A stretch of 64,000 nt of DNA from Pseudomonadota bacterium (GTDB lineage Bacteria > Pseudomonadota > Alphaproteobacteria > Acetobacterales > Acetobacteraceae), in NCBI GenBank assembly GCA_021798915.1, contig JAJZBM010000005.1, positions 1-64,000 of the forward strand. The letters run 5' to 3'. This document shows, piece by piece, positions 1 through 64,000 of this stretch. Under the pieces are notes generated by a model, which was not told where the DNA came from, made no database searches, and saw only the letters and a program-made list of their open reading frames with translations. How positions within the stretch are numbered: the stretch's first letter is position 1; every line of letters begins with the position of its first letter. A program made the translations under genes and the position numbers.

Positions 1-128
1 CCAGGGAGGATCCAGAAACTCACCGTCTGACCCCAGCAGATACGATTGTAGTGCCACTCCGCCTTTTGAAGCGGCGTAAGATCATGATAATACGTGCTTT
101 ATTTTCTGGGGTGCTAAATATGGGTTAG
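1..128 (+). other. Left-edge segment, no assigned gene
   Basis: On the plus strand one frame is open from base 3 to a TAG at 126-128, about 41 codons. It could be the tail of a gene that begins outside the window. I recognise no domain in it. It would converge on the MFS gene and overlap its stop by two bases. The stretch is visibly less GC-rich than what follows. Nothing else is supported here. Confidence 0.2.
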
Positions 129-1414
129 GCGATGGCCGGCGCGCGCCGGGTCCGCACGATGAGGGCTGCGAGCGAGGCGAGCAGGCAGGCAACGCCGGCG
201 GTATAGAAAGCCGGCAGATAGCTCGCCGTGAGGCTGCGTGAGAGGCCGCCGCCATAAGCCGCCACCGCCGCGCCCATCTGATGCGCCATGAACACCCAGC
301 CGAACACCATGCCGGCGCGCTCGCGCCCGAACGCGGCGCCGGAGAGTTTCACCGTCGGCGGCACCGTCGCCACCCAATCGAGCCCATAGAAAACCGCGAA
401 CAGCGACAGGCCGTAGAAGGAAAACGTCGAGGAGGGCAGCCAGAGCAGCGACAAGCCGCGCAACCCGTAATACCAGCCGAGCAGAAACCGGCTGTCGAAG
501 CGATCGCTGAGCCAGCCGGAGGCAACGGTGCCGATGAAATCGAACACCCCGATCACCGCCAGCATCGACGCCGCGGTGACCTCGGGTAGGCCAAAATCAT
601 GGCAGAGCGGAATGAAATGCGTCTGCACCAGACCATTGGTGGACAGCCCGCAAACGAAGAAGGTGAAAAACAGCATCCAGAAAATCGGTGAGGCGCTGGC
701 TTCAGACAGCGTCGCCAACGCCGCGCGGGCCGGATTGCCGAGCACCGGGCGCGGCGTCTCCACCACGCTTTCGCCATAGGCGGGAAGGCCGAGTTCACCC
801 GGATGATCACGCCCGAGCAGGAGCATCAGGAGACTGGCAAGGGCGCAGACCACCGCTGCCGGCAGCACCGCCGCGCGCCAGCCGAGATGGGTCGCGATGA
901 AGGCGCCGAAGGGCAGGAACAGCAATTGTCCGGTCGCGGTGCTCGCGGTCAAAAGCCCGATCACGAGGCCACGCCGGGCGACGAACCAGCGATTGGCGAC
1001 CGTCGCGCCCAGCACCACCGCCGTCATCCCGGTCCCAAGCCCGACCATCACCCCCCAGCCGAGCCAGATCTGCCAAAGCCGCGTTGCCATGGCGGCGAGC
1101 GCGAGCCCGGCGATGACCAGCACCAGCGCCGCGAACACCACCCGGCGGAGGCCGAAACGCTGGAGCAAGGCGGCAGCGAACGGCCCCATCAGGCCGTAGA
1201 GCAGCAGCCGGAGCGCGAGCGGCCCGGAGATCGCAGCGGCACTCCAGCCCATCGACTGTTCGAGCGGCACGATGAGCACGCCGGGAAGGCCCATCGCCGC
1301 AGCGGTCGCCAGCATGACGAGAAAGGTCAGCCCCGCCATCAGCCAGCCATAATGGACCCCCGCTTTCGCGAGGCGCCGCGCGAGCCAAGCCGCCATCGGC
1401 TCCGATCCCTTCAT
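125..1414 (-). CDS. MFS transporter, 12-TM type
   Basis: A 429-residue inner-membrane carrier of the major facilitator superfamily; the substrate cannot be told. Hydrophobic segments run through the whole protein, starting with a helix around residues 15-35. A charged loop (QRFGLRR) after the second or third helix fits the MFS loop 2-3 motif, and a central cytoplasmic loop contains RDHPGELGLP. The oxalate/formate antiporter-like or monocarboxylate-like branch is plausible from the N-terminal HYGW motif. The frame is open further upstream to 1573, but that would overlap the divergent glycosyltransferase at 1545, so the ATG at 1414 is preferred. A second ATG lies six codons inside. Confidence 0.85.
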   Translation of the reverse strand: MKGSEPMAAWLARRLAKAGVHYGWLMAGLTFLVMLATAAAMGLPGVLIVPLEQSMGWSAAAISGPLALRLLLYGLMGPFAAALLQRFGLRRVVFAALVLVIAGLALAAMATRLWQIWLGWGVMVGLGTGMTAVVLGATVANRWFVARRGLVIGLLTASTATGQLLFLPFGAFIATHLGWRAAVLPAAVVCALASLLMLLLGRDHPGELGLPAYGESVVETPRPVLGNPARAALATLSEASASPIFWMLFFTFFVCGLSTNGLVQTHFIPLCHDFGLPEVTAASMLAVIGVFDFIGTVASGWLSDRFDSRFLLGWYYGLRGLSLLWLPSSTFSFYGLSLFAVFYGLDWVATVPPTVKLSGAAFGRERAGMVFGWVFMAHQMGAAVAAYGGGLSRSLTASYLPAFYTAGVACLLASLAALIVRTRRAPAIA

Positions 1415-1544
1415 GCCAAAACGCGCCCGTGATGACCGTGGCGGCGTTGCGCTTGGCTTGGCAAGCAGAAAATGTCCGGCGGCGCGCATGGCAGGTTTTC
1501 TCCCGCCTGCTATCCTGGGCGACCAACGCACCGAGTGAACGCCC

Positions 1545-2405
1545 ATGCCGCCCAGGATCGCCGCCGTCACCATGGTCTATAACGAGCCGGATTTCCTGCC
1601 GCTCTGGTGCCGCCATTATGCCCGCCTGATCGGCGCCGCGCATTGCCACGTCATCGACCATGGCTCCGATGACGGCAGTACCGACTCACTCGGCGCGGTC
1701 AATCGCCTCCGCCTGCCGCGCTCGCCGCAGGACGATGCCCGCCGCGCCCGCTTCATCTCGCGCGTCTGCGCCGGTCTGCTGGAATGGTACGACTGGGTGA
1801 TCTACACCGATGTCGATGAACTGGTGATCCCCGACCCGCGGCTCTATCCCGATCTCGCCGCGTTTTGCGCCGGCGCGCGGGCCGAGGTGATCCACGCGAT
1901 CGGGCTCAATCTTCACCATCTGCCCGAGGAGCCGGCGCTGGATTTTGCGCGCCCCCTCGGGCCGCAGCGGCGCTGGGTGCGCTTCACCGGCGCGATGTGC
2001 AAGCCGGTGCTGATCCGCCGGGAGGTCGCCTGGGCGCCGGGGTTTCACGGCGCCGATGCGCCGGTTGCGTTCGCGCCGCTCTATCTCGTTCATCTGCGTT
2101 GGTGCGACCGCACGCTCGGCCTCCGCCGTCTCGCCAAGACCCGCGCCATGCCGTGGGCGGATGACGCCGCCGCGCCCTGGCAGCGGGCGCCGGACGATGC
2201 GTTCGAGGCGCTGTTTTCGGTGTTCGCCGCGATGCCGCGCCTGGAGGTGGTCGATTTCAGCCTCGCCGCCCCCCCGCTCGATGCGGCGCTCGCCGCCCTC
2301 CTCGCCACCGGAGAGGGGCGCGCCGGCCCCTATCCATTCGATCTCGATTTCAACATCGACGCCCTCTGGCCGTTGCCGGCGCGTCTTCGCGACGCGCTGC
2401 CCTGA
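1545..2405 (+). CDS. Glycosyltransferase family 2-like protein
   Basis: A 286-residue cytosolic protein resembling the Glyco_tranf_2_4 branch of GT-A glycosyltransferases. Seen: an N-terminal nucleotide-sugar binding strand with VYNEPDFLPLW (residues 11-21), the DHGSDDGSTD loop (38-47), and a DVDE metal-binding motif (89-92) following YDWVIYTD. The family transfers sugars from nucleotide donors to surface polysaccharide or lipid acceptors; the acceptor here is unknown because no other polysaccharide gene is adjacent. It diverges from the MFS gene and converges on livF, with only 24 bases between. Confidence 0.8.
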   Translation: MPPRIAAVTMVYNEPDFLPLWCRHYARLIGAAHCHVIDHGSDDGSTDSLGAVNRLRLPRSPQDDARRARFISRVCAGLLEWYDWVIYTDVDELVIPDPRLYPDLAAFCAGARAEVIHAIGLNLHHLPEEPALDFARPLGPQRRWVRFTGAMCKPVLIRREVAWAPGFHGADAPVAFAPLYLVHLRWCDRTLGLRRLAKTRAMPWADDAAAPWQRAPDDAFEALFSVFAAMPRLEVVDFSLAAPPLDAALAALLATGEGRAGPYPFDLDFNIDALWPLPARLRDALP

Positions 2406-2429
2406 GGCCGCTTCTATACCGAGCAGTAG

Positions 2430-3134
<705 letters not shown>

Positions 3135-3136
3135 CT

Positions 3137-3892
3137 TCAGTGCGCCCGCTGGCCGAGATAGACGCGCCGCACCTCGTCATTGGCGCGGATGTCATCAGGC
3201 GTGCCGATCGCCAGCACCTCGCCGTTATGGAGCACGAGGACGCGCTCGGCGATGCCCATCACCAGCTTCATCTTGTGTTCGACGAGAATGACGGTATGGG
3301 CGGGCACCAGGCCGGCGATCAGGGTCATCATCGCCTGGGTTTCCTCCGGGCTCATCCCTGCCGTCGGCTCATCGAGCAGGAGCAGGCGCGGGCGGCTCGC
3401 CAGCGCCAGCGCGATTTCGAGCGCCCGCTGTTCGCCATGGGCAAGACGCCCGGCGATCACACCCGCCCGGCCGCTGAGCCCGACCCGTTCGAGCAGCGCT
3501 TCGGCGCTAGCGGCGAATTGCGGGTAGGCGTTGCGCGAGCGCCAGAAATTCAACCGGATTTCACGCGCCTGCACCACCGCGCGGACATTCTCATGCACCG
3601 TGAGTTCGGGAAAGATTGAGGTGATCTGGAAGGATTTGGCGATCCCGAGAGTGGCGAAGCGATGTTGGGCAAGGCCGGTGATGTCGCGGCCCTCGAACCA
3701 AATCCGCCCCGCGCTCGGCGCCAGCGCGCCGGAGAGCAGGTTGAAATAGGTGCTTTTGCCGGCGCCGTTGGGGCCGATGATGGCAGTCAGCCGGCCGCGG
3801 TGGAATTCGCAACTGATGCCGGCGAGGGCCTGGAAGCGGCCGAAGGATTTGCCGACCTTCTCGGTGCGGAGAATGGCGGGATCCTCGTTCAT
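3137..3892 (-). CDS. livG: Branched-chain amino-acid-type ABC transporter ATPase LivG
   Basis: A 251-residue ATPase pairing with LivF. Seen: Walker A GPNGAGKST (40-48), a long insertion between Walker A and signature typical of LivG, the signature in the usual LivG form (LAHGEQR instead of LSGGQ), Walker B LLLLDEPTAG, and the C-terminal LivG/BraG tail. The ATG at 3892 overlaps the livM stop as ATGA, which fixes the start; the frame is open far upstream but inside livM. Confidence 0.92.
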   Translation of the reverse strand: MNEDPAILRTEKVGKSFGRFQALAGISCEFHRGRLTAIIGPNGAGKSTYFNLLSGALAPSAGRIWFEGRDITGLAQHRFATLGIAKSFQITSIFPELTVHENVRAVVQAREIRLNFWRSRNAYPQFAASAEALLERVGLSGRAGVIAGRLAHGEQRALEIALALASRPRLLLLDEPTAGMSPEETQAMMTLIAGLVPAHTVILVEHKMKLVMGIAERVLVLHNGEVLAIGTPDDIRANDEVRRVYLGQRAH

Positions 3893-4836
3893 GCCGGGCG
3901 CCACCGCGTCACCTGCCCCCAGAGGCCGCGCGGGAAGAACAGAACGCAGGCCATGAACACAAGACCGACCGGCAATTGCCAATGGCTCGAGATCAGGGCG
4001 ACGAGATTTTGCAGGAGGAGAAACACCAGCGCGCCAATGAAGGGGCCGAAAAACGTCCCCCTGCCGCCGAGGAGGCACATCATCACCACCATGCCGGACG
4101 TGCTGTAATCCAGTGTCTCGATCGGCACGATCGCGAGATGCAGCGCCTGCAACCCGCCGGCCAGGCCAGAGAACGCGCCCGAGAGCACGAAGGCCAGCAT
4201 CTTGACCGCGCGCACATCGACGCCGGAAGCGCGGGCGCGGGCCTCGTTCTCGCGCACCATCTCCATCACCGCGCCGAACGGTGAGGCGAGAAGGCGCGAC
4301 AGCGCCGCGAGCGCGAGCGCGACGATCGCCGCGATCACGAAATAGCGGGTCAGGGGATCGACGAAGTCGAGCGTGAGACCGAACAAATCGATTTTGGTGA
4401 GCACGATGCCGCGCAGGCCGTTTTCGCCGCCGGTCACGCCACTCGCCTGGTAGGCGAGGTAATAGACGCATTCGGCAAGCGCCAGCGTCACCATCGCGAA
4501 ATAGATGCCGCGGGTGCGGATCGCAAGCACGCCGATGATCCCGGCGATCGCCGCGCCAGCGACCAGCCCGAGCACCAGCGCGCCATACCACGGCAGACCA
4601 AGGCGAAGCAGCGCAAGCCCGGTCGCATAGGCGCCGCCGCCGAACAATGCCGCGTGACCGAAAGACAGGAGGCCGACATAGCCGTAGACGAGATTGAACC
4701 CGACCGCGAACAGGCCGTCGATCAGGACGTTGACGGCGGTTGCACGAAACGGCAGGAGAAATGGCAATACGAGCAGAAACAGCGCGGCGAGCAGCGCGCG
4801 ATGGCCGGCGGCGCGGGTGAGGAAGGCCGCGCTCAA
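3889..4836 (-). CDS. livM: Branched-chain amino-acid-type ABC transporter permease LivM
   Basis: A 315-residue inner-membrane permease. A hydrophobic N-terminus follows the start, and the family box GxNGLRGI appears after VTGGE. The C-terminal half carries EARARASGVDV, the cytoplasmic coupling loop that contacts the ATPases, and several further helices. No ATG or GTG suits the start. A TTG at 4836 overlaps the livH stop (TTGA), which is the likely initiation by translational coupling. The open frame continues upstream only inside livH. Confidence 0.88.
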   Translation of the reverse strand: MSAAFLTRAAGHRALLAALFLLVLPFLLPFRATAVNVLIDGLFAVGFNLVYGYVGLLSFGHAALFGGGAYATGLALLRLGLPWYGALVLGLVAGAAIAGIIGVLAIRTRGIYFAMVTLALAECVYYLAYQASGVTGGENGLRGIVLTKIDLFGLTLDFVDPLTRYFVIAAIVALALAALSRLLASPFGAVMEMVRENEARARASGVDVRAVKMLAFVLSGAFSGLAGGLQALHLAIVPIETLDYSTSGMVVMMCLLGGRGTFFGPFIGALVFLLLQNLVALISSHWQLPVGLVFMACVLFFPRGLWGQVTRWRPA

Positions 4837-5726
4837 CTCATCAACCCGGCGCGGCCGAAAAACCCTTGCGGCCGGATCAGCAGCACCACCGCCATCAGGA
4901 CGAAGATCGCAACATCGCCGGCCTCGGGCGCGAACAACGCGGTGAGCGAGACGATGACGCCGACCAGCAATCCGGCGAGGATGGCGCCGGCGAGCGAGCC
5001 CATGCCGCCGACCACGGTGACGACGAAGGCGTCCGCTAGAATGGCGTTGCCCATCTCCGGGCTCACCCCCTGCAAGGGGGCGGCGAGCAGCCCGGCGAGC
5101 CCGGCGATCGCGGTGCCGAGCCCGAACACCAGGCGCCAGACGCGCCCGGTATCGACGCCGAGCACGCGCATGATCTCGGGATCGCGGGCGCCGGCGCGGA
5201 TGATCAGGCCGAGCCGCGTGCGTTCGAGAAACAGCCACAGCAGAACCAGGATCGCGACCGTCATCGCGATCACGAACAGGCGGTAGAGCGGGAAATAGCC
5301 GATACCGATATCGACCGCGCCGGCGAGCGCATCGGGGGTATCGAATGGCAGCCCCTGGGTTCCGGCGAAAATACGGATCAGCTCGACGAGGACATAAGCG
5401 AGCCCGAAGGTGAGCAGCAGCGGATCGTCGATCCCGCGGCCGTAGAGATGGCGCACCAGCCCCCATTCCACCGCCATGCCGAGGAGCCCGGTCACGATCG
5501 GCACGGCGAGAAGGGCCAGCCAGAAATTGCCGCCGAGGGTGAGCACCAGAAACCCGGCATAGGCGCCGAGCGCGAAAAACGCGCCATGGGCGAAATTGAC
5601 CACCGTCAGCATGCCGAAAATCAACGACATGCCGATCGCGAGCAGGACATAGACCGCGCCCAGCGCGAGCCCGGTGAAGATCTGCAGGGCGAGGAGGTCG
5701 AGAGAAAGCCCAGCCATCCCCGGCAC
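4833..5726 (-). CDS. livH: Branched-chain amino-acid-type ABC transporter permease LivH
   Basis: A 297-residue multi-helix permease. The conserved LivH segment GMSLIFGMLTVVNFAHG is at about residues 32-48. The coupling loop carries ERTRLGLIIRAGARDPEIM, and a GGMGSLAGA motif lies in the C-terminal half. It pairs with LivM to form the pore. A GTG at 5726 abuts the livK stop; an ATG three codons inside (5717) is an alternative start. Confidence 0.9.
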   Translation of the reverse strand: MPGMAGLSLDLLALQIFTGLALGAVYVLLAIGMSLIFGMLTVVNFAHGAFFALGAYAGFLVLTLGGNFWLALLAVPIVTGLLGMAVEWGLVRHLYGRGIDDPLLLTFGLAYVLVELIRIFAGTQGLPFDTPDALAGAVDIGIGYFPLYRLFVIAMTVAILVLLWLFLERTRLGLIIRAGARDPEIMRVLGVDTGRVWRLVFGLGTAIAGLAGLLAAPLQGVSPEMGNAILADAFVVTVVGGMGSLAGAILAGLLVGVIVSLTALFAPEAGDVAIFVLMAVVLLIRPQGFFGRAGLMS

Positions 5727-6956
5727 TCAGCCGAGGCCCTCTTCTGCGCAGGTTTTCAGCAAATCTTCCTGCCCCGGCACGGTCGCGAGGACGGTGAAGA
5801 CGTCGTCGGGCACGCTGCCATTGGCTTTCGATTCGATGATGAACACCGCCTGCACCGACTGATGGTCGCAGGTGCGATAGACTTGCGGCCCCTTATAGAA
5901 ATCGTATTTCATGCCGGCGAGCGCGGCTGCAACCTTGGCGGTTTCGGTGCCGCCCGCCTTGGCAGCGGCGGTCAACACCGCGCGCACGCCGCTATAGCCG
6001 AGCGCGCCGTAATCGGAAGGCAAGTGTCCGTCATAGGCTTTGCGAAAGCGGTCATTGAACGCCTTGGCGCTCGCGACCTCGTTCTCGATGCCCCAGTAAT
6101 AGGAGGTGCCGCCGAGCACGCCGGCGAAAGCCTGTGCGCCACCGGCGAGGCGCGCCGTCTGGAGCAGGATCGGGGCGACGATATGGGTCATGCGTTTGAG
6201 GCCCGAATCATGCGCCTGCTTGACGAAAATCTGCTGATCGCGCCCGAAATTGCACAGAAACACGATATCCGGCCGCAAGGCCTGCAGCCGCGGCATCAGC
6301 GTCGAGAAATCGCGGGTGCCGATCGGCATTTTGATTTCCGCCAGCTCCTCGGCGCCCATCGTCGCCCCGACGGCGCGGAATCCGGCCACCATCTCATGGC
6401 CATAAGCGTAATCGGCGGCGACATAGGCGCAGCGCTTGCCGAGCTTTTCGAACGCATAGCGTCCGACCGCGGCCGCCGTCATATGCGGGGTCATCGCCTC
6501 GTGAAACGTGGTCGGGCCCCAATCCGGGCTGTTCACGATCTGGTCGGACTGGCTGATCGAATTATATAGCACGCCGCGCTGTTTGGTGACCGTGTTGACG
6601 GCGAGCTGCACCGAGGCGGACAGGCTGCCGACGATGAAATCGACCCGGTCCTTCTCGATCAGCTCGATCGCCCGTGTTGCCGCCTCGCCGGGGTCGAGCT
6701 TGTCGTCACGCACCAAAAGCTCGGCCCGCCGTCCGCCGAGGCCGCCGGCTTGGTTGAATTCGGCGATGGCGAGCTGGGCCGCCCGTACCTGATCGGCGGC
6801 CTCGCTCGCGTAGGGTCCGGTGATCGGCACCGGGAAGCCGATGCGGATCGGCGTCTCTTCGGCGCCGCGCGTTGCGAACGGCGCTCCCGCCGCCAGCATC
6901 GCCGCGGCCCGCAACACCCCTCGCCGTCCCATGCGGCGGCCGTGTTCGGCTGACAT
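5727..6956 (-). CDS. livK: ABC transporter substrate-binding protein (LivK-like)
   Basis: A 409-residue periplasmic binding protein (Peripla_BP_6 fold) that delivers ligand to LivHM. The first 32 residues form a signal peptide with a twin-arginine-like GRRGVLRAA followed by a hydrophobic stretch and TRGAEE. The mature part begins with IRIGFPVPITGPYA, the typical start of the fold, and includes LDPGEAATRAIELI and a long C-terminal lobe. A GGGGGAGA ribosome site precedes the ATG at 6956. Ligand unknown; neighbours suggest a hydroxy or sugar acid. Confidence 0.88.
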   Translation of the reverse strand: MSAEHGRRMGRRGVLRAAAMLAAGAPFATRGAEETPIRIGFPVPITGPYASEAADQVRAAQLAIAEFNQAGGLGGRRAELLVRDDKLDPGEAATRAIELIEKDRVDFIVGSLSASVQLAVNTVTKQRGVLYNSISQSDQIVNSPDWGPTTFHEAMTPHMTAAAVGRYAFEKLGKRCAYVAADYAYGHEMVAGFRAVGATMGAEELAEIKMPIGTRDFSTLMPRLQALRPDIVFLCNFGRDQQIFVKQAHDSGLKRMTHIVAPILLQTARLAGGAQAFAGVLGGTSYYWGIENEVASAKAFNDRFRKAYDGHLPSDYGALGYSGVRAVLTAAAKAGGTETAKVAAALAGMKYDFYKGPQVYRTCDHQSVQAVFIIESKANGSVPDDVFTVLATVPGQEDLLKTCAEEGLG

Positions 6957-7045
6957 CGTCGTCTCCCCCTCGTTTTTTGGCCATGGTTTCTTGGGAACGC
7001 ACTCTATCGGAGCGAGTGCGCCGGGCACAAGGGCGGCCGCTGCGG

Positions 7046-8431
7046 TCAGTTGAGGAAGATTTTGCCCGGATTCAAAATGCCGTTCGGATCGAGCGCGGTT
7101 TTCAACGACCGCATCACCGCGAGCGCCTCGGCGCCGTGTTCGGCTTCCAGGAATTCGCGCTTGCCAATGCCGACCCCGTGCTCGCCGCTGCATGAGCCGC
7201 CGAGCGCCAGCGCCCGGCCGACGATCTGGCGATCGAGCGCCCAGGCGCGCGCCAGGGCGTCCGGGTCGTTTTTCGGGATCAGAATCACGGTATGGAAATT
7301 GCCGTCGCCGACATGGCCGACGATCGGCGCGGTGAGGCCGGAGGCGAGAATATCCGCCTTGGCGCCGAGCACCGCCTCGGCGAGGCGGGAGATCGGCACG
7401 ATGGCGTCGGTGGTCACGCCGAAATACCCGGGCTTGAGCGCAAGCCCCGCCCAATAGAGGTCGTGGCGCGCTTTCCAGAGATGCGCCCGCTCCTCCTCGG
7501 CGACCGCCCAGCGAAACGCCGCGCCGCCGTTCTCGCCCGCGATCGCCTCGGCGAGTTCCGCCTGCTCGCGCACCCCGGCATGGCTGCCGTGGAACTCGAA
7601 AAACAGGGTCGGACGCAAGGCAAGGCCGGAGAGTTTGGAATAGGCGATCGCCGCCCCGATCGCCTCGTCATCGAGCAATTCGATGCGGGCGACCGGAATC
7701 CCGGACTGGATGATCGCGATCACGCTCGCGACGGCGCCGGCGAGATCGTCGAACTGGCAAACCGCCGCCGCCATCGCTTCCGGAATGCCGGAGAGCTTGA
7801 GCGTGATTTCGGTGATGACGCCGAGCGTCCCCTCCGAGCCGATGAAGAGCCGCGTCAGATCATAGCCGGTCGCCGATTTGCGGACGCGCCCGCCGGTCTG
7901 GATCACCCGCCCATCGGCCAGCGCGACGGTGAGGCCGAGGGTGTTTTCACGGATGGTGCCATAGCGCACCGCGTTGGTGCCCGAGGCGCGCGTCGCGCAC
8001 ATGCCGCCGAGCGTGCATTCGCTGCCCGGATCGACCGGGAAAAACATCCCCTGGTCACGCAGATGGGCGTTCAATTGCTGGCGCGTGACGCCGGCCTCGA
8101 CGCGGCAGTCGAGATCGGCCTGGTTGACCTCGAGAATGGTCTTCATGCGCGAAAGATCGAGCGAGATGCCGCCGCGCACCGGCGTCACATGGCCTTCGAG
8201 CGAGGTGCCGGCGCCGAACGGCACGACAGGGACGCGCGCCGCATTGCAAAGCGCGAGCAGCCGCGCCGCCTCCGCGGTGGTTTCGATGAACGCGACGGCA
8301 TCGGGGAGGACCGGCGGGTTGGTGTCCTCGCCATGGGCGTGCTGCTCGCGGAGTGCCGTGTTGCGCGAAAGACGCGGGCCGAGAAACGCTTCGGCGTCAC
8401 GGATGACCCGGCTGATCGCGGCTTCGCTCAT
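7046..8431 (-). CDS. FAD-linked 2-hydroxyacid dehydrogenase (D-lactate dehydrogenase/GlcD family)
   Basis: A 461-residue flavoprotein of the vanillyl-alcohol-oxidase fold. Seen: the FAD PP-loop VVPFGAGTSLEGH (68-80), followed by the second pyrophosphate segment PGSECTLGGMCATRASGTNAV, IGSEGTLGVITE, and the C-terminal GEHGVGIGK with DPNGILNPGKIF. These match the D-lactate dehydrogenase (cytochrome)/GlcD group, which oxidises a D-2-hydroxyacid to a 2-oxoacid and passes electrons to the respiratory chain. It lies 89 bases upstream of livK on the same strand, so co-transcription with the importer is possible. It diverges from the aldolase/dehydratase pair. Confidence 0.85.
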   Translation of the reverse strand: MSEAAISRVIRDAEAFLGPRLSRNTALREQHAHGEDTNPPVLPDAVAFIETTAEAARLLALCNAARVPVVPFGAGTSLEGHVTPVRGGISLDLSRMKTILEVNQADLDCRVEAGVTRQQLNAHLRDQGMFFPVDPGSECTLGGMCATRASGTNAVRYGTIRENTLGLTVALADGRVIQTGGRVRKSATGYDLTRLFIGSEGTLGVITEITLKLSGIPEAMAAAVCQFDDLAGAVASVIAIIQSGIPVARIELLDDEAIGAAIAYSKLSGLALRPTLFFEFHGSHAGVREQAELAEAIAGENGGAAFRWAVAEEERAHLWKARHDLYWAGLALKPGYFGVTTDAIVPISRLAEAVLGAKADILASGLTAPIVGHVGDGNFHTVILIPKNDPDALARAWALDRQIVGRALALGGSCSGEHGVGIGKREFLEAEHGAEALAVMRSLKTALDPNGILNPGKIFLN

Positions 8432-8453
8432 GGATTTTCACCCTTTCGTTGAA

Positions 8454-8482
8454 TTGACGCCATCCGGGCGCGAGCCTAGCCT
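8454..8482 (+). promoter_or_regulatory. Candidate promoter for the aldolase/dehydratase genes
   Basis: TTGACG (8454-8459), a 17-base spacer, then TAGCCT (8477-8482). It lies in the 74-base divergent gap, and a GGAGG ribosome site precedes the aldolase ATG at 8506. The -35 is good; the -10 matches only partly. Confidence 0.4.
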
Positions 8483-8505
8483 TTCCCGAGACGGAGGAAA
8501 ACAGC

Positions 8506-9273
8506 ATGGCGAACCGGTTGAAAGAGCAGTGGCGGCAAGGCAAGGCGACGGTCAATGGCTGGCTCGCCATTCCCTCGGCGTTCTCGGCCGAGGTGATGGC
8601 GCAGGCGGGCTGGGACAGCGTCACCGTCGATCTCCAGCACGGCGTGCAGGATTATCTCTCGATGATCGCCTGTTTCCAGGCGATGGAGAAACATCCGCCG
8701 CTGCCCATGGTGCGGGTGCCGTGGAACGAGCCGGGGATCATCGGCAAAGTGCTCGATGGCGGCGCCTATGGCGTCATCTGCCCGATGATCAACACCGCGG
8801 ACGAAGCCCGCGCCTTCATCCGCGCCGCCAAATACCCGCCTCAGGGGGCGCGCAGCAACGGCCCGATCCGCGCCGCCCCCTATGGCGTGCAGAGTCCCTA
8901 TCAGGCGACCGCCAATCAGGAAACGCTCTGCATCCCGATGATCGAGACCCGCGAGGCGCTCGATAATCTGGAGGCGATTCTCGACGTGCCAGGCATCGAT
9001 GCGATCTATATCGGGCCGAGCGATCTCGGCTTCTCGCTCGGCATGACGCCGAAACTCGACCGGGAAGAGCCCGAAATCCTCAAAATCTACGAGCGCCTGA
9101 TCCGTGAGACCGAAAAGCGCGGCATTTTCGCCGGGCTCCATAATCTGAGCCCCGCCTATGCCCGCCGCATGATCGGCATGGGGTTCAAGATGGTCACCAT
9201 CGCCAATGATTCGGGCCTGATGTTCCAGGCGGCGCGCGCGGCGGTTCTGGCTGTGCGGGACAACACGCAGTGA
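8506..9273 (+). CDS. HpcH/HpaI family aldolase (GarL-like)
   Basis: A 255-residue class II, metal-dependent aldolase with the phosphoenolpyruvate-mutase-like barrel. Seen: the catalytic base region VDLQHG (His45), metal ligands in PMIETREAL (Glu147) and IGPSDLG (Asp173), and the substrate loop PPQGARSNGP. The family splits 2-keto-3-deoxy sugar acids or 2,4-dihydroxyhept-2-enedioate to pyruvate and an aldehyde. Because it sits seven bases before a SAF-UxaA dehydratase, a GarD-GarL-type route (hexarate dehydration, then aldol cleavage) is the best guess. The substrate is inferred only from context. Confidence 0.85.
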   Translation: MANRLKEQWRQGKATVNGWLAIPSAFSAEVMAQAGWDSVTVDLQHGVQDYLSMIACFQAMEKHPPLPMVRVPWNEPGIIGKVLDGGAYGVICPMINTADEARAFIRAAKYPPQGARSNGPIRAAPYGVQSPYQATANQETLCIPMIETREALDNLEAILDVPGIDAIYIGPSDLGFSLGMTPKLDREEPEILKIYERLIRETEKRGIFAGLHNLSPAYARRMIGMGFKMVTIANDSGLMFQAARAAVLAVRDNTQ

Positions 9274-9280
9274 GGCCACG

Positions 9281-10801
9281 ATGACCCCCCCTGTCATTCG
9301 CCTCTCGCCCGAGGATGGCGTCGTCATCGCCCGCGTCGCCCTGCTTCCGGGAACGCCGATCGCGGACGGCGTCACCGCCAGCGAACGCATCCCCGCTGGG
9401 CACAAGGTCGCGATCCGTGCCCATGCGGCGGGCGAGCCGGTGCGGCGCTATGGCCAGATCATCGGTTTCGCGACCAGCGCCATCGCCCCTGGCCAGCACG
9501 TGCATACACAGAATTGCGGCATGGGTGATTTCGCCCGCGATTACGCTTATGGCGTCGATGCCCGCCCGACCGAGATGATCGACCCGCCGGCGAGCTTCGC
9601 GGGCATTCGCCGCCCGGACGGCCGGATCGCGACGCGCAACTATATCGGCATCCTGACCTCGGTGAACTGCTCGGCGCATGTCGCGGCGATGGTCGCCGAT
9701 GCCTTCCGCCGCAATCCCTTCACCGGGGATGACCCGCTCGCCGATTTTCCCCATGTCGACGGCGTCGTCGCGCTGACCCACAAGACCGGCTGCGGCATGA
9801 CCCAGAAGGAGCCGCTGGCGCTGCTGCGGCGCACCCTCGGCGGCTATGCGCGCCACGCCAATTTCTCGCATGTCATCGTGCTCGGCCTCGGCTGCGAGGT
9901 GAACCAGATCGGCGGGCTGATGGAGGAGCAGCGCCTCGCCGGGCGGCTCAAGGCGATGGACATCCAGACCATGGGCGGCACCCGCGCGACGGTCGCCGCC
10001 GGCATCGATTTCGTGCGCGAAGTGCTGGCCGAATCCAACCAGGCGCGGCGTGAGCCCGTGCCGGCGAGCGCGCTCAGGATCGCGCTCCAATGCGGCGGCT
10101 CGGACGGGTATTCCGGCATCTCCGCCAATCCGGCGCTGGGGGCGGCGAGCGATCTCGTGGTTCGTCACGGCGGCACCGTCATTCTGTCCGAAACCCCCGA
10201 GACCTATGGCGCCGAGCATCTGCTCACCCGCCGCGCCGTCTCGCGCGAGGTCGGCGAGAAGCTGGTCGCCCTGATGCGCTGGTGGGAGGACTACACTGCC
10301 CGCGAGGGCGCCGAGATGGACGCCAATCCCTCGCCCGGCAACAAAGCCGGCGGGCTCACCACCATCCTCGAAAAATCCCTGGGCGCCATGGCCAAGGCCG
10401 GCAGCACCAATCTCGTCGACGTGGTGCGCTATGCCGAGCCGGTGACCGCATCGGGCTTCGTGTTCATGGACACGCCCGGTTATGATCCGGTGGCGGCGAC
10501 CGGACAGGTGGCGGGTGGCGCCAATCTCGTCTGCTTCACGACCGGCCGCGGCAGTGTGTTCGGCTGCAAGCCGGCGCCGTCGATCAAGCTCGCCACCAAC
10601 ACCCCGATGTTCCGCCGCATGGAAGAGGACATGGACGTCAATTGCGGCAGCGTGCTCGACGGCGCCGAGACGGTCGTCGAGTGTGGCCAGCGCATTTTCG
10701 ACCTCATCCTCCGCGTCGCCTCGGGCGAGAAGACCAAAAGCGAGCAATTCGATTTCGGTGCCGCCGAATTCGCGCCCTGGCAGATCGGCGCGACGATGTA
10801 G
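9281..10801 (+). CDS. UxaA/GarD family sugar-acid dehydratase
   Basis: A 506-residue dehydratase with a small N-terminal SAF domain (about 1-95) and a large UxaA catalytic domain. Conserved cysteines occur in SVNCSAH, KTGCGMT, GLGCEVN and LQCGGSDG, as in altronate and galactarate dehydratases that use iron. Length fits the two-domain GarD/UxaA type. The reaction removes water from an aldonate or aldarate to give a 2-keto-3-deoxy product, a suitable substrate for the aldolase encoded upstream. Which sugar acid is used cannot be told. Confidence 0.85.
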   Translation: MTPPVIRLSPEDGVVIARVALLPGTPIADGVTASERIPAGHKVAIRAHAAGEPVRRYGQIIGFATSAIAPGQHVHTQNCGMGDFARDYAYGVDARPTEMIDPPASFAGIRRPDGRIATRNYIGILTSVNCSAHVAAMVADAFRRNPFTGDDPLADFPHVDGVVALTHKTGCGMTQKEPLALLRRTLGGYARHANFSHVIVLGLGCEVNQIGGLMEEQRLAGRLKAMDIQTMGGTRATVAAGIDFVREVLAESNQARREPVPASALRIALQCGGSDGYSGISANPALGAASDLVVRHGGTVILSETPETYGAEHLLTRRAVSREVGEKLVALMRWWEDYTAREGAEMDANPSPGNKAGGLTTILEKSLGAMAKAGSTNLVDVVRYAEPVTASGFVFMDTPGYDPVAATGQVAGGANLVCFTTGRGSVFGCKPAPSIKLATNTPMFRRMEEDMDVNCGSVLDGAETVVECGQRIFDLILRVASGEKTKSEQFDFGAAEFAPWQIGATM

Positions 10802-10810
10802 CCAACGCCA

Positions 10811-11362
10811 GTGGCGGCGCCTCCCGAAGAGCCGGCGGGGGTTTCCTGTGCCGATCTCTTTTTCGGCTTTCTCGGGATCGGCTTGAGCGGCTTCGGCGGC
10901 GTGATGCCGTGGGCGCGGCGGATGGTGGTCGAAGAGCGGCGCTGGCTGGACGCGGCGTCCTTCAACGATCTTCTCGCCTTGTGCCAGTTCCTGCCGGGGC
11001 CGAACGTGATCAATCTCTCGGTCGCGCTCGGCGGGCGTTTCGCCGGCTGGCGCGGCGCGCTCGCCGCCTTCGCCGGGCTGATGCTGGCACCGATGGCGAT
11101 CGTGATCGGGCTCGGCGCGCTTTACACAAACTATGGCGATCTCGCTCTCGTCCAGCATCTCTTTCGCGGCCTCGCCGCCGGCGCCTCCGGGCTGATCGTC
11201 GCGACGGCGGCGAAAATCGCCTGGCCGCTGCGGCGCGAGAAGTCAGCACTCGCCATCGCCGCTCTGGTCTGGCTCGCCGCCGCCATCTTCCGCGCCCCGC
11301 TGATCGCCGTGCTGGTGGCCGGCACCGGGCTCGGCCTGCTCGCCGGATGGCGGGCGCGATGA
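10811..11362 (+). CDS. ChrA-family transporter, N-terminal-half protein
   Basis: A 183-residue membrane protein with one CHR domain. It has the family segments FFGFLGIGLSGFGG and LCQFLPGPNVINLS near the N-terminus, followed by four or five more hydrophobic stretches. Short-chain ChrA proteins work as pairs of half-size, oppositely oriented partners; the partner follows directly. The GTG at 10811 is nine bases after the dehydratase stop. Family members export chromate or other oxyanions, but placement beside a sugar-acid pathway leaves the substrate open. Confidence 0.82.
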   Translation: MAAPPEEPAGVSCADLFFGFLGIGLSGFGGVMPWARRMVVEERRWLDAASFNDLLALCQFLPGPNVINLSVALGGRFAGWRGALAAFAGLMLAPMAIVIGLGALYTNYGDLALVQHLFRGLAAGASGLIVATAAKIAWPLRREKSALAIAALVWLAAAIFRAPLIAVLVAGTGLGLLAGWRAR

Positions 11363-11880
11363 TGCTCCCGCTCACGCTCTTCCTCACCTTCGCCGCCCTC
11401 TCGCCGCTCGCTTTCGGCGGCGGCAACACCATCCTGCCGGAGATGCAGCGTGAGGTCGTCGGCGTGCATCACTGGCTCTCGACGAGCGATTTCGTCGCCC
11501 TCTACGCCCTGGCGCAAGCGGCGCCGGGGCCGAACATGCTGGTTGCGACGCTGATCGGCTGGCGGGTCGACGGGCTGGCTGGCGCGCTCGCCGCGACCTT
11601 CGGGCTCTGTCTTCCCTCCTCGCTCCTCACCTTCGTCATCGCCGGGCTCTGGTGGCGGTTTCGCGAGGCAGGCTGGCGGCGTTGGATTCAGGCGGCGCTG
11701 GTGCCGGTGACGGTCGGGCTGGTCGGCGCGGGTGCCGCGGTGATCGCGGCGGGAACGGCGCTGGGGCCACTTACCGCCGTGCTCACTGCCCTCGTCGCGC
11801 TGCTGACGCTTGCTTCGCGCGTCAACCCGCTCTGGTTTCTCGCGGCGAGCGCTCTCGCCGGCGTGCTCGGGCTGGCCTGA
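11359..11880 (+). CDS. ChrA-family transporter, C-terminal-half protein
   Basis: A 173-residue second CHR half, with the family motifs LAFGGGNTILPEMQ and YALAQAAPGPNMLV matching the second half of full-length ChrA. The ATG at 11359 overlaps the preceding stop (ATGA), so the two halves are translationally coupled. Another ATG four codons upstream (11347) is possible. The two products probably form one heterodimeric carrier. It converges on rsfS with seven bases between. Confidence 0.8.
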   Translation: MMLPLTLFLTFAALSPLAFGGGNTILPEMQREVVGVHHWLSTSDFVALYALAQAAPGPNMLVATLIGWRVDGLAGALAATFGLCLPSSLLTFVIAGLWWRFREAGWRRWIQAALVPVTVGLVGAGAAVIAAGTALGPLTAVLTALVALLTLASRVNPLWFLAASALAGVLGLA

Positions 11881-11887
11881 TCGGCGC

Positions 11888-12451
11888 TCAAGCCAATGGC
11901 AGGAGACTGACCTCCGGCCCGTCGAGATCGCTGCCCCACATTTTTTCGAGATTGTAGAGGCTGCGTGCTTCCGGCTTGAACAGATGGACGATGATGTCGC
12001 CGGCGTCGAGCAGCACCCAATCGGCGCCGTTGCCACCCTCGACCGGTACCCGCTTGAGCCCGGCCTCGCGCAGCTTCTCGGCGAGATGGCTCGCCATCGC
12101 CTCGATCTGGCGGTCAGCGAGGCCGGTCGCGATGACCATCCGTTCGGCGAAAGCGGCGCGGCCGGCGAGATCGAGGACGACGATGTCCTCGGCCTTGTCA
12201 TCCTCGAGGCTCGCCCGGATGAGCGCACTCAGCCGGTCGAGATCGATGTCGGCGCGGCGCGGGCGGGGCGCGCGGCGCGGCGCCGGCTTGGCGGATGGGG
12301 GTTTGCCGGATGGGAGTTTGCCCCCGGGGAGTTTGCCTCCGGGGAGTTTGCTGGCGGCGGGCTTGGCGGCTTTGGCGAGGGTCGCGGCTTTGCGGGGCGT
12401 GACGCCAGGGGCGCGGCGGGCGGGGCGGCTGGGGGAAGGGGGGCGTGGAAT
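11888..12451 (-). CDS. rsfS: Ribosome silencing factor RsfS with repeat-rich N-terminus
   Basis: The last ~115 residues are a clear RsfS/Iojap domain: DLDRLSALIRASLEDDKAED, VIATGLADRQIEAM, VEGGNGADWVLLDAGDIIVHLF and the YNLEKMWG tail. RsfS binds ribosomal protein L14 and blocks subunit joining in stationary phase. Before it lies a Lys/Ala/Pro stretch of KLPGG-type 5-residue repeats. The start is a real problem: no ATG, GTG or TTG exists in this frame between the repeat and 12709, which is deep inside nadD. An ATT at 12451 is given as a placeholder. An ATG at 12476 in another frame could be the true start if a G-tract (12438-12443) gained or lost a base. Confidence 0.72.
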   Translation of the reverse strand: MPRPPSPSRPARRAPGVTPRKAATLAKAAKPAASKLPGGKLPGGKLPSGKPPSAKPAPRRAPRPRRADIDLDRLSALIRASLEDDKAEDIVVLDLAGRAAFAERMVIATGLADRQIEAMASHLAEKLREAGLKRVPVEGGNGADWVLLDAGDIIVHLFKPEARSLYNLEKMWGSDLDGPEVSLLPLA

Positions 12452-13113
12452 GGCCGTTCTCCGTTCTTCGTGACATGCCTCGCGCCGCGCAGCGCGCTCG
12501 CCGAGGCGGGGTTTTGTGGCGCCTGGAGAAAAACCCAGGCCGGCGGCCGCGCCAGCGCCAGCGCCGGGGCGACGCGCGGCGGCCTCAGGGCGGCGCGCAG
12601 CGTGCGGGCGGCCTGGCTTGCGCGGGCGCGGCCATTGTACTGGGGCCGGGGATGGACGGCAAAGGGCAGCAGCCGCGCGATGGCGCGCCAGCCCCGCCAA
12701 CGCGGCCATTCCTCCAGCAGATCGGCGCCCATCAGCCAGACGAAGCGCACGCGCGGGAAGCGTCGCTGCAAGGCCCGCACGGTATCGCGGGTGAAGCGGG
12801 TGCCGAGCTGCGCCTCGATCTCGGTAGCGAAGATGCGCCGGCCATCGGCGATGGCGCGGGCCGAGGCGAGGCGCTCGGCGAACGGCGCCATGCCGGCGCG
12901 CGGCTTGAGCGGATTGCCCGGCGAGACCAGAAGCCAGACCTGATCGAGGCGCAAGGCGCGGCGGAACTCCCCGGCGATCAGGCGATGGCCGGCATGGGCG
13001 GGGTTGAAAGAGCCGCCGAGCAGCCCGATGCGGCCCCGCCGCCGGTCGCCGAAACGCGGCAACGCGCCCGGCGGCGGACGCCGGCGCCCTTGGTCAGGGG
13101 CGGATCTGGCCAC
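12229..13113 (-). CDS. nadD: Nicotinate-nucleotide adenylyltransferase NadD with long C-terminal extension
   Basis: NadD adenylates nicotinate mononucleotide in NAD synthesis. Seen: the nucleotidyl-transferase motif GLLGGSFNPAHAGH, WLLVSPGNPLKP, FVWLMGADLLEEWPRW, and SASALR standing for the usual SSTxIR. The catalytic core would end near 12480. The frame then stays open for about 80 Pro/Ala-rich residues to 12229, out of frame over rsfS. Such a tail is not usual for NadD (about 200-220 residues). GTG at 13113 overlaps the proA end by 20 bases; a TTG at 13062 is an alternative. Confidence 0.78.
   Translation of the reverse strand: MARSAPDQGRRRPPPGALPRFGDRRRGRIGLLGGSFNPAHAGHRLIAGEFRRALRLDQVWLLVSPGNPLKPRAGMAPFAERLASARAIADGRRIFATEIEAQLGTRFTRDTVRALQRRFPRVRFVWLMGADLLEEWPRWRGWRAIARLLPFAVHPRPQYNGRARASQAARTLRAALRPPRVAPALALARPPAWVFLQAPQNPASASALRGARHVTKNGERPFHAPLPPAAPPAAPLASRPAKPRPSPKPPSPPPANSPEANSPGANSHPANPHPPSRRRAARPARAAPTSISTG
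12285..12359. repeat. Five imperfect 15-bp tandem repeats in rsfS
   Basis: Consecutive 15-mers at 12285, 12300, 12315, 12330 and 12345 share the pattern agtttgcc(t/c)ccgggg. In the rsfS frame they encode KLPGG, KLPGG, KLPSG, KPPSA and AKPAP-like units. In the nadD frame they encode ANSP-type units. Copy number could change without breaking either frame. Confidence 0.85.
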
Positions 13114-14427
13114 TGCCTTCGACGATGTAGCGGAAACTGGTGAGCTGTTCGAGCCCAACCGGACCGCGGGCATGGATCTGCCCGGTCGCGATGCCGATCT
13201 CGGCGCCGAAGCCGAATTCGCCGCCATCGCAAAATTGCGTCGAGGCGTTCCAGAGCCCGACCGCGCTGTCGATGCCGGCGAGAAAGGCTTCCGCCGCCGC
13301 GCGGTCCTCGGCGATGATTGCCTCGGTATGGGCGCTGCCATGGCGGGCGATATGGGCCAGCGCCTCGGCGACGCCGTCCACCACCTTGACCGAAAGCACC
13401 GGCGCCAGCCACTCGGTATCGAAATCCGCCGGCGCGGCGGCGGGAAGGTCGGGCAGGATCGCCCGCGCCCGGGGCTCGGCGCGGAAAGCGCAGCCGAGGG
13501 CGGCGAGATCGGCGATGATCAGCGGCAAAAGCGCCGGCGCGATGGCGGCATCGATGAGCAGTGTCTCGGTCGCGCCGCACACACCCGGGCGGCGCATCTT
13601 GGCGTTGGCGACGATGCGGCGCGCCATCGCCGGATCGGCGCTGGCATGAACGTAAGTGTGGCAGAGACCCTCGGCATGGGCGAGCACCGGCACCCGCGCC
13701 TCGCGCTGCACCCGCTCGACCAGGCTCCTGCCGCCGCGCGGAATGATGAGGTCGATCACGCCGCCACCTTCGAGCATCGCCCCGACATAGGCGCGGTCGG
13801 CCTCGGGCGCGATCTGCACCGCCGCCTCCGGCAGGCTTGCCTCCCGAAGGCCCTGCGTGATCGCGGCCTGGATCGCGCGCGCGCTTCGCAGGCTTTCCGA
13901 GCCGCCGCGCAGGATCACCGCATTGCCGGATTTGAGGCAGAGGCCGGCGGCGTCGGCGCCGACATTCGGCCGGCTCTCATAGATCATGCCGATGACGCCG
14001 ATCGGGGTCGCGATGCGCCGGAAATGCAGCCCGTTCGGCCGCCGCCATTCGGCGAGTACGCGGCCGAGCGGGTCGGGCTGGGCCGCAATCTCCTCCAGCC
14101 CCGCCGCCATGGCTGCGAGCCGCGTCGGATCGAGCGCCAGCCGGTCACGAAATGCGCCCTGGCTTCCCGAGGCCGCGAGATCGGCTTCGTTGGCGGCGAG
14201 AATTTCCGCCTCCGCCGCGCGCAAGGCCAAGGCTGCGGCGCGCAAGGCGGCATTGCGCGCCTCGAGCGGCGTTGCCGCCAAAAGCCGCGTCGCCGCCCGC
14301 GCCGCGGCACCGGCCCCAGCGAGCCAGGCCAAGGCGGGTGCTGCGGCCATCTCGCGCTTGCCGTCGGCGCTCTGATCCATCGGCATCCCTCCTGCGTTCC
14401 GGCCCCGATCTTCGCCCGAAATCGCGC

Positions 14428-14431
<4 letters not shown>
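13094..14431 (-). CDS. proA: Gamma-glutamyl phosphate reductase ProA
   Basis: A 445-residue enzyme of proline synthesis that reduces gamma-glutamyl phosphate to glutamate semialdehyde with NADPH. Seen: [15 protein letters not shown], the nucleotide-binding segment [16 protein letters not shown], the catalytic cysteine in [11 protein letters not shown], and the C-terminal [16 protein letters not shown]. It overlaps the proB stop (ATGA at 14431), as expected for a coupled kinase-reductase pair. Internal ATGs at 14386 and 14380 are possible shorter starts, since the first 15-20 residues are unusually hydrophilic. Confidence 0.95.
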
Positions 14432-16616
<2,185 letters not shown>

Positions 16617-16886
16617 TTATTCAGCGGCGGCCGGCGGCTTGTTGACCGAGACATAGACCCGTGCTTCGGCCTTGCGCTCGAAGCACACCCGGCCATCGAT
16701 GAGGGCGAAAATCGTATGGTCGCGGCCGAGCCCGACATTGCGGCCGGGGCGGAACTTGGTGCCGCGCTGACGGATGATGATATTGCCGGCGCGCACTTCC
16801 TGCTCGCCGAATTTCTTGACGCCGAGGCGGCGGCCCTCGGTATCGCGCCCGTTGCGCGAGGAGCCGCCGGCTTTCTTGTGGGCCAT
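16617..16886 (-). CDS. rpmA: 50S ribosomal protein L27
   Basis: An 89-residue L27 that reaches the peptidyl-transferase centre. The N-terminus [20 protein letters not shown] and [17 protein letters not shown] are diagnostic. There is no N-terminal cleavable extension of the firmicute type. It follows rplU by 15 bases with a GAGAGGAGAAAG ribosome site. Confidence 0.97.
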
Positions 16887-16901
16887 GGTCTTTCTCCTCT
16901 C

Positions 16902-17216
16902 TCAGGCCGCGCTGATGGCATGCACGCGGAGCACGGTGACGTGCTGGCGATGCCCGTTCTTGCGCCGGCTGTTCTGGCGGCGGCGCTTTTTGAAGATGAT
17001 CACCTTCTCCGACCGCTCCTGCGAGATCACCCGCGCCGTGACGCGCGCCCCGGCGATGGTCGGGCTGCCGATCGTCAGCGCGCCTTCGCCGCCGACCGCG
17101 AGGACATCGGTGAAGGTGACTTCATCGCCCTCGGCGGCCGGGAGTTTTTCGACCTTGAGCACGCTGTTGGGCGTCACGCGATACTGCTTGCCGCCGGTGC
17201 GGATGACTGCGAACAT
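16902..17216 (-). CDS. rplU: 50S ribosomal protein L21
   Basis: A 104-residue L21 that binds 23S rRNA. The start [14 protein letters not shown] and the basic C-terminal segment [16 protein letters not shown] are characteristic. First gene of the rplU-rpmA-obgE-proBA-nadD-rsfS block, with a strong promoter about 120 bases upstream. Confidence 0.97.
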
Positions 17217-17333
17217 CTCAAAATTTCCTCAAACGCCGAGGGCTCATCCCGCCTTTTTCTGCCGCGCGACCCCGCCACGGCAAAAGACAAAACGCCCCTG
17301 GCCGCCGGATGTTCCGGCCACCGAAGGCTGCGG
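17217..17333 (-). promoter_or_regulatory. rplU leader with stem-loop
   Basis: The ~118-base leader between the promoter and rplU contains GCCGGAACATCCGGC (stem of five, loop AACAT, about 17304-17318), flanked by GGCC on the far side and then a T-rich run (GCGTTTTGTCTTTTG). The shape suggests autogenous control or attenuation of the L21 operon. I do not recognise it as a known leader family. Confidence 0.35.
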
Positions 17334-17361
17334 GTTATAGCGATGGCGCCAACGCTGTCAA
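17334..17361 (-). promoter_or_regulatory. Sigma-70-type promoter for the rplU operon
   Basis: Minus-strand TTGACA (17356-17361), a 16-base spacer, and TATAAC (17334-17339). This is the best housekeeping promoter in the window, as expected for ribosomal protein genes. Confidence 0.75.
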
Positions 17362-17401
17362 TGGCCCCGCCGCCGCCAACAGCGCTCTCCCCTTCCGCCG
17401 G

Positions 17402-18163
17402 CTATTTCGGTGCCATGCGGATCGCGCCGTCGAGGCGGATGGTCTCGCCGTTCAGCATCGGGTTGGCGATGATGTGCAGGGCGAGTGCGGCGAACTCCTC
17501 CGGCTGGCCGAGGCGGCGCGGGAAGGGGATGGAGGCGGCGAGGCTGTCTTGCACCTCCTGCGGCAGGCCGCGCAGCATCGGGGTTGCGAAAATCCCCGGC
17601 GCGATGGTGCAGACGCGGATCCCGGCGCGCGCCAGGTCGCGGGCGATCGGCAGCGTCATGCCGACGATCCCGCCCTTGGACGCGGCATAGGCGGCCTGGC
17701 CGATCTGCCCGTCGAACGCGGCGACGGACGCGGTGTTGACGATGACGCCGCGCGCGCCATCGGCGAGCGGCGAAAGCGCCTCGGCATCCGCCGCCATGAG
17801 GCGGATGAGGTTGAACGAGCCGATCAGATTGACCTCGATCACGCGGCGGAAATCCTCGAGCGGCATCGGCCCGGCCTTGCCGACCACGCGGCCCGATTTG
17901 CCGATCCCGGCGCAGTTGACGAGAATGCGCGCCGCGCCATGCTGGGCGCGGGCCTCGGCCACCGCCGCCTCGGCGCTCTCGGCGCTGGCGACGTTGCAGG
18001 CGAGTGCGATGCCGCCGATCTCGCTCGCGACCTCGGCCGCCCGCGCTGTGTTCATGTCGAGAAGCGCGACCTTGGCGCCGGCGGCGGCCAGTGCCCGCGC
18101 CGTCGCCTCGCCAAGCCCGGACGCGCCGCCGGTGACCAGGGCTGCGATGTTCTTGAGATCCAT
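17402..18163 (-). CDS. SDR-family oxidoreductase (3-hydroxyacyl-CoA dehydrogenase type II-like)
   Basis: A 253-residue classical short-chain dehydrogenase. Seen: NAD-binding TGGASGLG (11-18) with Asp36 after VALLD favouring NAD over NADP, the NAG-type motif VNCAGIG, and catalytic Ser146, Tyr159 and Lys163 (YAASK). The C-terminal [12 protein letters not shown] is typical of 3-hydroxy-2-methylbutyryl-CoA/HSD10-type enzymes. It diverges from dcd. The likely role is oxidation of a 3-hydroxyacyl-CoA, inferred from similarity of motifs only. Confidence 0.85.
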
Positions 18164-18222
18164 GGTTTCCTCCTTGGGTTCGTAGTCGGAGATTCCGTGG
18201 CATGCGCTCCGGCCCTGGTCAA

Positions 18223-18251
18223 TTGCCGCGCCGGCGCGGCTGGGCTAGACG
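18223..18251 (+). promoter_or_regulatory. Candidate promoter for dcd
   Basis: TTGCCG (18223-18228), a 17-base spacer, TAGACG (18246-18251), 44 bases before the dcd ATG. Alphaproteobacterial promoters often have this loose -10. Confidence 0.4.
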
Positions 18252-18294
18252 CAGCGGGCAGCAAGCTCCTGGTTTTTCGTCGAGGATCGTCGCC

Positions 18295-18849
18295 ATGGCC
18301 GTGATGCCCGATCACTGGATCCGCCGCATGGCGGAAACCGCCCGCATGATCGACCCCTTCGTCGAAACCCAGCGCCGCGACGGGGTGATCAGCTACGGGC
18401 TGTCGTCCTATGGCTATGACGCGCGCGTCGCCCGCGCCTTCAAGATTTTCACCAATGTCGATTCCGCCGTCGTCGATCCCAAAGCCTTCAGCCCGCAGAG
18501 TTTCGTCGATCGCGACAGCGACGTCTGCATCATCCCGCCGAACAGCTTCGCGCTCGCCCATACGGTGGAATATTTCCGCATCCCGCGCGATGTCGTGGTC
18601 ATCTGTCTCGGCAAATCGACCTATGCCCGCTGCGGCATCATCGTCAACGTGACGCCGCTGGAACCGGAATGGGAGGGGCAGGTGACGATCGAAATCAGCA
18701 ACACGACGCCGCTTCCGGCCAAGATCTATGCCGGGGAGGGGATCTGCCAGTTCCTGTTCCTCAAGGGCGACAGCGCCTGTGAAGTGAGTTATGCCGACAA
18801 GGCAGGGAAATACATGGGCCAGCGCGGGGTCGCGCTGCCCCGGCTTTAG
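18295..18849 (+). CDS. dcd: dCTP deaminase
   Basis: A 184-residue trimeric enzyme that deaminates dCTP to dUTP for thymidylate synthesis. Seen: [10 protein letters not shown] near the N-terminus, [21 protein letters not shown], and [19 protein letters not shown] containing the catalytic Glu. Length matches the family. Start chosen at the ATG at 18295; another ATG three codons on is possible. mtnP follows 24 bases later and may be co-transcribed. Confidence 0.95.
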
Positions 18850-18873
18850 CGGGCCGATCGGGGAGGAGACAGC

Positions 18874-19758
18874 ATGACGGCATCCGTGGAACCGGTGATC
18901 GGCATCATCGGCGGCTCCGGGCTTTACGATATCGCCGGGCTCGAGGCGCGGCAATGGCGCAAGGTCGAGACACCCTGGGGCGCGCCCTCCGATGAGTTGC
19001 TGTTCGGCCGCTTAGCTGGCGTGCGCTGCGTCTTTCTGCCCCGCCATGGCCGCGGCCATCGCCTGTCCCCGAGCCATCTCAATTATCGCGCCAATATCGA
19101 TGCCTTGAAACGCGCCGGTTGCACCGATGTCCTGTCGCTCTCCGCGGTCGGCAGCCTGCGCGAGGATCTCCCGCCGGGGCATTTCGTCATCGTCGATCAG
19201 TTCATCGACCGCAGTTTCGCGCGCGAGAAGAGTTTCTTTGGCGAGGGCTGTGTCGCCCATGTCTCGATGGCGCATCCGGTTTGTTCGCGGCTCGGCGACG
19301 CGCTCGCGGACACGGCGCGCTGCCTTCGCCTTCCGGTGACACGCGGCGGCACCTATCTGGTGATGGAGGGGCCGCAATTCTCCACCAAGGCCGAAAGCGC
19401 GCTCTATCGCCAATGGGGCGCGAGCGTCATCGGCATGACCAACATGCCGGAGGCGAAGCTCGCCCGCGAGGCGGAGCTGTGTTACGCGACCGTCGCCATG
19501 GTCACCGATTACGATTGCTGGCACCCCGAGCATGATCACGTGACGGTGGAGGCGGTGGTGCGGGTGCTGCTGGAGAATGCCGAACACGCGCGGGGGTTGA
19601 TTTCGGCGCTGGTGCCGAAGCTCGGGGTGGCGCGCCCGGCCTGCCCGGCGGGATGCGGCCACGCTCTCGATCACGCCCTGATCACCGCGCCAGAAGCGCG
19701 CGATCCGGCCCTGATGGCGAAGCTCGACGCCGTCGCCGGGCGGGTTCTGGGGGGCTGA
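18874..19758 (+). CDS. mtnP: S-methyl-5'-thioadenosine phosphorylase
   Basis: A 294-residue purine-nucleoside-phosphorylase-fold enzyme that splits methylthioadenosine with phosphate in methionine salvage. Seen: GIIGGSGLYDI, PRHGRGHRLSPSHLNYRANI, the phosphate/ribose segment EGPQFSTKAES, and GMTNMPEAKLAREAELCYA with the MTD-like MVTDYDCW. A GGGAGGAG ribosome site precedes the ATG. It converges on the DUF1217 gene. Confidence 0.93.
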   Translation: MTASVEPVIGIIGGSGLYDIAGLEARQWRKVETPWGAPSDELLFGRLAGVRCVFLPRHGRGHRLSPSHLNYRANIDALKRAGCTDVLSLSAVGSLREDLPPGHFVIVDQFIDRSFAREKSFFGEGCVAHVSMAHPVCSRLGDALADTARCLRLPVTRGGTYLVMEGPQFSTKAESALYRQWGASVIGMTNMPEAKLAREAELCYATVAMVTDYDCWHPEHDHVTVEAVVRVLLENAEHARGLISALVPKLGVARPACPAGCGHALDHALITAPEARDPALMAKLDAVAGRVLGG

Positions 19759-19767
19759 GCGGCCGCT

Positions 19768-20553
19768 TCAGGCGATGAGGTTGACCAACGGGTTGGTCGT
19801 TGCGCTGCTGAAGCCGCTCGCCCCGCCGCCGATCAGGCTGACGATCGGATTGGTTCCGCCGCCGGTGCCGCTGCTCTCCTGGTTCAAGACCAGGTATTTC
19901 TGCACGAACTGATTGACGTAGCTCGGATTCTGGAATTTCGAGAGATCGACCTGCTGGCTCAGGATGCTGACCTGCTGGCTATAATTGAGAAGTCCGAATT
20001 GCATCGGCAGGCCGAGCGTGGTCTGCACCACGCCGAGCAGGGTGTTGTCGGACATCAATTCCGGGATCGTCGTCACCGCGCCGATATTGCGGGTGAAATA
20101 GAGCGCCGCCTGCATCCCCGGCATCTGCTGGTTGGCGCCGACCTCGAACTGGTTGGTGACGTAGTTCTGGACGATGCTCGCGACCGTTTTCGCGCTGGAG
20201 AGCGGCGGCGGGTTCCAGTTGGCCATCACCTGAGCGAATTGCAGATAGGCCGGGTTGGCCATCTGCTGCACCAGCGAGGTTTTCGCCGTCGGGTTCTGGG
20301 TCAGCAATTGTTTCAGAATGCCCTGCTCGTCGATCAAGCTGCTCATGCCGAAAGCGCCGAGCACCACCTGCAAGGCGCGGTAATTCTTGAGCAGCGCCTG
20401 CGGCGTGGTGAGGGTGGGGGCGACCTTCTCGAAATAGCTCACCGCGGTCTGGGTGGTCGGGTTGGCCTTGGCGGCGGCATCGGCGTATTTCGTTTCGTTT
20501 TTGATGTAAGTCTCATACATCGGGATGATCGGCAACCCGGAAATGCCCGACAT
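19768..20553 (-). CDS. DUF1217 (flagellar-associated) protein
   Basis: A 261-residue protein matching the DUF1217 pattern: an N-terminal helical region with YETYIKNETKY, then repeated PAYLQFA and NYVTNQFE/VNQFVQKYL segments and a Gly/Ser-rich tail. DUF1217 proteins are encoded near flagellar genes in alphaproteobacteria and are presumed axial or secreted, but their role is not settled. There is no classical signal peptide, which would fit export by the flagellar system. It diverges from the flagellin gene. Confidence 0.72.
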   Translation of the reverse strand: MSGISGLPIIPMYETYIKNETKYADAAAKANPTTQTAVSYFEKVAPTLTTPQALLKNYRALQVVLGAFGMSSLIDEQGILKQLLTQNPTAKTSLVQQMANPAYLQFAQVMANWNPPPLSSAKTVASIVQNYVTNQFEVGANQQMPGMQAALYFTRNIGAVTTIPELMSDNTLLGVVQTTLGLPMQFGLLNYSQQVSILSQQVDLSKFQNPSYVNQFVQKYLVLNQESSGTGGGTNPIVSLIGGGASGFSSATTNPLVNLIA

Positions 20554-20754
20554 GCGCTAAGTCCCTCCTCTCTCGATCGCGGCCGCAAGTTTGAACACGG
20601 CTTGCGATCAGGCGAAATGGCGCCTGGCGCCGAGACGGCGCGGATTTTTCGGACGACGCCTCATTCCATGGGATAATGCGTCGTTTTTATAAACATTGTC
20701 TTAAGCATTTTGGGTGATCCTCCCAATGGTAGCTCACAAAAAGGAGACACACCA
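20554..20754 (+). promoter_or_regulatory. Flagellin upstream region
   Basis: This 201-base divergent gap is AT-richer than its surroundings. It holds a GATAAT that could be a -10 (20672-20677) without a convincing -35, and a good AAGGAG ribosome site at about 20741. I found no sigma-28 or sigma-54 consensus. Confidence 0.3.
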
Positions 20755-21990
20755 ATGTCAATGTCCATCAACACCAATGTCGGCGCTCTGGCGGCCCTGG
20801 ATTCTTTGAATTCAACCTCGGAAGCGCTCAACAACACCCAGAACGTCGTCGCAAGCGGGCTCCTCGTCGGCAGCGCGAGCGACAACCCGGCCGTCTACTC
20901 GATCTCGCAGACCATGCAGGCGAATATCTCCGGCTTGACTGCGGTTCAGGACAATCTTTCCTTCGGCAACTCCGTGCTCGGGGTCGCCGCCGCCGCCGGC
21001 TCGCAGATCTCGAGCCAGCTCGCGACGCTGCAGAACACGGTCACGCAAGCGCAGCAGACCGGCATCTCGTCGGCGACGATGAATACCCAGATCGGCAATA
21101 TCCTGAAAAATATAGACAATTTCGCCAATAACGCGACCTTCAACGGCGTCAACCTGCTGGCCGCCAGCGGCACCACCGGCGTTTCCACGACCAGCATGGT
21201 GATCCAGGATACGATCAATGCCGGTGGGCAGCTCACGGTGAGCAACCAGATCGGCGCGAGCACCTCGATGACACAGGCGCTCGGCCTCACCAACCTGACC
21301 GCTGCGGCGGGCGGGCAACAGTTCAGCTTCAGCAGCAGCTACGCACCGGCCGCCGGCGATTATCTCCAACTCTCCAACGGCACCAATAACTGGGTCTTCG
21401 AATTCCAGACCACGGGTGCGACGCCGGTCGCCGCGCCCAGCGGCTACACGCTCGGCACGAATGCCGGCGGCGGCACCAACTCCCTCACCAACGTGATCAT
21501 GGGCACCAGCACCTCGCCGATGGCGGCGGTGGGCGCCTTGATCAGCGCCCTGCAGCAGAACGGCTTCGCCGCCTCGCTCAGCAACAGCGGCAATCTGACG
21601 ATCGCCGGCAATAACCTCGCCAGCGCCGGTTCGGCCTGGGAAAAGACCGGGACCGCCTATGCCGCCGGCTCGGCTACCAACGAGGCCGGCGTCACCCAAA
21701 CCGCCCTTGGCGCCGGGCAGGCGGCGATCACCATCGTCCAGGACGCCGTTTCCTCGATGAACGGCATCGCCGCGACGATCGGTGCGACGCAACAGGAGGT
21801 GACGGGGATGATGAACTTCTCCTCCTCGCTCTCGACCTCGCTCACCACCGGTTCGGGGGCCTTGATCGACGCCAACATGGCGTCCGAAAGCGCGCAATTG
21901 AACTCGCTGCAAACCAAGCAGCAGCTCGCCATCCGCACGCTCTCGATCGCCAACGCTCAGCCGCAGGTTCTCTTGAACCTGTTCCAGTAA
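20755..21990 (+). CDS. Flagellin
   Basis: A 411-residue filament subunit. The N-terminal D0/D1 helices are typical: INTNVGALAALDSLN, NNTQNVVASGLLVGSASDNP, with SISQTMQANISGL. The C-terminal D1/D0 helices end in TKQQLAIRTLSIANAQPQVL. The central part is Gly/Ser/Thr/Asn-rich and variable, as expected for surface-exposed D2/D3 domains. It carries no cysteine. The ATG at 20755 is fixed by AAGGAGACACACCA. flaF follows after a strong hairpin. Confidence 0.93.
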   Translation: MSMSINTNVGALAALDSLNSTSEALNNTQNVVASGLLVGSASDNPAVYSISQTMQANISGLTAVQDNLSFGNSVLGVAAAAGSQISSQLATLQNTVTQAQQTGISSATMNTQIGNILKNIDNFANNATFNGVNLLAASGTTGVSTTSMVIQDTINAGGQLTVSNQIGASTSMTQALGLTNLTAAAGGQQFSFSSSYAPAAGDYLQLSNGTNNWVFEFQTTGATPVAAPSGYTLGTNAGGGTNSLTNVIMGTSTSPMAAVGALISALQQNGFAASLSNSGNLTIAGNNLASAGSAWEKTGTAYAAGSATNEAGVTQTALGAGQAAITIVQDAVSSMNGIAATIGATQQEVTGMMNFSSSLSTSLTTGSGALIDANMASESAQLNSLQTKQQLAIRTLSIANAQPQVLLNLFQ

Positions 21991-22006
21991 CCAACGCCTG
22001 AACAAG

Positions 22007-22029
22007 CGGCCGGGCCCAGGGCCCGGCCG
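22007..22029 (+). terminator. GC-rich hairpin between flagellin and flaF
   Basis: CGGCCGGGCCC, one base, GGGCCCGGCCG: an 11-base perfect inverted repeat beginning 16 bases after the flagellin stop. No T-run follows, so it may stabilise the flagellin mRNA 3' end or weaken read-through into flaF rather than end transcription fully. Confidence 0.6.
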
Positions 22030-22067
22030 TCTCTCGCGCGTTCCAGAATGGAAGACGGAAACCCATC

Positions 22068-22475
22068 ATGAACCGTAATTTCGCGCAGTATGAAACGTCC
22101 CGCCGCTTCACGGCGACGGCGCAGGACAACGAAATCCTGATCTTCACCAACGCCAATGCGTTGCTCGCGCAAGCCCGGACGGCGGACAAGAAAACCCGCA
22201 TCAGCGCGCTGTTCAACAATCAGCGTTTGTGGTCGGCGATCGTCAAGGATCTGGCGCTGGAAACCAATCAGCTTCCCGCCGAACTCAAGCAGAATCTCAC
22301 CGAACTCGGCTTCTGGGCGATGCAGTACAGCACGCGGGCGATGGCCGAGGATCTGTCGCTCGACCCGCTGATCAACGTCAATCGCGACATGATCGAGGGG
22401 TTGCAGGCCCAGCGCGCCGCGGCCCCGCCGCCGCACGAAAGGGCGAGCGCGAACCTCGTCCAGAGCGCCGTCTGA
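22068..22475 (+). CDS. flaF: Flagellar biosynthesis regulator FlaF
   Basis: A 135-residue FlaF-family protein. Seen: the N-terminal YETSRRFTA, DNEILIFTNANALLAQA, NQRLWSAIVKDLA and LGFWAMQYSTRAM. In Caulobacter FlaF is needed for flagellin translation and secretion, antagonising FlbT. No flbT lies beside it here, as folK begins on the opposite strand directly after the stop. The C-terminal ~25 residues are a poorly conserved Ala/Pro-rich tail. Confidence 0.88.
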   Translation: MNRNFAQYETSRRFTATAQDNEILIFTNANALLAQARTADKKTRISALFNNQRLWSAIVKDLALETNQLPAELKQNLTELGFWAMQYSTRAMAEDLSLDPLINVNRDMIEGLQAQRAAAPPPHERASANLVQSAV

Positions 22476-23030
22476 TCAGGCCTCGCCCCGGTGCAAGCAC
22501 TCGCCCGGGGCGACCGCGCGCGCCGAGGGTTCCTGCGATGGCAAGCGCCGTATCCCCTGCGCCGGCAAGGCTGCCAACAATGCCGCGGCATCCGCGCCGA
22601 GCACCGGATGCCGCCAGTCCGGCGCGACATCGGCGAGTGGGGCCAGAACGAAACCCCGCTCATGGGCGCGCGGGTGCGGCAGGATCGGGTCGGGCGCGGC
22701 GCGGCGCAAACCGTCGAGATCGATGATATCGAGATCGAGGGTCCGCGCCGCATTGGCCGCGCCGCGAACGCGGCCGAACCGCGCCTCGATCGCCTGCAAA
22801 GCCGCAAGCAGCGTCTCCGGCGCGATGCGGCCGGCGAGGCGGGCGACGCCATTGATATAAGGCGGCTGGCCGGAAGGGGGCACCGGCGCGGTCTCGTACC
22901 ATGGCGAGACCGCGACCAGCGCCAGCCCCGGCAGATGCCCGATTTCGGCGAGCGCGCGTTCGCAGGTCAGACGCGGCGCCATGCCGTCCGGGCCCGGCAG
23001 ATTGGCCCCGATTGCGACCAGAATCATCAC
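22476..23030 (-). CDS. folK: 6-hydroxymethyl-7,8-dihydropterin pyrophosphokinase FolK
   Basis: A 184-residue HPPK of folate synthesis. Seen: VAIGANL at the start, SPWYETAPV, the magnesium-binding RTLDLDIID and PHPRAHERGFVLAPL, all diagnostic. The last 30 residues after ALLAALPAQGI are a short extension. It abuts flaF tail to tail with no spacer, and diverges from the NYN gene. Confidence 0.94.
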   Translation of the reverse strand: MMILVAIGANLPGPDGMAPRLTCERALAEIGHLPGLALVAVSPWYETAPVPPSGQPPYINGVARLAGRIAPETLLAALQAIEARFGRVRGAANAARTLDLDIIDLDGLRRAAPDPILPHPRAHERGFVLAPLADVAPDWRHPVLGADAAALLAALPAQGIRRLPSQEPSARAVAPGECLHRGEA

Positions 23031-23167
23031 ACTCCTCTCGCCGCCCCACTGGTGTCGCCGCTCTTTTCCACGCTCTTTTCCGCTGGGGTGGTAAGGCGTA
23101 TCATGTTTGGGCTACTCATCACCCGATATCGGGATATCGTATTGCATCCAGGAAGGGATTTAAAGGC
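23031..23167. promoter_or_regulatory. folK / NYN divergent region with a 12-bp palindrome
   Basis: The 137-base gap holds a perfect palindrome CCCGATATCGGG (23122-23133) with a further GATATCG directly after. It could be an operator for either gene. No convincing -35/-10 pair was found. Confidence 0.3.
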
Positions 23168-23761
23168 ATGGATTTCGTCGCCTCCGAGCGTCTCGCTTTG
23201 TTCATCGACGGCGCCAGTCTCTATTCGGTTTCGCGCAATCTCGGGTTTGACGTCGATTATCGCAGCCTGCTGGAATTTTTCCGCACCCGCTCGCATATGA
23301 TCCGCGCCTATTACTATTCGGCCCTGCTCGAGACCGAGGAATATTCTCCCCTCAAACCGCTGACCGACTGGCTCGCCTATAACGGCTATACACTGGTCAC
23401 CAAGCCGGCCAAGGAATTCACCGATGCCTCCGGCCGCCGCCGCGTCAAGGGCAACATGGACATCGAGCTTGCGATTGACATGCTGGAGCTGAGCCCGCGT
23501 ATCGATCATGCCGTTCTGTTCAGCGGCGATGCCGATTTCCGCCGCCTGGTGGAAGCGGTGCAGCGCCGCGGGGTGCGAGTCTCGGTGGTGTCCTCGATCC
23601 GCACCAGCCCGCCGATGGTGGCCGACGAGTTGCGCCGCCAGGCCGACCAGTTCATCGAAATCGCTGATATCGCGCCGGAATTCACCCGCCGCCAGACCGA
23701 GCCGCGCCCCCGCCCGGCCGCGCGTCATGGTGCCGACGCCTCGCCCCATGACGATGTCTGA
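23168..23761 (+). CDS. NYN domain (LabA/DUF88) putative ribonuclease
   Basis: A 197-residue PIN-like NYN-domain protein. Acidic metal-binding residues sit in ALFIDGASLYS (about 9-19), VKGNMDIELAIDML and LFSGDADFRRLVE, the layout of LabA-like nucleases. A short Arg/Pro-rich tail follows the domain. Family knowledge: NYN proteins are RNases in RNA processing or decay, but the LabA branch is not well defined. The start of the UDG gene overlaps its end by eight bases. Confidence 0.82.
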   Translation: MDFVASERLALFIDGASLYSVSRNLGFDVDYRSLLEFFRTRSHMIRAYYYSALLETEEYSPLKPLTDWLAYNGYTLVTKPAKEFTDASGRRRVKGNMDIELAIDMLELSPRIDHAVLFSGDADFRRLVEAVQRRGVRVSVVSSIRTSPPMVADELRRQADQFIEIADIAPEFTRRQTEPRPRPAARHGADASPHDDV

Positions 23762-24452
23762 GCCCGAGCGTCTGCCCGCGATGTCCATCCCCCCCGAGAA
23801 AGAGGCCGAGAGAGGCGCCGAGCCGGGGCGCGATTGCCCACTTTGCCCGCGCCTCGTCACCTATCGCGGCGCCAATCGCGACGCCGAACCCGCCTGGTTC
23901 AACGCCCCGGTTCCGGGTTTCGGCTCGCGCGAGGCGCGGCTCCTGGTGGTCGGCCTCGCGCCGGGCCTGCGCGGCGCCAACCGCACTGGCCGCCCTTTCA
24001 CCGGCGATTTTGCCGGCGTCCTGCTCTATGAGACTCTGCTTCGTTTCGGCTTTGCCGAAGGCCGCTATGACGCGCGCGCCGATGACGGGCTCTCTCTCCG
24101 CGATTGCCGCATCGTCAACGCGGTACGCTGCGCACCGCCGGCCAATCTGCCGCTGCCGGCGGAAATCAATGCCTGCAACCCTTTCCTGGTCGCGGAACTG
24201 CAAAACATGATGCGGCTGGAGGCGGTGCTGGCGCTCGGCGTCGTCGCTCATACCGCGGTTCTCAAAGCCTGCGGCGTGCCGGTGGCGCGGTACCGCTTTC
24301 GCCATGGCAACCTTCACACTTTGCCCGATGGCCTGTTGCTCGCCGATAGCTACCACGTCTCGCGTTACAATACCTCGACCGGCCGGCTGACCAGCGGGAT
24401 GTTCGAGACCGTGGTCGAGGCCCTCGCGGCCCGCCTCGCCCAGGCGGCCTGA
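23754..24452 (+). CDS. Uracil-DNA glycosylase, type 5 (UdgB-like)
   Basis: A 232-residue Fe-S uracil-DNA glycosylase. Four cysteines fit the cluster: two in CPLCPRL, one in AVRCAPP and one in NACNPF. The type 5 active site reads GLAPGLRGANRTGRPFTGD, and the intercalation segment reads SYHVSRYNTSTGRLT. Type 5 enzymes remove uracil and other deaminated bases. The ATG at 23754 overlaps the NYN stop, and ATGs at 23748 and 23727 are alternatives. Translational coupling to the NYN nuclease is likely. Confidence 0.87.
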   Translation: MSEPERLPAMSIPPEKEAERGAEPGRDCPLCPRLVTYRGANRDAEPAWFNAPVPGFGSREARLLVVGLAPGLRGANRTGRPFTGDFAGVLLYETLLRFGFAEGRYDARADDGLSLRDCRIVNAVRCAPPANLPLPAEINACNPFLVAELQNMMRLEAVLALGVVAHTAVLKACGVPVARYRFRHGNLHTLPDGLLLADSYHVSRYNTSTGRLTSGMFETVVEALAARLAQAA

Positions 24453-24485
24453 CCGGGACGCGGATCCCTTTTCCGGGATGCGGGT

Positions 24486-24526
24486 CTGGGGCCGCTGGCC
24501 CCAGCGGGTCCAGGGCAGCGCCCTGG
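24486..24526. terminator. Two stacked hairpins between convergent genes
   Basis: CTGGGGCC-GCT-GGCCCCAG (24486-24504) and CCAGGGC-AGC-GCCCTGG (24510-24526) lie in the gap where the UDG gene meets boxB. Strong stems without T-runs suit a bidirectional terminator or an intergenic palindrome repeat family. Confidence 0.6.
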
Positions 24527-24559
24527 CCTTGGCTTCCCCGATAAATTCCCCCCAAACCG

Positions 24560-26008
24560 TCACGCCTCGATCCGCACATACTCGAAATCGCCCGGTTTGT
24601 TGTCGATGCCGGCTTTCGGGGGCGCGATCCAGGTGGCGTATTCGCCGGCGGCGTAACAGGGGCGCATCAGGCTGGCGATGAAGGCGCCGTCCGCGGCGTC
24701 GGGCAGGAACTCGCCCCGCCGCGCCTGCCACGCCTCGGCGCTCAGCAGCGCCCCCGCGGGGTCGGTCTCGACCGCGGCGAACTCGCCGATGCGGCGGTTG
24801 AAGGCGACATGCGGGAGATGCAATTCGAAAGCGACGCCGAGTTTCGCGATCAGCGTGTTCCAGCGCCGCACGCCGGAGAGGCAATCGGCGACGTAATCAT
24901 CGCGGAGCCGCATGTTGAGCGCCGACAGCGCCGGCACATCCGCGTTCCGGATCGCGCCATCGATCAGGCGGAGCACCGGATAGGAATCGCCGCGGAGCTG
25001 ATGATCATCGGTGAGCTTGTCCTCGCGATAGCGCCCCTTGAGCCCGGCGTGGAACGCATTGGCGGCGTTGGTGCTGATTTCGTTTCCGAAAAGATCGAGG
25101 GTGAGCGAGAAATGGAGATTGAGCTTCTTCTGGATGGTCGGCAGATCGATGACACCGAGTGCGCGCACGCGCGCGATGTCGGAGGGATCGGTGATACCGG
25201 CCTCGCGCATCGCCTCGCAGGTGCGTTGAATGGTGCGCGAAATGCCGGAATCGCCGACGAACATGTGATGCGCTTCCTCGGTCAGCATGAAGCGGCAGGT
25301 GCGCGATAGCGGATCGAATCCCGATTGCGCCAGCGCCGCGAGCTGCATTTTGCCGTCACGGTCGGTGAAGAAGGTGAACATGAAAAACGAGAGCCAATCC
25401 GGCGTCGCCTCGTTGAAGGCGCCCAGCATGCGTGGCGCGTCGCGATCGCCGGAGCGGCGGCGGAGCAGGTCTTCCGCCTCCTCGCGCCCGTCGCGGCCAA
25501 AATATTTGTGCAGGAGATAGACCATCGCCCAGAGATGCCGCCCCTCCTCGACATTCACCTGAAAGAGATTGCGGAGGTCGTAGAGCGAGGGGGCGGTCGC
25601 GCCGAGATGGCGCTGCTGCTCGACCGAAGCCGGTTCGGTATCGCCCTGGATCACGATCAGGCGGCGCAGCATGGCGCGGTATTCGCCGGGCACTTCCTGC
25701 CACGCTTTCTCACCCTTATGCGCGCCGAAGGGGATGCGGCGATCGGGCACGGCGGGGGCGAGCAGGATGCCCCAGCGATATTCCGGCATGCGCACGTAAT
25801 CGAATTTCGTCCAGCCCTCGGGATCGACGCCGATCGCGGTGCGGAGATAGACGAGGCTCTCCTGGAACCCCTCCGGCCCCATCGTCTTCCACCAGTCGAT
25901 ATAGCCGGGATGCCAGGTCTCCAGCGCCTTTTTCACCCGCGGATCGGCGTTGAGGCCGACATTGTTCGGGATCAGCCCATCATAATCGACATCCATGCCA
26001 TCGGGCAT
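24560..26008 (-). CDS. boxB: Benzoyl-CoA 2,3-epoxidase subunit BoxB
   Basis: A 482-residue diiron oxygenase that epoxidises benzoyl-CoA. ExxH iron motifs occur at EEGRH (155-158) and EEAHH (245-248), with a further Glu in TEPASVEQQ. It has the long C-terminal portion typical of BoxB, including AKLGVAFELHLPHVAFNRRIGEF. It needs electrons from the reductase BoxA, which is not encoded nearby. boxC lies 44 bases upstream on the same strand. Confidence 0.93.
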   Translation of the reverse strand: MPDGMDVDYDGLIPNNVGLNADPRVKKALETWHPGYIDWWKTMGPEGFQESLVYLRTAIGVDPEGWTKFDYVRMPEYRWGILLAPAVPDRRIPFGAHKGEKAWQEVPGEYRAMLRRLIVIQGDTEPASVEQQRHLGATAPSLYDLRNLFQVNVEEGRHLWAMVYLLHKYFGRDGREEAEDLLRRRSGDRDAPRMLGAFNEATPDWLSFFMFTFFTDRDGKMQLAALAQSGFDPLSRTCRFMLTEEAHHMFVGDSGISRTIQRTCEAMREAGITDPSDIARVRALGVIDLPTIQKKLNLHFSLTLDLFGNEISTNAANAFHAGLKGRYREDKLTDDHQLRGDSYPVLRLIDGAIRNADVPALSALNMRLRDDYVADCLSGVRRWNTLIAKLGVAFELHLPHVAFNRRIGEFAAVETDPAGALLSAEAWQARRGEFLPDAADGAFIASLMRPCYAAGEYATWIAPPKAGIDNKPGDFEYVRIEA

Positions 26009-26052
26009 TTGTCATCTCCTCCGCTGCCGCATCGCTCTTCTGCCGCGCGCGC

Positions 26053-27699
26053 TCAGACGCGGCGGAAATCGTAATCGGGCTGCACGCCACTGCCGTAGCG
26101 CTTCAACGCCCCCGCTTCGCCGATCGCGTTCGGGCGCTGGAACACCCAGTTCTGCCAGGCGGTGAGGCGGGCGAAGATGCGCGTCTCCATGGTCTCCGGG
26201 CCGGGGACGCGGAGATTGGCTTCCATCGCGGTCAGCGCATCGGGGGAAAAACTCGCCCGTTCCTCCAGCATCACCCGCACCTCGTCCGCCCAATCCACTT
26301 CATCGAAGCCGAGCGTGATCAGCCCCGCCGCCTCGGCCGCTTCGGCTCCGAGCGGGGTGGCCAGGAGATCGCGGGCCCGCGCGAGGCCCTCGGGATCGCC
26401 GAGAAAACGTGCCCCGAGACGGGTCAGATCATTGCCCATCGGATAGGCGCCGAAATTGAGTGGCCCGAGTGCGACCCGCGCCACTGCCTGGCCGGCATCG
26501 GCGCCGGAGAGCATGAGGGCGCGGTCGGCGGCGAGCACGAGTTCGGCGAGGGTTCCGGCAAAACAAGAGCCGGGTTCGACGAGCGCGATCACGCTGCGCG
26601 CCGTCATGTCGAGGCGTTTGAACACCCGCTTGAGATAGAGCCGGATTTCACGCACCAGCCAGTCCGCGCGGTGATCCTCGAGCAGCCGGTCACAGGCCTG
26701 CACCGCATCGAGATCGCCACGGCTGCGCAGGACCAGGGTGCCGATTTCGGGCTCGTTGGCGCGGAGATGCAAAATCGCGTCATCGAGGGCGCGGGCGAAG
26801 GCGAGCGGCCAGAAGGCGGCGCCGGCGCGATGGATGCCGGCGCGATCGGCGGGCAAATCGGTTGGGCCGTGGATGAGGAGATCGGCGCGCCGCGCCGCCC
26901 GGTCGAGGGTGACGTCGAGTGTCGGGTAATGGCGGGCGTTTTCGGAGGTTTCGCGCGCGAGCGGGGTGAGTTCGATCCCCCGCGCCGTCGCCGGGCGGTC
27001 GCTCCGCGCCGCAAACGCCTCGGCGCGGGCGGTGATGGTCGCCTCCCAGGCGCTGGGCGGCACCAGTTCATCGACCAGCCGCCAGTCCCGCGCCCGCGCG
27101 CCGCGCACCCCCTCCTCCATCAGGCAGAAGAGATCGGCGCGATCGCGGCGCAGGCGGCGCTTGTCGGTCAGCCGGGTCAGCCCGCCGGTGCCGGGGAGGA
27201 CGGCGAGCAGCGCGACCTCGGGGAGGGAGACCGTCGAACGGCGATCATCGATGAGCAGGATGTGTTCGGCGGTCATCGCCAGTTCATAGCCGCCGCCGGC
27301 CGCGGTGCCGTTCACGGCGGCGAGGTAGGTTTGGCCGGAATGGGTGCTCGCATCCTCGATCGCAAGCCGCGTCTCATTGGTGAATTTACAGAAATTGACT
27401 TTATGGGCGTGCGTCGCGCCGGCGAGCATGCGGATATTGGCGCCGGCGCAGAACACCCCCGGTTTCGCCGAGCCGAGCACCACGGCGCCGATCTCGGGAT
27501 GCTCAAAGCGCAGACGCTGGACCGCGTCGGCGAGTTCGATATCGACGCCGAGATCATAGGAATTGAGCTTCAATTCATAACCCTCGGCGAGGCCGCCGGC
27601 GGGATCGACATCCATGAGGAGCCGCGCGACGCGCCCCTCGCATGCGATCCGCCAATGGCGATAGCGGTCGGGATGGGTCTGGAAATCGATGTGTTTCAT
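26053..27699 (-). CDS. boxC: 2,3-epoxybenzoyl-CoA dihydrolase BoxC
   Basis: A 548-residue double-crotonase-fold enzyme that opens the ring of 2,3-epoxybenzoyl-CoA, releasing formate. The first crotonase half has KPGVFCAGANIRML and NGTAAGGGYELAM; the second has SVIALVEPGSCFAGTLAELVLAADRALML. The C-terminal ELGVPAPER-like region ends in VQPDYDFRRV, and the length fits BoxC. It forms an operon with boxB. A -10 TATAAT lies 63 bases upstream. Confidence 0.93.
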   Translation of the reverse strand: MKHIDFQTHPDRYRHWRIACEGRVARLLMDVDPAGGLAEGYELKLNSYDLGVDIELADAVQRLRFEHPEIGAVVLGSAKPGVFCAGANIRMLAGATHAHKVNFCKFTNETRLAIEDASTHSGQTYLAAVNGTAAGGGYELAMTAEHILLIDDRRSTVSLPEVALLAVLPGTGGLTRLTDKRRLRRDRADLFCLMEEGVRGARARDWRLVDELVPPSAWEATITARAEAFAARSDRPATARGIELTPLARETSENARHYPTLDVTLDRAARRADLLIHGPTDLPADRAGIHRAGAAFWPLAFARALDDAILHLRANEPEIGTLVLRSRGDLDAVQACDRLLEDHRADWLVREIRLYLKRVFKRLDMTARSVIALVEPGSCFAGTLAELVLAADRALMLSGADAGQAVARVALGPLNFGAYPMGNDLTRLGARFLGDPEGLARARDLLATPLGAEAAEAAGLITLGFDEVDWADEVRVMLEERASFSPDALTAMEANLRVPGPETMETRIFARLTAWQNWVFQRPNAIGEAGALKRYGSGVQPDYDFRRV

Positions 27700-27761
27700 G
27701 GCGTTGCGATCATCGGGCCGGGCGTCCTCGCGGTGATCTCGGGAGTGGACGAAAAATATGA

Positions 27762-27807
27762 ATTATAATGCATCATACCTGGTTAAACCCTCCATGAAAA
27801 GCATTAT
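27762..27807 (-). promoter_or_regulatory. Candidate boxC promoter and inverted repeat
   Basis: Minus-strand TATAAT (27762-27767) sits inside TGCATTATAAT. The -35 region is poor (GGTTTA-like), which suggests activator dependence. ATAATGC (27765-27771) and GCATTAT (27801-27807) form an inverted repeat around it. The 9-mer TGCATTATA recurs before bclA. Confidence 0.45.
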
Positions 27808-28604
27808 CATGCCTGAGGGGGCGCGCTAAAACATGCCGCCGTGAAATCCCGTATCGCCGCCACCACCCTCTCAGAGTGTGAAAATTGCGGCGCATGGCCG
27901 GCGCCGGCGATGATTTCGACCCGCGGCGGGCGCGGAAGCTCGGCCTCGGCGACGGCGATCTGCGCCAGCGTGCCGTATTCATCGGCCGCGCCCTGGATGA
28001 TCAGCACCGGCGCTGTGATCGCGGGCAGCAGGGAGTCGATCCGCCAGGTGCGAAATCCGGGATCGAGCCAGGCATCGTTCCAGCCTCGGAACGCGGCCTC
28101 GACATCGCGGTGATGGCGGGCGAGGCGGGCGCGGAGATCGCCGGTCTGATATGCCGTGCGCGCCGCGGCGATGCTGGTGATCGAAACCTCTTCGACGAAA
28201 AAATGCGGCGCGATCAGAACCAGGCCGGCGATCGCGCATTCATCCGTCGGGGCGGCGGCATGGATCGCGGCGATCGAGGCGCCATCGGAATGGCCGAGCA
28301 GGATCACCCGCCGCGCCCCGATCGCCCGCAAGACGCGCGGCAAGACCTCGCGCGCTTCGTCATGCATGTAGGAAAGCGGGCGCGGCAGGGGCACGCTCGC
28401 CGATTGGCCGTAGCCGGCACGCGAATAGGCGACGATGCCACTCCCGGTCGCGGCGGCGAGACGGGCGGGAAAATCACGCCACAGGCCGACCGATCCCAGC
28501 CCCTCATGCAGCAGCACGATCTCCGACGCGCCCTTCCCCCAGCGCGCCGCCTCCAATGCCATGCCATCGGCGTCGATGGTGAACGCCTCCGCGACCACGC
28601 TCAT
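27807..28604 (-). CDS. Alpha/beta hydrolase of the box cluster
   Basis: A 265-residue alpha/beta hydrolase. The oxyanion region is LLHEGLGSVGLW, the nucleophile elbow is LLGHSDGAS (serine), the acid is likely Asp in GAADEYG, and the His is in GAGHAPQFSH. Box clusters often carry such a hydrolase or lactonase, whose exact role is unproven; removal of a dead-end thioester or a lactone is a guess. The ATG at 28604 overlaps the bclA stop (ATGA). Confidence 0.83.
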   Translation of the reverse strand: MSVVAEAFTIDADGMALEAARWGKGASEIVLLHEGLGSVGLWRDFPARLAAATGSGIVAYSRAGYGQSASVPLPRPLSYMHDEAREVLPRVLRAIGARRVILLGHSDGASIAAIHAAAPTDECAIAGLVLIAPHFFVEEVSITSIAAARTAYQTGDLRARLARHHRDVEAAFRGWNDAWLDPGFRTWRIDSLLPAITAPVLIIQGAADEYGTLAQIAVAEAELPRPPRVEIIAGAGHAPQFSHSERVVAAIRDFTAACFSAPPQA

Positions 28605-30181
28605 GTCGGATCGCGCAGTTTGAAGCGCTGGATCTTGCCGGTCGCGGTTTTCGGCAATTCGGCGACGATATCGATCCAGCGCGGATATTTCCACGGCCCG
28701 GCGCGCGCCTTGACCAGCGCCTGCAATTCGGCGACGAGGTCGGGCGAGGCGGCGGCGGCGTCCTTCAGAACGATGAAGGCGCGCGGCTTGATCAGTCCGT
28801 CCGCGTCTTCATGCCCGACCACCGCCGCTTCGAGGATGGCGGGATGCTCGACCAGAGCGGCCTCGACCTCGAACGGGCTCACCCAGATGCCGCTGACCTT
28901 CATCATGTCGTCGGCGCGGCCGCGGTAATGGTAATAGCCCTCGGCGTCGCGGGCATAGGTGTCGCCGGTGCGCGTCCATTCGCCGGCGAAGGTGCGGCGG
29001 CTTTTGTCGCGCTGGTTCCAGTAACCGTCGGCGGCGGAGGCGCCGCGCACCAGCAATTCGCCCTCGGCGACCCCGCTCAGTTCATGGTCCTGCTCGTCGA
29101 CCAATTTGAGATCATAGCCGGGAACGGCGCGCCCGGTGGTGCCATGGCGGATATCATCGGGGCGGTTGGAGAGGAAGATGTGCAGCATCTCGGTCGAGCC
29201 GATGCCGTCCAGGATGTCGACGCCGACCCGCGCTTTCCACTCCCGCCCGATGCGCTCGGGCAAGGGCTCGCCGGCCGAGATCGCGCGCCGGAGCCGCGGC
29301 GAGCCGGCGCCGCGGGTGAGGCCGGGATGGGCGAGGAGGGCGGCGTAGAGCGTCGGCACGCCGCCGAAAATGCTCGGCTGATGGGTAGTGAGGACGGCGA
29401 AGACCTGCTCTGGCGTCGGCCGCTCGGGAAGCAGGACGGTCGCCGCGCCGACCGCCATCGGGAAGGTCATCGCATTGCCGAGCCCATAGGCGAAAAACAG
29501 CTTGGCCGCGGAAAACATCAGATCGTCCGGGGCAATGCCGAGCACCTGGCGGCCATAGGTCTCATAGGTCGCGCGCAGACTGGCATGGACGTGTTTCGTC
29601 CCCTTCGGCGTGCTGGTCGAGCCCGAGGAATAGAGCCAAAAGGCGACCTCATCGGGTGAGGCGGCGACCAGCGGCGCCGGCGCCGCGCCGGCGAGGAAAT
29701 CGGCGAGACTCTGCTGGCCGGCCGGCGCTTTGTCCGCGCCTTCCTCGGCCACCACGACGCGCGGCGGTAGCGTGAGCGTGCTCAGCGCCGGGGCGAGGGC
29801 GGGGGCGAGCGGCGCCGAGACGAGAACGAGCCCGGCCCGGCAATCGGCGAGGAGGGCGGCGAGCAGCGCCGGTGGCAGCAGGGTATTGAGCGGCACCGGC
29901 ACGATCCCGGCGCGTAGGGCGCCCCAGAACGCGACCGGAAACGCGCAACTGTCCCGCAGGATCAGCGCGATCCGCTGTTCCCGGCGGAGGCCGGCGGCGG
30001 CGAGGGCGCCGGCGAACCGCGCCGCCTCGTCCCGCAGCCCGGCATAGGTCAGGCGGCGCCAGGGATCGATGAAGGCGACCCGCTCGCCGCGCCCCTCATG
30101 CGCATGGCGATCGATGAACCATGCGGCAGCATTGCCCGAAGCCTCGTCCGCACGCGTCTTTTGCGTCGATCCCTCTGGCAC
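28601..30181 (-). CDS. bclA: Benzoate-CoA ligase
   Basis: A 526-residue ANL-superfamily enzyme that activates benzoate to benzoyl-CoA. Seen: P-loop YSSGSTSTPKGTKH, AAKLFFAYGLGNAM, DGIGSTEMLHIFLSNRPD, RADDMMKVSGIWVSPFEVE and the C-terminal catalytic Lys in PKTATGKIQRF. DGIGSTEMLHIF is typical of benzoate-CoA ligases. The frame is open to 30298, but the GTG at 30181 with a GGGAGGGTTGG ribosome site gives the usual length. First gene of the box set. Confidence 0.92.
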   Translation of the reverse strand: MPEGSTQKTRADEASGNAAAWFIDRHAHEGRGERVAFIDPWRRLTYAGLRDEAARFAGALAAAGLRREQRIALILRDSCAFPVAFWGALRAGIVPVPLNTLLPPALLAALLADCRAGLVLVSAPLAPALAPALSTLTLPPRVVVAEEGADKAPAGQQSLADFLAGAAPAPLVAASPDEVAFWLYSSGSTSTPKGTKHVHASLRATYETYGRQVLGIAPDDLMFSAAKLFFAYGLGNAMTFPMAVGAATVLLPERPTPEQVFAVLTTHQPSIFGGVPTLYAALLAHPGLTRGAGSPRLRRAISAGEPLPERIGREWKARVGVDILDGIGSTEMLHIFLSNRPDDIRHGTTGRAVPGYDLKLVDEQDHELSGVAEGELLVRGASAADGYWNQRDKSRRTFAGEWTRTGDTYARDAEGYYHYRGRADDMMKVSGIWVSPFEVEAALVEHPAILEAAVVGHEDADGLIKPRAFIVLKDAAAASPDLVAELQALVKARAGPWKYPRWIDIVAELPKTATGKIQRFKLRDPT

Positions 30182-30378
30182 CCAACCCTCCCCGATTTCC
30201 CGCCTTCGCGCTGCTTGCGGCGAGAGTGCCGAGATCGGCACTATAATGCAACCAGCCGGTCGAGGCAGGACGAGATCGCCCCCTTGACTCCTTTCCACCC
30301 TTTGCCCAGATAGCGGTCACGAATTCTTCGATATCGAACAAATTCCCCCGGACAAACCGGGCAAACAGGAGCCGCGTC
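30182..30378. promoter_or_regulatory. bclA / pirin divergent control region
   Basis: The 197-base gap contains minus-strand TGCATTATA (30242-30250), the same 9-mer as before boxC, and a plus-strand TTGACT (30284-30289) with a weak CAGATA 17 bases on, towards the pirin gene. The shared 9-mer may be a regulator site or part of a -10. Confidence 0.4.
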
Positions 30379-31080
30379 ATGATCGATCTTCGCCCCTTCG
30401 CCGGACTCGGACGTTTCCGTAACGACTGGCTGAACGCCCGCCATCATTTCAGCTTCGGCGAGTACCACGACCCCGCGCGGATGGGGTTCGGCCCGCTCCG
30501 GGTCTGGAATGACGATGAGATCGCGGCACAGCGCGGCTTCGATCCGCACCCGCATCGGGAGATGGAGATCATCACCTATGTCCGCGAGGGTGCCATCACC
30601 CATAAGGACAGTCTCGGCAATGAAGGCCGCACCGAGGCCGGCGACGTCCAGGTGATGCATGCCGGCACCGGCATCGTGCATGCCGAATATAATCGCGAGG
30701 CGGTGCCGACGCGGCTGTTCCAGATCTGGGTGATGCCCAATCAGCGCGGCGTCACGCCGGGCTGGGGGACACGGCAATTCCCGCGCGAGGGCGGCGGTTT
30801 GCAGGTTCTCGCCAGCGGCCGGGCGGCGCATGACGGGCTCGGCGCGCTGCCGCTTTATGCCGATGCCGCGGTGCTCGCCGGGCGGCTCGGCGCCGGCGAG
30901 ACGATAAGCTGTCGGTTGCCGGAGGGCGGTGGCGCCTATGTCGTCGCCGCGAGCGGCACGATCAGCGTCAATGGTGAGCGGCTCGGCACGCGCGATGGGG
31001 CTGCGATCTCGGGCGAGCGCGAGATCACCATCACCGGCGGCGAGGCGGCGGAAATCGTCCTCGTCGAACTCGGGCAGTGA
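30379..31080 (+). CDS. Pirin/YhaK-family bicupin protein
   Basis: A 233-residue two-cupin protein. Metal-binding histidines are in DPHPHREMEIITYV and MHAGTGIVHAEYN, as in YhaK and quercetin 2,3-dioxygenase-type pirins. The second cupin is shorter and more degenerate. Family roles include metal-dependent redox sensing and quercetinase activity; the true substrate is unknown. AGGAG precedes the ATG. Confidence 0.88.
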   Translation: MIDLRPFAGLGRFRNDWLNARHHFSFGEYHDPARMGFGPLRVWNDDEIAAQRGFDPHPHREMEIITYVREGAITHKDSLGNEGRTEAGDVQVMHAGTGIVHAEYNREAVPTRLFQIWVMPNQRGVTPGWGTRQFPREGGGLQVLASGRAAHDGLGALPLYADAAVLAGRLGAGETISCRLPEGGGAYVVAASGTISVNGERLGTRDGAAISGEREITITGGEAAEIVLVELGQ

Positions 31081-31135
31081 AACCCAGGCAGTGAGAGGTG
31101 CCATGGCGCCAGAGGGGGGCGTTGCGCCAAGGTGA

Positions 31136-31185
31136 CAGGCGGGGGCGCCTGGGGTAATGGGTTTTGCATCGATCCGTGCAAACCC
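31136..31185 (+). promoter_or_regulatory. Hairpins in the alaS leader
   Basis: CAGGCG-GGGG-CGCCTG (31136-31151) is a perfect stem-loop. GGGTTTTGCA (31159-31168) pairs with TGCAAACCC (31177-31185) apart from one bulge. They could end pirin transcription or structure the alaS leader. No T-box features were seen. Confidence 0.35.
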
Positions 31186-31211
31186 AGAGAGCCAGGGGCC
31201 TTCCGGCCACG

Positions 31212-33851
31212 ATGACCAGCAGCAACGATATTCGCGCCGCCTTCCTCGATTTCTTTGCCCAGAACGGCCATCAGGTGGTGGAGAGTTCGCCGCTCGTGCC
31301 GCGCAACGACCCGAGCCTGCTGTTCACCAATAGCGGCATGGTGCAGTTCAAGAACGTCTTTACCGGCCAGGAGACGCGGCCCTATCGCCGCGCCACCACG
31401 GCGCAGAAATGCGTCCGCGCCGGCGGCAAGCACAACGATCTCGACAATGTCGGCTATACCGCCCGCCATCATACGTTTTTCGAGATGCTGGGTAATTTCA
31501 GCTTCGGCGATTACTTCAAGGATGTGGCGATCGACCTCGCCTGGCGGCTGATCACCCGCGATTTCGCGCTGCCGCCCGAGCGGCTTCTGGTCACCGTCTA
31601 TTCCGAGGATGAGGCGGCGGCAGATCTCTGGCGCAAGATCGCCGGTCTCCCTGAGAGCCGCATCATCCGCATCCCGACCAGCGATAATTTCTGGCGCATG
31701 GGCGATACCGGCCCCTGCGGTCCGTGCTCGGAAATCTTCTATGACCACGGTGACGCCGTCCCCGGCGGCCCGCCGGGCAGCGCCGACGCCGATGGCGACC
31801 GCTTCGTCGAGATCTGGAACCTCGTCTTCATGCAGTTCGAGGAGGATCCGCCCGGTTCGCGCCGGCCGCTGCCGCGCCCCTCGATCGATACCGGCATGGG
31901 GCTCGAACGCTTCGCCGCCATCCTCCAGGGCAAGCACGACAATTACGATACCGACACGCTCCGTGCCCTCATCCTCGCCAGCGCCGAAGCCTCCGGCCAG
32001 GCGCCGGACGGGCCGCACAAGGTGAGCCACCGCGTCATCGCCGATCATCTGCGGAGTTCCGCCTTCCTGATCGCCGATGGCGTGCTGCCCTCGAATGAGG
32101 GGCGCGGCTATGTGCTGCGCCGGATCATGCGCCGCGCCATGCGTCATGCGCATCAGATGGGCGTCGCGCAGCCGCTGCTCTGCCGCCTGGTGCCGGCGCT
32201 GGTGCGCCAGATGGGGCTCGCCTACCCCGAACTCGGCCGCGCCGAGGCGCTGATCGCCGAAACCCTGTCGCTGGAGGAGACGCGGTTCGCCGCGATGCTG
32301 GAGCGCGGGCTGCATCTTCTCGACGAGGCGGTGGCGGGGCTGGCCGAAGGCGCGGCGCTTCCCGGCGAGGTCGCCTTCCGGCTCTATGATACCTACGGTT
32401 TTCCGATCGATCTCACGGCGGACGCGCTCCGCGAACAGGGCCGCGGCGTCGATCTCGCCGGGTTCGAGGCGGCGATGGCGGGCCAGCGCGCCCGCGCCCG
32501 CGCCGCCTGGGCGGGTTCGGGGGACGCGGCGACCGAGCGGGTATGGTTCGAACTCCGCGAGAAAACCGGCGCCAGCGAATTTCTCGGCTACACGACCGAG
32601 ACGGCGGATGCGACGGTTCTGGCCCTGGTTCAGGATGGCGTCCCGGTCGCCGAGGCCAGGCCCGGTGCGGAGGTCGCCGTCATTCTCAACCAGACCCCGT
32701 TTTACGGCGAAAGCGGCGGTCAGGTCGGCGATACCGGCGAGATCACCGGCGCCGAGGGCGTGCGCGTCACGATCACCGACACGCAAAAGAAACTCGGCGA
32801 TCTCTTCGTCCATCTCGGCCGGGTCGAGACCGGCACCCTCCGGGTCGGCGCCGCCGTCCACGCCGAGATCGACCATGCCCGCCGCCGCGCGATCCGTTCT
32901 GCCCATTCGGCGACGCATCTCCTGCATGAGGCGCTGCGGCGCCGGCTCGGCAACCATGTGACGCAAAAAGGCAGCCTGAACGCGCCCGACCGGCTGCGTT
33001 TCGACATCAGCCATCCGCGCCCGCTGAGCGCCGAGGATCTGGCCGCGGTGGAGGCGGAGGTGAATGCCCGCATCCGCGAGAACAGTTCCGTTGCGACGCG
33101 GCTGATGACCCCGGCGGCGGCGGTCGAACTCGGCGCCATGGCGCTGTTCGGCGAAAAATACGGCGACGAGGTGCGGGTCGTGATGATGGGCGCGCCGGAT
33201 GGCAACAAGCCGGCCTGGTCGATCGAACTCTGCGGCGGCACCCATGTCGGGCGCACCGGCGATATCGGCCTGTTCCGCATCGAGGCCGAGAGCGCGGTCG
33301 GCGCCGGCCTCCGCCGCATCGAGGCGGCGACCGGCGCCTTCGCGCTCGCCCTGGTTGCCGAGAACGACCAGCGCCTCGCCGCCGCGGCCGCCGCCCTCCG
33401 CACCCATCCGGCCGATCTGCCGGCGCGCGTCAACGCCCTGCTCGAAGACCGGCGCCGGCTCGAGGCCGAAATCAGCGCATTGCAAAGAAAGCTTGCGACC
33501 GGCGGCGGGGATGCGGCGATCGAGGAGGTCGGCGGGGTGAAACTCGCCGCGCGCAATCTCGGCCAGGTTGCCGCGCGCGATCTCAAGGGTCTTGCCGATG
33601 CGATCCAGAAACAAATCGGCAGCGGTATCGTCGCCTTGGTCTCCACCGCCGAGGGCAAGGCGAGCATCGTCGTTGGTGTTTCCCCTGATCTGACCGCGCG
33701 GTTCAACGCCGTCGATCTCGTGCGTGTGGCAAGCGAGGTGGTCGGCGGCAAGGGCGGTGGCGGGCGCCCCGATCTCGCGCAGGCCGGCGGGCCGGACGGT
33801 TCGCGGGCGGAAGCGGCGCTGGCGGCGATCCGCACCCGTCTCGCGGCGTGA
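31212..33851 (+). CDS. alaS: Alanyl-tRNA synthetase
   Basis: An 879-residue class II synthetase with all usual parts: the aminoacylation domain ([46 protein letters not shown]-like [10 protein letters not shown]), the editing domain with [12 protein letters not shown] and the Cys/His set [13 protein letters not shown], and a C-terminal C-Ala domain ending in [18 protein letters not shown] at 31212. comF-like gene follows with a GTGA overlap. Confidence 0.97.
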
Positions 33852-34621
33852 GCGCCGCGGCCGCGCCGTTTTTCGGGCAACGCCTCCGGCGCGCCGGGCG
33901 CGGCCTGCTCGATCTCCTCCTGCCGCCGCTCTGTCTCACCTGCGACCGGCCGGTCGCGGAACTGGGGCAGTTTTGCGCGACTTGCTTTCAAGACGTGAAT
34001 TTCATCACCGCGCCGTTCTGTGCCCGTTGCGGCGCGCCCTTCGTCTATGCCGCCCTCGCCGGCGGCGACGGGCTTTGCGCCCATTGCCGCCATCACCCGC
34101 CGGTTTTTTCGCGCGCCCGGGCGGCGTTTCGCTATGACGCCATGGCGCGGCGCCTGATCCTGCCGTTCAAGCATGGCGACCGCACCGAACTCGCAGCGCC
34201 GCTCGCCCGGTTCATGGCCCGCGCCGGGGCGGCGCTGCTCGCCGACGCCGATCTCCTGGTGCCGGTGCCGCTGCATCGCACCCGCCTCCTCGCCCGGCGC
34301 TATAACCAGGCGGCGCTGCTCGCCCGGGCGCTGGCGTGGCAGGCCGGGCGGGAGGTGCTTCCCGATGCGCTTCGCCGTTTGCGGGCGACGCCGATGCTGG
34401 GCGATCTCTCAGCGATCGAACGGGCGGAGACCATGGCGGACGTGATCGCGGTTCGCCCCGGCCGCCGGGCGGTGATCGCCGGACAACGGATTTTGCTGAT
34501 CGATGACGTGCTGACCACGGGCGCCACCACCAATGCCTGCGCGCGGGCCTTGTTCGCGGCCGGGGCGCGCGCGGTCGATCTCCTGGTGCTCGCCCGTGTC
34601 GCCGATCCGCGCTTCCAATGA
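33848..34621 (+). CDS. ComF family phosphoribosyltransferase-like protein
   Basis: A 257-residue double-zinc-ribbon plus phosphoribosyltransferase protein. [20 protein letters not shown] and CAHCRHHP give the zinc-binding cysteines. [22 protein letters not shown] and the PRPP loop [14 protein letters not shown] give the transferase fold. ComF proteins act in DNA uptake or recombination in competent bacteria; elsewhere the role is unclear. GTG start overlaps the alaS stop. Confidence 0.9.
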
Positions 34622-34724
34622 CGCAAACCCGCCGTGAGCCCGCATCTTTTCTATCCCAGACCGTGTCCGCCTCTTGTCAGCCCCGCCATAAGAGAACATG
34701 TCTCGCCCATGAGCGGAGATTCGC

Positions 34725-34988
34725 ATGCCGAAGATTGAGATCTACACCCAGGCGCTATGCCCCTATTGCGCGCGCGCCGTCCAGCTTTTGACGCGGAAGG
34801 GCGTTGCTTTCGAGGAGATCGACGCGCCTTCCGGCTCGGCGGCGCGCGCCGAGGCGATGCGTCGTTCGGGTGGGCGGGTGACGGTGCCGCAGATTTTCAT
34901 CGACGGCCAGGCGATCGGCGGCTGTGATGATCTTCACGCGCTGGACGCCGCCGGCAAGCTCGATCCGCTGCTGCACAAGGCGGCCTGA
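34725..34988 (+). CDS. grxC: Glutaredoxin 3
   Basis: An 87-residue dithiol glutaredoxin. The active site CPYC is at residues 12-15, the cis-Pro is in VTVPQIFIDG, and GGCDDLHALD binds glutathione. Cytosolic disulfide reductase using glutathione. A DUF1178 gene follows, as in many alphaproteobacteria. Confidence 0.95.
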   Translation: MPKIEIYTQALCPYCARAVQLLTRKGVAFEEIDAPSGSAARAEAMRRSGGRVTVPQIFIDGQAIGGCDDLHALDAAGKLDPLLHKAA

Positions 34989-35017
34989 CCGGCGCCGCGA
35001 CGATCGCCGAGCCGCGC

Positions 35018-35464
35018 ATGATCCATTATCAGCTCCGTTGCCCGTCCGATCACGCCTTCGACGGATGGTTCAAAAACAGCGACGCCTTCGAGCGGCAGGC
35101 GGCGGAGGGGCTGCTCTCCTGTCCCCATTGCGGCGATAGCGGCGTCACCCGGGCGCTGATGGCGCCGGCGCTGGCGCGGCGCGCGGCCGCGGCACCGCCC
35201 GCCGCCGCGCCGGCGCCGAAAGCCCTCGCCGGGCCGCCATTGCCGGATCAGGTGCGCGCGGCGCTTCAGCGGCTGCGCGCCGAGATCGAGAAAAACTGCG
35301 ATTACCTCGGCCCCGGCTTCGCCGACGAGGCGCGGCGCATCCATCGCGGCGAAAGTGCTGCCCGCCCGATTTATGGTGAGGCCAGCGGCGAACAGGCCGA
35401 GCAACTCGCCGAGGAAGGCATTGAGATCGCCCGCATTCCCTGGGTGCCGCGCGCCGACGGCTGA
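35018..35464 (+). CDS. DUF1178 family protein
   Basis: A 148-residue protein with a zinc-ribbon-like N-terminus (LRCPSDHAFDGWFKNSDAF, then LSCPHCG) and the DUF1178 C-terminal pattern GEASGEQAEQLAEEGIEIARIPWVPR. An Ala/Pro linker (about 52-72) joins the two. Function is not known; it is regularly found after glutaredoxin genes. Confidence 0.85.
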   Translation: MIHYQLRCPSDHAFDGWFKNSDAFERQAAEGLLSCPHCGDSGVTRALMAPALARRAAAAPPAAAPAPKALAGPPLPDQVRAALQRLRAEIEKNCDYLGPGFADEARRIHRGESAARPIYGEASGEQAEQLAEEGIEIARIPWVPRADG

Positions 35465-35553
35465 TTTTGCACCGCAGCATGGTTTCGCGGCGCCGCGATC
35501 CATGGTAACCAACCGCGCCAAGCCTGAATGTCGTTGTTGAGCGGAGTTTTGTC

Positions 35554-36096
35554 ATGCGTCTCGATGCTATCGCCATCGGCTATAATCCCCCGGACGACGT
35601 CAATGTCGTGATCGAGGTCGGGGTTGGCGGTGAGCCGGTCAAATATGAAATGGACAAGGCGGCGGGTACCCTGGTGGTTGATCGCTTTCTCCACACGCCG
35701 ATGCGCTATCCCGGCAATTACGGTTTCGTCCCGCACACCTTGTCCGATGACGGCGACCCGATCGATGTTCTGATCGCCAATACCCGCCCGATCGTGCCCG
35801 GCGCGGTGATCAATGTCCGCCCGATCGGCGTCCTCAAGATGGTGGACAATGCTGGCGGCGACGAGAAAATCCTCGCCGTACCATCCCCCAGGCTGACCAA
35901 ACGCTATGTCCACGTGATGAACTATACGGATCTGCCGGAAATCACCATCGGACAGATCCAGCATTTCTTCGAGCACTACAAGGATCTCGAACCCGGCAAA
36001 TGGGCCAAGATCGCCGGCTGGGGAGACGCCGAGGAAGCGCGGCGGTTGATCCGGGAAGCGATCCTGCGCGAGCAGGAGGCTAAAAAGCGGCCATAG
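35554..36096 (+). CDS. ppa: Inorganic pyrophosphatase
   Basis: A 180-residue family I soluble pyrophosphatase, hexameric in bacteria, hydrolysing pyrophosphate. Seen: [26 protein letters not shown], the metal-binding DGDPIDVLI, and [14 protein letters not shown] near the C-terminus. It ends the plus-strand block and converges on coxF. Confidence 0.96.
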
Positions 36097-36129
36097 AGTC
36101 GAAACCGCGGGCGAGTTTCACCGCGCCCG

Positions 36130-36969
36130 TCACGGCGCGGTGCGCTGAGGCCGCCGGCGGCATGCGGTGATTTCGGCGAGGATGGAGAGCGCGATCTCCT
36201 CCGGTGTGACCGCATCGATCGCGAGGCCGGCCGGGGCGTGCAGCCGCTCCAGCCGCGTGGGGTCGACACCCTGCCCGCTCAACGCCGCGCGCAGCACCGC
36301 GACCTTGCGGCGCGAGCCGACGAACGCGACGTAGCCGGCGGAAGCGTCGAGCGCGGCCTGGAGCGCCGCCTCATCGCCGCTACCCTGGGTCGCAACGACG
36401 ATATAGCGTTCGGCGGGCGCGAGGTCTCTGAACGCATAGGCGGTGAGCCGCGCATCCGGCGCCTCGAAGGCGATCTGGGATGCCTCCGGGGCGGCGGCGC
36501 GCACGAAATAGCCGAACTGGCGGGCGAGGCTCGCCAATGCCACCGCAACCGGCGAGGCGCCACAGACGAGCAACTCCGGGCGCGGCAACACCGGTTCGAC
36601 GAAAACGTCCATTCCGCCTTGGCTCGGGCAGGCATTCCTCGCGAAATGAATGCCGCAACGGTCCTCCCCTGGCTGCACGCCCTGGGTTTGCAGGACGTCG
36701 AGCGGCTGGACCGACACCAGCCGCGGCCGCCCATCCGTCATCGCGGCGCGGGCCGCCTTGAGCACCGCCGCACGGGCGCAGCCGCCGCCGATCCAGCCCG
36801 CAGCGATCGCGCCATCGGCCCGGATCACCGCTTTCGCGCCGGCTTTCGCCGCGGTCAGTGAGACGGTGCGCACCACCGTTGCGACCGCGAACGGGGCCCC
36901 CGCGGTTTTCAACACGCCGATCAGAGCGAGGATGTCGTCGGCCGCATTCATCGCCATGTCTTCCCTCAT
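36130..36969 (-). CDS. coxF: CoxF / XdhC-family maturation protein
   Basis: A 279-residue XdhC/CoxI-type protein. The N-terminal part has VATVVRTVSLTAAKAGAKAVI and GWIGGGCARAAV, the C-terminal Rossmann-like part has LLVCGASPVAVALASLA and GYVAFVGSRRK. Family members deliver or sulfurate molybdenum cofactor for xanthine dehydrogenase-type enzymes. Its place after coxE (ATGA overlap at 36969) and its length point to CoxF. Alternative starts at 36957 and 36951. Confidence 0.82.
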   Translation of the reverse strand: MREDMAMNAADDILALIGVLKTAGAPFAVATVVRTVSLTAAKAGAKAVIRADGAIAAGWIGGGCARAAVLKAARAAMTDGRPRLVSVQPLDVLQTQGVQPGEDRCGIHFARNACPSQGGMDVFVEPVLPRPELLVCGASPVAVALASLARQFGYFVRAAAPEASQIAFEAPDARLTAYAFRDLAPAERYIVVATQGSGDEAALQAALDASAGYVAFVGSRRKVAVLRAALSGQGVDPTRLERLHAPAGLAIDAVTPEEIALSILAEITACRRRPQRTAP

Positions 36970-38135
36970 AGCCGGCGCAGGGAGTCTTCCAGGGCCGCCA
37001 AACCCTCCAGCGAGCCGGCTGGCGCCAATAGGCGGAGATGGGGCAGCGCCGCCTGCATGCCCTGGGCGATCGGCGCGTCATCGGCGCGCGTCAGTACCGG
37101 ATTGAGCCAGACGATGCGCCGGCAGCGCCGCCGCAGCGCCGCCATCTCGCGGCCGAGCAATGCGGGATCGCTGGTCTCGAACCCGTCGGAGACGATGAAG
37201 CAGACCGCGCGGCCGGCAAGAGCGCGCGGCGCGTGGCGGCGATTGAAAAGGCCGATCGCCTCGCCGAGACGCGTGCCGCCGCCGATCCCCTTGGCGAGCA
37301 AAGTGAGCCGGTCGAGGGCGCGCGGCCGGTCGCGATCGCGCATCGCCTCGCCGACGCTGGCTAGCCGCGTGTGGATGAGGAACACCTCCGCCTTCTCCGC
37401 CCGTCGCATTACGCCAAGCGCGAAGCGCAGGAACAGCGGGGTGTGCAGGTTCATCGAGCCGGAGACGTCGAGCAGCAGCGCGATACGGAGCGGCTGCGGG
37501 CGTGGCCGCTTCCAGACGAGTTCGAAGGGCATGCCGCCATGCCCGAGGCTTTCGCGGATCGTCTGTCGCAGGTCGAGCCGGCCGCCATGCCGCACGCGCC
37601 GCCTTTGCCGCCCATCGCGCGCCCGGAGCCGGGTGATCAGCCGGAGAGCAACCGCCTCGGCGGCGGCGAGTGCATCTGGATCGCCGAGCTGCCGCATGTC
37701 GCGCGCGGCATCGCTCGCCGTCGTGGACATGCCGCCTTGCATGGCTTCTTCGGCGCCGATCGCCTCTCCGGCTGCCATCGCCGATGCCGCTTCCGCGCCG
37801 CTGTCCCGGTGCCGCTCAGCCCGCTCGGCGGCGAGTTCGCGGAGCGAGCGCGGCCCCGGCGTTGCTGGCGGCGCGCCGCTCACCCGCACCATCTGGCGCG
37901 CGCGCCGGCCGAGGAAGGCGGCATCGAAGAGGGCATCGAAGCGTTCCCAGTCGGCGCGCCGGCCGGCGAACAGGGCGCGCAGGGCGGGGCGCAGGGTCGC
38001 GGCGCTGCGGGCGAGTGGCGAGGCGATGATGCGCGCCGCATCGGCGCTCTCGCTCATGCCGGTGGCGAAGCCGGCTTCGCGCAATGTTGCCGAAAACGCG
38101 GCGATTCGTCGGGCGATCAGGGTTTCGGCGCGCAT
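36966..38135 (-). CDS. coxE: CoxE, von Willebrand A-domain maturation protein
   Basis: A 389-residue CoxE-like protein. The C-terminal half is a VWA domain with an intact metal site: DVSGSMNLHTP (DxSxS), then TRLGEAIGLFNRR and FIVSDGFETSD. The N-terminal half is Arg/Ala-rich and helical. In Oligotropha, CoxE works with the AAA ATPase CoxD to build the copper-sulfur part of the CO dehydrogenase active site. It begins five bases after coxD ends. Confidence 0.88.
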   Translation of the reverse strand: MRAETLIARRIAAFSATLREAGFATGMSESADAARIIASPLARSAATLRPALRALFAGRRADWERFDALFDAAFLGRRARQMVRVSGAPPATPGPRSLRELAAERAERHRDSGAEAASAMAAGEAIGAEEAMQGGMSTTASDAARDMRQLGDPDALAAAEAVALRLITRLRARDGRQRRRVRHGGRLDLRQTIRESLGHGGMPFELVWKRPRPQPLRIALLLDVSGSMNLHTPLFLRFALGVMRRAEKAEVFLIHTRLASVGEAMRDRDRPRALDRLTLLAKGIGGGTRLGEAIGLFNRRHAPRALAGRAVCFIVSDGFETSDPALLGREMAALRRRCRRIVWLNPVLTRADDAPIAQGMQAALPHLRLLAPAGSLEGLAALEDSLRRL

Positions 38136-38139
38136 TGCC

Positions 38140-39051
38140 TCACGCCACCCGGGCGATCAGGCGTGAGAACGCGATGCGATCGATCTGCGCGTGGTCCTCT
38201 TGCGTTTTGAGGAGGCAGGCGAGGGTTTCATAGAGCATCTCCGGCGCGTCACCGAGATCACGCACGCCGAGACCGAGCAGGGCTGCGACCCAATCCAGGC
38301 TTTCGGCAACCCCTGGAACCTTGCGGAGCGGCTCCTTGCGAAGGGCCGCGACCAGGCGCGCCGCCTGTCCCGCGAGATCGATGCCGAGGGTGGGCAGACG
38401 CGCGCGGAGGATCGCGACCTCGCGATCGACGGATGGATAATCGATGAAGTGATAGAGGCAGCGCCGGCGCAGCGCGTCCGATAATTCGCGGGTGCCGTTC
38501 GCGGTGAGCACGACGTGCGGGATGCTGCGCGCGCGGATCGTGCCGAGTTCCGGGATGCTCACCTGGAAATCGGACAGCAATTCGAGCAGGAAGGCTTCGA
38601 ACGCCTCGTCGGCGCGGTCGAGCTCATCGATCAGCAAGACCGGCGGGCGCGCCTCGCGGATCGCGGCGAGCAAAGGGCGTTCGAGAAGATAGCGCTCGCT
38701 GAACAGGGCCTCCTCGATCTCCTCCGCGCCCTCGCGCCCGCCTGCGTCCCGTACCCCCGCGTCCCGTGCCCCCGCTTCCCGTGTCTTGATCGCCAGCAAC
38801 TGGCGCTGGTAGTTCCATTCATAGAGCGCGCTCGCCTGATCGAGCCCCTCATAGCATTGCAGCCGGATCAGACGGGTATCGTGGATCGCCGCGAGCGCGG
38901 TGGCGATGGCGGTCTTGCCGACCCCGGCGGCCCCTTCGAGCAGGAGCGGCCGGCCCAGCATCGCCATCAGCAGGAGCGCGGTCGCGAGATCCTGGTCGGC
39001 GACATAGCCGGTGGCGGCGAGACGTTCGGCGATCTCTGCGCGCGTCAACAC
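38140..39051 (-). CDS. coxD: CoxD, MoxR-type AAA+ ATPase
   Basis: A 303-residue MoxR-family ATPase. Walker A is LEGAAGVGKTAIA, Walker B is VLLIDELDRAD, sensor 1 is VLTANGTRELSDALRRRC. Known role of CoxD: unfolding-type remodelling of apo-CO dehydrogenase so that sulfur and copper can be inserted. Between Walker A and B is an insertion of three 5-residue repeats (AGARD-AGVRD-AGGRE) coded by a 15-bp minisatellite. GTG at 39051 is chosen; a TTG follows at once and could also serve. Confidence 0.88.
   Translation of the reverse strand: MLTRAEIAERLAATGYVADQDLATALLLMAMLGRPLLLEGAAGVGKTAIATALAAIHDTRLIRLQCYEGLDQASALYEWNYQRQLLAIKTREAGARDAGVRDAGGREGAEEIEEALFSERYLLERPLLAAIREARPPVLLIDELDRADEAFEAFLLELLSDFQVSIPELGTIRARSIPHVVLTANGTRELSDALRRRCLYHFIDYPSVDREVAILRARLPTLGIDLAGQAARLVAALRKEPLRKVPGVAESLDWVAALLGLGVRDLGDAPEMLYETLACLLKTQEDHAQIDRIAFSRLIARVA
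38741..38785. repeat. Three 15-bp tandem repeats in coxD
   Basis: 15-mers start at 38741, 38756 and 38771 with the core cgtcccgt. They add the 5-residue AG(A/V/G)RD repeat inside CoxD without changing the frame. Confidence 0.8.
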
Positions 39052-39076
39052 CGCCCCTCCGGTTGCGCCCCCGCGG

Positions 39077-41497
39077 TCATCCCTGCGCCCCGAGCGCCTC
39101 CGCCGCTTGCCACAGGCGCCAGGCATCGTGCGGCATCTGGATGTGGGTCGCGCCGAGGAAGGCGAAAGCGTCGTTCACGGCGTTCGAGAAGGCCGGCACG
39201 CCGCCGACATTCGGGCTCTCGCCGACCCCCTTGGCGCCGATCGGATGATGCGGGGAAGGGGTGACGGTGAAATCGGTCTCCCATTTCGGCGTCTCGACCG
39301 CGGTCGGCAGGAAGAAATCCAGGAACGAAGCCCCCTTCACATTGCCGATTTCGTCATAGGCGATCTCCTGGCCCATGGCGATCGCGAAGGCCTCGGTCAG
39401 CCCGCCATGCACCTGCCCCTCGATGATCATCGGGTTGATGCGCGTGCCGCAATCATCGAGCGCGTAGAAGCGGCGAATCTTCGCGACCCCGGTATCGACG
39501 TCGATGTCCATCACACAGATATAGGCGCCGAAGGGGTAGGTCATGTTCGGCGGATCATAGTAGTTGACCGCCTCCAATCCCGGCTCCAGGCCGGGCGGTG
39601 GCGCGCTATAGGCGGTCCAGGCGATGTCCTTCATCGTCTTGAACCGCTCCGGCATGCCCTTGACGCGGAAGCGGTCGATATCGAACTCCACGTCGTCGTG
39701 ATGCACTTCGAGGAGGTGGGCGGCGATCATCTGCGCCTTCGCCTTGATCTTGCGGCAGGCCATGGCGGTAGCGGCGCCGGCGGTGGGCGTCGAGCGCGAA
39801 CCATAGGTGCCGAGCCCGTAGGGGGCGGTATCGGTATTACCCTCCTCGATCATCACGTCATCGGCCGGGATGCCGAGTTCGGAGGCGATGATCTGGGCGT
39901 AGGTCGTCTCGTGCCCCTGCCCCTGGCTCTTGGTGCCCATGCGGGCGATCACCGCGCCCGTCGGGTGGATGCGGATTTCGGCGCTGTCGAACATCGCGAT
40001 GCCGAGGATGTCGCAATTCTTCGCCGGCCCGGCGCCGACGATCTCGGTGAAGAAGGCAATCCCGATGCCCATGATCTCGCGGGTCTCGCCGCGCCGGAAG
40101 GCTTCCCGCCGCGCCGTCTGCTCGGCGCGGAGCGCGCTGTAGCCGACCGCGTCCAGCGCCTTCTGCAGGGCGGTGTGGTAGTCCCCGGAATCGTATTCCC
40201 AGCCGAGCGCGGAGTGATAGGGAAATTGCTCGCGGCGGATGAAATTGCGCATCCGGATCTCGGCCGGATCGATCCCCAGCTTGTGGGCCAGGATGTCCAT
40301 GGCGCGCTCGATACAATAGGCCGCCTCGGTCACCCGGAAGGAGCAGCGATAAGCGACGCCGCCCGGCGCCTTGTTGGTGTAGACCCCGTCCACCGCGACA
40401 TGCGCGATCGGAAAATCATAGGAGCCGGTGACGATGTTGAAGAAGCCGGCGGGCCATTTGGAGGGGTCGGCGCAGGCATCGAACGCGCCATGATCGGCGA
40501 GCACATGCACGCGGAGCGCCTTCACCCGGCCCTCGCGCGTCGCCGCGATTTCCGCCGTCATGTGATAGTCGCGGGCGAACGCGGTGGTGGAGAGGTTCTC
40601 GATCCGATCCTCCACCCATTTCACCGGCCGCCCGGTGACGATCGAGGCGACGATCGCGCAGACATAGCCGGGATAGACGCCGACCTTGTTGCCGAAGCCG
40701 CCACCGATATCGGGCGCGATGACGTGGATCTTGTGTTCTGGAATCCCGGAGAGAATCGCCGCCACCGTGCGCACCACATGCGGCGCCTGGAAGGTGCCCC
40801 AGACGGTAAGCTCGCCCTTGATCTTGTCGAACGAGGCGACCGACTGGCAGGTCTCCAACGGGCAGGGATGCACACGCTGATAGGAGATCAGTTCCTTGAT
40901 CGTCACCTCCGCCTCGCGGAAGGCGAGATCGGTCGCCTCGCGATCGCCGATTTCCCAGGTGAAGATGTGGTTGGGGTGCTTGCGCTCGCCATGCGCGCCG
41001 GTGGTCTTGTCCTTGATGTCCTCGCGCAGGATCGGCGCATCCTCCGCCATCGCCTTGAACGGATCGACGAGCGCCGGCAGCGCCTCGTATTCCACCTCGA
41101 CGAGATCGGCGGCATCGGCCGCGATATAGCGTTCGGTCGCGACGATGAAAGCGATTTCCTGGTTCTGGAACAGCACTTTGTCGCCGGCCAGAACCGCCTG
41201 GACATCGCCCGCGAGGGTCGGCATCCAGTCGAGCTTGAGCGGTTTCAGATCCTCGGCGGTCAGCACCGCGAGCACGCCCGGCACCGCTTTCGCCTTGCTG
41301 GTGTCGATCCGCTTGATGCGCGCATGGCCATAGGGCGAGCGGTGGAAATCGCCATAGAGCATGCCGGGCAGTTTGAGATCGTCGACATACTTGCCCTTGC
41401 CCTGGGTGAAGCGGACATCCTCGACCCGCTTGCGCTTGCAGCCGAGCCCCTGAAGCCGGGCCTCGCGGACCTCGCGGGTTTCGCTCATCTCGTTCAT
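39077..41497 (-). CDS. coxL: Aerobic CO dehydrogenase large subunit CoxL, form I
   Basis: An 806-residue molybdopterin subunit. The active-site loop reads VAYRCSFR with Cys385, the form I signature of true CO dehydrogenases, whose Cys binds copper in Oligotropha (Cys388). The catalytic Glu is in [10 protein letters not shown] (Glu760, against Glu763). Also seen: [14 protein letters not shown] and [11 protein letters not shown] for cofactor binding. It oxidises CO to CO2 and passes electrons via CoxM and CoxS to the respiratory chain. ATG at 41497 overlaps coxS; a second ATG three codons inside is possible. Confidence 0.95.
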
Positions 41498-41994
41498 GCC
41501 GCGGCCTCCTCGAGGTTTTCGCCGTTGAGCCGTGCGGCCGCGAAGGCGATCGCCCGCACGATGTTCTGATAGCCGGTGCAGCGGCAGAGATTGCCGGCGA
41601 TGCCGGCGCGGATCTCATCCTCCGAGGGGTTGGGGATCTCCTGCAGCAGCCGGTAGGCGCGCATGATCATCCCGGGCGTGCAGAAGCCGCATTGCAACCC
41701 GTGCATTTCACGAAACCCCTCCTGCAGGGGGTGGAGCGTGCCGTCCGCCGCCGCCAGACCCTCGATCGTGCGGATCGCGGCCCCTTCCGCCTGCACCGCG
41801 AAGAGTGTGCAGGATTTCACCGAACGGCCATCGAGATCGACCGTGCAGGCGCCGCAATGGGTGGTATCGCACCCGATATGGGCGCCGGTCAGGTCGAGCT
41901 GCTCGCGCAGGAAATGGATGAGCAGCGTGCGTGGTTCGACCAGCGCTTCGACCGGATCGCCGTTCACGGTGAGCGAGAGCGGGATCTTCTTCAT
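41494..41994 (-). CDS. coxS: CO dehydrogenase small iron-sulfur subunit CoxS
   Basis: A 166-residue subunit with two [2Fe-2S] clusters. Cysteines 42, 47, 50 and 62 (plant-ferredoxin-type cluster) and 102, 105, 137 and 139 (second cluster) stand exactly where they do in the 166-residue Oligotropha CoxS. It carries electrons from the molybdenum site to FAD. ATG at 41994 is chosen for this length; it begins 13 bases after coxM ends. Confidence 0.95.
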
Positions 41995-42007
41995 GCCGTT
42001 CCTCCTT

Positions 42008-42874
42008 TCAAGCGCCGATCCGGGCCACGGCCCGGGCAAGGGCGCGCCGCGTCATCACGCCGGCCATTTTGGTGCGGTACTCCACCGGGCCACGCCCGTC
42101 GGCGGTGGGGGCGACGATCGCCTCGACCGCGCGTGCCGCCGCCGCGAAGGCGCGCTCATCGGGCGTCTCGCCGATCAGCATGGCCGCCGCCGCCTCGGCC
42201 AGAAGCGGCGTCGGGGCGAGATTGGTGAGGCCGATCGCGCAGGTCGCGATTCGTCCCGCCTCGAGGGTGAGCATCACGGCGGCGGCGGCGGTCGCGTAAT
42301 CGCCGATTTTGCGCTTGAGCTTCTCATAGGCGTGGCCGTGCCCGGGTGGGGCGGCGGGAATCTGGATCGCGGTCAGGATCTCGCCCGCCGCGAGCGCGGT
42401 GACATAGGCGCCGAGATAGAAATCGCGCGCCTTCACCCGCCGCTCCCCCTTGGCCCCGGCGAGATGATAGACGGCATCGAGGCACATCATCAGCGCCGGC
42501 ATGTCGTTCCCGGGATCACCGTTGGCGACGTTGCCGCCGAGCGTGCCGCAATAGCGGATCTGCGGGTCGGCGATCTGGCGCGCGGTCTCGCCGATGATCG
42601 GAAGACCAGCCGGCAGCGCCTCATGCCCGATCAGCGCCGCTTGGGTGGTGGTCGCCCCGATCACCCAGGTCTCCCCCTCGCGCCGGATGCCCTTTAGCGC
42701 CGCGATGCCGCCGAGATCGATCAGATGTTCGGGGGTCGCGAGGCGAAGCTTCATCATTGGAATGAGACTGTGGCCGCCGGCGAGCGCCCGGCCGTCTTCC
42801 GGGTGGGCGGCGAACAGCGCCACCGCCTCGGCGAGGCTTTGGGGGCGATGATAGGCGAATGGGCCCGGAATCAC
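42008..42874 (-). CDS. coxM: CO dehydrogenase FAD subunit CoxM
   Basis: A 288-residue FAD-binding subunit. Seen: the start [18 protein letters not shown], the first FAD motif [14 protein letters not shown], the second FAD motif [19 protein letters not shown], and [19 protein letters not shown] at 42874 with GGGGAGGAG upstream gives the same length as Oligotropha CoxM, so it is preferred to an ATG at 42943. First of the structural genes in the canonical M-S-L order. Confidence 0.95.
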
Positions 42875-42921
42875 GGCGTTCTCCTCCCCGGATGATGATG
42901 TTGGGCCCGCAAGCCGGGCCG

Positions 42922-42949
42922 GTGGCCATAACCGAGTGGCCATAACCGA
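42922..42949. promoter_or_regulatory. 14-bp tandem repeat upstream of coxM
   Basis: gtggccataaccga occurs twice without a gap (42922-42935, 42936-42949), 48 bases before the coxM start. On the coding strand it reads TCGGTTATGGCCAC twice. GGTTATG partly resembles the LytTR half-site core (GTTNRK). A likely binding site for CoxC or another cox regulator. Confidence 0.55.
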
Positions 42950-43026
42950 ATGGTCGGGGACAAGTATTCAGGAGCCGGCGACCCGCCGCCAAAGCCTAAT
43001 GCACGAGAGCCCGAATGCCGGGTTGG

Positions 43027-43056
43027 GCGCATGAAAAGCTGTGTTTGCGCATGAAA
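43027..43056. promoter_or_regulatory. 10-bp direct repeats at 20-bp spacing after coxC
   Basis: gcgcatgaaa at 43027-43036 and 43047-43056, two helical turns apart, four bases beyond the coxC stop and about 150 bases before coxM. Same-face direct repeats are what LytTR-domain regulators bind. Confidence 0.5.
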
Positions 43057-43060
43057 TGCG

Positions 43061-44371
43061 TCAGATGGGCTGTCCTTCCGCGCGGGCGTCGAGCGAGGCC
43101 CGCAGCGTCGGGTAGCGGCTCCGGCTCACCGGAACCGGCAATCGGGTGCCGGCGAGCCAGGCGAGGCCGCCATCGCCGGTCCGCTCGATCGAGGTCACGG
43201 CATCGAAGGCGACCAAATGGCTGCGATGGACGCGGATGAAACGTTTGGGGTCGAGCTTCTGTTCCACCGCGCTGATCGATAATTGGCATAGGGCCTCGCC
43301 CTCGCCATCCACGAGCATCGTGTAATGCCCGTTGGCATGAACCGCGCGCAGGGCACCGACCTCGATATAGATCGTGCGGCCCTGGCGCTCGGCAGGCAGG
43401 GCGACCGCCGCACGGCGCGGCGGCGGGCCATCCGCGCCACGTGACGGGGCCGCGCCACTGACCTCGTCGGCCTGGTGTGGCAGCGTCTCCACCCCGCCTC
43501 GCCCTGCCTCCGCCCAGGACGGATCGGCGAGGGGGGGATCGGCGGGGGGCGGATCGGCGGGGGGAGACGGCACGGCGGCGAGCGCCGCCTGCGGCATCAC
43601 GCCAGCGGCGCTCGCCCAGGAAAACGGCGGCGAGGGGCCGGCCGGCCGACCAACGGGTGGATCCGCGTCCCGCTCCGGGGGCAAAGCCAGCAGAAAGCCG
43701 AGCGAGATCGCGATCGCGACCGCTGCCACCGCCACGGCGAAGATCTCGGGTGACAACCCAGCGCCGGCGGCCGCCGGCGGGGCGCAGACCACCATCGTCG
43801 TGCCTTCCATCGCCGTATAATGCATCCCGGAGATGGCGAGCCCGATCAGGACCGCCGCGCTCACCGGCGGCTGGCGCGCGGTTCCGGTCCGGAGCGCCAG
43901 ATGCAGGCCGAGCCCGGAGGCGGAGATCCCGACGATCGCGCTCGCGATCACATAGGCGGGGTTGTAGCTTAGGATGAAATCGGTGCTGAGCGCCGACATG
44001 CCGATGAAATGCATCCCGACGATGCCGGTGCCCATCAGCAGCGCGCCGCACAGGAAGGCGGAACGGGACAGAGGATGGTTCGCCACCAGGGCGATGGCGC
44101 CGGCGACCGCGAGGATCGCGACGAGGAAGGAGAGAAGGGTCGGATCGAGCAGGTAATGCGCGGGGGAAGGCATGCGGAGGGCCAGCATGCCGACGAAATG
44201 CATGCCCCAGATGGAGACCCCGAAGGTGATCGCCGACGCGCCGAGCAGGGCGAGACGTGCCTTACCGGCCGCCGCCCGCATGCGGGTGGCGAGGACGAGA
44301 GCAACGAACGCGCCCTGGATCGCGAGCAGGACGGGCAACAGGAAGAGCGACGGTGCGTATTGAATAGGCAA
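43061..44371 (-). CDS. coxC: CoxC-like MHYT sensor with LytTR DNA-binding domain
   Basis: A 436-residue membrane regulator. About 230 N-terminal residues form seven or so helices with three MHYT-type motifs (WGMHFVGM, VGMHFIGM, SGMHYTAM), proposed to bind metal and sense a diatomic gas. A Pro/Ala-rich linker follows, then a C-terminal LytTR domain (about 335-436: IYIEVGALRAVHANGHYTML, RFIRVHRSHLVAFDAVTSIER). CoxC precedes coxM in Oligotropha as here. No ATG fits; a TTG at 44371 behind AGAGGAAA is the probable start. Confidence 0.88.
   Translation of the reverse strand: MPIQYAPSLFLLPVLLAIQGAFVALVLATRMRAAAGKARLALLGASAITFGVSIWGMHFVGMLALRMPSPAHYLLDPTLLSFLVAILAVAGAIALVANHPLSRSAFLCGALLMGTGIVGMHFIGMSALSTDFILSYNPAYVIASAIVGISASGLGLHLALRTGTARQPPVSAAVLIGLAISGMHYTAMEGTTMVVCAPPAAAGAGLSPEIFAVAVAAVAIAISLGFLLALPPERDADPPVGRPAGPSPPFSWASAAGVMPQAALAAVPSPPADPPPADPPLADPSWAEAGRGGVETLPHQADEVSGAAPSRGADGPPPRRAAVALPAERQGRTIYIEVGALRAVHANGHYTMLVDGEGEALCQLSISAVEQKLDPKRFIRVHRSHLVAFDAVTSIERTGDGGLAWLAGTRLPVPVSRSRYPTLRASLDARAEGQPI
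43520..43564. repeat. Three 15-bp tandem repeats in the coxC linker
   Basis: 15-mers at 43520, 43535 and 43550 share ggatcggcgggggg. They encode PPADP-type units in the linker between the MHYT sensor and the LytTR domain, so copy-number change would alter linker length only. Confidence 0.8.
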
Positions 44372-44422
44372 CGCGGCGGCATTTCCTCTGTTGGGTGAAC
44401 TCTATCATAGGGCCAAAAGCCA

Positions 44423-44445
44423 CGCCAAGGCTCCCGCCAAGGCTC
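44423..44445. promoter_or_regulatory. 11-bp direct repeat upstream of coxC
   Basis: cgccaaggctc occurs at 44423-44433 and 44435-44445 (12-base period) about 50 bases before the coxC start. It lies behind a TATGAT-like -10. Possible autoregulatory site; no good -35 was found. Confidence 0.35.
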
Positions 44446-44571
44446 GCGTAGATGAGAAAACCGCGCGGGGTGAGGGGCGTTGTCGATGGCCGGCGCGGGG
44501 GTGGGCGACAAACGCCGCCGAAGATGGCAAGATCGCGCGCATCGTCCCGTCCTTCATGGTTCCCCGCCCGC

Positions 44572-45093
44572 ATGCACCAGCTTCTGTTCCTGCGCCACGC
44601 CAAAGCCGCCGCCGCCAACCCTGGCGTGCCCGATGAGGCGCGGCCGCTGACGGCGCGCGGGAGCCGCGACGCGGCGGCGATCGGGGAGACGATGCGCGCC
44701 CGCGGCCTGCTCCCCGATCTCGTGCTGGTCTCCAGCGCCCGGCGCGCTCTGGAGACGCTGGCCGGGCTCGAACCCTGGGAGGAGACGCCGCTGATCGAGA
44801 CCATGGCGGCGCTCTATCTCGCGAGCGCTGGGCAGATCGTCGGGATTCTGAACGAGGTCGCGGAAACCGTGCGCAGCGTGCTGGTGATCGGCCATAATCC
44901 GGGTTTGCATGACTGCGCGCTGCGTCTTGCGGATCAGCACGGCGACGGCGCCAGGGCGCGGCTGGAAGCGGGGTTGCCGACCGGAACCCTGCTCGAATTC
45001 GCCTATGGCGGCCCTTGGGCGGCGCTCGGCGCCGGGCCGGCGCGGCTGCTCCGTTTCCTCTCGCCGCGCGATCTCACCGCGGCCGACGAATGA
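44572..45093 (+). CDS. sixA: SixA-type histidine phosphatase
   Basis: A 173-residue histidine-phosphatase-superfamily protein. The RHG-like motif is LFLRHAKA (His8), the acid region is TMAALYLAS, and the second His is in VIGHNPGLHDCA. SixA in E. coli dephosphorylates histidine phosphotransfer proteins; alphaproteobacterial relatives are less defined. The open frame continues upstream, but ATG at 44572 gives the usual N-terminus. Confidence 0.87.
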   Translation: MHQLLFLRHAKAAAANPGVPDEARPLTARGSRDAAAIGETMRARGLLPDLVLVSSARRALETLAGLEPWEETPLIETMAALYLASAGQIVGILNEVAETVRSVLVIGHNPGLHDCALRLADQHGDGARARLEAGLPTGTLLEFAYGGPWAALGAGPARLLRFLSPRDLTAADE

Positions 45094-46508
45094 GCGCGGC
45101 GGGGGCCGCGCAGCACGAGCCCCGGCCGGAAAGCGATGCCGCCGTCCCGGCGCGGCTCGATTGCGTCCTCGCGCCAGAGGCTGCGTCTCGGCTGGGCCGG
45201 GTTGCGGGATGGCGGGCGCTTGGGCTGCGCGGCGGGCGGTGGGCGCGCCTGGTCGAAATCTGGCATCTCGGCGCCGAAAGCGAAGCGAACGGCGCCGGTC
45301 CGGGTGCCGCGCGCCCGCCCGAAGGCCTCGTCTTCGGCGGCGTGATCGGCCGCCGCCGGCGCTATGTGAGCCGCGCCGTGCCTGGGCTCGGGCTTACCAT
45401 CGCCAGCGGCGCTTTCGTTGCCGGCGCCGGCGGCGGGCGCCTCTGCCGCCTGTCACTGACCGGGCCGGCGCTCGCGGTCGCGGCGGCGGCGCGCGGGCTC
45501 GCCGAGGATTTGCCGCTCGCGGCACTTCCGGTGCCGCTTCCCGCCTTCGCCGCTCATCGCGCCCTTGGGGTCGCGCTCCCGCCGCCCGCCGATCCGACCG
45601 CCGAACTCGACGCCGCAACCCCGCTCACGCTGGCCGCAAGCCGGATCCTCGCCGCGCGCGCCGCGGTCCTGCGCGCCCATCTCGCCGCGCTCTCCGGCGT
45701 GCCGGTGCCGGCCAGCGCCGATCATGATCCCGAGCCGGTGCATCAAACCCGGGTCGCACTCCGCCGCCTGCGCGCCGCGATCGCCGCCTTCGCGCCGCTC
45801 TGCGCGCCGATGCTCGCCGAACTCCGCCAGACTCTGCGTGCGTTTGGCCGGGTTCTCGGCCCGGCGCGGGAATGGGACGTGTTCATGGGCGGGATCGGGC
45901 GCGATCTCACCCGGGCCTTCCCCGAGGATCCCGCGCCGCTGCGGCTTTTGCCGGCAGCGATCGCGCGCTGGCACGCGGCTTATGCGGCGCTTGGCGCCTG
46001 GCTCGCGGGGGACGCGGCGCGCCAGCTCGACGTCATGCTGGCGATCCTGCCGCTTCTCGTTTTGCCGCCAGGGGAGGGTGAGGCGGCGCCGGCGTTCGGC
46101 GCGTTTGCCCGCGACCGGCTGGAACGGCGGGCCCGCAAGCTCCGCCGGGTGACGACGCTTGCCGATCTCGGGCCGGAATTGCTCCATCGTCTGCGGCTGG
46201 ATGCCAAGCGGCTCCGCTATCTCGGGGAAATTTTCGCGCCTTGCTTTCCGCCGCGGCGCGTGGCGCGCTTTCTCCGCCGCCTGGCTGCGCTGCAGGACCG
46301 GCTGGGGGCGATCAATGACGTCGCCACCACCGCGCGCCAGGTGCGTGAACTCGCGCCCGAAATCGCCCTCGCTGCGGATGTCGCTCCGGATTTCGCGGTC
46401 GCCCAAGGCATGGCCCTCGGCCTCGCCGCGGCCGGTGTGCCGCGCGCGACCCGCAAAGCGGCGCGGGCTTTGCAGCGTTTACAGGCGCTTAAACCATTCT
46501 GGGGATAA
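45090..46508 (+). CDS. CHAD domain protein with degenerate CYTH-like N-terminus
   Basis: A 472-residue protein. The C-terminal ~290 residues are a CHAD domain: VHQTRVALRRLRAAIAAF, LGPAREWDVFM, RLRLDAKRLRYLGEIF, and LAALQDRLGAINDVA. Conserved His and Arg/Lys bind polyphosphate in this family. The N-terminal ~190 residues resemble a CYTH (triphosphate tunnel) domain but lack the clear ExExK motif, so catalysis there is doubtful. ATG overlaps the sixA stop (ATGA). Confidence 0.82.
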   Translation: MSAAGAAQHEPRPESDAAVPARLDCVLAPEAASRLGRVAGWRALGLRGGRWARLVEIWHLGAESEANGAGPGAARPPEGLVFGGVIGRRRRYVSRAVPGLGLTIASGAFVAGAGGGRLCRLSLTGPALAVAAAARGLAEDLPLAALPVPLPAFAAHRALGVALPPPADPTAELDAATPLTLAASRILAARAAVLRAHLAALSGVPVPASADHDPEPVHQTRVALRRLRAAIAAFAPLCAPMLAELRQTLRAFGRVLGPAREWDVFMGGIGRDLTRAFPEDPAPLRLLPAAIARWHAAYAALGAWLAGDAARQLDVMLAILPLLVLPPGEGEAAPAFGAFARDRLERRARKLRRVTTLADLGPELLHRLRLDAKRLRYLGEIFAPCFPPRRVARFLRRLAALQDRLGAINDVATTARQVRELAPEIALAADVAPDFAVAQGMALGLAAAGVPRATRKAARALQRLQALKPFWG

Positions 46509-46536
46509 TCACGGGATTTTGCTGCATCTGCGAAGG

Positions 46537-46566
46537 TTGCGTTGGCGAGGGTTTCCTTCTTATCTA
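46537..46566 (+). promoter_or_regulatory. Candidate gltA promoter
   Basis: TTGCGT (46537-46542), 17 bases, then TTATCT (46560-46565), about 80 bases before the gltA ATG. Moderate match only. Confidence 0.35.
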
Positions 46567-46646
46567 CACCCCAGCACCGGCCCGAGCGCCGACAAGCCAA
46601 CAATCGCGCGGCCCACGCCGCCAACGGGGACATAGGGGATATCGTT

Positions 46647-47954
<1,308 letters not shown>

Positions 47955-47977
47955 GCCTTTGGTCACGGCATAAAAGC

Positions 47978-48003
47978 GCTTCTTTTTCTGAAGAAAAAGA
48001 AGC
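47978..48003 (+). terminator. gltA terminator hairpin 1
   Basis: GCTTCTTTTTC-TGAA-GAAAAAGAAGC, an 11-base perfect stem 23 bases after the gltA stop, followed by AAAAAGACTTT. Its A/T arms could work in both directions. Confidence 0.65.
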
Positions 48004-48031
48004 AAAAAGACTTTATCCGGTTTTCCGGAAT

Positions 48032-48054
48032 GGGCAGTGCCACCGGCACTGCCC
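48032..48054. terminator. Convergent-gap hairpin 2
   Basis: GGGCAGTGCC-ACC-GGCACTGCCC, a 10-base perfect GC-rich stem between gltA and the aldehyde dehydrogenase. No adjoining T-run on the plus side. Confidence 0.5.
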
Positions 48055-48070
48055 AACCGGCAAAAGTTTT

Positions 48071-48093
48071 GGTTCTTTTTTTAAAAAAGAACC
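48071..48093 (-). terminator. Aldehyde dehydrogenase terminator hairpin 3
   Basis: GGTTCTTTTTT-T-AAAAAAGAACC, nearly the mirror design of hairpin 1. It lies nine bases beyond the stop of the minus-strand dehydrogenase gene. With hairpin 1 it brackets the convergent gap. Confidence 0.65.
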
Positions 48094-48101
48094 GAGTTTT
48101 C

Positions 48102-49538
48102 TCAACTCGTCGCGTGAGTGACGAATTTGGTGTTGAAATAAGCCTCGATCGCGTCTGTGCCGCCTTCCGAGCCGAAGCCCGAATCCTTGATGCCGCCGAA
48201 CGGCACTTCCGGCAAAGCGAGGCCGTGATGGTTGATCGACATCATGCCCGCTTCCACCCGCTCCCCGATCATCGCCGCGGTCCGCGCCGAGCTGGTATAG
48301 GAGTAGGAGGCGAGCCCATAGGGCAAACGGTTCGCTTCGGTGATCGCGTCCTCGACCTCGCGGAAGGGGCGGATTATGGCGACCGGGCCGAAGGGTTCCT
48401 CGTTCATGATGCGGGCGTCGAGCGCAACGTCGGTCAACACGGTCGGCGCGAAGAAATACCCTTTATTCCCCACCCGTTCGCCGCCGGTGACCACCCGCGC
48501 CCCTTTCTGCGCCGCGTCCTGGACGAGGGTTTCCATCGCTTGCACTCGCCGCGCATGGGCGAGCGGACCCATGCGGGTTGCCTTGTCGAGCCCGTCGCCG
48601 AGCTTGAGTGCCTTGGCGGCGGCGGTGAATCCCGCGACGAAACGGTCATAGACCGCTTCCTGGATCAGAAACCGCGTCGGCGCGACGCAGACCTGCCCGG
48701 CATTGCGGAATTTATTGGCGCTCAGGATCGAGATCGCGCGGTCGAGATCGGCGTCATCGAAAACGATCGCCGGCGCATGCCCGCCAAGCTCCATGGTGAT
48801 CCGCTTCATGTGCTGGCCGGCCAGGGCGGCGAGCTGCTTGCCGACCGCGGTCGAGCCGGTGAAGGAGATTTTGCGGATCACCGGATGCGGAATGAGATAG
48901 TCCGAAATCTCCGCCGGCACCCCGAAGACGAGATTGACCACCCCCGCCGGCACGCCGGCATCGGCGAAGGCGCGGATCAGCGCGGCACAGGAAGCCGGGG
49001 TTTCCTCCGGCCCCTTGACGATGATCGAGCAGCCGGCGGCCAAAGCGAGTGAAATCTTCCGCACCGCCTGGTTGATCGGGAAGTTCCACGGCGTGAAGGC
49101 GGCGACCGGTCCCACCGGCTCCTTGAAGGTGAGCTGATAGATCCCCTCGGCACGGCCCGGGATCACTTGGCCGAAGCTCCGCCGCCCTTGTTCGGCGAAC
49201 CAGTCGATGAGATCGCCGGCGAGAAGGGTCTCGCCCCGCGCCTCGGCGAGGGGCTTGCCTTGTTCCATGGTCATCAGCGGCGCGATGGCGTCGGCGCGCT
49301 CGCGCATCAGCTCGGCCGCCTTGTGCATCACTTTCGCCCGATCATAGGGGCTTTTGTGGCGCCAGACCGTGAAACCGTGCGCGGCGGCGGCGAGTGCCGC
49401 GTCGAGATCGGCGCGCCCGGCATGGGCGACATCGCCGATCGGCTCGGCGGTCGCCGGGTTGAGAATGGCAAGGCGCCGGCCATCGGCGCTCGGGCGCCAT
49501 TCGCCGGCGATGAAGAGTTCGGTCAGGTTCGGATACAT
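48102..49538 (-). CDS. NAD(P)-dependent aldehyde dehydrogenase (succinate-semialdehyde dehydrogenase-like)
   Basis: A 478-residue aldehyde dehydrogenase. Seen: [29 protein letters not shown] for cofactor binding, the catalytic Glu in [12 protein letters not shown], the nucleophile in [13 protein letters not shown], and [12 protein letters not shown] near the end. The YSYTSS and GPEETPAS segments favour the GabD/class 5 group. It closes the P450-liv operon, so it probably oxidises an aldehyde made from the imported compound. ATG at 49538. Confidence 0.88.
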
Positions 49539-49567
49539 TCGCGTCTCCCTCGGATCATGTCTCGATG

Positions 49568-50644
49568 TCAGGTGCGCGGCGCGCGTGCCGCGGCGTTTGC
49601 CCGGGCGCGCAGGCTGCCGGCGATGCCGGCGGGAAAGAAGGTGACCACCAGCACGAAGATCAGCCCGAGCCAGAGCAGCCAGCGCTCGGGATCGAGGAGC
49701 GCCGGCAGCAGGACGATCCCTTGCGCCGCCGCGGCCAGCGCCGCGAGCAGGGGTTGCAGGTAGTATTGCGCCATGACCATCACCGTCGCCCCGAGTGCCG
49801 CGCCATAAAGCGTGCCCATGCCGCCGATCACCACCATCAGCAGAATATCGATCATCAGTGAAAAGGAAAGCGTCGTATCTGGGTTGGTATAACGAAGCTG
49901 CATCGCCATCATCGCCCCGGCCAGCGCCGCGAAGCCGGCGGCCAGCACACTCGCCAGCGCGCGATGGACGATGGTCCGGTAGCCGAGCGCCTCGGCGCGG
50001 AACGGGTTTTCCCGAATCGCCTGCAAAACCCGCCCGAACGGCGAATTGACGATGCGGAGCAGAATGAGAAAGGCGGCGAGCGTGACGGCGAAAATCAGAT
50101 AATAGGCGATCACCGGGCCCGTGATGCGCAGACCCAGGATCGGCGCGGCGAAAGGGTGAAAGCCGGGCGCGATCAGGCGTGGGACGGAAAAGGTGAGGCC
50201 ATCCTCGCCACCCGTGAGGCCGCGCCACTCGCTCGCCAGAACTTGCACGAAGCGGGCCAGGGCGAGGGTGATCATGGAGAAGAAAATCGCCCGTACGCGG
50301 AGCGACAGCAGCGCCATCGCCAGCGCCAGCGCGACCGAAACCGCGATCCCCGCCGCCGCCCCGAGGATGAGCGCGAGCCAGCCGCTCCCGCCCGTCAAAG
50401 CGATCGCGACGCCATAGGCGCCGAGGCCGAAAAACGTCGTCTGCGCGAAGGAGACGATGCCGGTATAGCCGAGCAGGAGGTCATAGCTCGCGGCGAGGAC
50501 GATGAAGATCAGAATCCGCGCTGCCACTGCGAGCGCTTTGGTGCCCGGGAGCAGAAACGGCGCGCCGGCGAGGGCGAGCAAAATTGCCGCGAGGAGGATC
50601 GCGAGCAGCCAGTGTCCGGGGCGATCCTGGGAGAGAAGCCGCAT
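49568..50644 (-). CDS. livM: ABC transporter permease LivM (second system)
   Basis: A 358-residue permease with LivM features: [46 protein letters not shown] as coupling loop, and [12 protein letters not shown] at 50644 overlaps the livH stop by one base (TGATG). It is 29 bases before the dehydrogenase gene. Distinct in sequence from the LivM at 3.9-4.8 kb. Confidence 0.9.
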
Positions 50645-51642
50645 CACGCGCCATCCATCGGCAACAGGCCGCGCGGCCGCCACAGCAGCACTATCAGCAT
50701 CAAGGCGATATCGGTGCCGAGCGCGAGCTTCGGCGCGAGAAACCCGACGTAATTATTGGCGAGCCCCAACAGGAGTGAGGCCAGAAAACAGCCGCTGACC
50801 GAGCCGAGGCCGCCGATGATGACGACGATGAAGATCAGAATGATGATGTCGGCGCCAAGATCGGCGGTGACCATCCCGGCATAGAGCGCCCAGACCACGC
50901 CGCCGATCGCGGCAAGCGCGGTGCCGGCGGCGAAGACCAGGCGAAACAGGCGCTCGGCGCGAAACCCGAGCGCCTCCACCATCTCCCGGTTCTCCACCGC
51001 AGCCCGGATCAGCAGCCCGAGCCGGGTGCGGTTGAGGGCGAGATGGGTCGCGGCGTAGACCACGAGGCCGAGCAGGCAGACCATGAGCCGATAGCGCTCG
51101 ACCGCCGCGCCGGCGATGATGAAACCGCCGCGCAGCGCCTCCGGCCGCGGCAAGGCGAGGGGTTCGGCGCCGAACAGCACGATCAACATCTGCTGCAAAA
51201 TGATGCCGCCGCCGACGGTGATCAGAATCTGTCGGAGCGGGGCGCCGGCGACGCGGCGAATGAGCAGGCGTTCGAACACCAGCCCCAACCCGCCGCCCGC
51301 CACCGCCGCCGCCGCCAGCGCCAGCGCGACCACGCCGAGCGCCGCAGCAGCGCCGCCTCCGCTGGCCGGCAGGGCGGCGAACACCGCCGCGACGATGAAG
51401 GCGCCGAGGGTCACGAACCCGCCATGGGCGAAATTGAGCACATCCATCAGGCCGAAAATCAGCGTCAGGCCGATCGCGGCGAGAAACAGCATGCAGCCGA
51501 CGGCGAGGCCGGCGACGGTGAGGGTGAGCCAGGCGGAGAATTTCATCGCCGCCAAGGCCAGCACCATCAGCGCCGGGAGCACAAGATAGGGCAGGGGGTC
51601 GCGGCCCCCGAGAGAGAGCGGCTGGCGCGCAATCGGGGTCAT
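50644..51642 (-). CDS. livH: ABC transporter permease LivH (second system)
   Basis: A 332-residue permease. The LivH box GLTLIFGLMDVLNFAHGG is at about residues 57-74; the coupling loop is NRTRLGLLIRAAVENREMVE, and GGLGSVSG follows. It has an extra N-terminal hydrophobic segment compared with the first LivH. ATG at 51642 overlaps the livF stop (ATGA). Confidence 0.9.
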   Translation of the reverse strand: MTPIARQPLSLGGRDPLPYLVLPALMVLALAAMKFSAWLTLTVAGLAVGCMLFLAAIGLTLIFGLMDVLNFAHGGFVTLGAFIVAAVFAALPASGGGAAAALGVVALALAAAAVAGGGLGLVFERLLIRRVAGAPLRQILITVGGGIILQQMLIVLFGAEPLALPRPEALRGGFIIAGAAVERYRLMVCLLGLVVYAATHLALNRTRLGLLIRAAVENREMVEALGFRAERLFRLVFAAGTALAAIGGVVWALYAGMVTADLGADIIILIFIVVIIGGLGSVSGCFLASLLLGLANNYVGFLAPKLALGTDIALMLIVLLWRPRGLLPMDGA

Positions 51643-52367
51643 TGATGGCTCGCGAGGCTGAGGCCGAGAAGCCGGGTCTGCAAGGGAATATCCTTGGCCA
51701 GTGCGGCCATGTCGCCACGATACACGATGCGTCCATCCTCCATCACCGCGACATGATCGCCGAGTGCCTGCGCCATGGCGAAATTCTGTTCGACTAGCAG
51801 GATCGTGGTGCGAGCCTGCTTGAGGCCGATGAGGGCCTCGGTGAGTTGCGCAACCATCCCCGGCGCCAAGCCCTTGCTCGGCTCGTCGATGATCAGCAGA
51901 CGATGCTCGGCGGCGATGGCACGCCCGATCGCCAGCATCTGTTTCTGCCCGCCGGAAAGTGTCCCGGCGCGCGCCCGCCATTTCTGGGCGAGCACCGGAA
52001 ACGCCGCCATCACCGCGTCCAGCCGCGTCGGTCGCAGATCGCCGCGCCAATCCGCGAGACGAAAATTCTCGGCGACCGTGAGGCTCGCGAACACCCCCAT
52101 ATTCTCGGGAACATAAGCGATGCCGAGCCGCGCGATATCCGGGGTTGCGTGCGCGGTGATCTCGGCGCCGGCGAAGTGGATCATCCCGTACGAGGCGCGC
52201 CAGAGGCCGAGGATGGTGCGGAGCGCCGTCGTCTTGCCGGCGCCGTTGCGGCCAAGCAACATGCTGACCCGCCCCTCCGGCACCGCGAGATCGACGCCGT
52301 GCAGAATGTGATAGCGGCCGATATGCGTGTGTACGCCAGCAAGTTCGAGGAGTGGTATCTCGGCCAT
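51639..52367 (-). CDS. livF: ABC transporter ATPase LivF (second system)
   Basis: A 242-residue ATPase. Walker A GRNGAGKTTA, Q-loop YVPENMGVFASLTV, signature LSGGQKQ, Walker B LLIIDEPSKGL, switch LLVEQNF. It lies four bases downstream of livG. Gene order here is livG-livF-livH-livM, unlike the first system (H-M-G-F), so the two clusters are not recent copies. Confidence 0.92.
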   Translation of the reverse strand: MAEIPLLELAGVHTHIGRYHILHGVDLAVPEGRVSMLLGRNGAGKTTALRTILGLWRASYGMIHFAGAEITAHATPDIARLGIAYVPENMGVFASLTVAENFRLADWRGDLRPTRLDAVMAAFPVLAQKWRARAGTLSGGQKQMLAIGRAIAAEHRLLIIDEPSKGLAPGMVAQLTEALIGLKQARTTILLVEQNFAMAQALGDHVAVMEDGRIVYRGDMAALAKDIPLQTRLLGLSLASHQ

Positions 52368-52370
52368 GGG

Positions 52371-53156
52371 TCAGACGCCATCGCCGCCGGCGCGGCCGAG
52401 ATAGGCGTCTTGGACGATGGGCAGCGCCATCACCGCTTCCGGCGCGCCGTCGGCGACCATGCGCCCCTGATGGAGCACGATCACCCGGTCGGCGAGCGTG
52501 CGGATGACATCCATCTTGTGTTCGACGAGCAGCACCACTTTGTCCCGCGCGCGTTTGATGGCGGCGATGAGGGCGAGCACCGGCGGCACCTCATCGACGC
52601 TCATCCCCGCGGTCGGTTCGTCGAACATGAACACATCCGGGCGCATGGCGAGCAGCAGCGCCACTTCGAGCTTGCGCTGATCGCCATGGCTGAGGGCGCT
52701 GGCCGGAAATGCCGCCCGCGAGTTCAAGCCCACGGTTTCGAGCAGTTCGGCACTCCGCGCGTTGAGATCATGATGATCGGCGGCGAGGCTGAGCAGGCGG
52801 AAATCACGCCGCGCCTCGGCCTGCACCGCGAGGCGGATATTTTCGAGGACGGTCAGCCCCGGGAACAGATTGGTGAGCTGAAAGGCGCGGCCGAGACCGC
52901 GTCGCGCCCGCGCCGGCACGGACAAGGGGGTGATGCGCTCATCCTTGAGCCAGACCTCGCCGGCGCTCGCCCTGATCTGGCCGGAGATCAGGTTGAAGAA
53001 CGTCGTCTTGCCGGCGCCGTTCGGGCCGACGATCGCGGTCAGCGTGCCGGGGAAAAACGCCGCCGAGACGCGATCGACCGCGACTTCGCCGCCGAACCGC
53101 ACCGAGAGAGCCTCGGTGCGGAGAACCGCGGCGTTCGCCTCCATGGCAGCGCCCAT
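52371..53156 (-). CDS. livG: ABC transporter ATPase LivG (second system)
   Basis: A 261-residue ATPase. Walker A GPNGAGKTTFF, signature in LivG form LSHGDQRKLEVALLL, Walker B VFMFDEPTAGMS, and switch LLVEHKMDVI. The C-terminus ends in DAYLG, the LivG pattern. ATG at 53156; another ATG four codons inside. Confidence 0.92.
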   Translation of the reverse strand: MGAAMEANAAVLRTEALSVRFGGEVAVDRVSAAFFPGTLTAIVGPNGAGKTTFFNLISGQIRASAGEVWLKDERITPLSVPARARRGLGRAFQLTNLFPGLTVLENIRLAVQAEARRDFRLLSLAADHHDLNARSAELLETVGLNSRAAFPASALSHGDQRKLEVALLLAMRPDVFMFDEPTAGMSVDEVPPVLALIAAIKRARDKVVLLVEHKMDVIRTLADRVIVLHQGRMVADGAPEAVMALPIVQDAYLGRAGGDGV

Positions 53157-53162
53157 GCCGGC

Positions 53163-54362
53163 TCAGCGCCCGTTCTCGATCGGCACTTTCATCTCGTCGA
53201 TGGTGAATTCATGGGTGAGCTTCGGCACCGCCCAGGCGACATCCGGCTCGACCGCGATGCGGAATCCGTACATCGCTTGCAGCGCCTGGTGATCCTGCGG
53301 ACGGAAGAGCATTTTTCCTTTGGGGGTGTCGAAGGCGAGGCCTTCCATCGCCGCGATCAGGGTTTCGCTATCGGTTTTGCCGTGGGTTTTCTCGACCGCC
53401 GCGACCACCGCCATCGCCGCCGCCATGCCACCGCAGGTGAAGAAATCCGGCGGCTGATGGAAGCGCTTTTCATGCTCGGCGACCAGCCAGTCATTGGCTG
53501 GGTTTTTGGGAATGTCGTAATAATAGTAGGTGGCACCTTCGAGACCGGGAAACGCCTTATAGGCGACCAGGGCGGGCAGGATATTGCCGCCGGTCGCGAC
53601 CCGAATGCCGAGCCGCGCCGGGTCCATCGCCTTGATCGCGCTCAGCGGATCGCCGCCGCCGGCCCAGATCACCCAGATCACCTTGTCGCCTTTTTCATTG
53701 GCGAGGCTGTCGAAAATCCGTTGCAAGGGGGCGGTGAAATCGGTGGTGGTGGGGGGCGCGTATTCCTCATGCACCAATTTGGCGCCGGTCGCGGCCAGCG
53801 CGGTGCGGAAAGCGGCGACGCCGTCATGGCCGAAGGCATAGTCCTGCGCCAGCGTCGCGACCGTCACCCCCGGCTTGCCGATCGCGAGCGCATTGGCGAT
53901 GGCGTCTTGCGAGGAGTTGCGGCTGGTGCGGAAAATGTAGCGATTCCACTTCGCCCCGGTGATGCTGTCGGCAACGGCGGGCTCGATGATCAGAACCTTC
54001 TTGTAGTCCTGCGCGACCGGCAGCATGGCCAGCGCGACGGCGGAACTGGTGCCGCCGATCGCGAGATCGACATCGTCATCGCCATAGGCCTCGGCGAGCA
54101 GATTGCGCGCGACATCGGGTTTGGTCTGGCTATCTTTTGTGATCACCACGATCTTGCGCCCGGCGACCGTCATGGTCCCGTGGGTCGCGTATTCGAGGCC
54201 AAGCTGAAACCCGGTTTCCGATTGTTTGGCATAGGCTTCGAGCGGCCCGGTGCGATCCTCGATCAGTGCGATACGAAGCGGCTGCTCCTCGGCACGAGCG
54301 ATCACGGTGACCAGGCCCGCGCCAAACAACGCCAAAAGGCCAAGCAAAACCCGTCTCATCAT
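53163..54362 (-). CDS. ABC transporter substrate-binding protein 1 of the second liv system
   Basis: A 399-residue Peripla_BP_6-type binding protein. A Sec signal peptide (MMRRVLLGLLALFGAGLV, cleaved around ARAEEQ) is followed by LRIALIEDRTGPLEAYAKQ. The ligand-binding lobe contains IGGTSSAVALAM and FRTSRNSSQDA. The TSSAVA and YGFRI features recall aromatic-acid-binding relatives, but the ligand is not proven. It starts 16 bases after the second binding protein. Confidence 0.88.
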   Translation of the reverse strand: MMRRVLLGLLALFGAGLVTVIARAEEQPLRIALIEDRTGPLEAYAKQSETGFQLGLEYATHGTMTVAGRKIVVITKDSQTKPDVARNLLAEAYGDDDVDLAIGGTSSAVALAMLPVAQDYKKVLIIEPAVADSITGAKWNRYIFRTSRNSSQDAIANALAIGKPGVTVATLAQDYAFGHDGVAAFRTALAATGAKLVHEEYAPPTTTDFTAPLQRIFDSLANEKGDKVIWVIWAGGGDPLSAIKAMDPARLGIRVATGGNILPALVAYKAFPGLEGATYYYYDIPKNPANDWLVAEHEKRFHQPPDFFTCGGMAAAMAVVAAVEKTHGKTDSETLIAAMEGLAFDTPKGKMLFRPQDHQALQAMYGFRIAVEPDVAWAVPKLTHEFTIDEMKVPIENGR

Positions 54363-54378
54363 CAAATCCTCCGAAAAA

Positions 54379-55581
54379 TCATCCCGTGCAAGCGGGGTTG
54401 GCCGGCAGAAACGCGCCATCGCCCGGGATCGTCGCCAGGGCCTGATAGTAATCCCAGGGGGCGTGGCTTTCTTGCGGCGTTTTCACGCGATAGAGCGTGA
54501 GATCATAGATGACCCGCCCATCTGCGCGGACGCGCGCCGGATGGCCGAAATAATCGACCGGCAGCGCCCGCATGGCACGATTGGCGGCGATGGCGGCGCT
54601 GGTTTTGGCGCTCTCGCAGGCGCGGAGGTAATGCCGCGTCGCGGCGTGGATCGCGGCCTGGTTCTTGGTCGGCATCGCGTGCCGCACCGCTTTGAAACGC
54701 GCCCCGAATTGCCGCGCGCTCTCGCTCTGATCCCAGTAGAATCCGGCGGAAAACGTCAAGCCCTGGGTCAGCGCGAGGCCGAGCGCGTGGATATCGGTGA
54801 TGTAGGTGAGAAAGCCGACGATCACCGGTCCACCGGTTTGCAGCAGGGCGAATTCGCGCGCCTGTTTGATGAGATTGATGAGATCGCCGCCGACCGAAGC
54901 AAGCCCGATCGCCTGCGCCCCTGAAGCCCGCGCTTGCAGAAGAAACGGTGCGAAATCACTGGCGCCGATCGCATGACGCGCGGCGCCGAGCACCTGGCCG
55001 CCATTGGCCGTGATCACCGCGCTCGCGTCGCGCTGCATGGCGCGGCCGAAGGCGTGATCGACGGTGATGAAAAACCAGCTTTTGGCGCCGCCATCGAGCA
55101 CCGCTTTCGCCGTTCCCGCGGTCAGCGCGTGGGTGTCATCGGCCCAATGGGTGCTGACCGGCGTGCAGAATTTCGCGGTGAGATCGGCGGTCGCGGCGGC
55201 GGTGATCATCACCGTTTTCTGTCGCTGCTTGGCCACTTCCTGCACCGCGAGGGCGATCGCGGTCACCGGCAGATCGATGATCGCCTCGACCCCGCCCTCG
55301 TCATACCAGCGTCCGGCGATGGCGGCGGCGATGTCGGGTTTGTTCTGATGATCGGCGTGCACGATCTCGATCGGGCGGCCGAGCACGCGCCCACCGAAAT
55401 CCGCCGCCGCCATTTCCGCCGCCAGCACCGAGCCCGCCCCGCCACTATCGGCATAGGGGCCGGTCTCGTCGGTGAGCACGCCGATGCGAAGCGGCGCCTC
55501 GGCAGCAGACGCGCGGGTGCCGAGGAGCGGCAGCGCGGCAAGGCCGGCGAGGGAACGGCGGGTGATCGGGAGAGAGATCAT
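54379..55581 (-). CDS. ABC transporter substrate-binding protein 2 of the second liv system
   Basis: A 400-residue binding protein of the same fold. Its signal carries a twin-arginine motif (PITRRSLAGLAALPLLG), so it may be exported folded via Tat, unlike its neighbour. The mature part starts PLRIGVLTDETGPYADSGG and includes DHQNKPDIAAAIAGRW and TVDHAFGRAMQRD. The C-terminal YDLTLYRVKTPQES is typical of this subfamily. The ATG overlaps the P450 stop (ATGA). Confidence 0.88.
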   Translation of the reverse strand: MISLPITRRSLAGLAALPLLGTRASAAEAPLRIGVLTDETGPYADSGGAGSVLAAEMAAADFGGRVLGRPIEIVHADHQNKPDIAAAIAGRWYDEGGVEAIIDLPVTAIALAVQEVAKQRQKTVMITAAATADLTAKFCTPVSTHWADDTHALTAGTAKAVLDGGAKSWFFITVDHAFGRAMQRDASAVITANGGQVLGAARHAIGASDFAPFLLQARASGAQAIGLASVGGDLINLIKQAREFALLQTGGPVIVGFLTYITDIHALGLALTQGLTFSAGFYWDQSESARQFGARFKAVRHAMPTKNQAAIHAATRHYLRACESAKTSAAIAANRAMRALPVDYFGHPARVRADGRVIYDLTLYRVKTPQESHAPWDYYQALATIPGDGAFLPANPACTG

Positions 55582-56828
55582 GTCAGGGTCACCGGGAGGG
55601 AAAGAAAGCCACGAAACCGCGCCCGCCCGCCACGGACGGGCGCGGCAGACAGATCATAGCGCGGGAAGCGCGTCAGAAACTGCCCGATCGCGATGCGTGC
55701 TTCCAGCCGTGCGACGGCGAGGCCGGCGCATTGATGAATGCCAAAGCCGAACGCGACATGGCGATTGGGCGTGCGCGCGAGATCGAGCCGGTCGGGGTCG
55801 GGAAATTGCGCCGGGTCGCGATTGGCGGCGCCGATGCAGAGCGTGATCAGCGCGCCTTCGGGAATGGCGACGCCGCCGATCTCGCACGCCGTGAGGGCGC
55901 GGCGATTGCCGAGCTGATTGGAACTCTCGAAGCGGAGAAATTCCTCGATCGCGCTCGCCATCAGCGTCGGATCGGCGCACAGCCGGGCGCGCTCGTCGCG
56001 GAATTCCAAGAGCGCATGGAGCGCGTTGCCGATCAGATTGGTCGTCGTCTCATGCCCGGCATTGAGTAGAAAAATGCAATTATGTAGCAATTCGCGTTCA
56101 TCGAGCCGCGCGTCCTCACCCCCATCCCTCTCACCCTGAATGAGGCGGGTCAGGATGTCGCGCCCGGGGTCGCCGGGGCGGGCCCGCCGCGCCGCGATGA
56201 GATCACGAAGATAGGCGAGAAACGCCTCGACCGCGCGATTGCCGCAGGCCAGCACCTCCGCATCCGGCGCCGGCTCCAGCGCGCCGAGGATGGCGAGCGA
56301 CCAGGCGCGCAACGGGCCGCGTTGGTCATGCGGGATAGCGAGCAGATTGCCGATCACCTCGACCGGAATGAGGGCCGCGAAATCGGCGATCAGATCGATC
56401 TCCCGCCGCGCCGCCGCCCGATCGAGCAGGGCGGCGACCAGGCGCTCGATCCCCGGCTCCATCTCGGCGATGACGCGCGCGGTGAGCGCGCCGGCGATCA
56501 GGCGGCGCACACGCGTATGCAGCGGCGGATCGTTGAATACCAGGCTGGTGGTGTGATGTTCGTAAAGCGGCGTTGCGCCGTATTTGGGCCGGAACTCGTC
56601 CGTTTTGTCGGAGGAGAAACGCCGCGGGTCGCGATAGACGCCAACCACGTCGGCATGCCGCGTCAGAAAATAGCTGCCATCGGGCATGCGCCGCACCGGA
56701 TCATGCCGGCGCAAGGCGTGGTAGAACGGATAGGGATTTTCATAAAATGCCCGCGGCAAGGCGCGAAGATCGAAGCCGGCGAGGAAACGCGCATCATCCA
56801 CTCTGGCGCTTTCCACCCTCTCGTCCAC
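55578..56828 (-). CDS. Cytochrome P450
   Basis: A 416-residue soluble class I bacterial P450. Seen: the I-helix oxygen-binding motif LNAGHETTTN, the K-helix ExxR in EEFLRFES, and the heme loop FGFGIHQCAGLAVARLE with the Cys ligand. Substrate unknown. No ferredoxin or reductase gene is next to it. It heads the operon with two solute-binding proteins and an importer, which implies that it attacks the imported compound. GTG at 56828 has GGGGAG eight bases upstream. Confidence 0.92.
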   Translation of the reverse strand: MDERVESARVDDARFLAGFDLRALPRAFYENPYPFYHALRRHDPVRRMPDGSYFLTRHADVVGVYRDPRRFSSDKTDEFRPKYGATPLYEHHTTSLVFNDPPLHTRVRRLIAGALTARVIAEMEPGIERLVAALLDRAAARREIDLIADFAALIPVEVIGNLLAIPHDQRGPLRAWSLAILGALEPAPDAEVLACGNRAVEAFLAYLRDLIAARRARPGDPGRDILTRLIQGERDGGEDARLDERELLHNCIFLLNAGHETTTNLIGNALHALLEFRDERARLCADPTLMASAIEEFLRFESSNQLGNRRALTACEIGGVAIPEGALITLCIGAANRDPAQFPDPDRLDLARTPNRHVAFGFGIHQCAGLAVARLEARIAIGQFLTRFPRYDLSAAPVRGGRARFRGFLSLPVTLT

Positions 56829-56851
56829 GTTTCCGCTCCCCTTCGGCGGGC

Positions 56852-56880
56852 ACGCTACAAGCGGGGTCTCATCACGTCAA
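56852..56880 (-). promoter_or_regulatory. Promoter of the P450-liv operon
   Basis: Minus-strand TTGACG (56875-56880), a 17-base spacer, TAGCGT (56852-56857), giving a very short leader before the GTG at 56828. Confidence 0.6.
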
Positions 56881-56896
56881 TCGTATCACACGATTG
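56878..56896. promoter_or_regulatory. Operator-like inverted repeat on the P450 promoter
   Basis: CAATCGT-ATCAC-ACGATTG, perfect 7-base arms around a 5-base centre, overlapping the -35 box by three bases. The geometry suits a dimeric repressor such as a GntR, TetR or MarR member. No regulator gene is adjacent. Confidence 0.6.
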
Positions 56897-56932
56897 CGTT
56901 ACCGGTCGTGGGGCGGTCAGGCGCGGTGCCAG

Positions 56933-57421
56933 TCAGGCGCGGTGGATGGGATCGATCCAGGGGATGGTTTCGGGTTTCTCGACCGGTTCGATGGCGAGAT
57001 TGACCACCACCGCCTCGTTATCACTCCGCACCAGAACGCATTCGAGCGTCTCATCGGGGCTCGCATTGATTTCCTGGTGCGGCACATAGGGCGGCACGAA
57101 GATGAAATCCCCCGGCCCGGCCTCGGCGGTGAATTCCAGATGCTCGCCCCAGCGCATGCGGGCCCGCCCCTTGATGACATAGATCACGCTTTCCAGCGCG
57201 CCGTGGTGATGGGCGCCGGTCTTGGCGTTGGGGTGGATGCTGACCGTGCCGGCCCAGATCTTCTGTGCGCCGACGCGGGCGAAATTGATCGCCGCCCGCC
57301 GGTCCATCCCCGGCGTCTGCGCGGTATTGGGGTCGAGGGCGTGGCCGGGGATGACCCGCACGCCGTGGGTTTTCCAATCCGGCGTGTGGTGATGGTCGTC
57401 ATGCGTGTCCGCTCGGCTCAT
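56933..57421 (-). CDS. Cupin domain protein
   Basis: A 162-residue single-domain cupin. Metal ligands lie in KTGAHHHGALESVIYV (cupin motif 1) and GDFIFVPPYVPHQEIN (motif 2). Length and motifs resemble small cupins acting as isomerases, oxygenases or sensors; no specific role is visible. It is the last gene of the OB-MFS-MFS-cupin set, its ATG overlapping no neighbour; the preceding MFS gene begins upstream and ends at 57418, overlapping the cupin start by four bases. Confidence 0.85.
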   Translation of the reverse strand: MSRADTHDDHHHTPDWKTHGVRVIPGHALDPNTAQTPGMDRRAAINFARVGAQKIWAGTVSIHPNAKTGAHHHGALESVIYVIKGRARMRWGEHLEFTAEAGPGDFIFVPPYVPHQEINASPDETLECVLVRSDNEAVVVNLAIEPVEKPETIPWIDPIHRA

Positions 57422-58737
57422 GACTTGACGATGCTCCCCGAGGCATTGGTGAGCCGTATTTTGGCGCCAAACGCGGCCGCGATCCAGCCCTGATCGCGGC
57501 GGGTGCGCCGGCCGGTCTCGGGCACCAGGGTCGCGCAGCCGAGGAAGGCGGCGAGACCGGCGAGGCTGAGCGCGAGAAACGCCGGATCATAGCCGAAATG
57601 CTGCGCGATCAGGCCGCCGATGAGGTTGGAGGCGCTGGCGCCGAGGCTGACGGCGAGGGCGACCGCGCCCTGGGCGAGGTTGACGCGCCCGGTGCCCTGC
57701 ATGAGATCGGCGGCGATCAAGGCGCTCGCGACACCGAAAATGCCCGAGCCGACGCCGTCGAACGCCTGCACCGCGACCACCGCGAGCGGATCATGGAACA
57801 GCATCAGCAACAGGCCACGCAGCGGCAGCATGGCGAGCGCCACCAGGAAAATCGTCTTCCGCCCGATGCCGGCGACCACCGCGCGCCCGACCATGGCCGA
57901 CGCCAACGTCATCACCATCTGTGCCGCCATGATGCAGCCGCTCATGGCGAACAGGCCGCTGCCCCGATGCGCGGCCAGCGATTCGCTCGCCAGCGGCAGC
58001 ATGGCGCCGTTGCCGAGATAAAAGAGCAGGCAGACGGCGAGGAACGCGGCGAGATCGCGGCGGCGGAGAAGGGCGGCGAGCGGCGTTGCGGCCGCGCCGG
58101 GCAGGGCGTCGCCACGCGCCGCGCGGTGATCGATCTCATGCGCCGGGATCATCGCCGCCATCATCGCACTGGCGAGGGCGAACACGCTGGCGAGGATGAA
58201 AATCCAGATCAGGCCAAACAGCCAGCCGGTGACGCCGATCAGCAGCGCGGCGAGGAAATTGCCGGCATGGTTGAAGGTCTCGTTGCGGCTGACCCGTGCG
58301 GCCAAGCCGCTCCGCCCGACGAGGCCGAGGCTCAAGCCGATGGTGATCGGATGAAACACGGCGAGCGCGATGCCGAGGATGACCGAGGCGGTGAACACCG
58401 CCGTTTTGCCGGGCACCAGCGCGATCAGCAAGACGCCGAGCGCGACCATCGCCCCCGAGACCGCGAACATCAGGCGCTTGCGCGTCGTGCGATCGACCAG
58501 CACCCCGGCCGGCACCTGGCAGATCGCGCTCGCGATATTGTTGAGCGCGAAGGCGAAGCCGATCGCCCCTGGCGACCAGTGGCGCACGTTCTGGAGGAAC
58601 ATCGCGAAAAACGGGCTCAAGCCATCGCGCACATCGGCGAGAAAGAACAGCATCCCGTCGAGACCGCGATGGCTGCGCGCCGAGGCGGTGGGGGTTGGAC
58701 TCCGCGTCAGGGCGGAAAGGGTGCGTGTCGTTGCCAT
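57418..58737 (-). CDS. MFS transporter A of a tandem paralogous pair
   Basis: A 439-residue, 12-helix MFS carrier. Loop 2-3 has GVLVDRTTRKRLM. The family box FLADVRDGLSPFFAMFL starts the first helix and SRNETFNHAGNF lies in the middle; both recur almost unchanged in the next gene. Substrate unknown. ATG at 58737 is chosen over 58767, which leaves 42 bases to the second carrier. Confidence 0.87.
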   Translation of the reverse strand: MATTRTLSALTRSPTPTASARSHRGLDGMLFFLADVRDGLSPFFAMFLQNVRHWSPGAIGFAFALNNIASAICQVPAGVLVDRTTRKRLMFAVSGAMVALGVLLIALVPGKTAVFTASVILGIALAVFHPITIGLSLGLVGRSGLAARVSRNETFNHAGNFLAALLIGVTGWLFGLIWIFILASVFALASAMMAAMIPAHEIDHRAARGDALPGAAATPLAALLRRRDLAAFLAVCLLFYLGNGAMLPLASESLAAHRGSGLFAMSGCIMAAQMVMTLASAMVGRAVVAGIGRKTIFLVALAMLPLRGLLLMLFHDPLAVVAVQAFDGVGSGIFGVASALIAADLMQGTGRVNLAQGAVALAVSLGASASNLIGGLIAQHFGYDPAFLALSLAGLAAFLGCATLVPETGRRTRRDQGWIAAAFGAKIRLTNASGSIVKS

Positions 58738-58779
58738 GGCCGGAACCTGGCCGGCGGCAATGGCCACACTATGACCGGA

Positions 58780-60051
58780 TCAGCCCCATTCCCGCCCCAT
58801 TTCGGCGTGCGGCGCCACATTCTCGCCCCGGGTCTCCGGCACGGCCTGCGCGAACAGCGCCAGGGCGGCCAGGGAGGCGGCGGAAAGGGAAAGAAAACCA
58901 ATGGGATAGCCGAAAATTTGGACGATCACGCCGGCGCCGAGATTGGAGACGGCACCACCCGCCCCGGTCGCCAGCGCGACGAGACCTTGCGCAAAGTTGA
59001 TCCGCCCGCTGCCCCGCATCAGATCGGCGGCGATCAGGGGCGCGATCACGCCGAACACGCCGGCGCCGATCCCGTCCAGCACCTGCACGAGAACGATCCC
59101 GAGCGGGCTGGTCACATAGGCGAACAAAACCCCGCGGAGCGGCAGAATCACCAGGGCGACGAGGAAAATCGGCTTGCGCCCATAACCCTGGGCACTCGCG
59201 CGCCCGACGAGGAGGGCAACGCCGACCATTACCGCTTGCGCAACCAGGATACAGGCGCTCATCGCCGCCGCGTCGCTGCCGGGATGGGTCGCCGCCAGAA
59301 CCTGCCCGGCGAGCGGCAGCATCGCGGCATTGCCGAGGTGAAACAGCGCGACCGTCAGCAGAAACACCGCAAATCCGGGCCGCCGCAGCGCATCCCCGAG
59401 CGAAAGCGCCGGCGCGCCGGGTTCGGGCCTGCCGCGCGCGCGATCGTGATCGATCGCGTGTCCGGGGATCAGCGCCGCGGCCACCGCACTCGCCAGAGCG
59501 TAGCCACAGGCGAGATAGAAAATCCACGCGAGGCCGAGAAAATGCGTCACCGCGATGATCGTCAGCGCGCCACAGAAATTGCCGGCGTGATTGAACCCTT
59601 CATTGCGGCTGATCCGCGCTGCGAGACGCCGCGGCCCGACCAGGCCGAGGCTGAGCCCGATCAATCCGGGGCCGAGAAAAGCGCCCGCAGCACCCAGGAT
59701 CACCGCGGCCGGTAAGACCGCCGCCGGGCGCGGCGCCAACACGATCAACAACGTCCCGAACCCGACGACGAGACCGGCGCCGGCGAGCAGCAGGCGCTTG
59801 CAGCGCAGCGCATCGACCAGGAGCCCGGCCGGGATCAGGGCCAGCGCCGTCGCGATGTTGCTCGCCGCCAGCGCCGCGCCGATCATCGCGGGCTGCCACT
59901 CTGCCGCCCCCTTGAGGAACACCGCGAGATAGGGGCCGATGCCGTCCCGCATATCGGCCATCAGAAACGCGAGCCAGTCGAGCGCCCGCGCGCCGCGCCG
60001 GGTGGCGGCGTGTGATGTCGGCTCGGCAACGCGGCGGGAAATCTCGGTCAC
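58780..60051 (-). CDS. MFS transporter B of a tandem paralogous pair
   Basis: A 423-residue MFS carrier, clear paralogue of its neighbour: FLMADMRDGIGPYLAVFL at the N-terminus, GLLVDALRCKRLL in loop 2-3, and SRNEGFNHAGNF. It overlaps the stop of the OB-like gene (ATGA). The pair probably arose by duplication. They could act as two separate carriers or as a heteromer, which would be unusual for MFS. Confidence 0.87.
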   Translation of the reverse strand: MTEISRRVAEPTSHAATRRGARALDWLAFLMADMRDGIGPYLAVFLKGAAEWQPAMIGAALAASNIATALALIPAGLLVDALRCKRLLLAGAGLVVGFGTLLIVLAPRPAAVLPAAVILGAAGAFLGPGLIGLSLGLVGPRRLAARISRNEGFNHAGNFCGALTIIAVTHFLGLAWIFYLACGYALASAVAAALIPGHAIDHDRARGRPEPGAPALSLGDALRRPGFAVFLLTVALFHLGNAAMLPLAGQVLAATHPGSDAAAMSACILVAQAVMVGVALLVGRASAQGYGRKPIFLVALVILPLRGVLFAYVTSPLGIVLVQVLDGIGAGVFGVIAPLIAADLMRGSGRINFAQGLVALATGAGGAVSNLGAGVIVQIFGYPIGFLSLSAASLAALALFAQAVPETRGENVAPHAEMGREWG

Positions 60052-60725
60052 GGTCGCGGCGCAGGGGAGATTTGCTGCACATCCATCACCCGGCCATAGG
60101 GGGTCGTCAGCCCCATGCCGCTTGCCGACATCATCGCGCCGGGTGCGAGGGAGGCGGCATCGGCCGCGGCTTGCGGCGGCGGCAGATGGATCTGCGTGCC
60201 ATCCTCCAGCATCGCCCCGTTGAGATCACCGCGCGGGCCATAGAGTGACAGGCGCACCCGACCTTGCGCCATCATCGGCTGGGGCGGGCCGGCAAAAGGC
60301 GGGAATGGCGCGAGACCAGGGCCGGGCGGGCCGGTATCGACGATCGTCTGGCCGGTCGCGCTATCGGTGATGGACACCGCCTGCACCACCGGCACCGCAT
60401 AGGCGCGCAGGCCGCGCACCGAGACCGTGTCTCCGATGCGCACCCCCTGCATCAGGGCCCGGCCGAGATGGGGCGGCAAATGCGCTTGCGTCCCATCGGC
60501 CAGGATGACGCCATCGATATCCCCACGTGGCGTGAGGCTGAATGCCGTGACCTGTCCGCTGAGTTCCGGCCATTGCTGAACATTGCCGCCGGGCGCCGGC
60601 GGCGCCAAGGGCGCTGCCATCGGCGGTGGCGGCGGTGGCTGGGCGAACGCGGTTCCGATGCCGAGAGCCAGACCGGCCATGGCCAGAACACGAGCCACTG
60701 AAACACGAGCCACTGATCGTTGCAT
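60048..60725 (-). CDS. Secreted protein with two OB-like DGT repeats
   Basis: A 225-residue protein with a Sec signal peptide (about 1-28, ending GTAFAQ), a Pro-rich spacer, and two similar ~75-residue modules. Each has a beta-rich pattern around GVILADGTQAHLPPHLG and GAMLEDGTQIHLPPPQA, resembling DUF5666/OB-fold domains. Probably periplasmic. It is first in the set downstream of a sigma-54 promoter and may bind the signal or the substrate of the carriers. I know no firm function for this family. Confidence 0.72.
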   Translation of the reverse strand: MQRSVARVSVARVLAMAGLALGIGTAFAQPPPPPPMAAPLAPPAPGGNVQQWPELSGQVTAFSLTPRGDIDGVILADGTQAHLPPHLGRALMQGVRIGDTVSVRGLRAYAVPVVQAVSITDSATGQTIVDTGPPGPGLAPFPPFAGPPQPMMAQGRVRLSLYGPRGDLNGAMLEDGTQIHLPPPQAAADAASLAPGAMMSASGMGLTTPYGRVMDVQQISPAPRP

Positions 60726-60779
60726 GATCGTTGTCTCCTCTCATCGCGGGCTTGGATCTCCAAACCCCAGCGAGAGAGA

Positions 60780-60794
60780 GCAAAACCCGGGCCA
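60780..60794 (-). promoter_or_regulatory. Sigma-54 (-24/-12) promoter before the OB-MFS-MFS-cupin set
   Basis: Minus strand TGGCCCGGGTTTTGC: a near match to TGGCACG-N4-TTGC with one change (A to C) and the required GG-N10-GC spacing. It lies 55 bases before the ATG at 60725 and directly after the gene for an NtrC-type activator that keeps GAFTGA. Confidence 0.7.
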
Positions 60795-60817
60795 AAGATG
60801 AAGTCATTGGGAATATT

Positions 60818-60841
60818 GATTTTTGAAATCACGAGGCCTCG
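60818..60841. promoter_or_regulatory. Inverted repeats upstream of the sigma-54 promoter
   Basis: GATTT-TTG-AAATC (60818-60830) and the 10-base palindrome CGAGGCCTCG (60832-60841) lie about 25-50 bases upstream of the -24 element. Either may be an activator binding site, though enhancer sites usually lie somewhat further away. Confidence 0.4.
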
Positions 60842-60847
60842 GCGGCA

Positions 60848-62253
<1,406 letters not shown>

Positions 62254-62269
<16 letters not shown>

Positions 62270-63783
62270 GTGGCGGGATCATGCCATGGCAGAACCAGCG
62301 CGAATACCGCGCCACCCTGTGCGCCACCCTGCGTGCCACCCTGCGCGCCACCGGGATCGAGCAGGGCGAGCACGCCACCTTGCGCCGTCGCCATCTCGCG
62401 GGCGATGGCGAGCCCAAGCCCAGTGCCCTCGGGCCGCCCGGTGACGAAGGGTTCGAATAGGGTCGCGCGGAGGTCTTCGGCGATGCCGGGGCCGGTGTCG
62501 GCGACGCGAAAAACCAGGGTTTCCGCTTCCCGATCGGCGCGCAGGCCAACGCACCCACCCGGCGGCGTGTGGCGGATCGCGTTGTCGATGAGCGCGGCAA
62601 GCGCCCGCCGGGTCAGCGCCGGGTCGAAGACGGCGCACGAGGCCGATCCTTGCTGCTGCAGCCGCACCGAGGCGCGGGCAGCGATCTCGCTTTGCTCGGT
62701 CAGGAGGGCGGCGAGAAATCGGCCGAGATCGACCCGCCGGGGGTGCGGCTCGTGCCGCTGGGTCAGGCCAAGAATTTCGCCAACGAGACGATCGAGGCGG
62801 GCGATCTGGCCGAGAATGGCCGCCAGCGCCCCCCGTGCGCGCGAGGTTTCCGGCGCCGGATCGCACGCCAAGGCGTTTTCGGCTTTCAACCGCATGACCG
62901 CCAGCGGGTTGCGGATTTCATGGGCGATGCCGGCCGCAACCCGGCCCAGAGCCGCCAGCCGTTCGGCTTCGGTGGCCCGGCGGGCCAGCGCCGCCGCTTC
63001 CTCCCGGGCGCGGGCGAGGCGCGCTCCGGCTTCATTGAGCGCGGCGAGGATACGATCGAGATCACGCTCCCCGGTTGCCGGCAAAACGGGAAGATCGGCG
63101 ATGTCATGAGCACGGAGCGCCGCCTCGATCCTGCCGACATGCCGCCCGAAACCACGCGCCAGCCGCCATAGCCACAGCGACAGCAGAAGAACCAGCAATA
63201 GCAGCGCGGTGAGCGCCATTTGCAGGCGGGCGAAAGCCGGCGTCGCCTCGACCCGCGTCATCACCCAGACACTCGCCCCAGCCGGCGCGGCGCCGGGGAG
63301 CGGTCGGGCGTAGAGGAGCAGCGTCTGCCGCCGGCCAATGTCGCGCCGCGTGACCGGCGCGCGTGCCGACGCCGCCTCGGCATTGATCGCGGCGATGGTG
63401 GCGCTTTCCGCGGCCGGCAGATCGGTCTTGGCGCCACTCCCTTCATAGGTCGGGAAAGCATAGGCGAGAGAGCCGCGGCTCTGCTGCCAGATTCCGCCCT
63501 CCACCCCCTCGGCGCCGGCCAGGGCAGCGCGGACGACATCATCGAGCCCGCGCAGAAAGCGGGGATCGTCCGGCACCTGGCTCAGCCCGGTCACATAGAA
63601 CGCGTAAGCGCCGACGAGGCGCTCGGCGGCGTGCGCGAGACCGATTTCCGCCTCGGCGGTGCGCGCCGCGGTCGAGCTGCGATAAAGTGCGACCATCAAC
63701 ACCGCGACCAGCCCCGCAACCGCGAGCGAGAACAGCCAGAGCAGAAACAGCCGGCCGCGGAGTGAACGGACAGTGCCTACCAG
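62254..63783 (-). CDS. Sensor histidine kinase
   Basis: A ~509-residue membrane kinase, partner of the response regulator. Transmembrane segment 1 (LFLLWLFSLAVAGLVAVLM) is followed by a ~150-residue periplasmic sensor, segment 2 (LTALLLLVLLLSLWLW), a HAMP-like linker and coiled region. The kinase core has the H-box AAGIAHEIRNPLAVM, N-box LIDNAIRHTP, and G-boxes DTGPGIAED and GTGLGLAIA. A GGAQ repeat lies before the last strand. No ATG, GTG or TTG exists near the N-terminus; CTG at 63783 is given, and the next ATG is at 63978 inside the SDR gene. Confidence 0.87.
62309..62356. repeat. 12-bp tandem repeat in the sensor kinase
   Basis: Units at 62309, 62321, 62333 and 62345 follow gcgccaccctgc with small changes. 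They encode GGAQ-GGTQ-GGAQ in the loop before the last strand of the ATPase domain. Confidence 0.8.
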
Positions 63784-64000
63784 GGAAGCGTCTCGCCCTG
63801 ATAATCGAGATAGGCGACCCCGCCCTTGCCGTGGTGGCGGGTGATGGTGGTGGCGAGGCCCTTGGTGCTGGTCTCGACATCGAGCGGCGCTTGCGGCCCG
63901 CCCATATCGGTCCGCACCCAGCCGGGATGGAGGAGCAGGATGGTCCGGCCCTGATTCGCCTCGTGGGCGGCGAAGCATTTCGCGGCCATGTTCAGCGCCG
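63777..64000 (-). CDS. SDR-family oxidoreductase, C-terminal part (runs off the window)
   Basis: Only the last ~74 residues are present; the 5' part lies beyond the right edge. ALNMAAKCFA matches the helix after the YxxxK active site, and LLLHPGWVRTDMGG is the usual SDR segment after it, as in C-factor-like enzymes. The end YLDYQGETLPW is typical. It overlaps the start region of the sensor kinase by a few bases, so the two may be co-transcribed. Confidence 0.8.
   Translation of the reverse strand, partial: ALNMAAKCFAAHEANQGRTILLLHPGWVRTDMGGPQAPLDVETSTKGLATTITRHHGKGGVAYLDYQGETLPW

Follow-up and report, generated by a model that had tools for sequence, protein, structure and literature searches.

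The 64,000-nucleotide stretch analysed here (the window) raises the question of whether a member of the Acetobacteraceae carries a working system for the aerobic oxidation of CO and, if so, where the system came from and what it does for its host. The open reading frame list and a Pfam search place seven genes on the minus strand between positions 44371 and 36130, in the order coxC-M-S-L-D-E-F that the first-pass annotation had given. Judged by their sequences, they very probably encode an aerobic CO dehydrogenase of form I, the proteins that mature it, and a CoxC-type regulator, and together they look like an ordinary working gene set for CO oxidation with oxygen. The operon is tight, with 4-base overlaps at coxS/coxL and coxE/coxF. 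It is flanked on the left by the inorganic pyrophosphatase gene ppa (35554..36096, plus strand), named from reading the sequence and placed by synteny, and on the right by a sixA-like histidine phosphatase gene (44452..45093, plus strand), identified by synteny and a weak Pfam His_Phos_1 match of 20.1 bits, below the cut-off of 21.7.

The Mo-Cu large subunit is encoded by coxL (39077..41497). Its product reaches 1470.9 bits against the equivalog profile TIGR02416 (cut-off 991.15) and 1534 bits with an E-value of 0 against the solved CO dehydrogenase (1n5w_B), so that a chance match is no concern, and it is about 80% identical to CoxL of Afipia carboxidovorans. The gene order M-S-L fits form I; form II loci have the order S-L-M, as does the genome's own form II-like locus. 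The active site contains Cys385 in VAYRCSFR and Glu760 in GVGE. Form I is recognised by the motif (A/S)YRCS(F/L)R, not AYRGAGR (PMC13240472), and the loop of CoxL conforms to it. In a tree of 46 rows (LG+G4, no mixture model), forms I and II separate with support of 100/100, and CoxL lies with the characterized form I enzymes, including that of A. carboxidovorans; the form II-like enzyme of the same genome (C33, AYRGAGR, order S-L-M), serving as a control, falls on the opposite side. This tree omits 47 rows, including L007, L123, and the fragment L104, from a first tree of 93 rows, which had itself been built without duplicates, the host's other molybdenum enzymes, and 22 near-kin loci among the 80 named ones. 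The first tree carried a warning that long branches meet at L007, and the AU test was defined only after that tree had been inspected. The form I assignment had initially been made from VAYRCSFR with Cys385 in place of AYRGAGR, with the phylogeny of CoxL named as its possible refutation; profile score, loop, gene order, and tree agree with it, and CoxL does not branch with form II sequences. That CoxL is a form II enzyme or another molybdenum hydroxylase with a substrate other than CO is extremely improbable: the fold is common to such enzymes and CoxL is one of nine MoCoBD_1 matches in the genome, but the TIGR02416 score, active-site motif, and tree rule this identity out, the gene order speaks against it, and the best form II-like enzyme of the genome scores 664 bits against TIGR02416, under the cut-off.

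The FAD-binding medium subunit is encoded by coxM (42008..42874; Pfam FAD_binding_5 and CO_deh_flav_C, motifs AGGHS and GGNVA), which most likely starts at GTG 42874, preceded by GGAGGAG. The small subunit gene, coxS (41494..41994; Pfam Fer2_2 and Fer2, 1n5w_A with 4.7e-85), starts at ATG 41994 rather than at the TTG that opens the longest reading frame. Its product of 166 residues is expected to bind two [2Fe-2S] clusters, and cysteines 42, 47, 50, 62, 102, 105, 137, and 139 have the same residue numbers in a gap-free alignment to A. carboxidovorans CoxS, as had been claimed for all eight. Three maturation genes follow. coxD (38140..39048) encodes an AAA+ (MoxR-type) ATPase (Pfam AAA families; 63% identity to the pHCG3 gene), lacks an ATG at the conserved N-terminus, and is likely to start at TTG 39048; CoxD is thought to assist the building of the Mo-Cu centre. 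coxE (36966..38135) encodes a VWA-domain protein, the presumed partner of CoxD (Pfam VWA_CoxE, 2.5e-53), and the last gene, coxF (36130..36969), a maturation protein of the XdhC/CoxI family (Pfam XdhC_C and XdhC_CoxI; 56% identity to pHCG3 coxF). A promoter scan found no sigma-70-like promoter in 42860-43080 or across the whole cluster, the window gave no Rfam or tRNA match, and a single terminator-like site lies within coxL, where 3.6 were expected by chance.

The cox cluster of pHCG3 from A. carboxidovorans (Oligotropha) OM5 (PDB: 1N5W) has the same subunits, VAYRCSFR loop, eight CoxS cysteines, order C-M-S-L-D-E-F, and MHYT-LytTR regulator. It also contains a transporter gene before the MHYT gene and, past coxF, genes for CoxG, two MHYT pieces, an XdhC-family protein, and a DMT transporter, which we read as coxB, G, H, I, and K. 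The order described as canonical in the first-pass annotation is that of the pHCG3 core, but pHCG3 has additional cox genes around this core. Unlike pHCG3, the cluster in the window lacks coxB, G, H, I, and K: tblastn with coxB, G, I, and K of pHCG3 against the window matched only coxF itself, and no second MHYT gene (coxH) was seen within the cluster. It also differs in being chromosomal, as indicated by its flanks, ppa and sixA.

The regulator gene, coxC (43061..44371, minus strand), encodes an MHYT membrane sensor domain fused to a LytTR DNA-binding domain (Pfam MHYT, 1e-39, in 3 stretches; LytTR, 1.8e-15). This is the domain pair of the CoxC subfamily, and its presence in one protein, with domains as in A. 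carboxidovorans CoxC, bears out the claim that the cluster has its own MHYT-LytTR regulator, predicted to be a CO-responsive repressor. Translation from TTG 44371 places the three MHYT motifs at residues 57, 120, and 183, and thus the first of them at residue 57, as in A. carboxidovorans CoxC, which also has three (PMC11347149). The two proteins are 37% identical; the one described here has 436 residues and a longer linker, whereas that of A. carboxidovorans has 402. The latter was characterized in 2024 as a CO-sensing MHYT-LytTR repressor, and the subfamily is reported to bind three direct repeats of the type TTNNNGCN, binding being relieved by CO with copper (PMC11347149).

Between coxC and coxM, positions 43008..43055 of the minus strand contain the direct repeat TTCATGCG, TTCATGCG, TTCGGGCT with a period of 20 bp, which we predict to be the CoxC operator. 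It is the only strict TTNNNGC direct-repeat triplet on either strand of the window, both at a period of 20-21 bp and at 18-21 bp. The 320 bases ahead of the coxM start were scanned in full in 93 loci, yielding 88 upstream regions, which are not independent since many of the loci are close kin (L011 and L137 are the same DNA). TTNNNGC pairs spaced by 20-21 bp occur in 40/88 regions, against a mean of 1.1 and a maximum of 6 in 200 shuffles, and triplets in 5/88 at a period of 20-21 bp and 12/88 at 18-21 bp. Of 1760 pieces of 323 bases drawn at random from these loci, some of which may cover the actual sites, 34 contained pairs and 3 contained triplets. Core pairs matching six of seven letters are found at a spacing of 21 in 53 of the 88 regions, 40 in 29, 19 in 26, and 20 in 17. 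The motif and its period were first noticed in these same upstream regions, before any comparison with the published TTNNNGCN repeats. A 22 kb stretch of pHCG3 contained no strict triplet and one relaxed triplet (11/12 letters), 309 bp ahead of the annotated coxB start; the relaxed level is not specific, since it gives 28 overlapping matches in the window. We do not equate this site with the published CoxC binding probe, which contained 282 bp of sequence ahead of the coxB ATG (PMC11347149). It is probable that CoxC represses at coxM. The operator thus predicted lies before coxM, whereas that of A. carboxidovorans lies before coxB; on the tentative single-insertion reading proposed below, a position between coxC and coxM would be usual in Alphaproteobacteria and the coxB placement exceptional. 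The cluster offers a CO sensor of the CoxC type in a compact setting together with its predicted operator.

In the proposed working of the cluster, membrane-held CoxC would occupy the three direct repeats when CO is absent and keep the expression of coxM-F low, and it would be released once CO binds to a copper site of its MHYT domain. CoxMSL, matured by CoxD, CoxE, and CoxF, would then oxidize CO with water to CO2 by means of its Mo-Cu centre, two [2Fe-2S] clusters, and FAD, and deliver the electrons to the quinone pool. We infer that the enzyme is expressed and active. The position of coxG outside the operon makes the route of electrons out of the enzyme a point of interest. They may pass via the unlinked CoxG encoded elsewhere in the genome (C38); because this gene stands beside another coxD-E-F set, and the four members of the genus that lack form I have a CoxG of similar score, its role may lie with another enzyme. 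The absence of CoxG from the cluster is not a special trait. The named relatives are a capped set of nearest kin, for which the best 80 were retained out of 587 related stretches; among the 65 of them whose sequence extends 6.5 kb or more beyond coxL (15 were too short and were dropped), a CoxG match lies near coxL at 48 loci and not at 17, including L009, and coxG is reported to be unlinked in about 27% of marine genomes (PMC13240472).

The proposed placement of the host in the Acetobacteraceae is supported by the grouping of its genome with named members of the family and genus; no 16S rRNA was found in the assembly. The family group includes the MAG Acetobacteraceae bacterium JOPF016 (same place in G002 and G145), and the genus group includes Acidibrevibacterium fodinaquatile (G073, whose contig 2 matches a plasmid of that species without difference over 20000 bases). 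A proposal to split the family lists Acidibrevibacterium apart from it, as a genus of its own within the order (PMC10715153). The flanks alaS-comF-DUF1178-ppa and sixA-CHAD-gltA have the same gene order in A. fodinaquatile, which shows that the contig is not chimeric, and their collinearity with this species and the sister MAG rules out contamination. In A. fodinaquatile, ppa and sixA are adjacent and the cluster is absent at that site. This is the one clean empty-site comparison, since the other members are uninformative there: the contig of G266 stops after ppa, ppa of G234 adjoins a gene reading like malate synthase G, and G148 has only a distant ppa (51%). Base composition gives no sign of foreign origin, with a GC content of 0.685 in the cluster and 0.675 in the window.

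Form I CoxL above the cut-off is present in at least 15 of 397 genomes drawn from the larger family, a lower bound for this sample because at most two candidates were scored per genome. Within the genus, it is found in two of the six sampled genomes (G000 and G196), and A. fodinaquatile G45-3 gave no form I match in this sample. The remark that the family is seldom credited with CO oxidation holds in that the trait is rare, but the host is not the first, as CoxLMS has been reported in Acidiphilium (PMC7677001) and both CO dehydrogenase forms have been tabulated across the family (PMC10715153). We consider it likely that the cluster arrived by gene transfer, possibly recently in the genus. Vertical inheritance of an alpha-type form I enzyme from the family ancestor, lost by A. 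fodinaquatile and three other sampled members of the genus, is unlikely. It would account for the single clade, supported by 100/98 in the 46-row tree, that the nine alpha-type CoxL rows of the family form, but the alpha type occurs in only 5/102 genus codes, and the distribution within the genus, one pair with form I and four genomes without, requires either a single gain or as many as three losses. The cox genes and ppa are on different contigs in G069 and G232, where contig breaks are possible. Furthermore, CoxL is more conserved than alaS between G000 and G264 (93.4% versus 81.1%, the latter from an alaS fragment of 456 residues) and between G000 and G085 (85.2% versus 79.5%), which argues against vertical inheritance but not decisively, since the backbone of the alaS tree is unresolved.

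Elsewhere in the genome, a cbb operon comprises cbbR-like, fbp, prk, tkt, fba, rbcL, rbcS, AAA (cbbX-like), rpe, and pgk genes. Form I CO dehydrogenase, RuBisCO, and phosphoribulokinase genes, a combination expected of a carboxydotroph, are present together, the Calvin genes having been assessed in the operon. Because the genome has this operon, CO is plausibly an energy source for CO2 fixation and the genotype plausibly that of a CO autotroph. A. carboxidovorans OM5 has cbb genes too, and a fructose-bisphosphatase gene lies near the cox cluster of pHCG3. From gene content, we give growth of the host on CO an even chance. Only slightly less credible is that the host is a carboxydovore, the enzyme scavenging trace CO during starvation and the cbb operon serving another electron donor. 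Form I enzymes are reported to aid the survival of carboxydovores on trace CO (PMC6794299), and cbb is not tied to cox: a strong RuBisCO match is present in G073, G148, and G234, three of the four genus genomes that lack form I, and in only 6 of 16 form I carriers, with the fragment G028 counted. Against survival use stand the cbb operon in the same genome, as carboxydovores are described as usually lacking a complete one (PMC6794299), and the regulator, whose type is known from a carboxydotroph.

We tentatively propose, while holding it somewhat more doubtful than not, that CO autotrophy arose in an Acidibrevibacterium sub-clade when the seven-gene operon was inserted once, and cleanly, between ppa and sixA in a genome that already had a Calvin cycle; the CoxC operator would lie between the regulator and the structural genes, and electrons would be delivered via the CoxG of another molybdenum enzyme. 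If the single-insertion reading is true, the pair of this species and A. fodinaquatile would show the contribution of the operon alone. More generally, a genus with Calvin genes in which some species have form I CO dehydrogenase and the type species does not is a natural pair for studying what CO oxidation adds. The system is of a known kind in a little-noticed host, a relative of the acid-mine Acidibrevibacterium, and the general picture of aerobic CO dehydrogenases is unaltered. Mining areas have raised CO, and acid mine water is metal-rich and low in organic carbon (PMC7677001).

The form I enzymes of the family as a whole come from at least two separate sources, and probably from three. 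CoxLMS of Acidiphilium clades III and IV belongs to another genus of the same family from acid-mine habitats and is called horizontally transferred; RuBisCO genes are carried by clades II and IV. The likeness to the cluster described here is by description, as the account in PMC7677001 that we draw on does not give the form. A Burkholderia-type form I CO dehydrogenase, represented by Paraburkholderia pBN2, occurs in six family genomes of genus codes g54, g68, and g96. Its CoxL is 69-70% identical to the one described here, with SYRCSFR in four of the six, and coxG immediately follows coxL in all six. In L121, L139, and L140, the three loci whose sequence was read to that distance, a LytTR gene is opposite in strand to coxM.

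The cox cluster of the window encodes a form I CO dehydrogenase (CODH). All seven genes, coxC-M-S-L-D-E-F, lie where the first-pass annotation had placed them (44371–36130), each on the minus strand. Its assignment of CoxL to form I is upheld by the curated form I model TIGR02416 (1470.9 bits; cut-off 991.15) and by the phylogeny that it had proposed as a check, in which 46 CoxL rows are split between form I and form II with a support of 100/100. As had been noticed, CoxL contains the VAYRCSFR loop with Cys385, and Glu760 is located downstream of the loop. CoxL matches the large chain of Afipia (Oligotropha) carboxidovorans with 1534 bits and is 79.9% identical to the product of the gene on its plasmid pHCG3. 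The small subunit CoxS has 166 residues, starts at ATG 41994, and carries the expected eight cysteines at positions 42, 47, 50, 62, 102, 105, 137, and 139. The coxS/coxL and coxE/coxF pairs overlap by 4 bases. Judging from ribosome-site-like sequences and conserved N-termini, the likely starts are GTG 42874 for coxM, TTG 39048 for coxD, and TTG 44371 for coxC. The host has its own CODH-like enzyme on contig 33, with an AYRGAGR loop, a score of 664 bits, and the gene order S-L-M, which is that of form II; this enzyme is a built-in control for the distinction between the forms. AYRGAGR is also present in a second host enzyme, on contig 51.

The proposed MHYT-LytTR regulator is borne out by CoxC, in which three MHYT stretches are combined with a LytTR domain, the same make-up as in CoxC of A. 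carboxidovorans. Work published in 2024 established the latter as a copper-dependent repressor that senses CO and requires three TTNNNGCN direct repeats (PMC11347149, available part). The strict repeat triplet occurs once in the whole window, counting both strands; it has a period of 20, begins five bases past the coxC stop, and remains the sole one at periods 18–21. Triplets of period 20–21 were found in 5 of 88 coxM upstream regions (shuffle mean 0.0) and pairs in 40 of 88 (1.1), relative to 200 dinucleotide-keeping shuffles and with counts inflated by kinship among the 88 rows. The core TTCRTGC, spaced by 20–22 bp with six of seven letters matched per copy, is present in 68 of the 88 regions versus 0.9 in 100 shuffles. 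Of the 69 named loci with at least 4 kb read upstream, 65 have a tblastn match to CoxC in that region; the other 11 of the 80 were too short. The strict pattern has no match in pHCG3; a relaxed scan identified TTCATGCG-TTGGTGGA-TTTGGGCA, located 309 bp ahead of the annotated coxB, a site that is possibly, but not necessarily, the published CoxC operator. In genus g59, two alpha-type clusters (L010 and L133, from genomes G145 and G069) show coxM-S-L-D-E. No CoxC match was found upstream of them in the stretch read, and therefore their regulation may differ. No coxF follows the L010 cluster within ~8 kb, and the L133 sequence ends too soon.

The suggested placement of the host in Acetobacteraceae agrees with genome grouping: the window's genome falls into a family group that includes "Acetobacteraceae bacterium isolate JOPF016" (L010, the same contig place in G002 and G145). 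No 16S gene was found in the host assembly. The genus group contains G073, the second contig of which shows full identity over 20,000 bases with a plasmid from the acidic mine water bacterium Acidibrevibacterium fodinaquatile. The nearest cluster-bearing genome, MAG JA1.bin30 (G196, L009; CoxL 97%), belongs to the same genus group. Acidibrevibacterium was assigned to Acetobacteraceae (PMC9583776), and the available part of PMC10715153 would keep it in the order, but outside the narrowed family. A flagellin gene at 20710–21990 (+) points to a motile host. At 24560–27699 (-), a weak PaaA_PaaC match (24.3 bits, below the 28.5 cut-off) adjoins an enoyl-CoA hydratase family protein, a pair that presumably resembles BoxB/BoxC of aerobic benzoyl-CoA breakdown.

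Form I is present in two of the six sampled genomes of the window's genus. The alaS-comF-DUF1178-ppa-sixA-CHAD-gltA stretch of A. fodinaquatile is collinear with the window, but lacks the cox genes, and its ppa and sixA are separated by ~0.1 kb; alaS, comF, DUF1178, and ppa were named by reading the sequence, and CHAD and citrate synthase by Pfam. In the alaS tree, the window's genome and G196 are paired (92/78) and the four form I-less members are outside the pair, so that one gain or three losses are required. CoxL of the window is 93.4% identical to that of G264 (g59) and alaS 81.1% (on a 456-residue fragment); the corresponding values for g74 are 85.2% and 79.5%. A gain of the cluster in the genus is favoured, subject to an unresolved alaS backbone and to the draft state of three of the four genomes without form I. 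Within the A. fodinaquatile ppa-sixA gap (L129, ~7099–7195), GGTTTTGATTGAACC / GGTTCAATCAAAACC resembles an inverted repeat and may be a small repeat element.

Among 397 genomes sampled from the family, 15 exceeded the form I cut-off, with at most two candidates scored per genome; these 15 are spread over 8 of 102 genus codes. Nine of the carriers, including the window, group with alphaproteobacterial enzymes (100/98), and six are positioned beside Paraburkholderia (100/99); a single clade for all 15 was rejected (p-AU 3.8e-94, 46-row CoxL tree). The separate clades indicate that the family acquired the enzyme more than once. A CoxL fragment at a contig end in G028, with the loop AYRCSFR and 950.8 bits, just below the cut-off, clusters with Roseibium, Chthonobacter, and a Dongia MAG, and is probably a third source of form I. 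Four of the family's six Burkholderia-type CoxL proteins (L095, L100, L101, L102) have the loop SYRCSFR in place of AYRCSFR, as does Aestuarium L120.

CODH has earlier examples in the family, and the Acidibrevibacterium cluster is a further one. Transferred CoxLMS was described in Acidiphilium (PMC7677001, available part), and the accessible portion of PMC10715153 tabulates both CODH forms across the family, calls their spread patchy, and has a figure that may include Acidibrevibacterium. The literature retrieved on Acidibrevibacterium and carbon monoxide consists of that paper and PMC8953465, and that on carboxydotrophs in Acetobacteraceae of a paper on iron reduction; PMC9583776 mentions carbon fixation, and CO is absent from its text. 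Some value of the cluster lies in its predicted operator and in the natural pair of genomes with and without it.

CoxG is thought to connect the enzyme with quinone (cited in PMC13240472, available part). The cox cluster of the window contains no coxG. One CoxG (1.0e-38) is encoded on contig 38, beside a second coxD-E-F set and a MobA-like gene, and is 65% identical to CoxG of pHCG3 over the aligned part. Each of the four form I-less genus members has a CoxG of similar score. In the contig 38 stretch 38000–52000 (L145), the set reads coxG-coxD-coxE-XdhC and is accompanied by the MobA-like protein; the part read yielded no match to CoxL.

The stretch of contig 30 covered for Calvin cycle genes contains a LysR gene (cbbR-like), fbp, prk, tkt, fba, rbcL, rbcS, a gene for an AAA protein (cbbX-like), rpe, and pgk. 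RuBisCO-family matches were found in 18 of the 20 genomes tested and were strong (E < 1e-130) in nine. Since a strong match is present in only six of the 16 genomes that carry form I (with G028 counted), CO and RuBisCO are not tied in the family.
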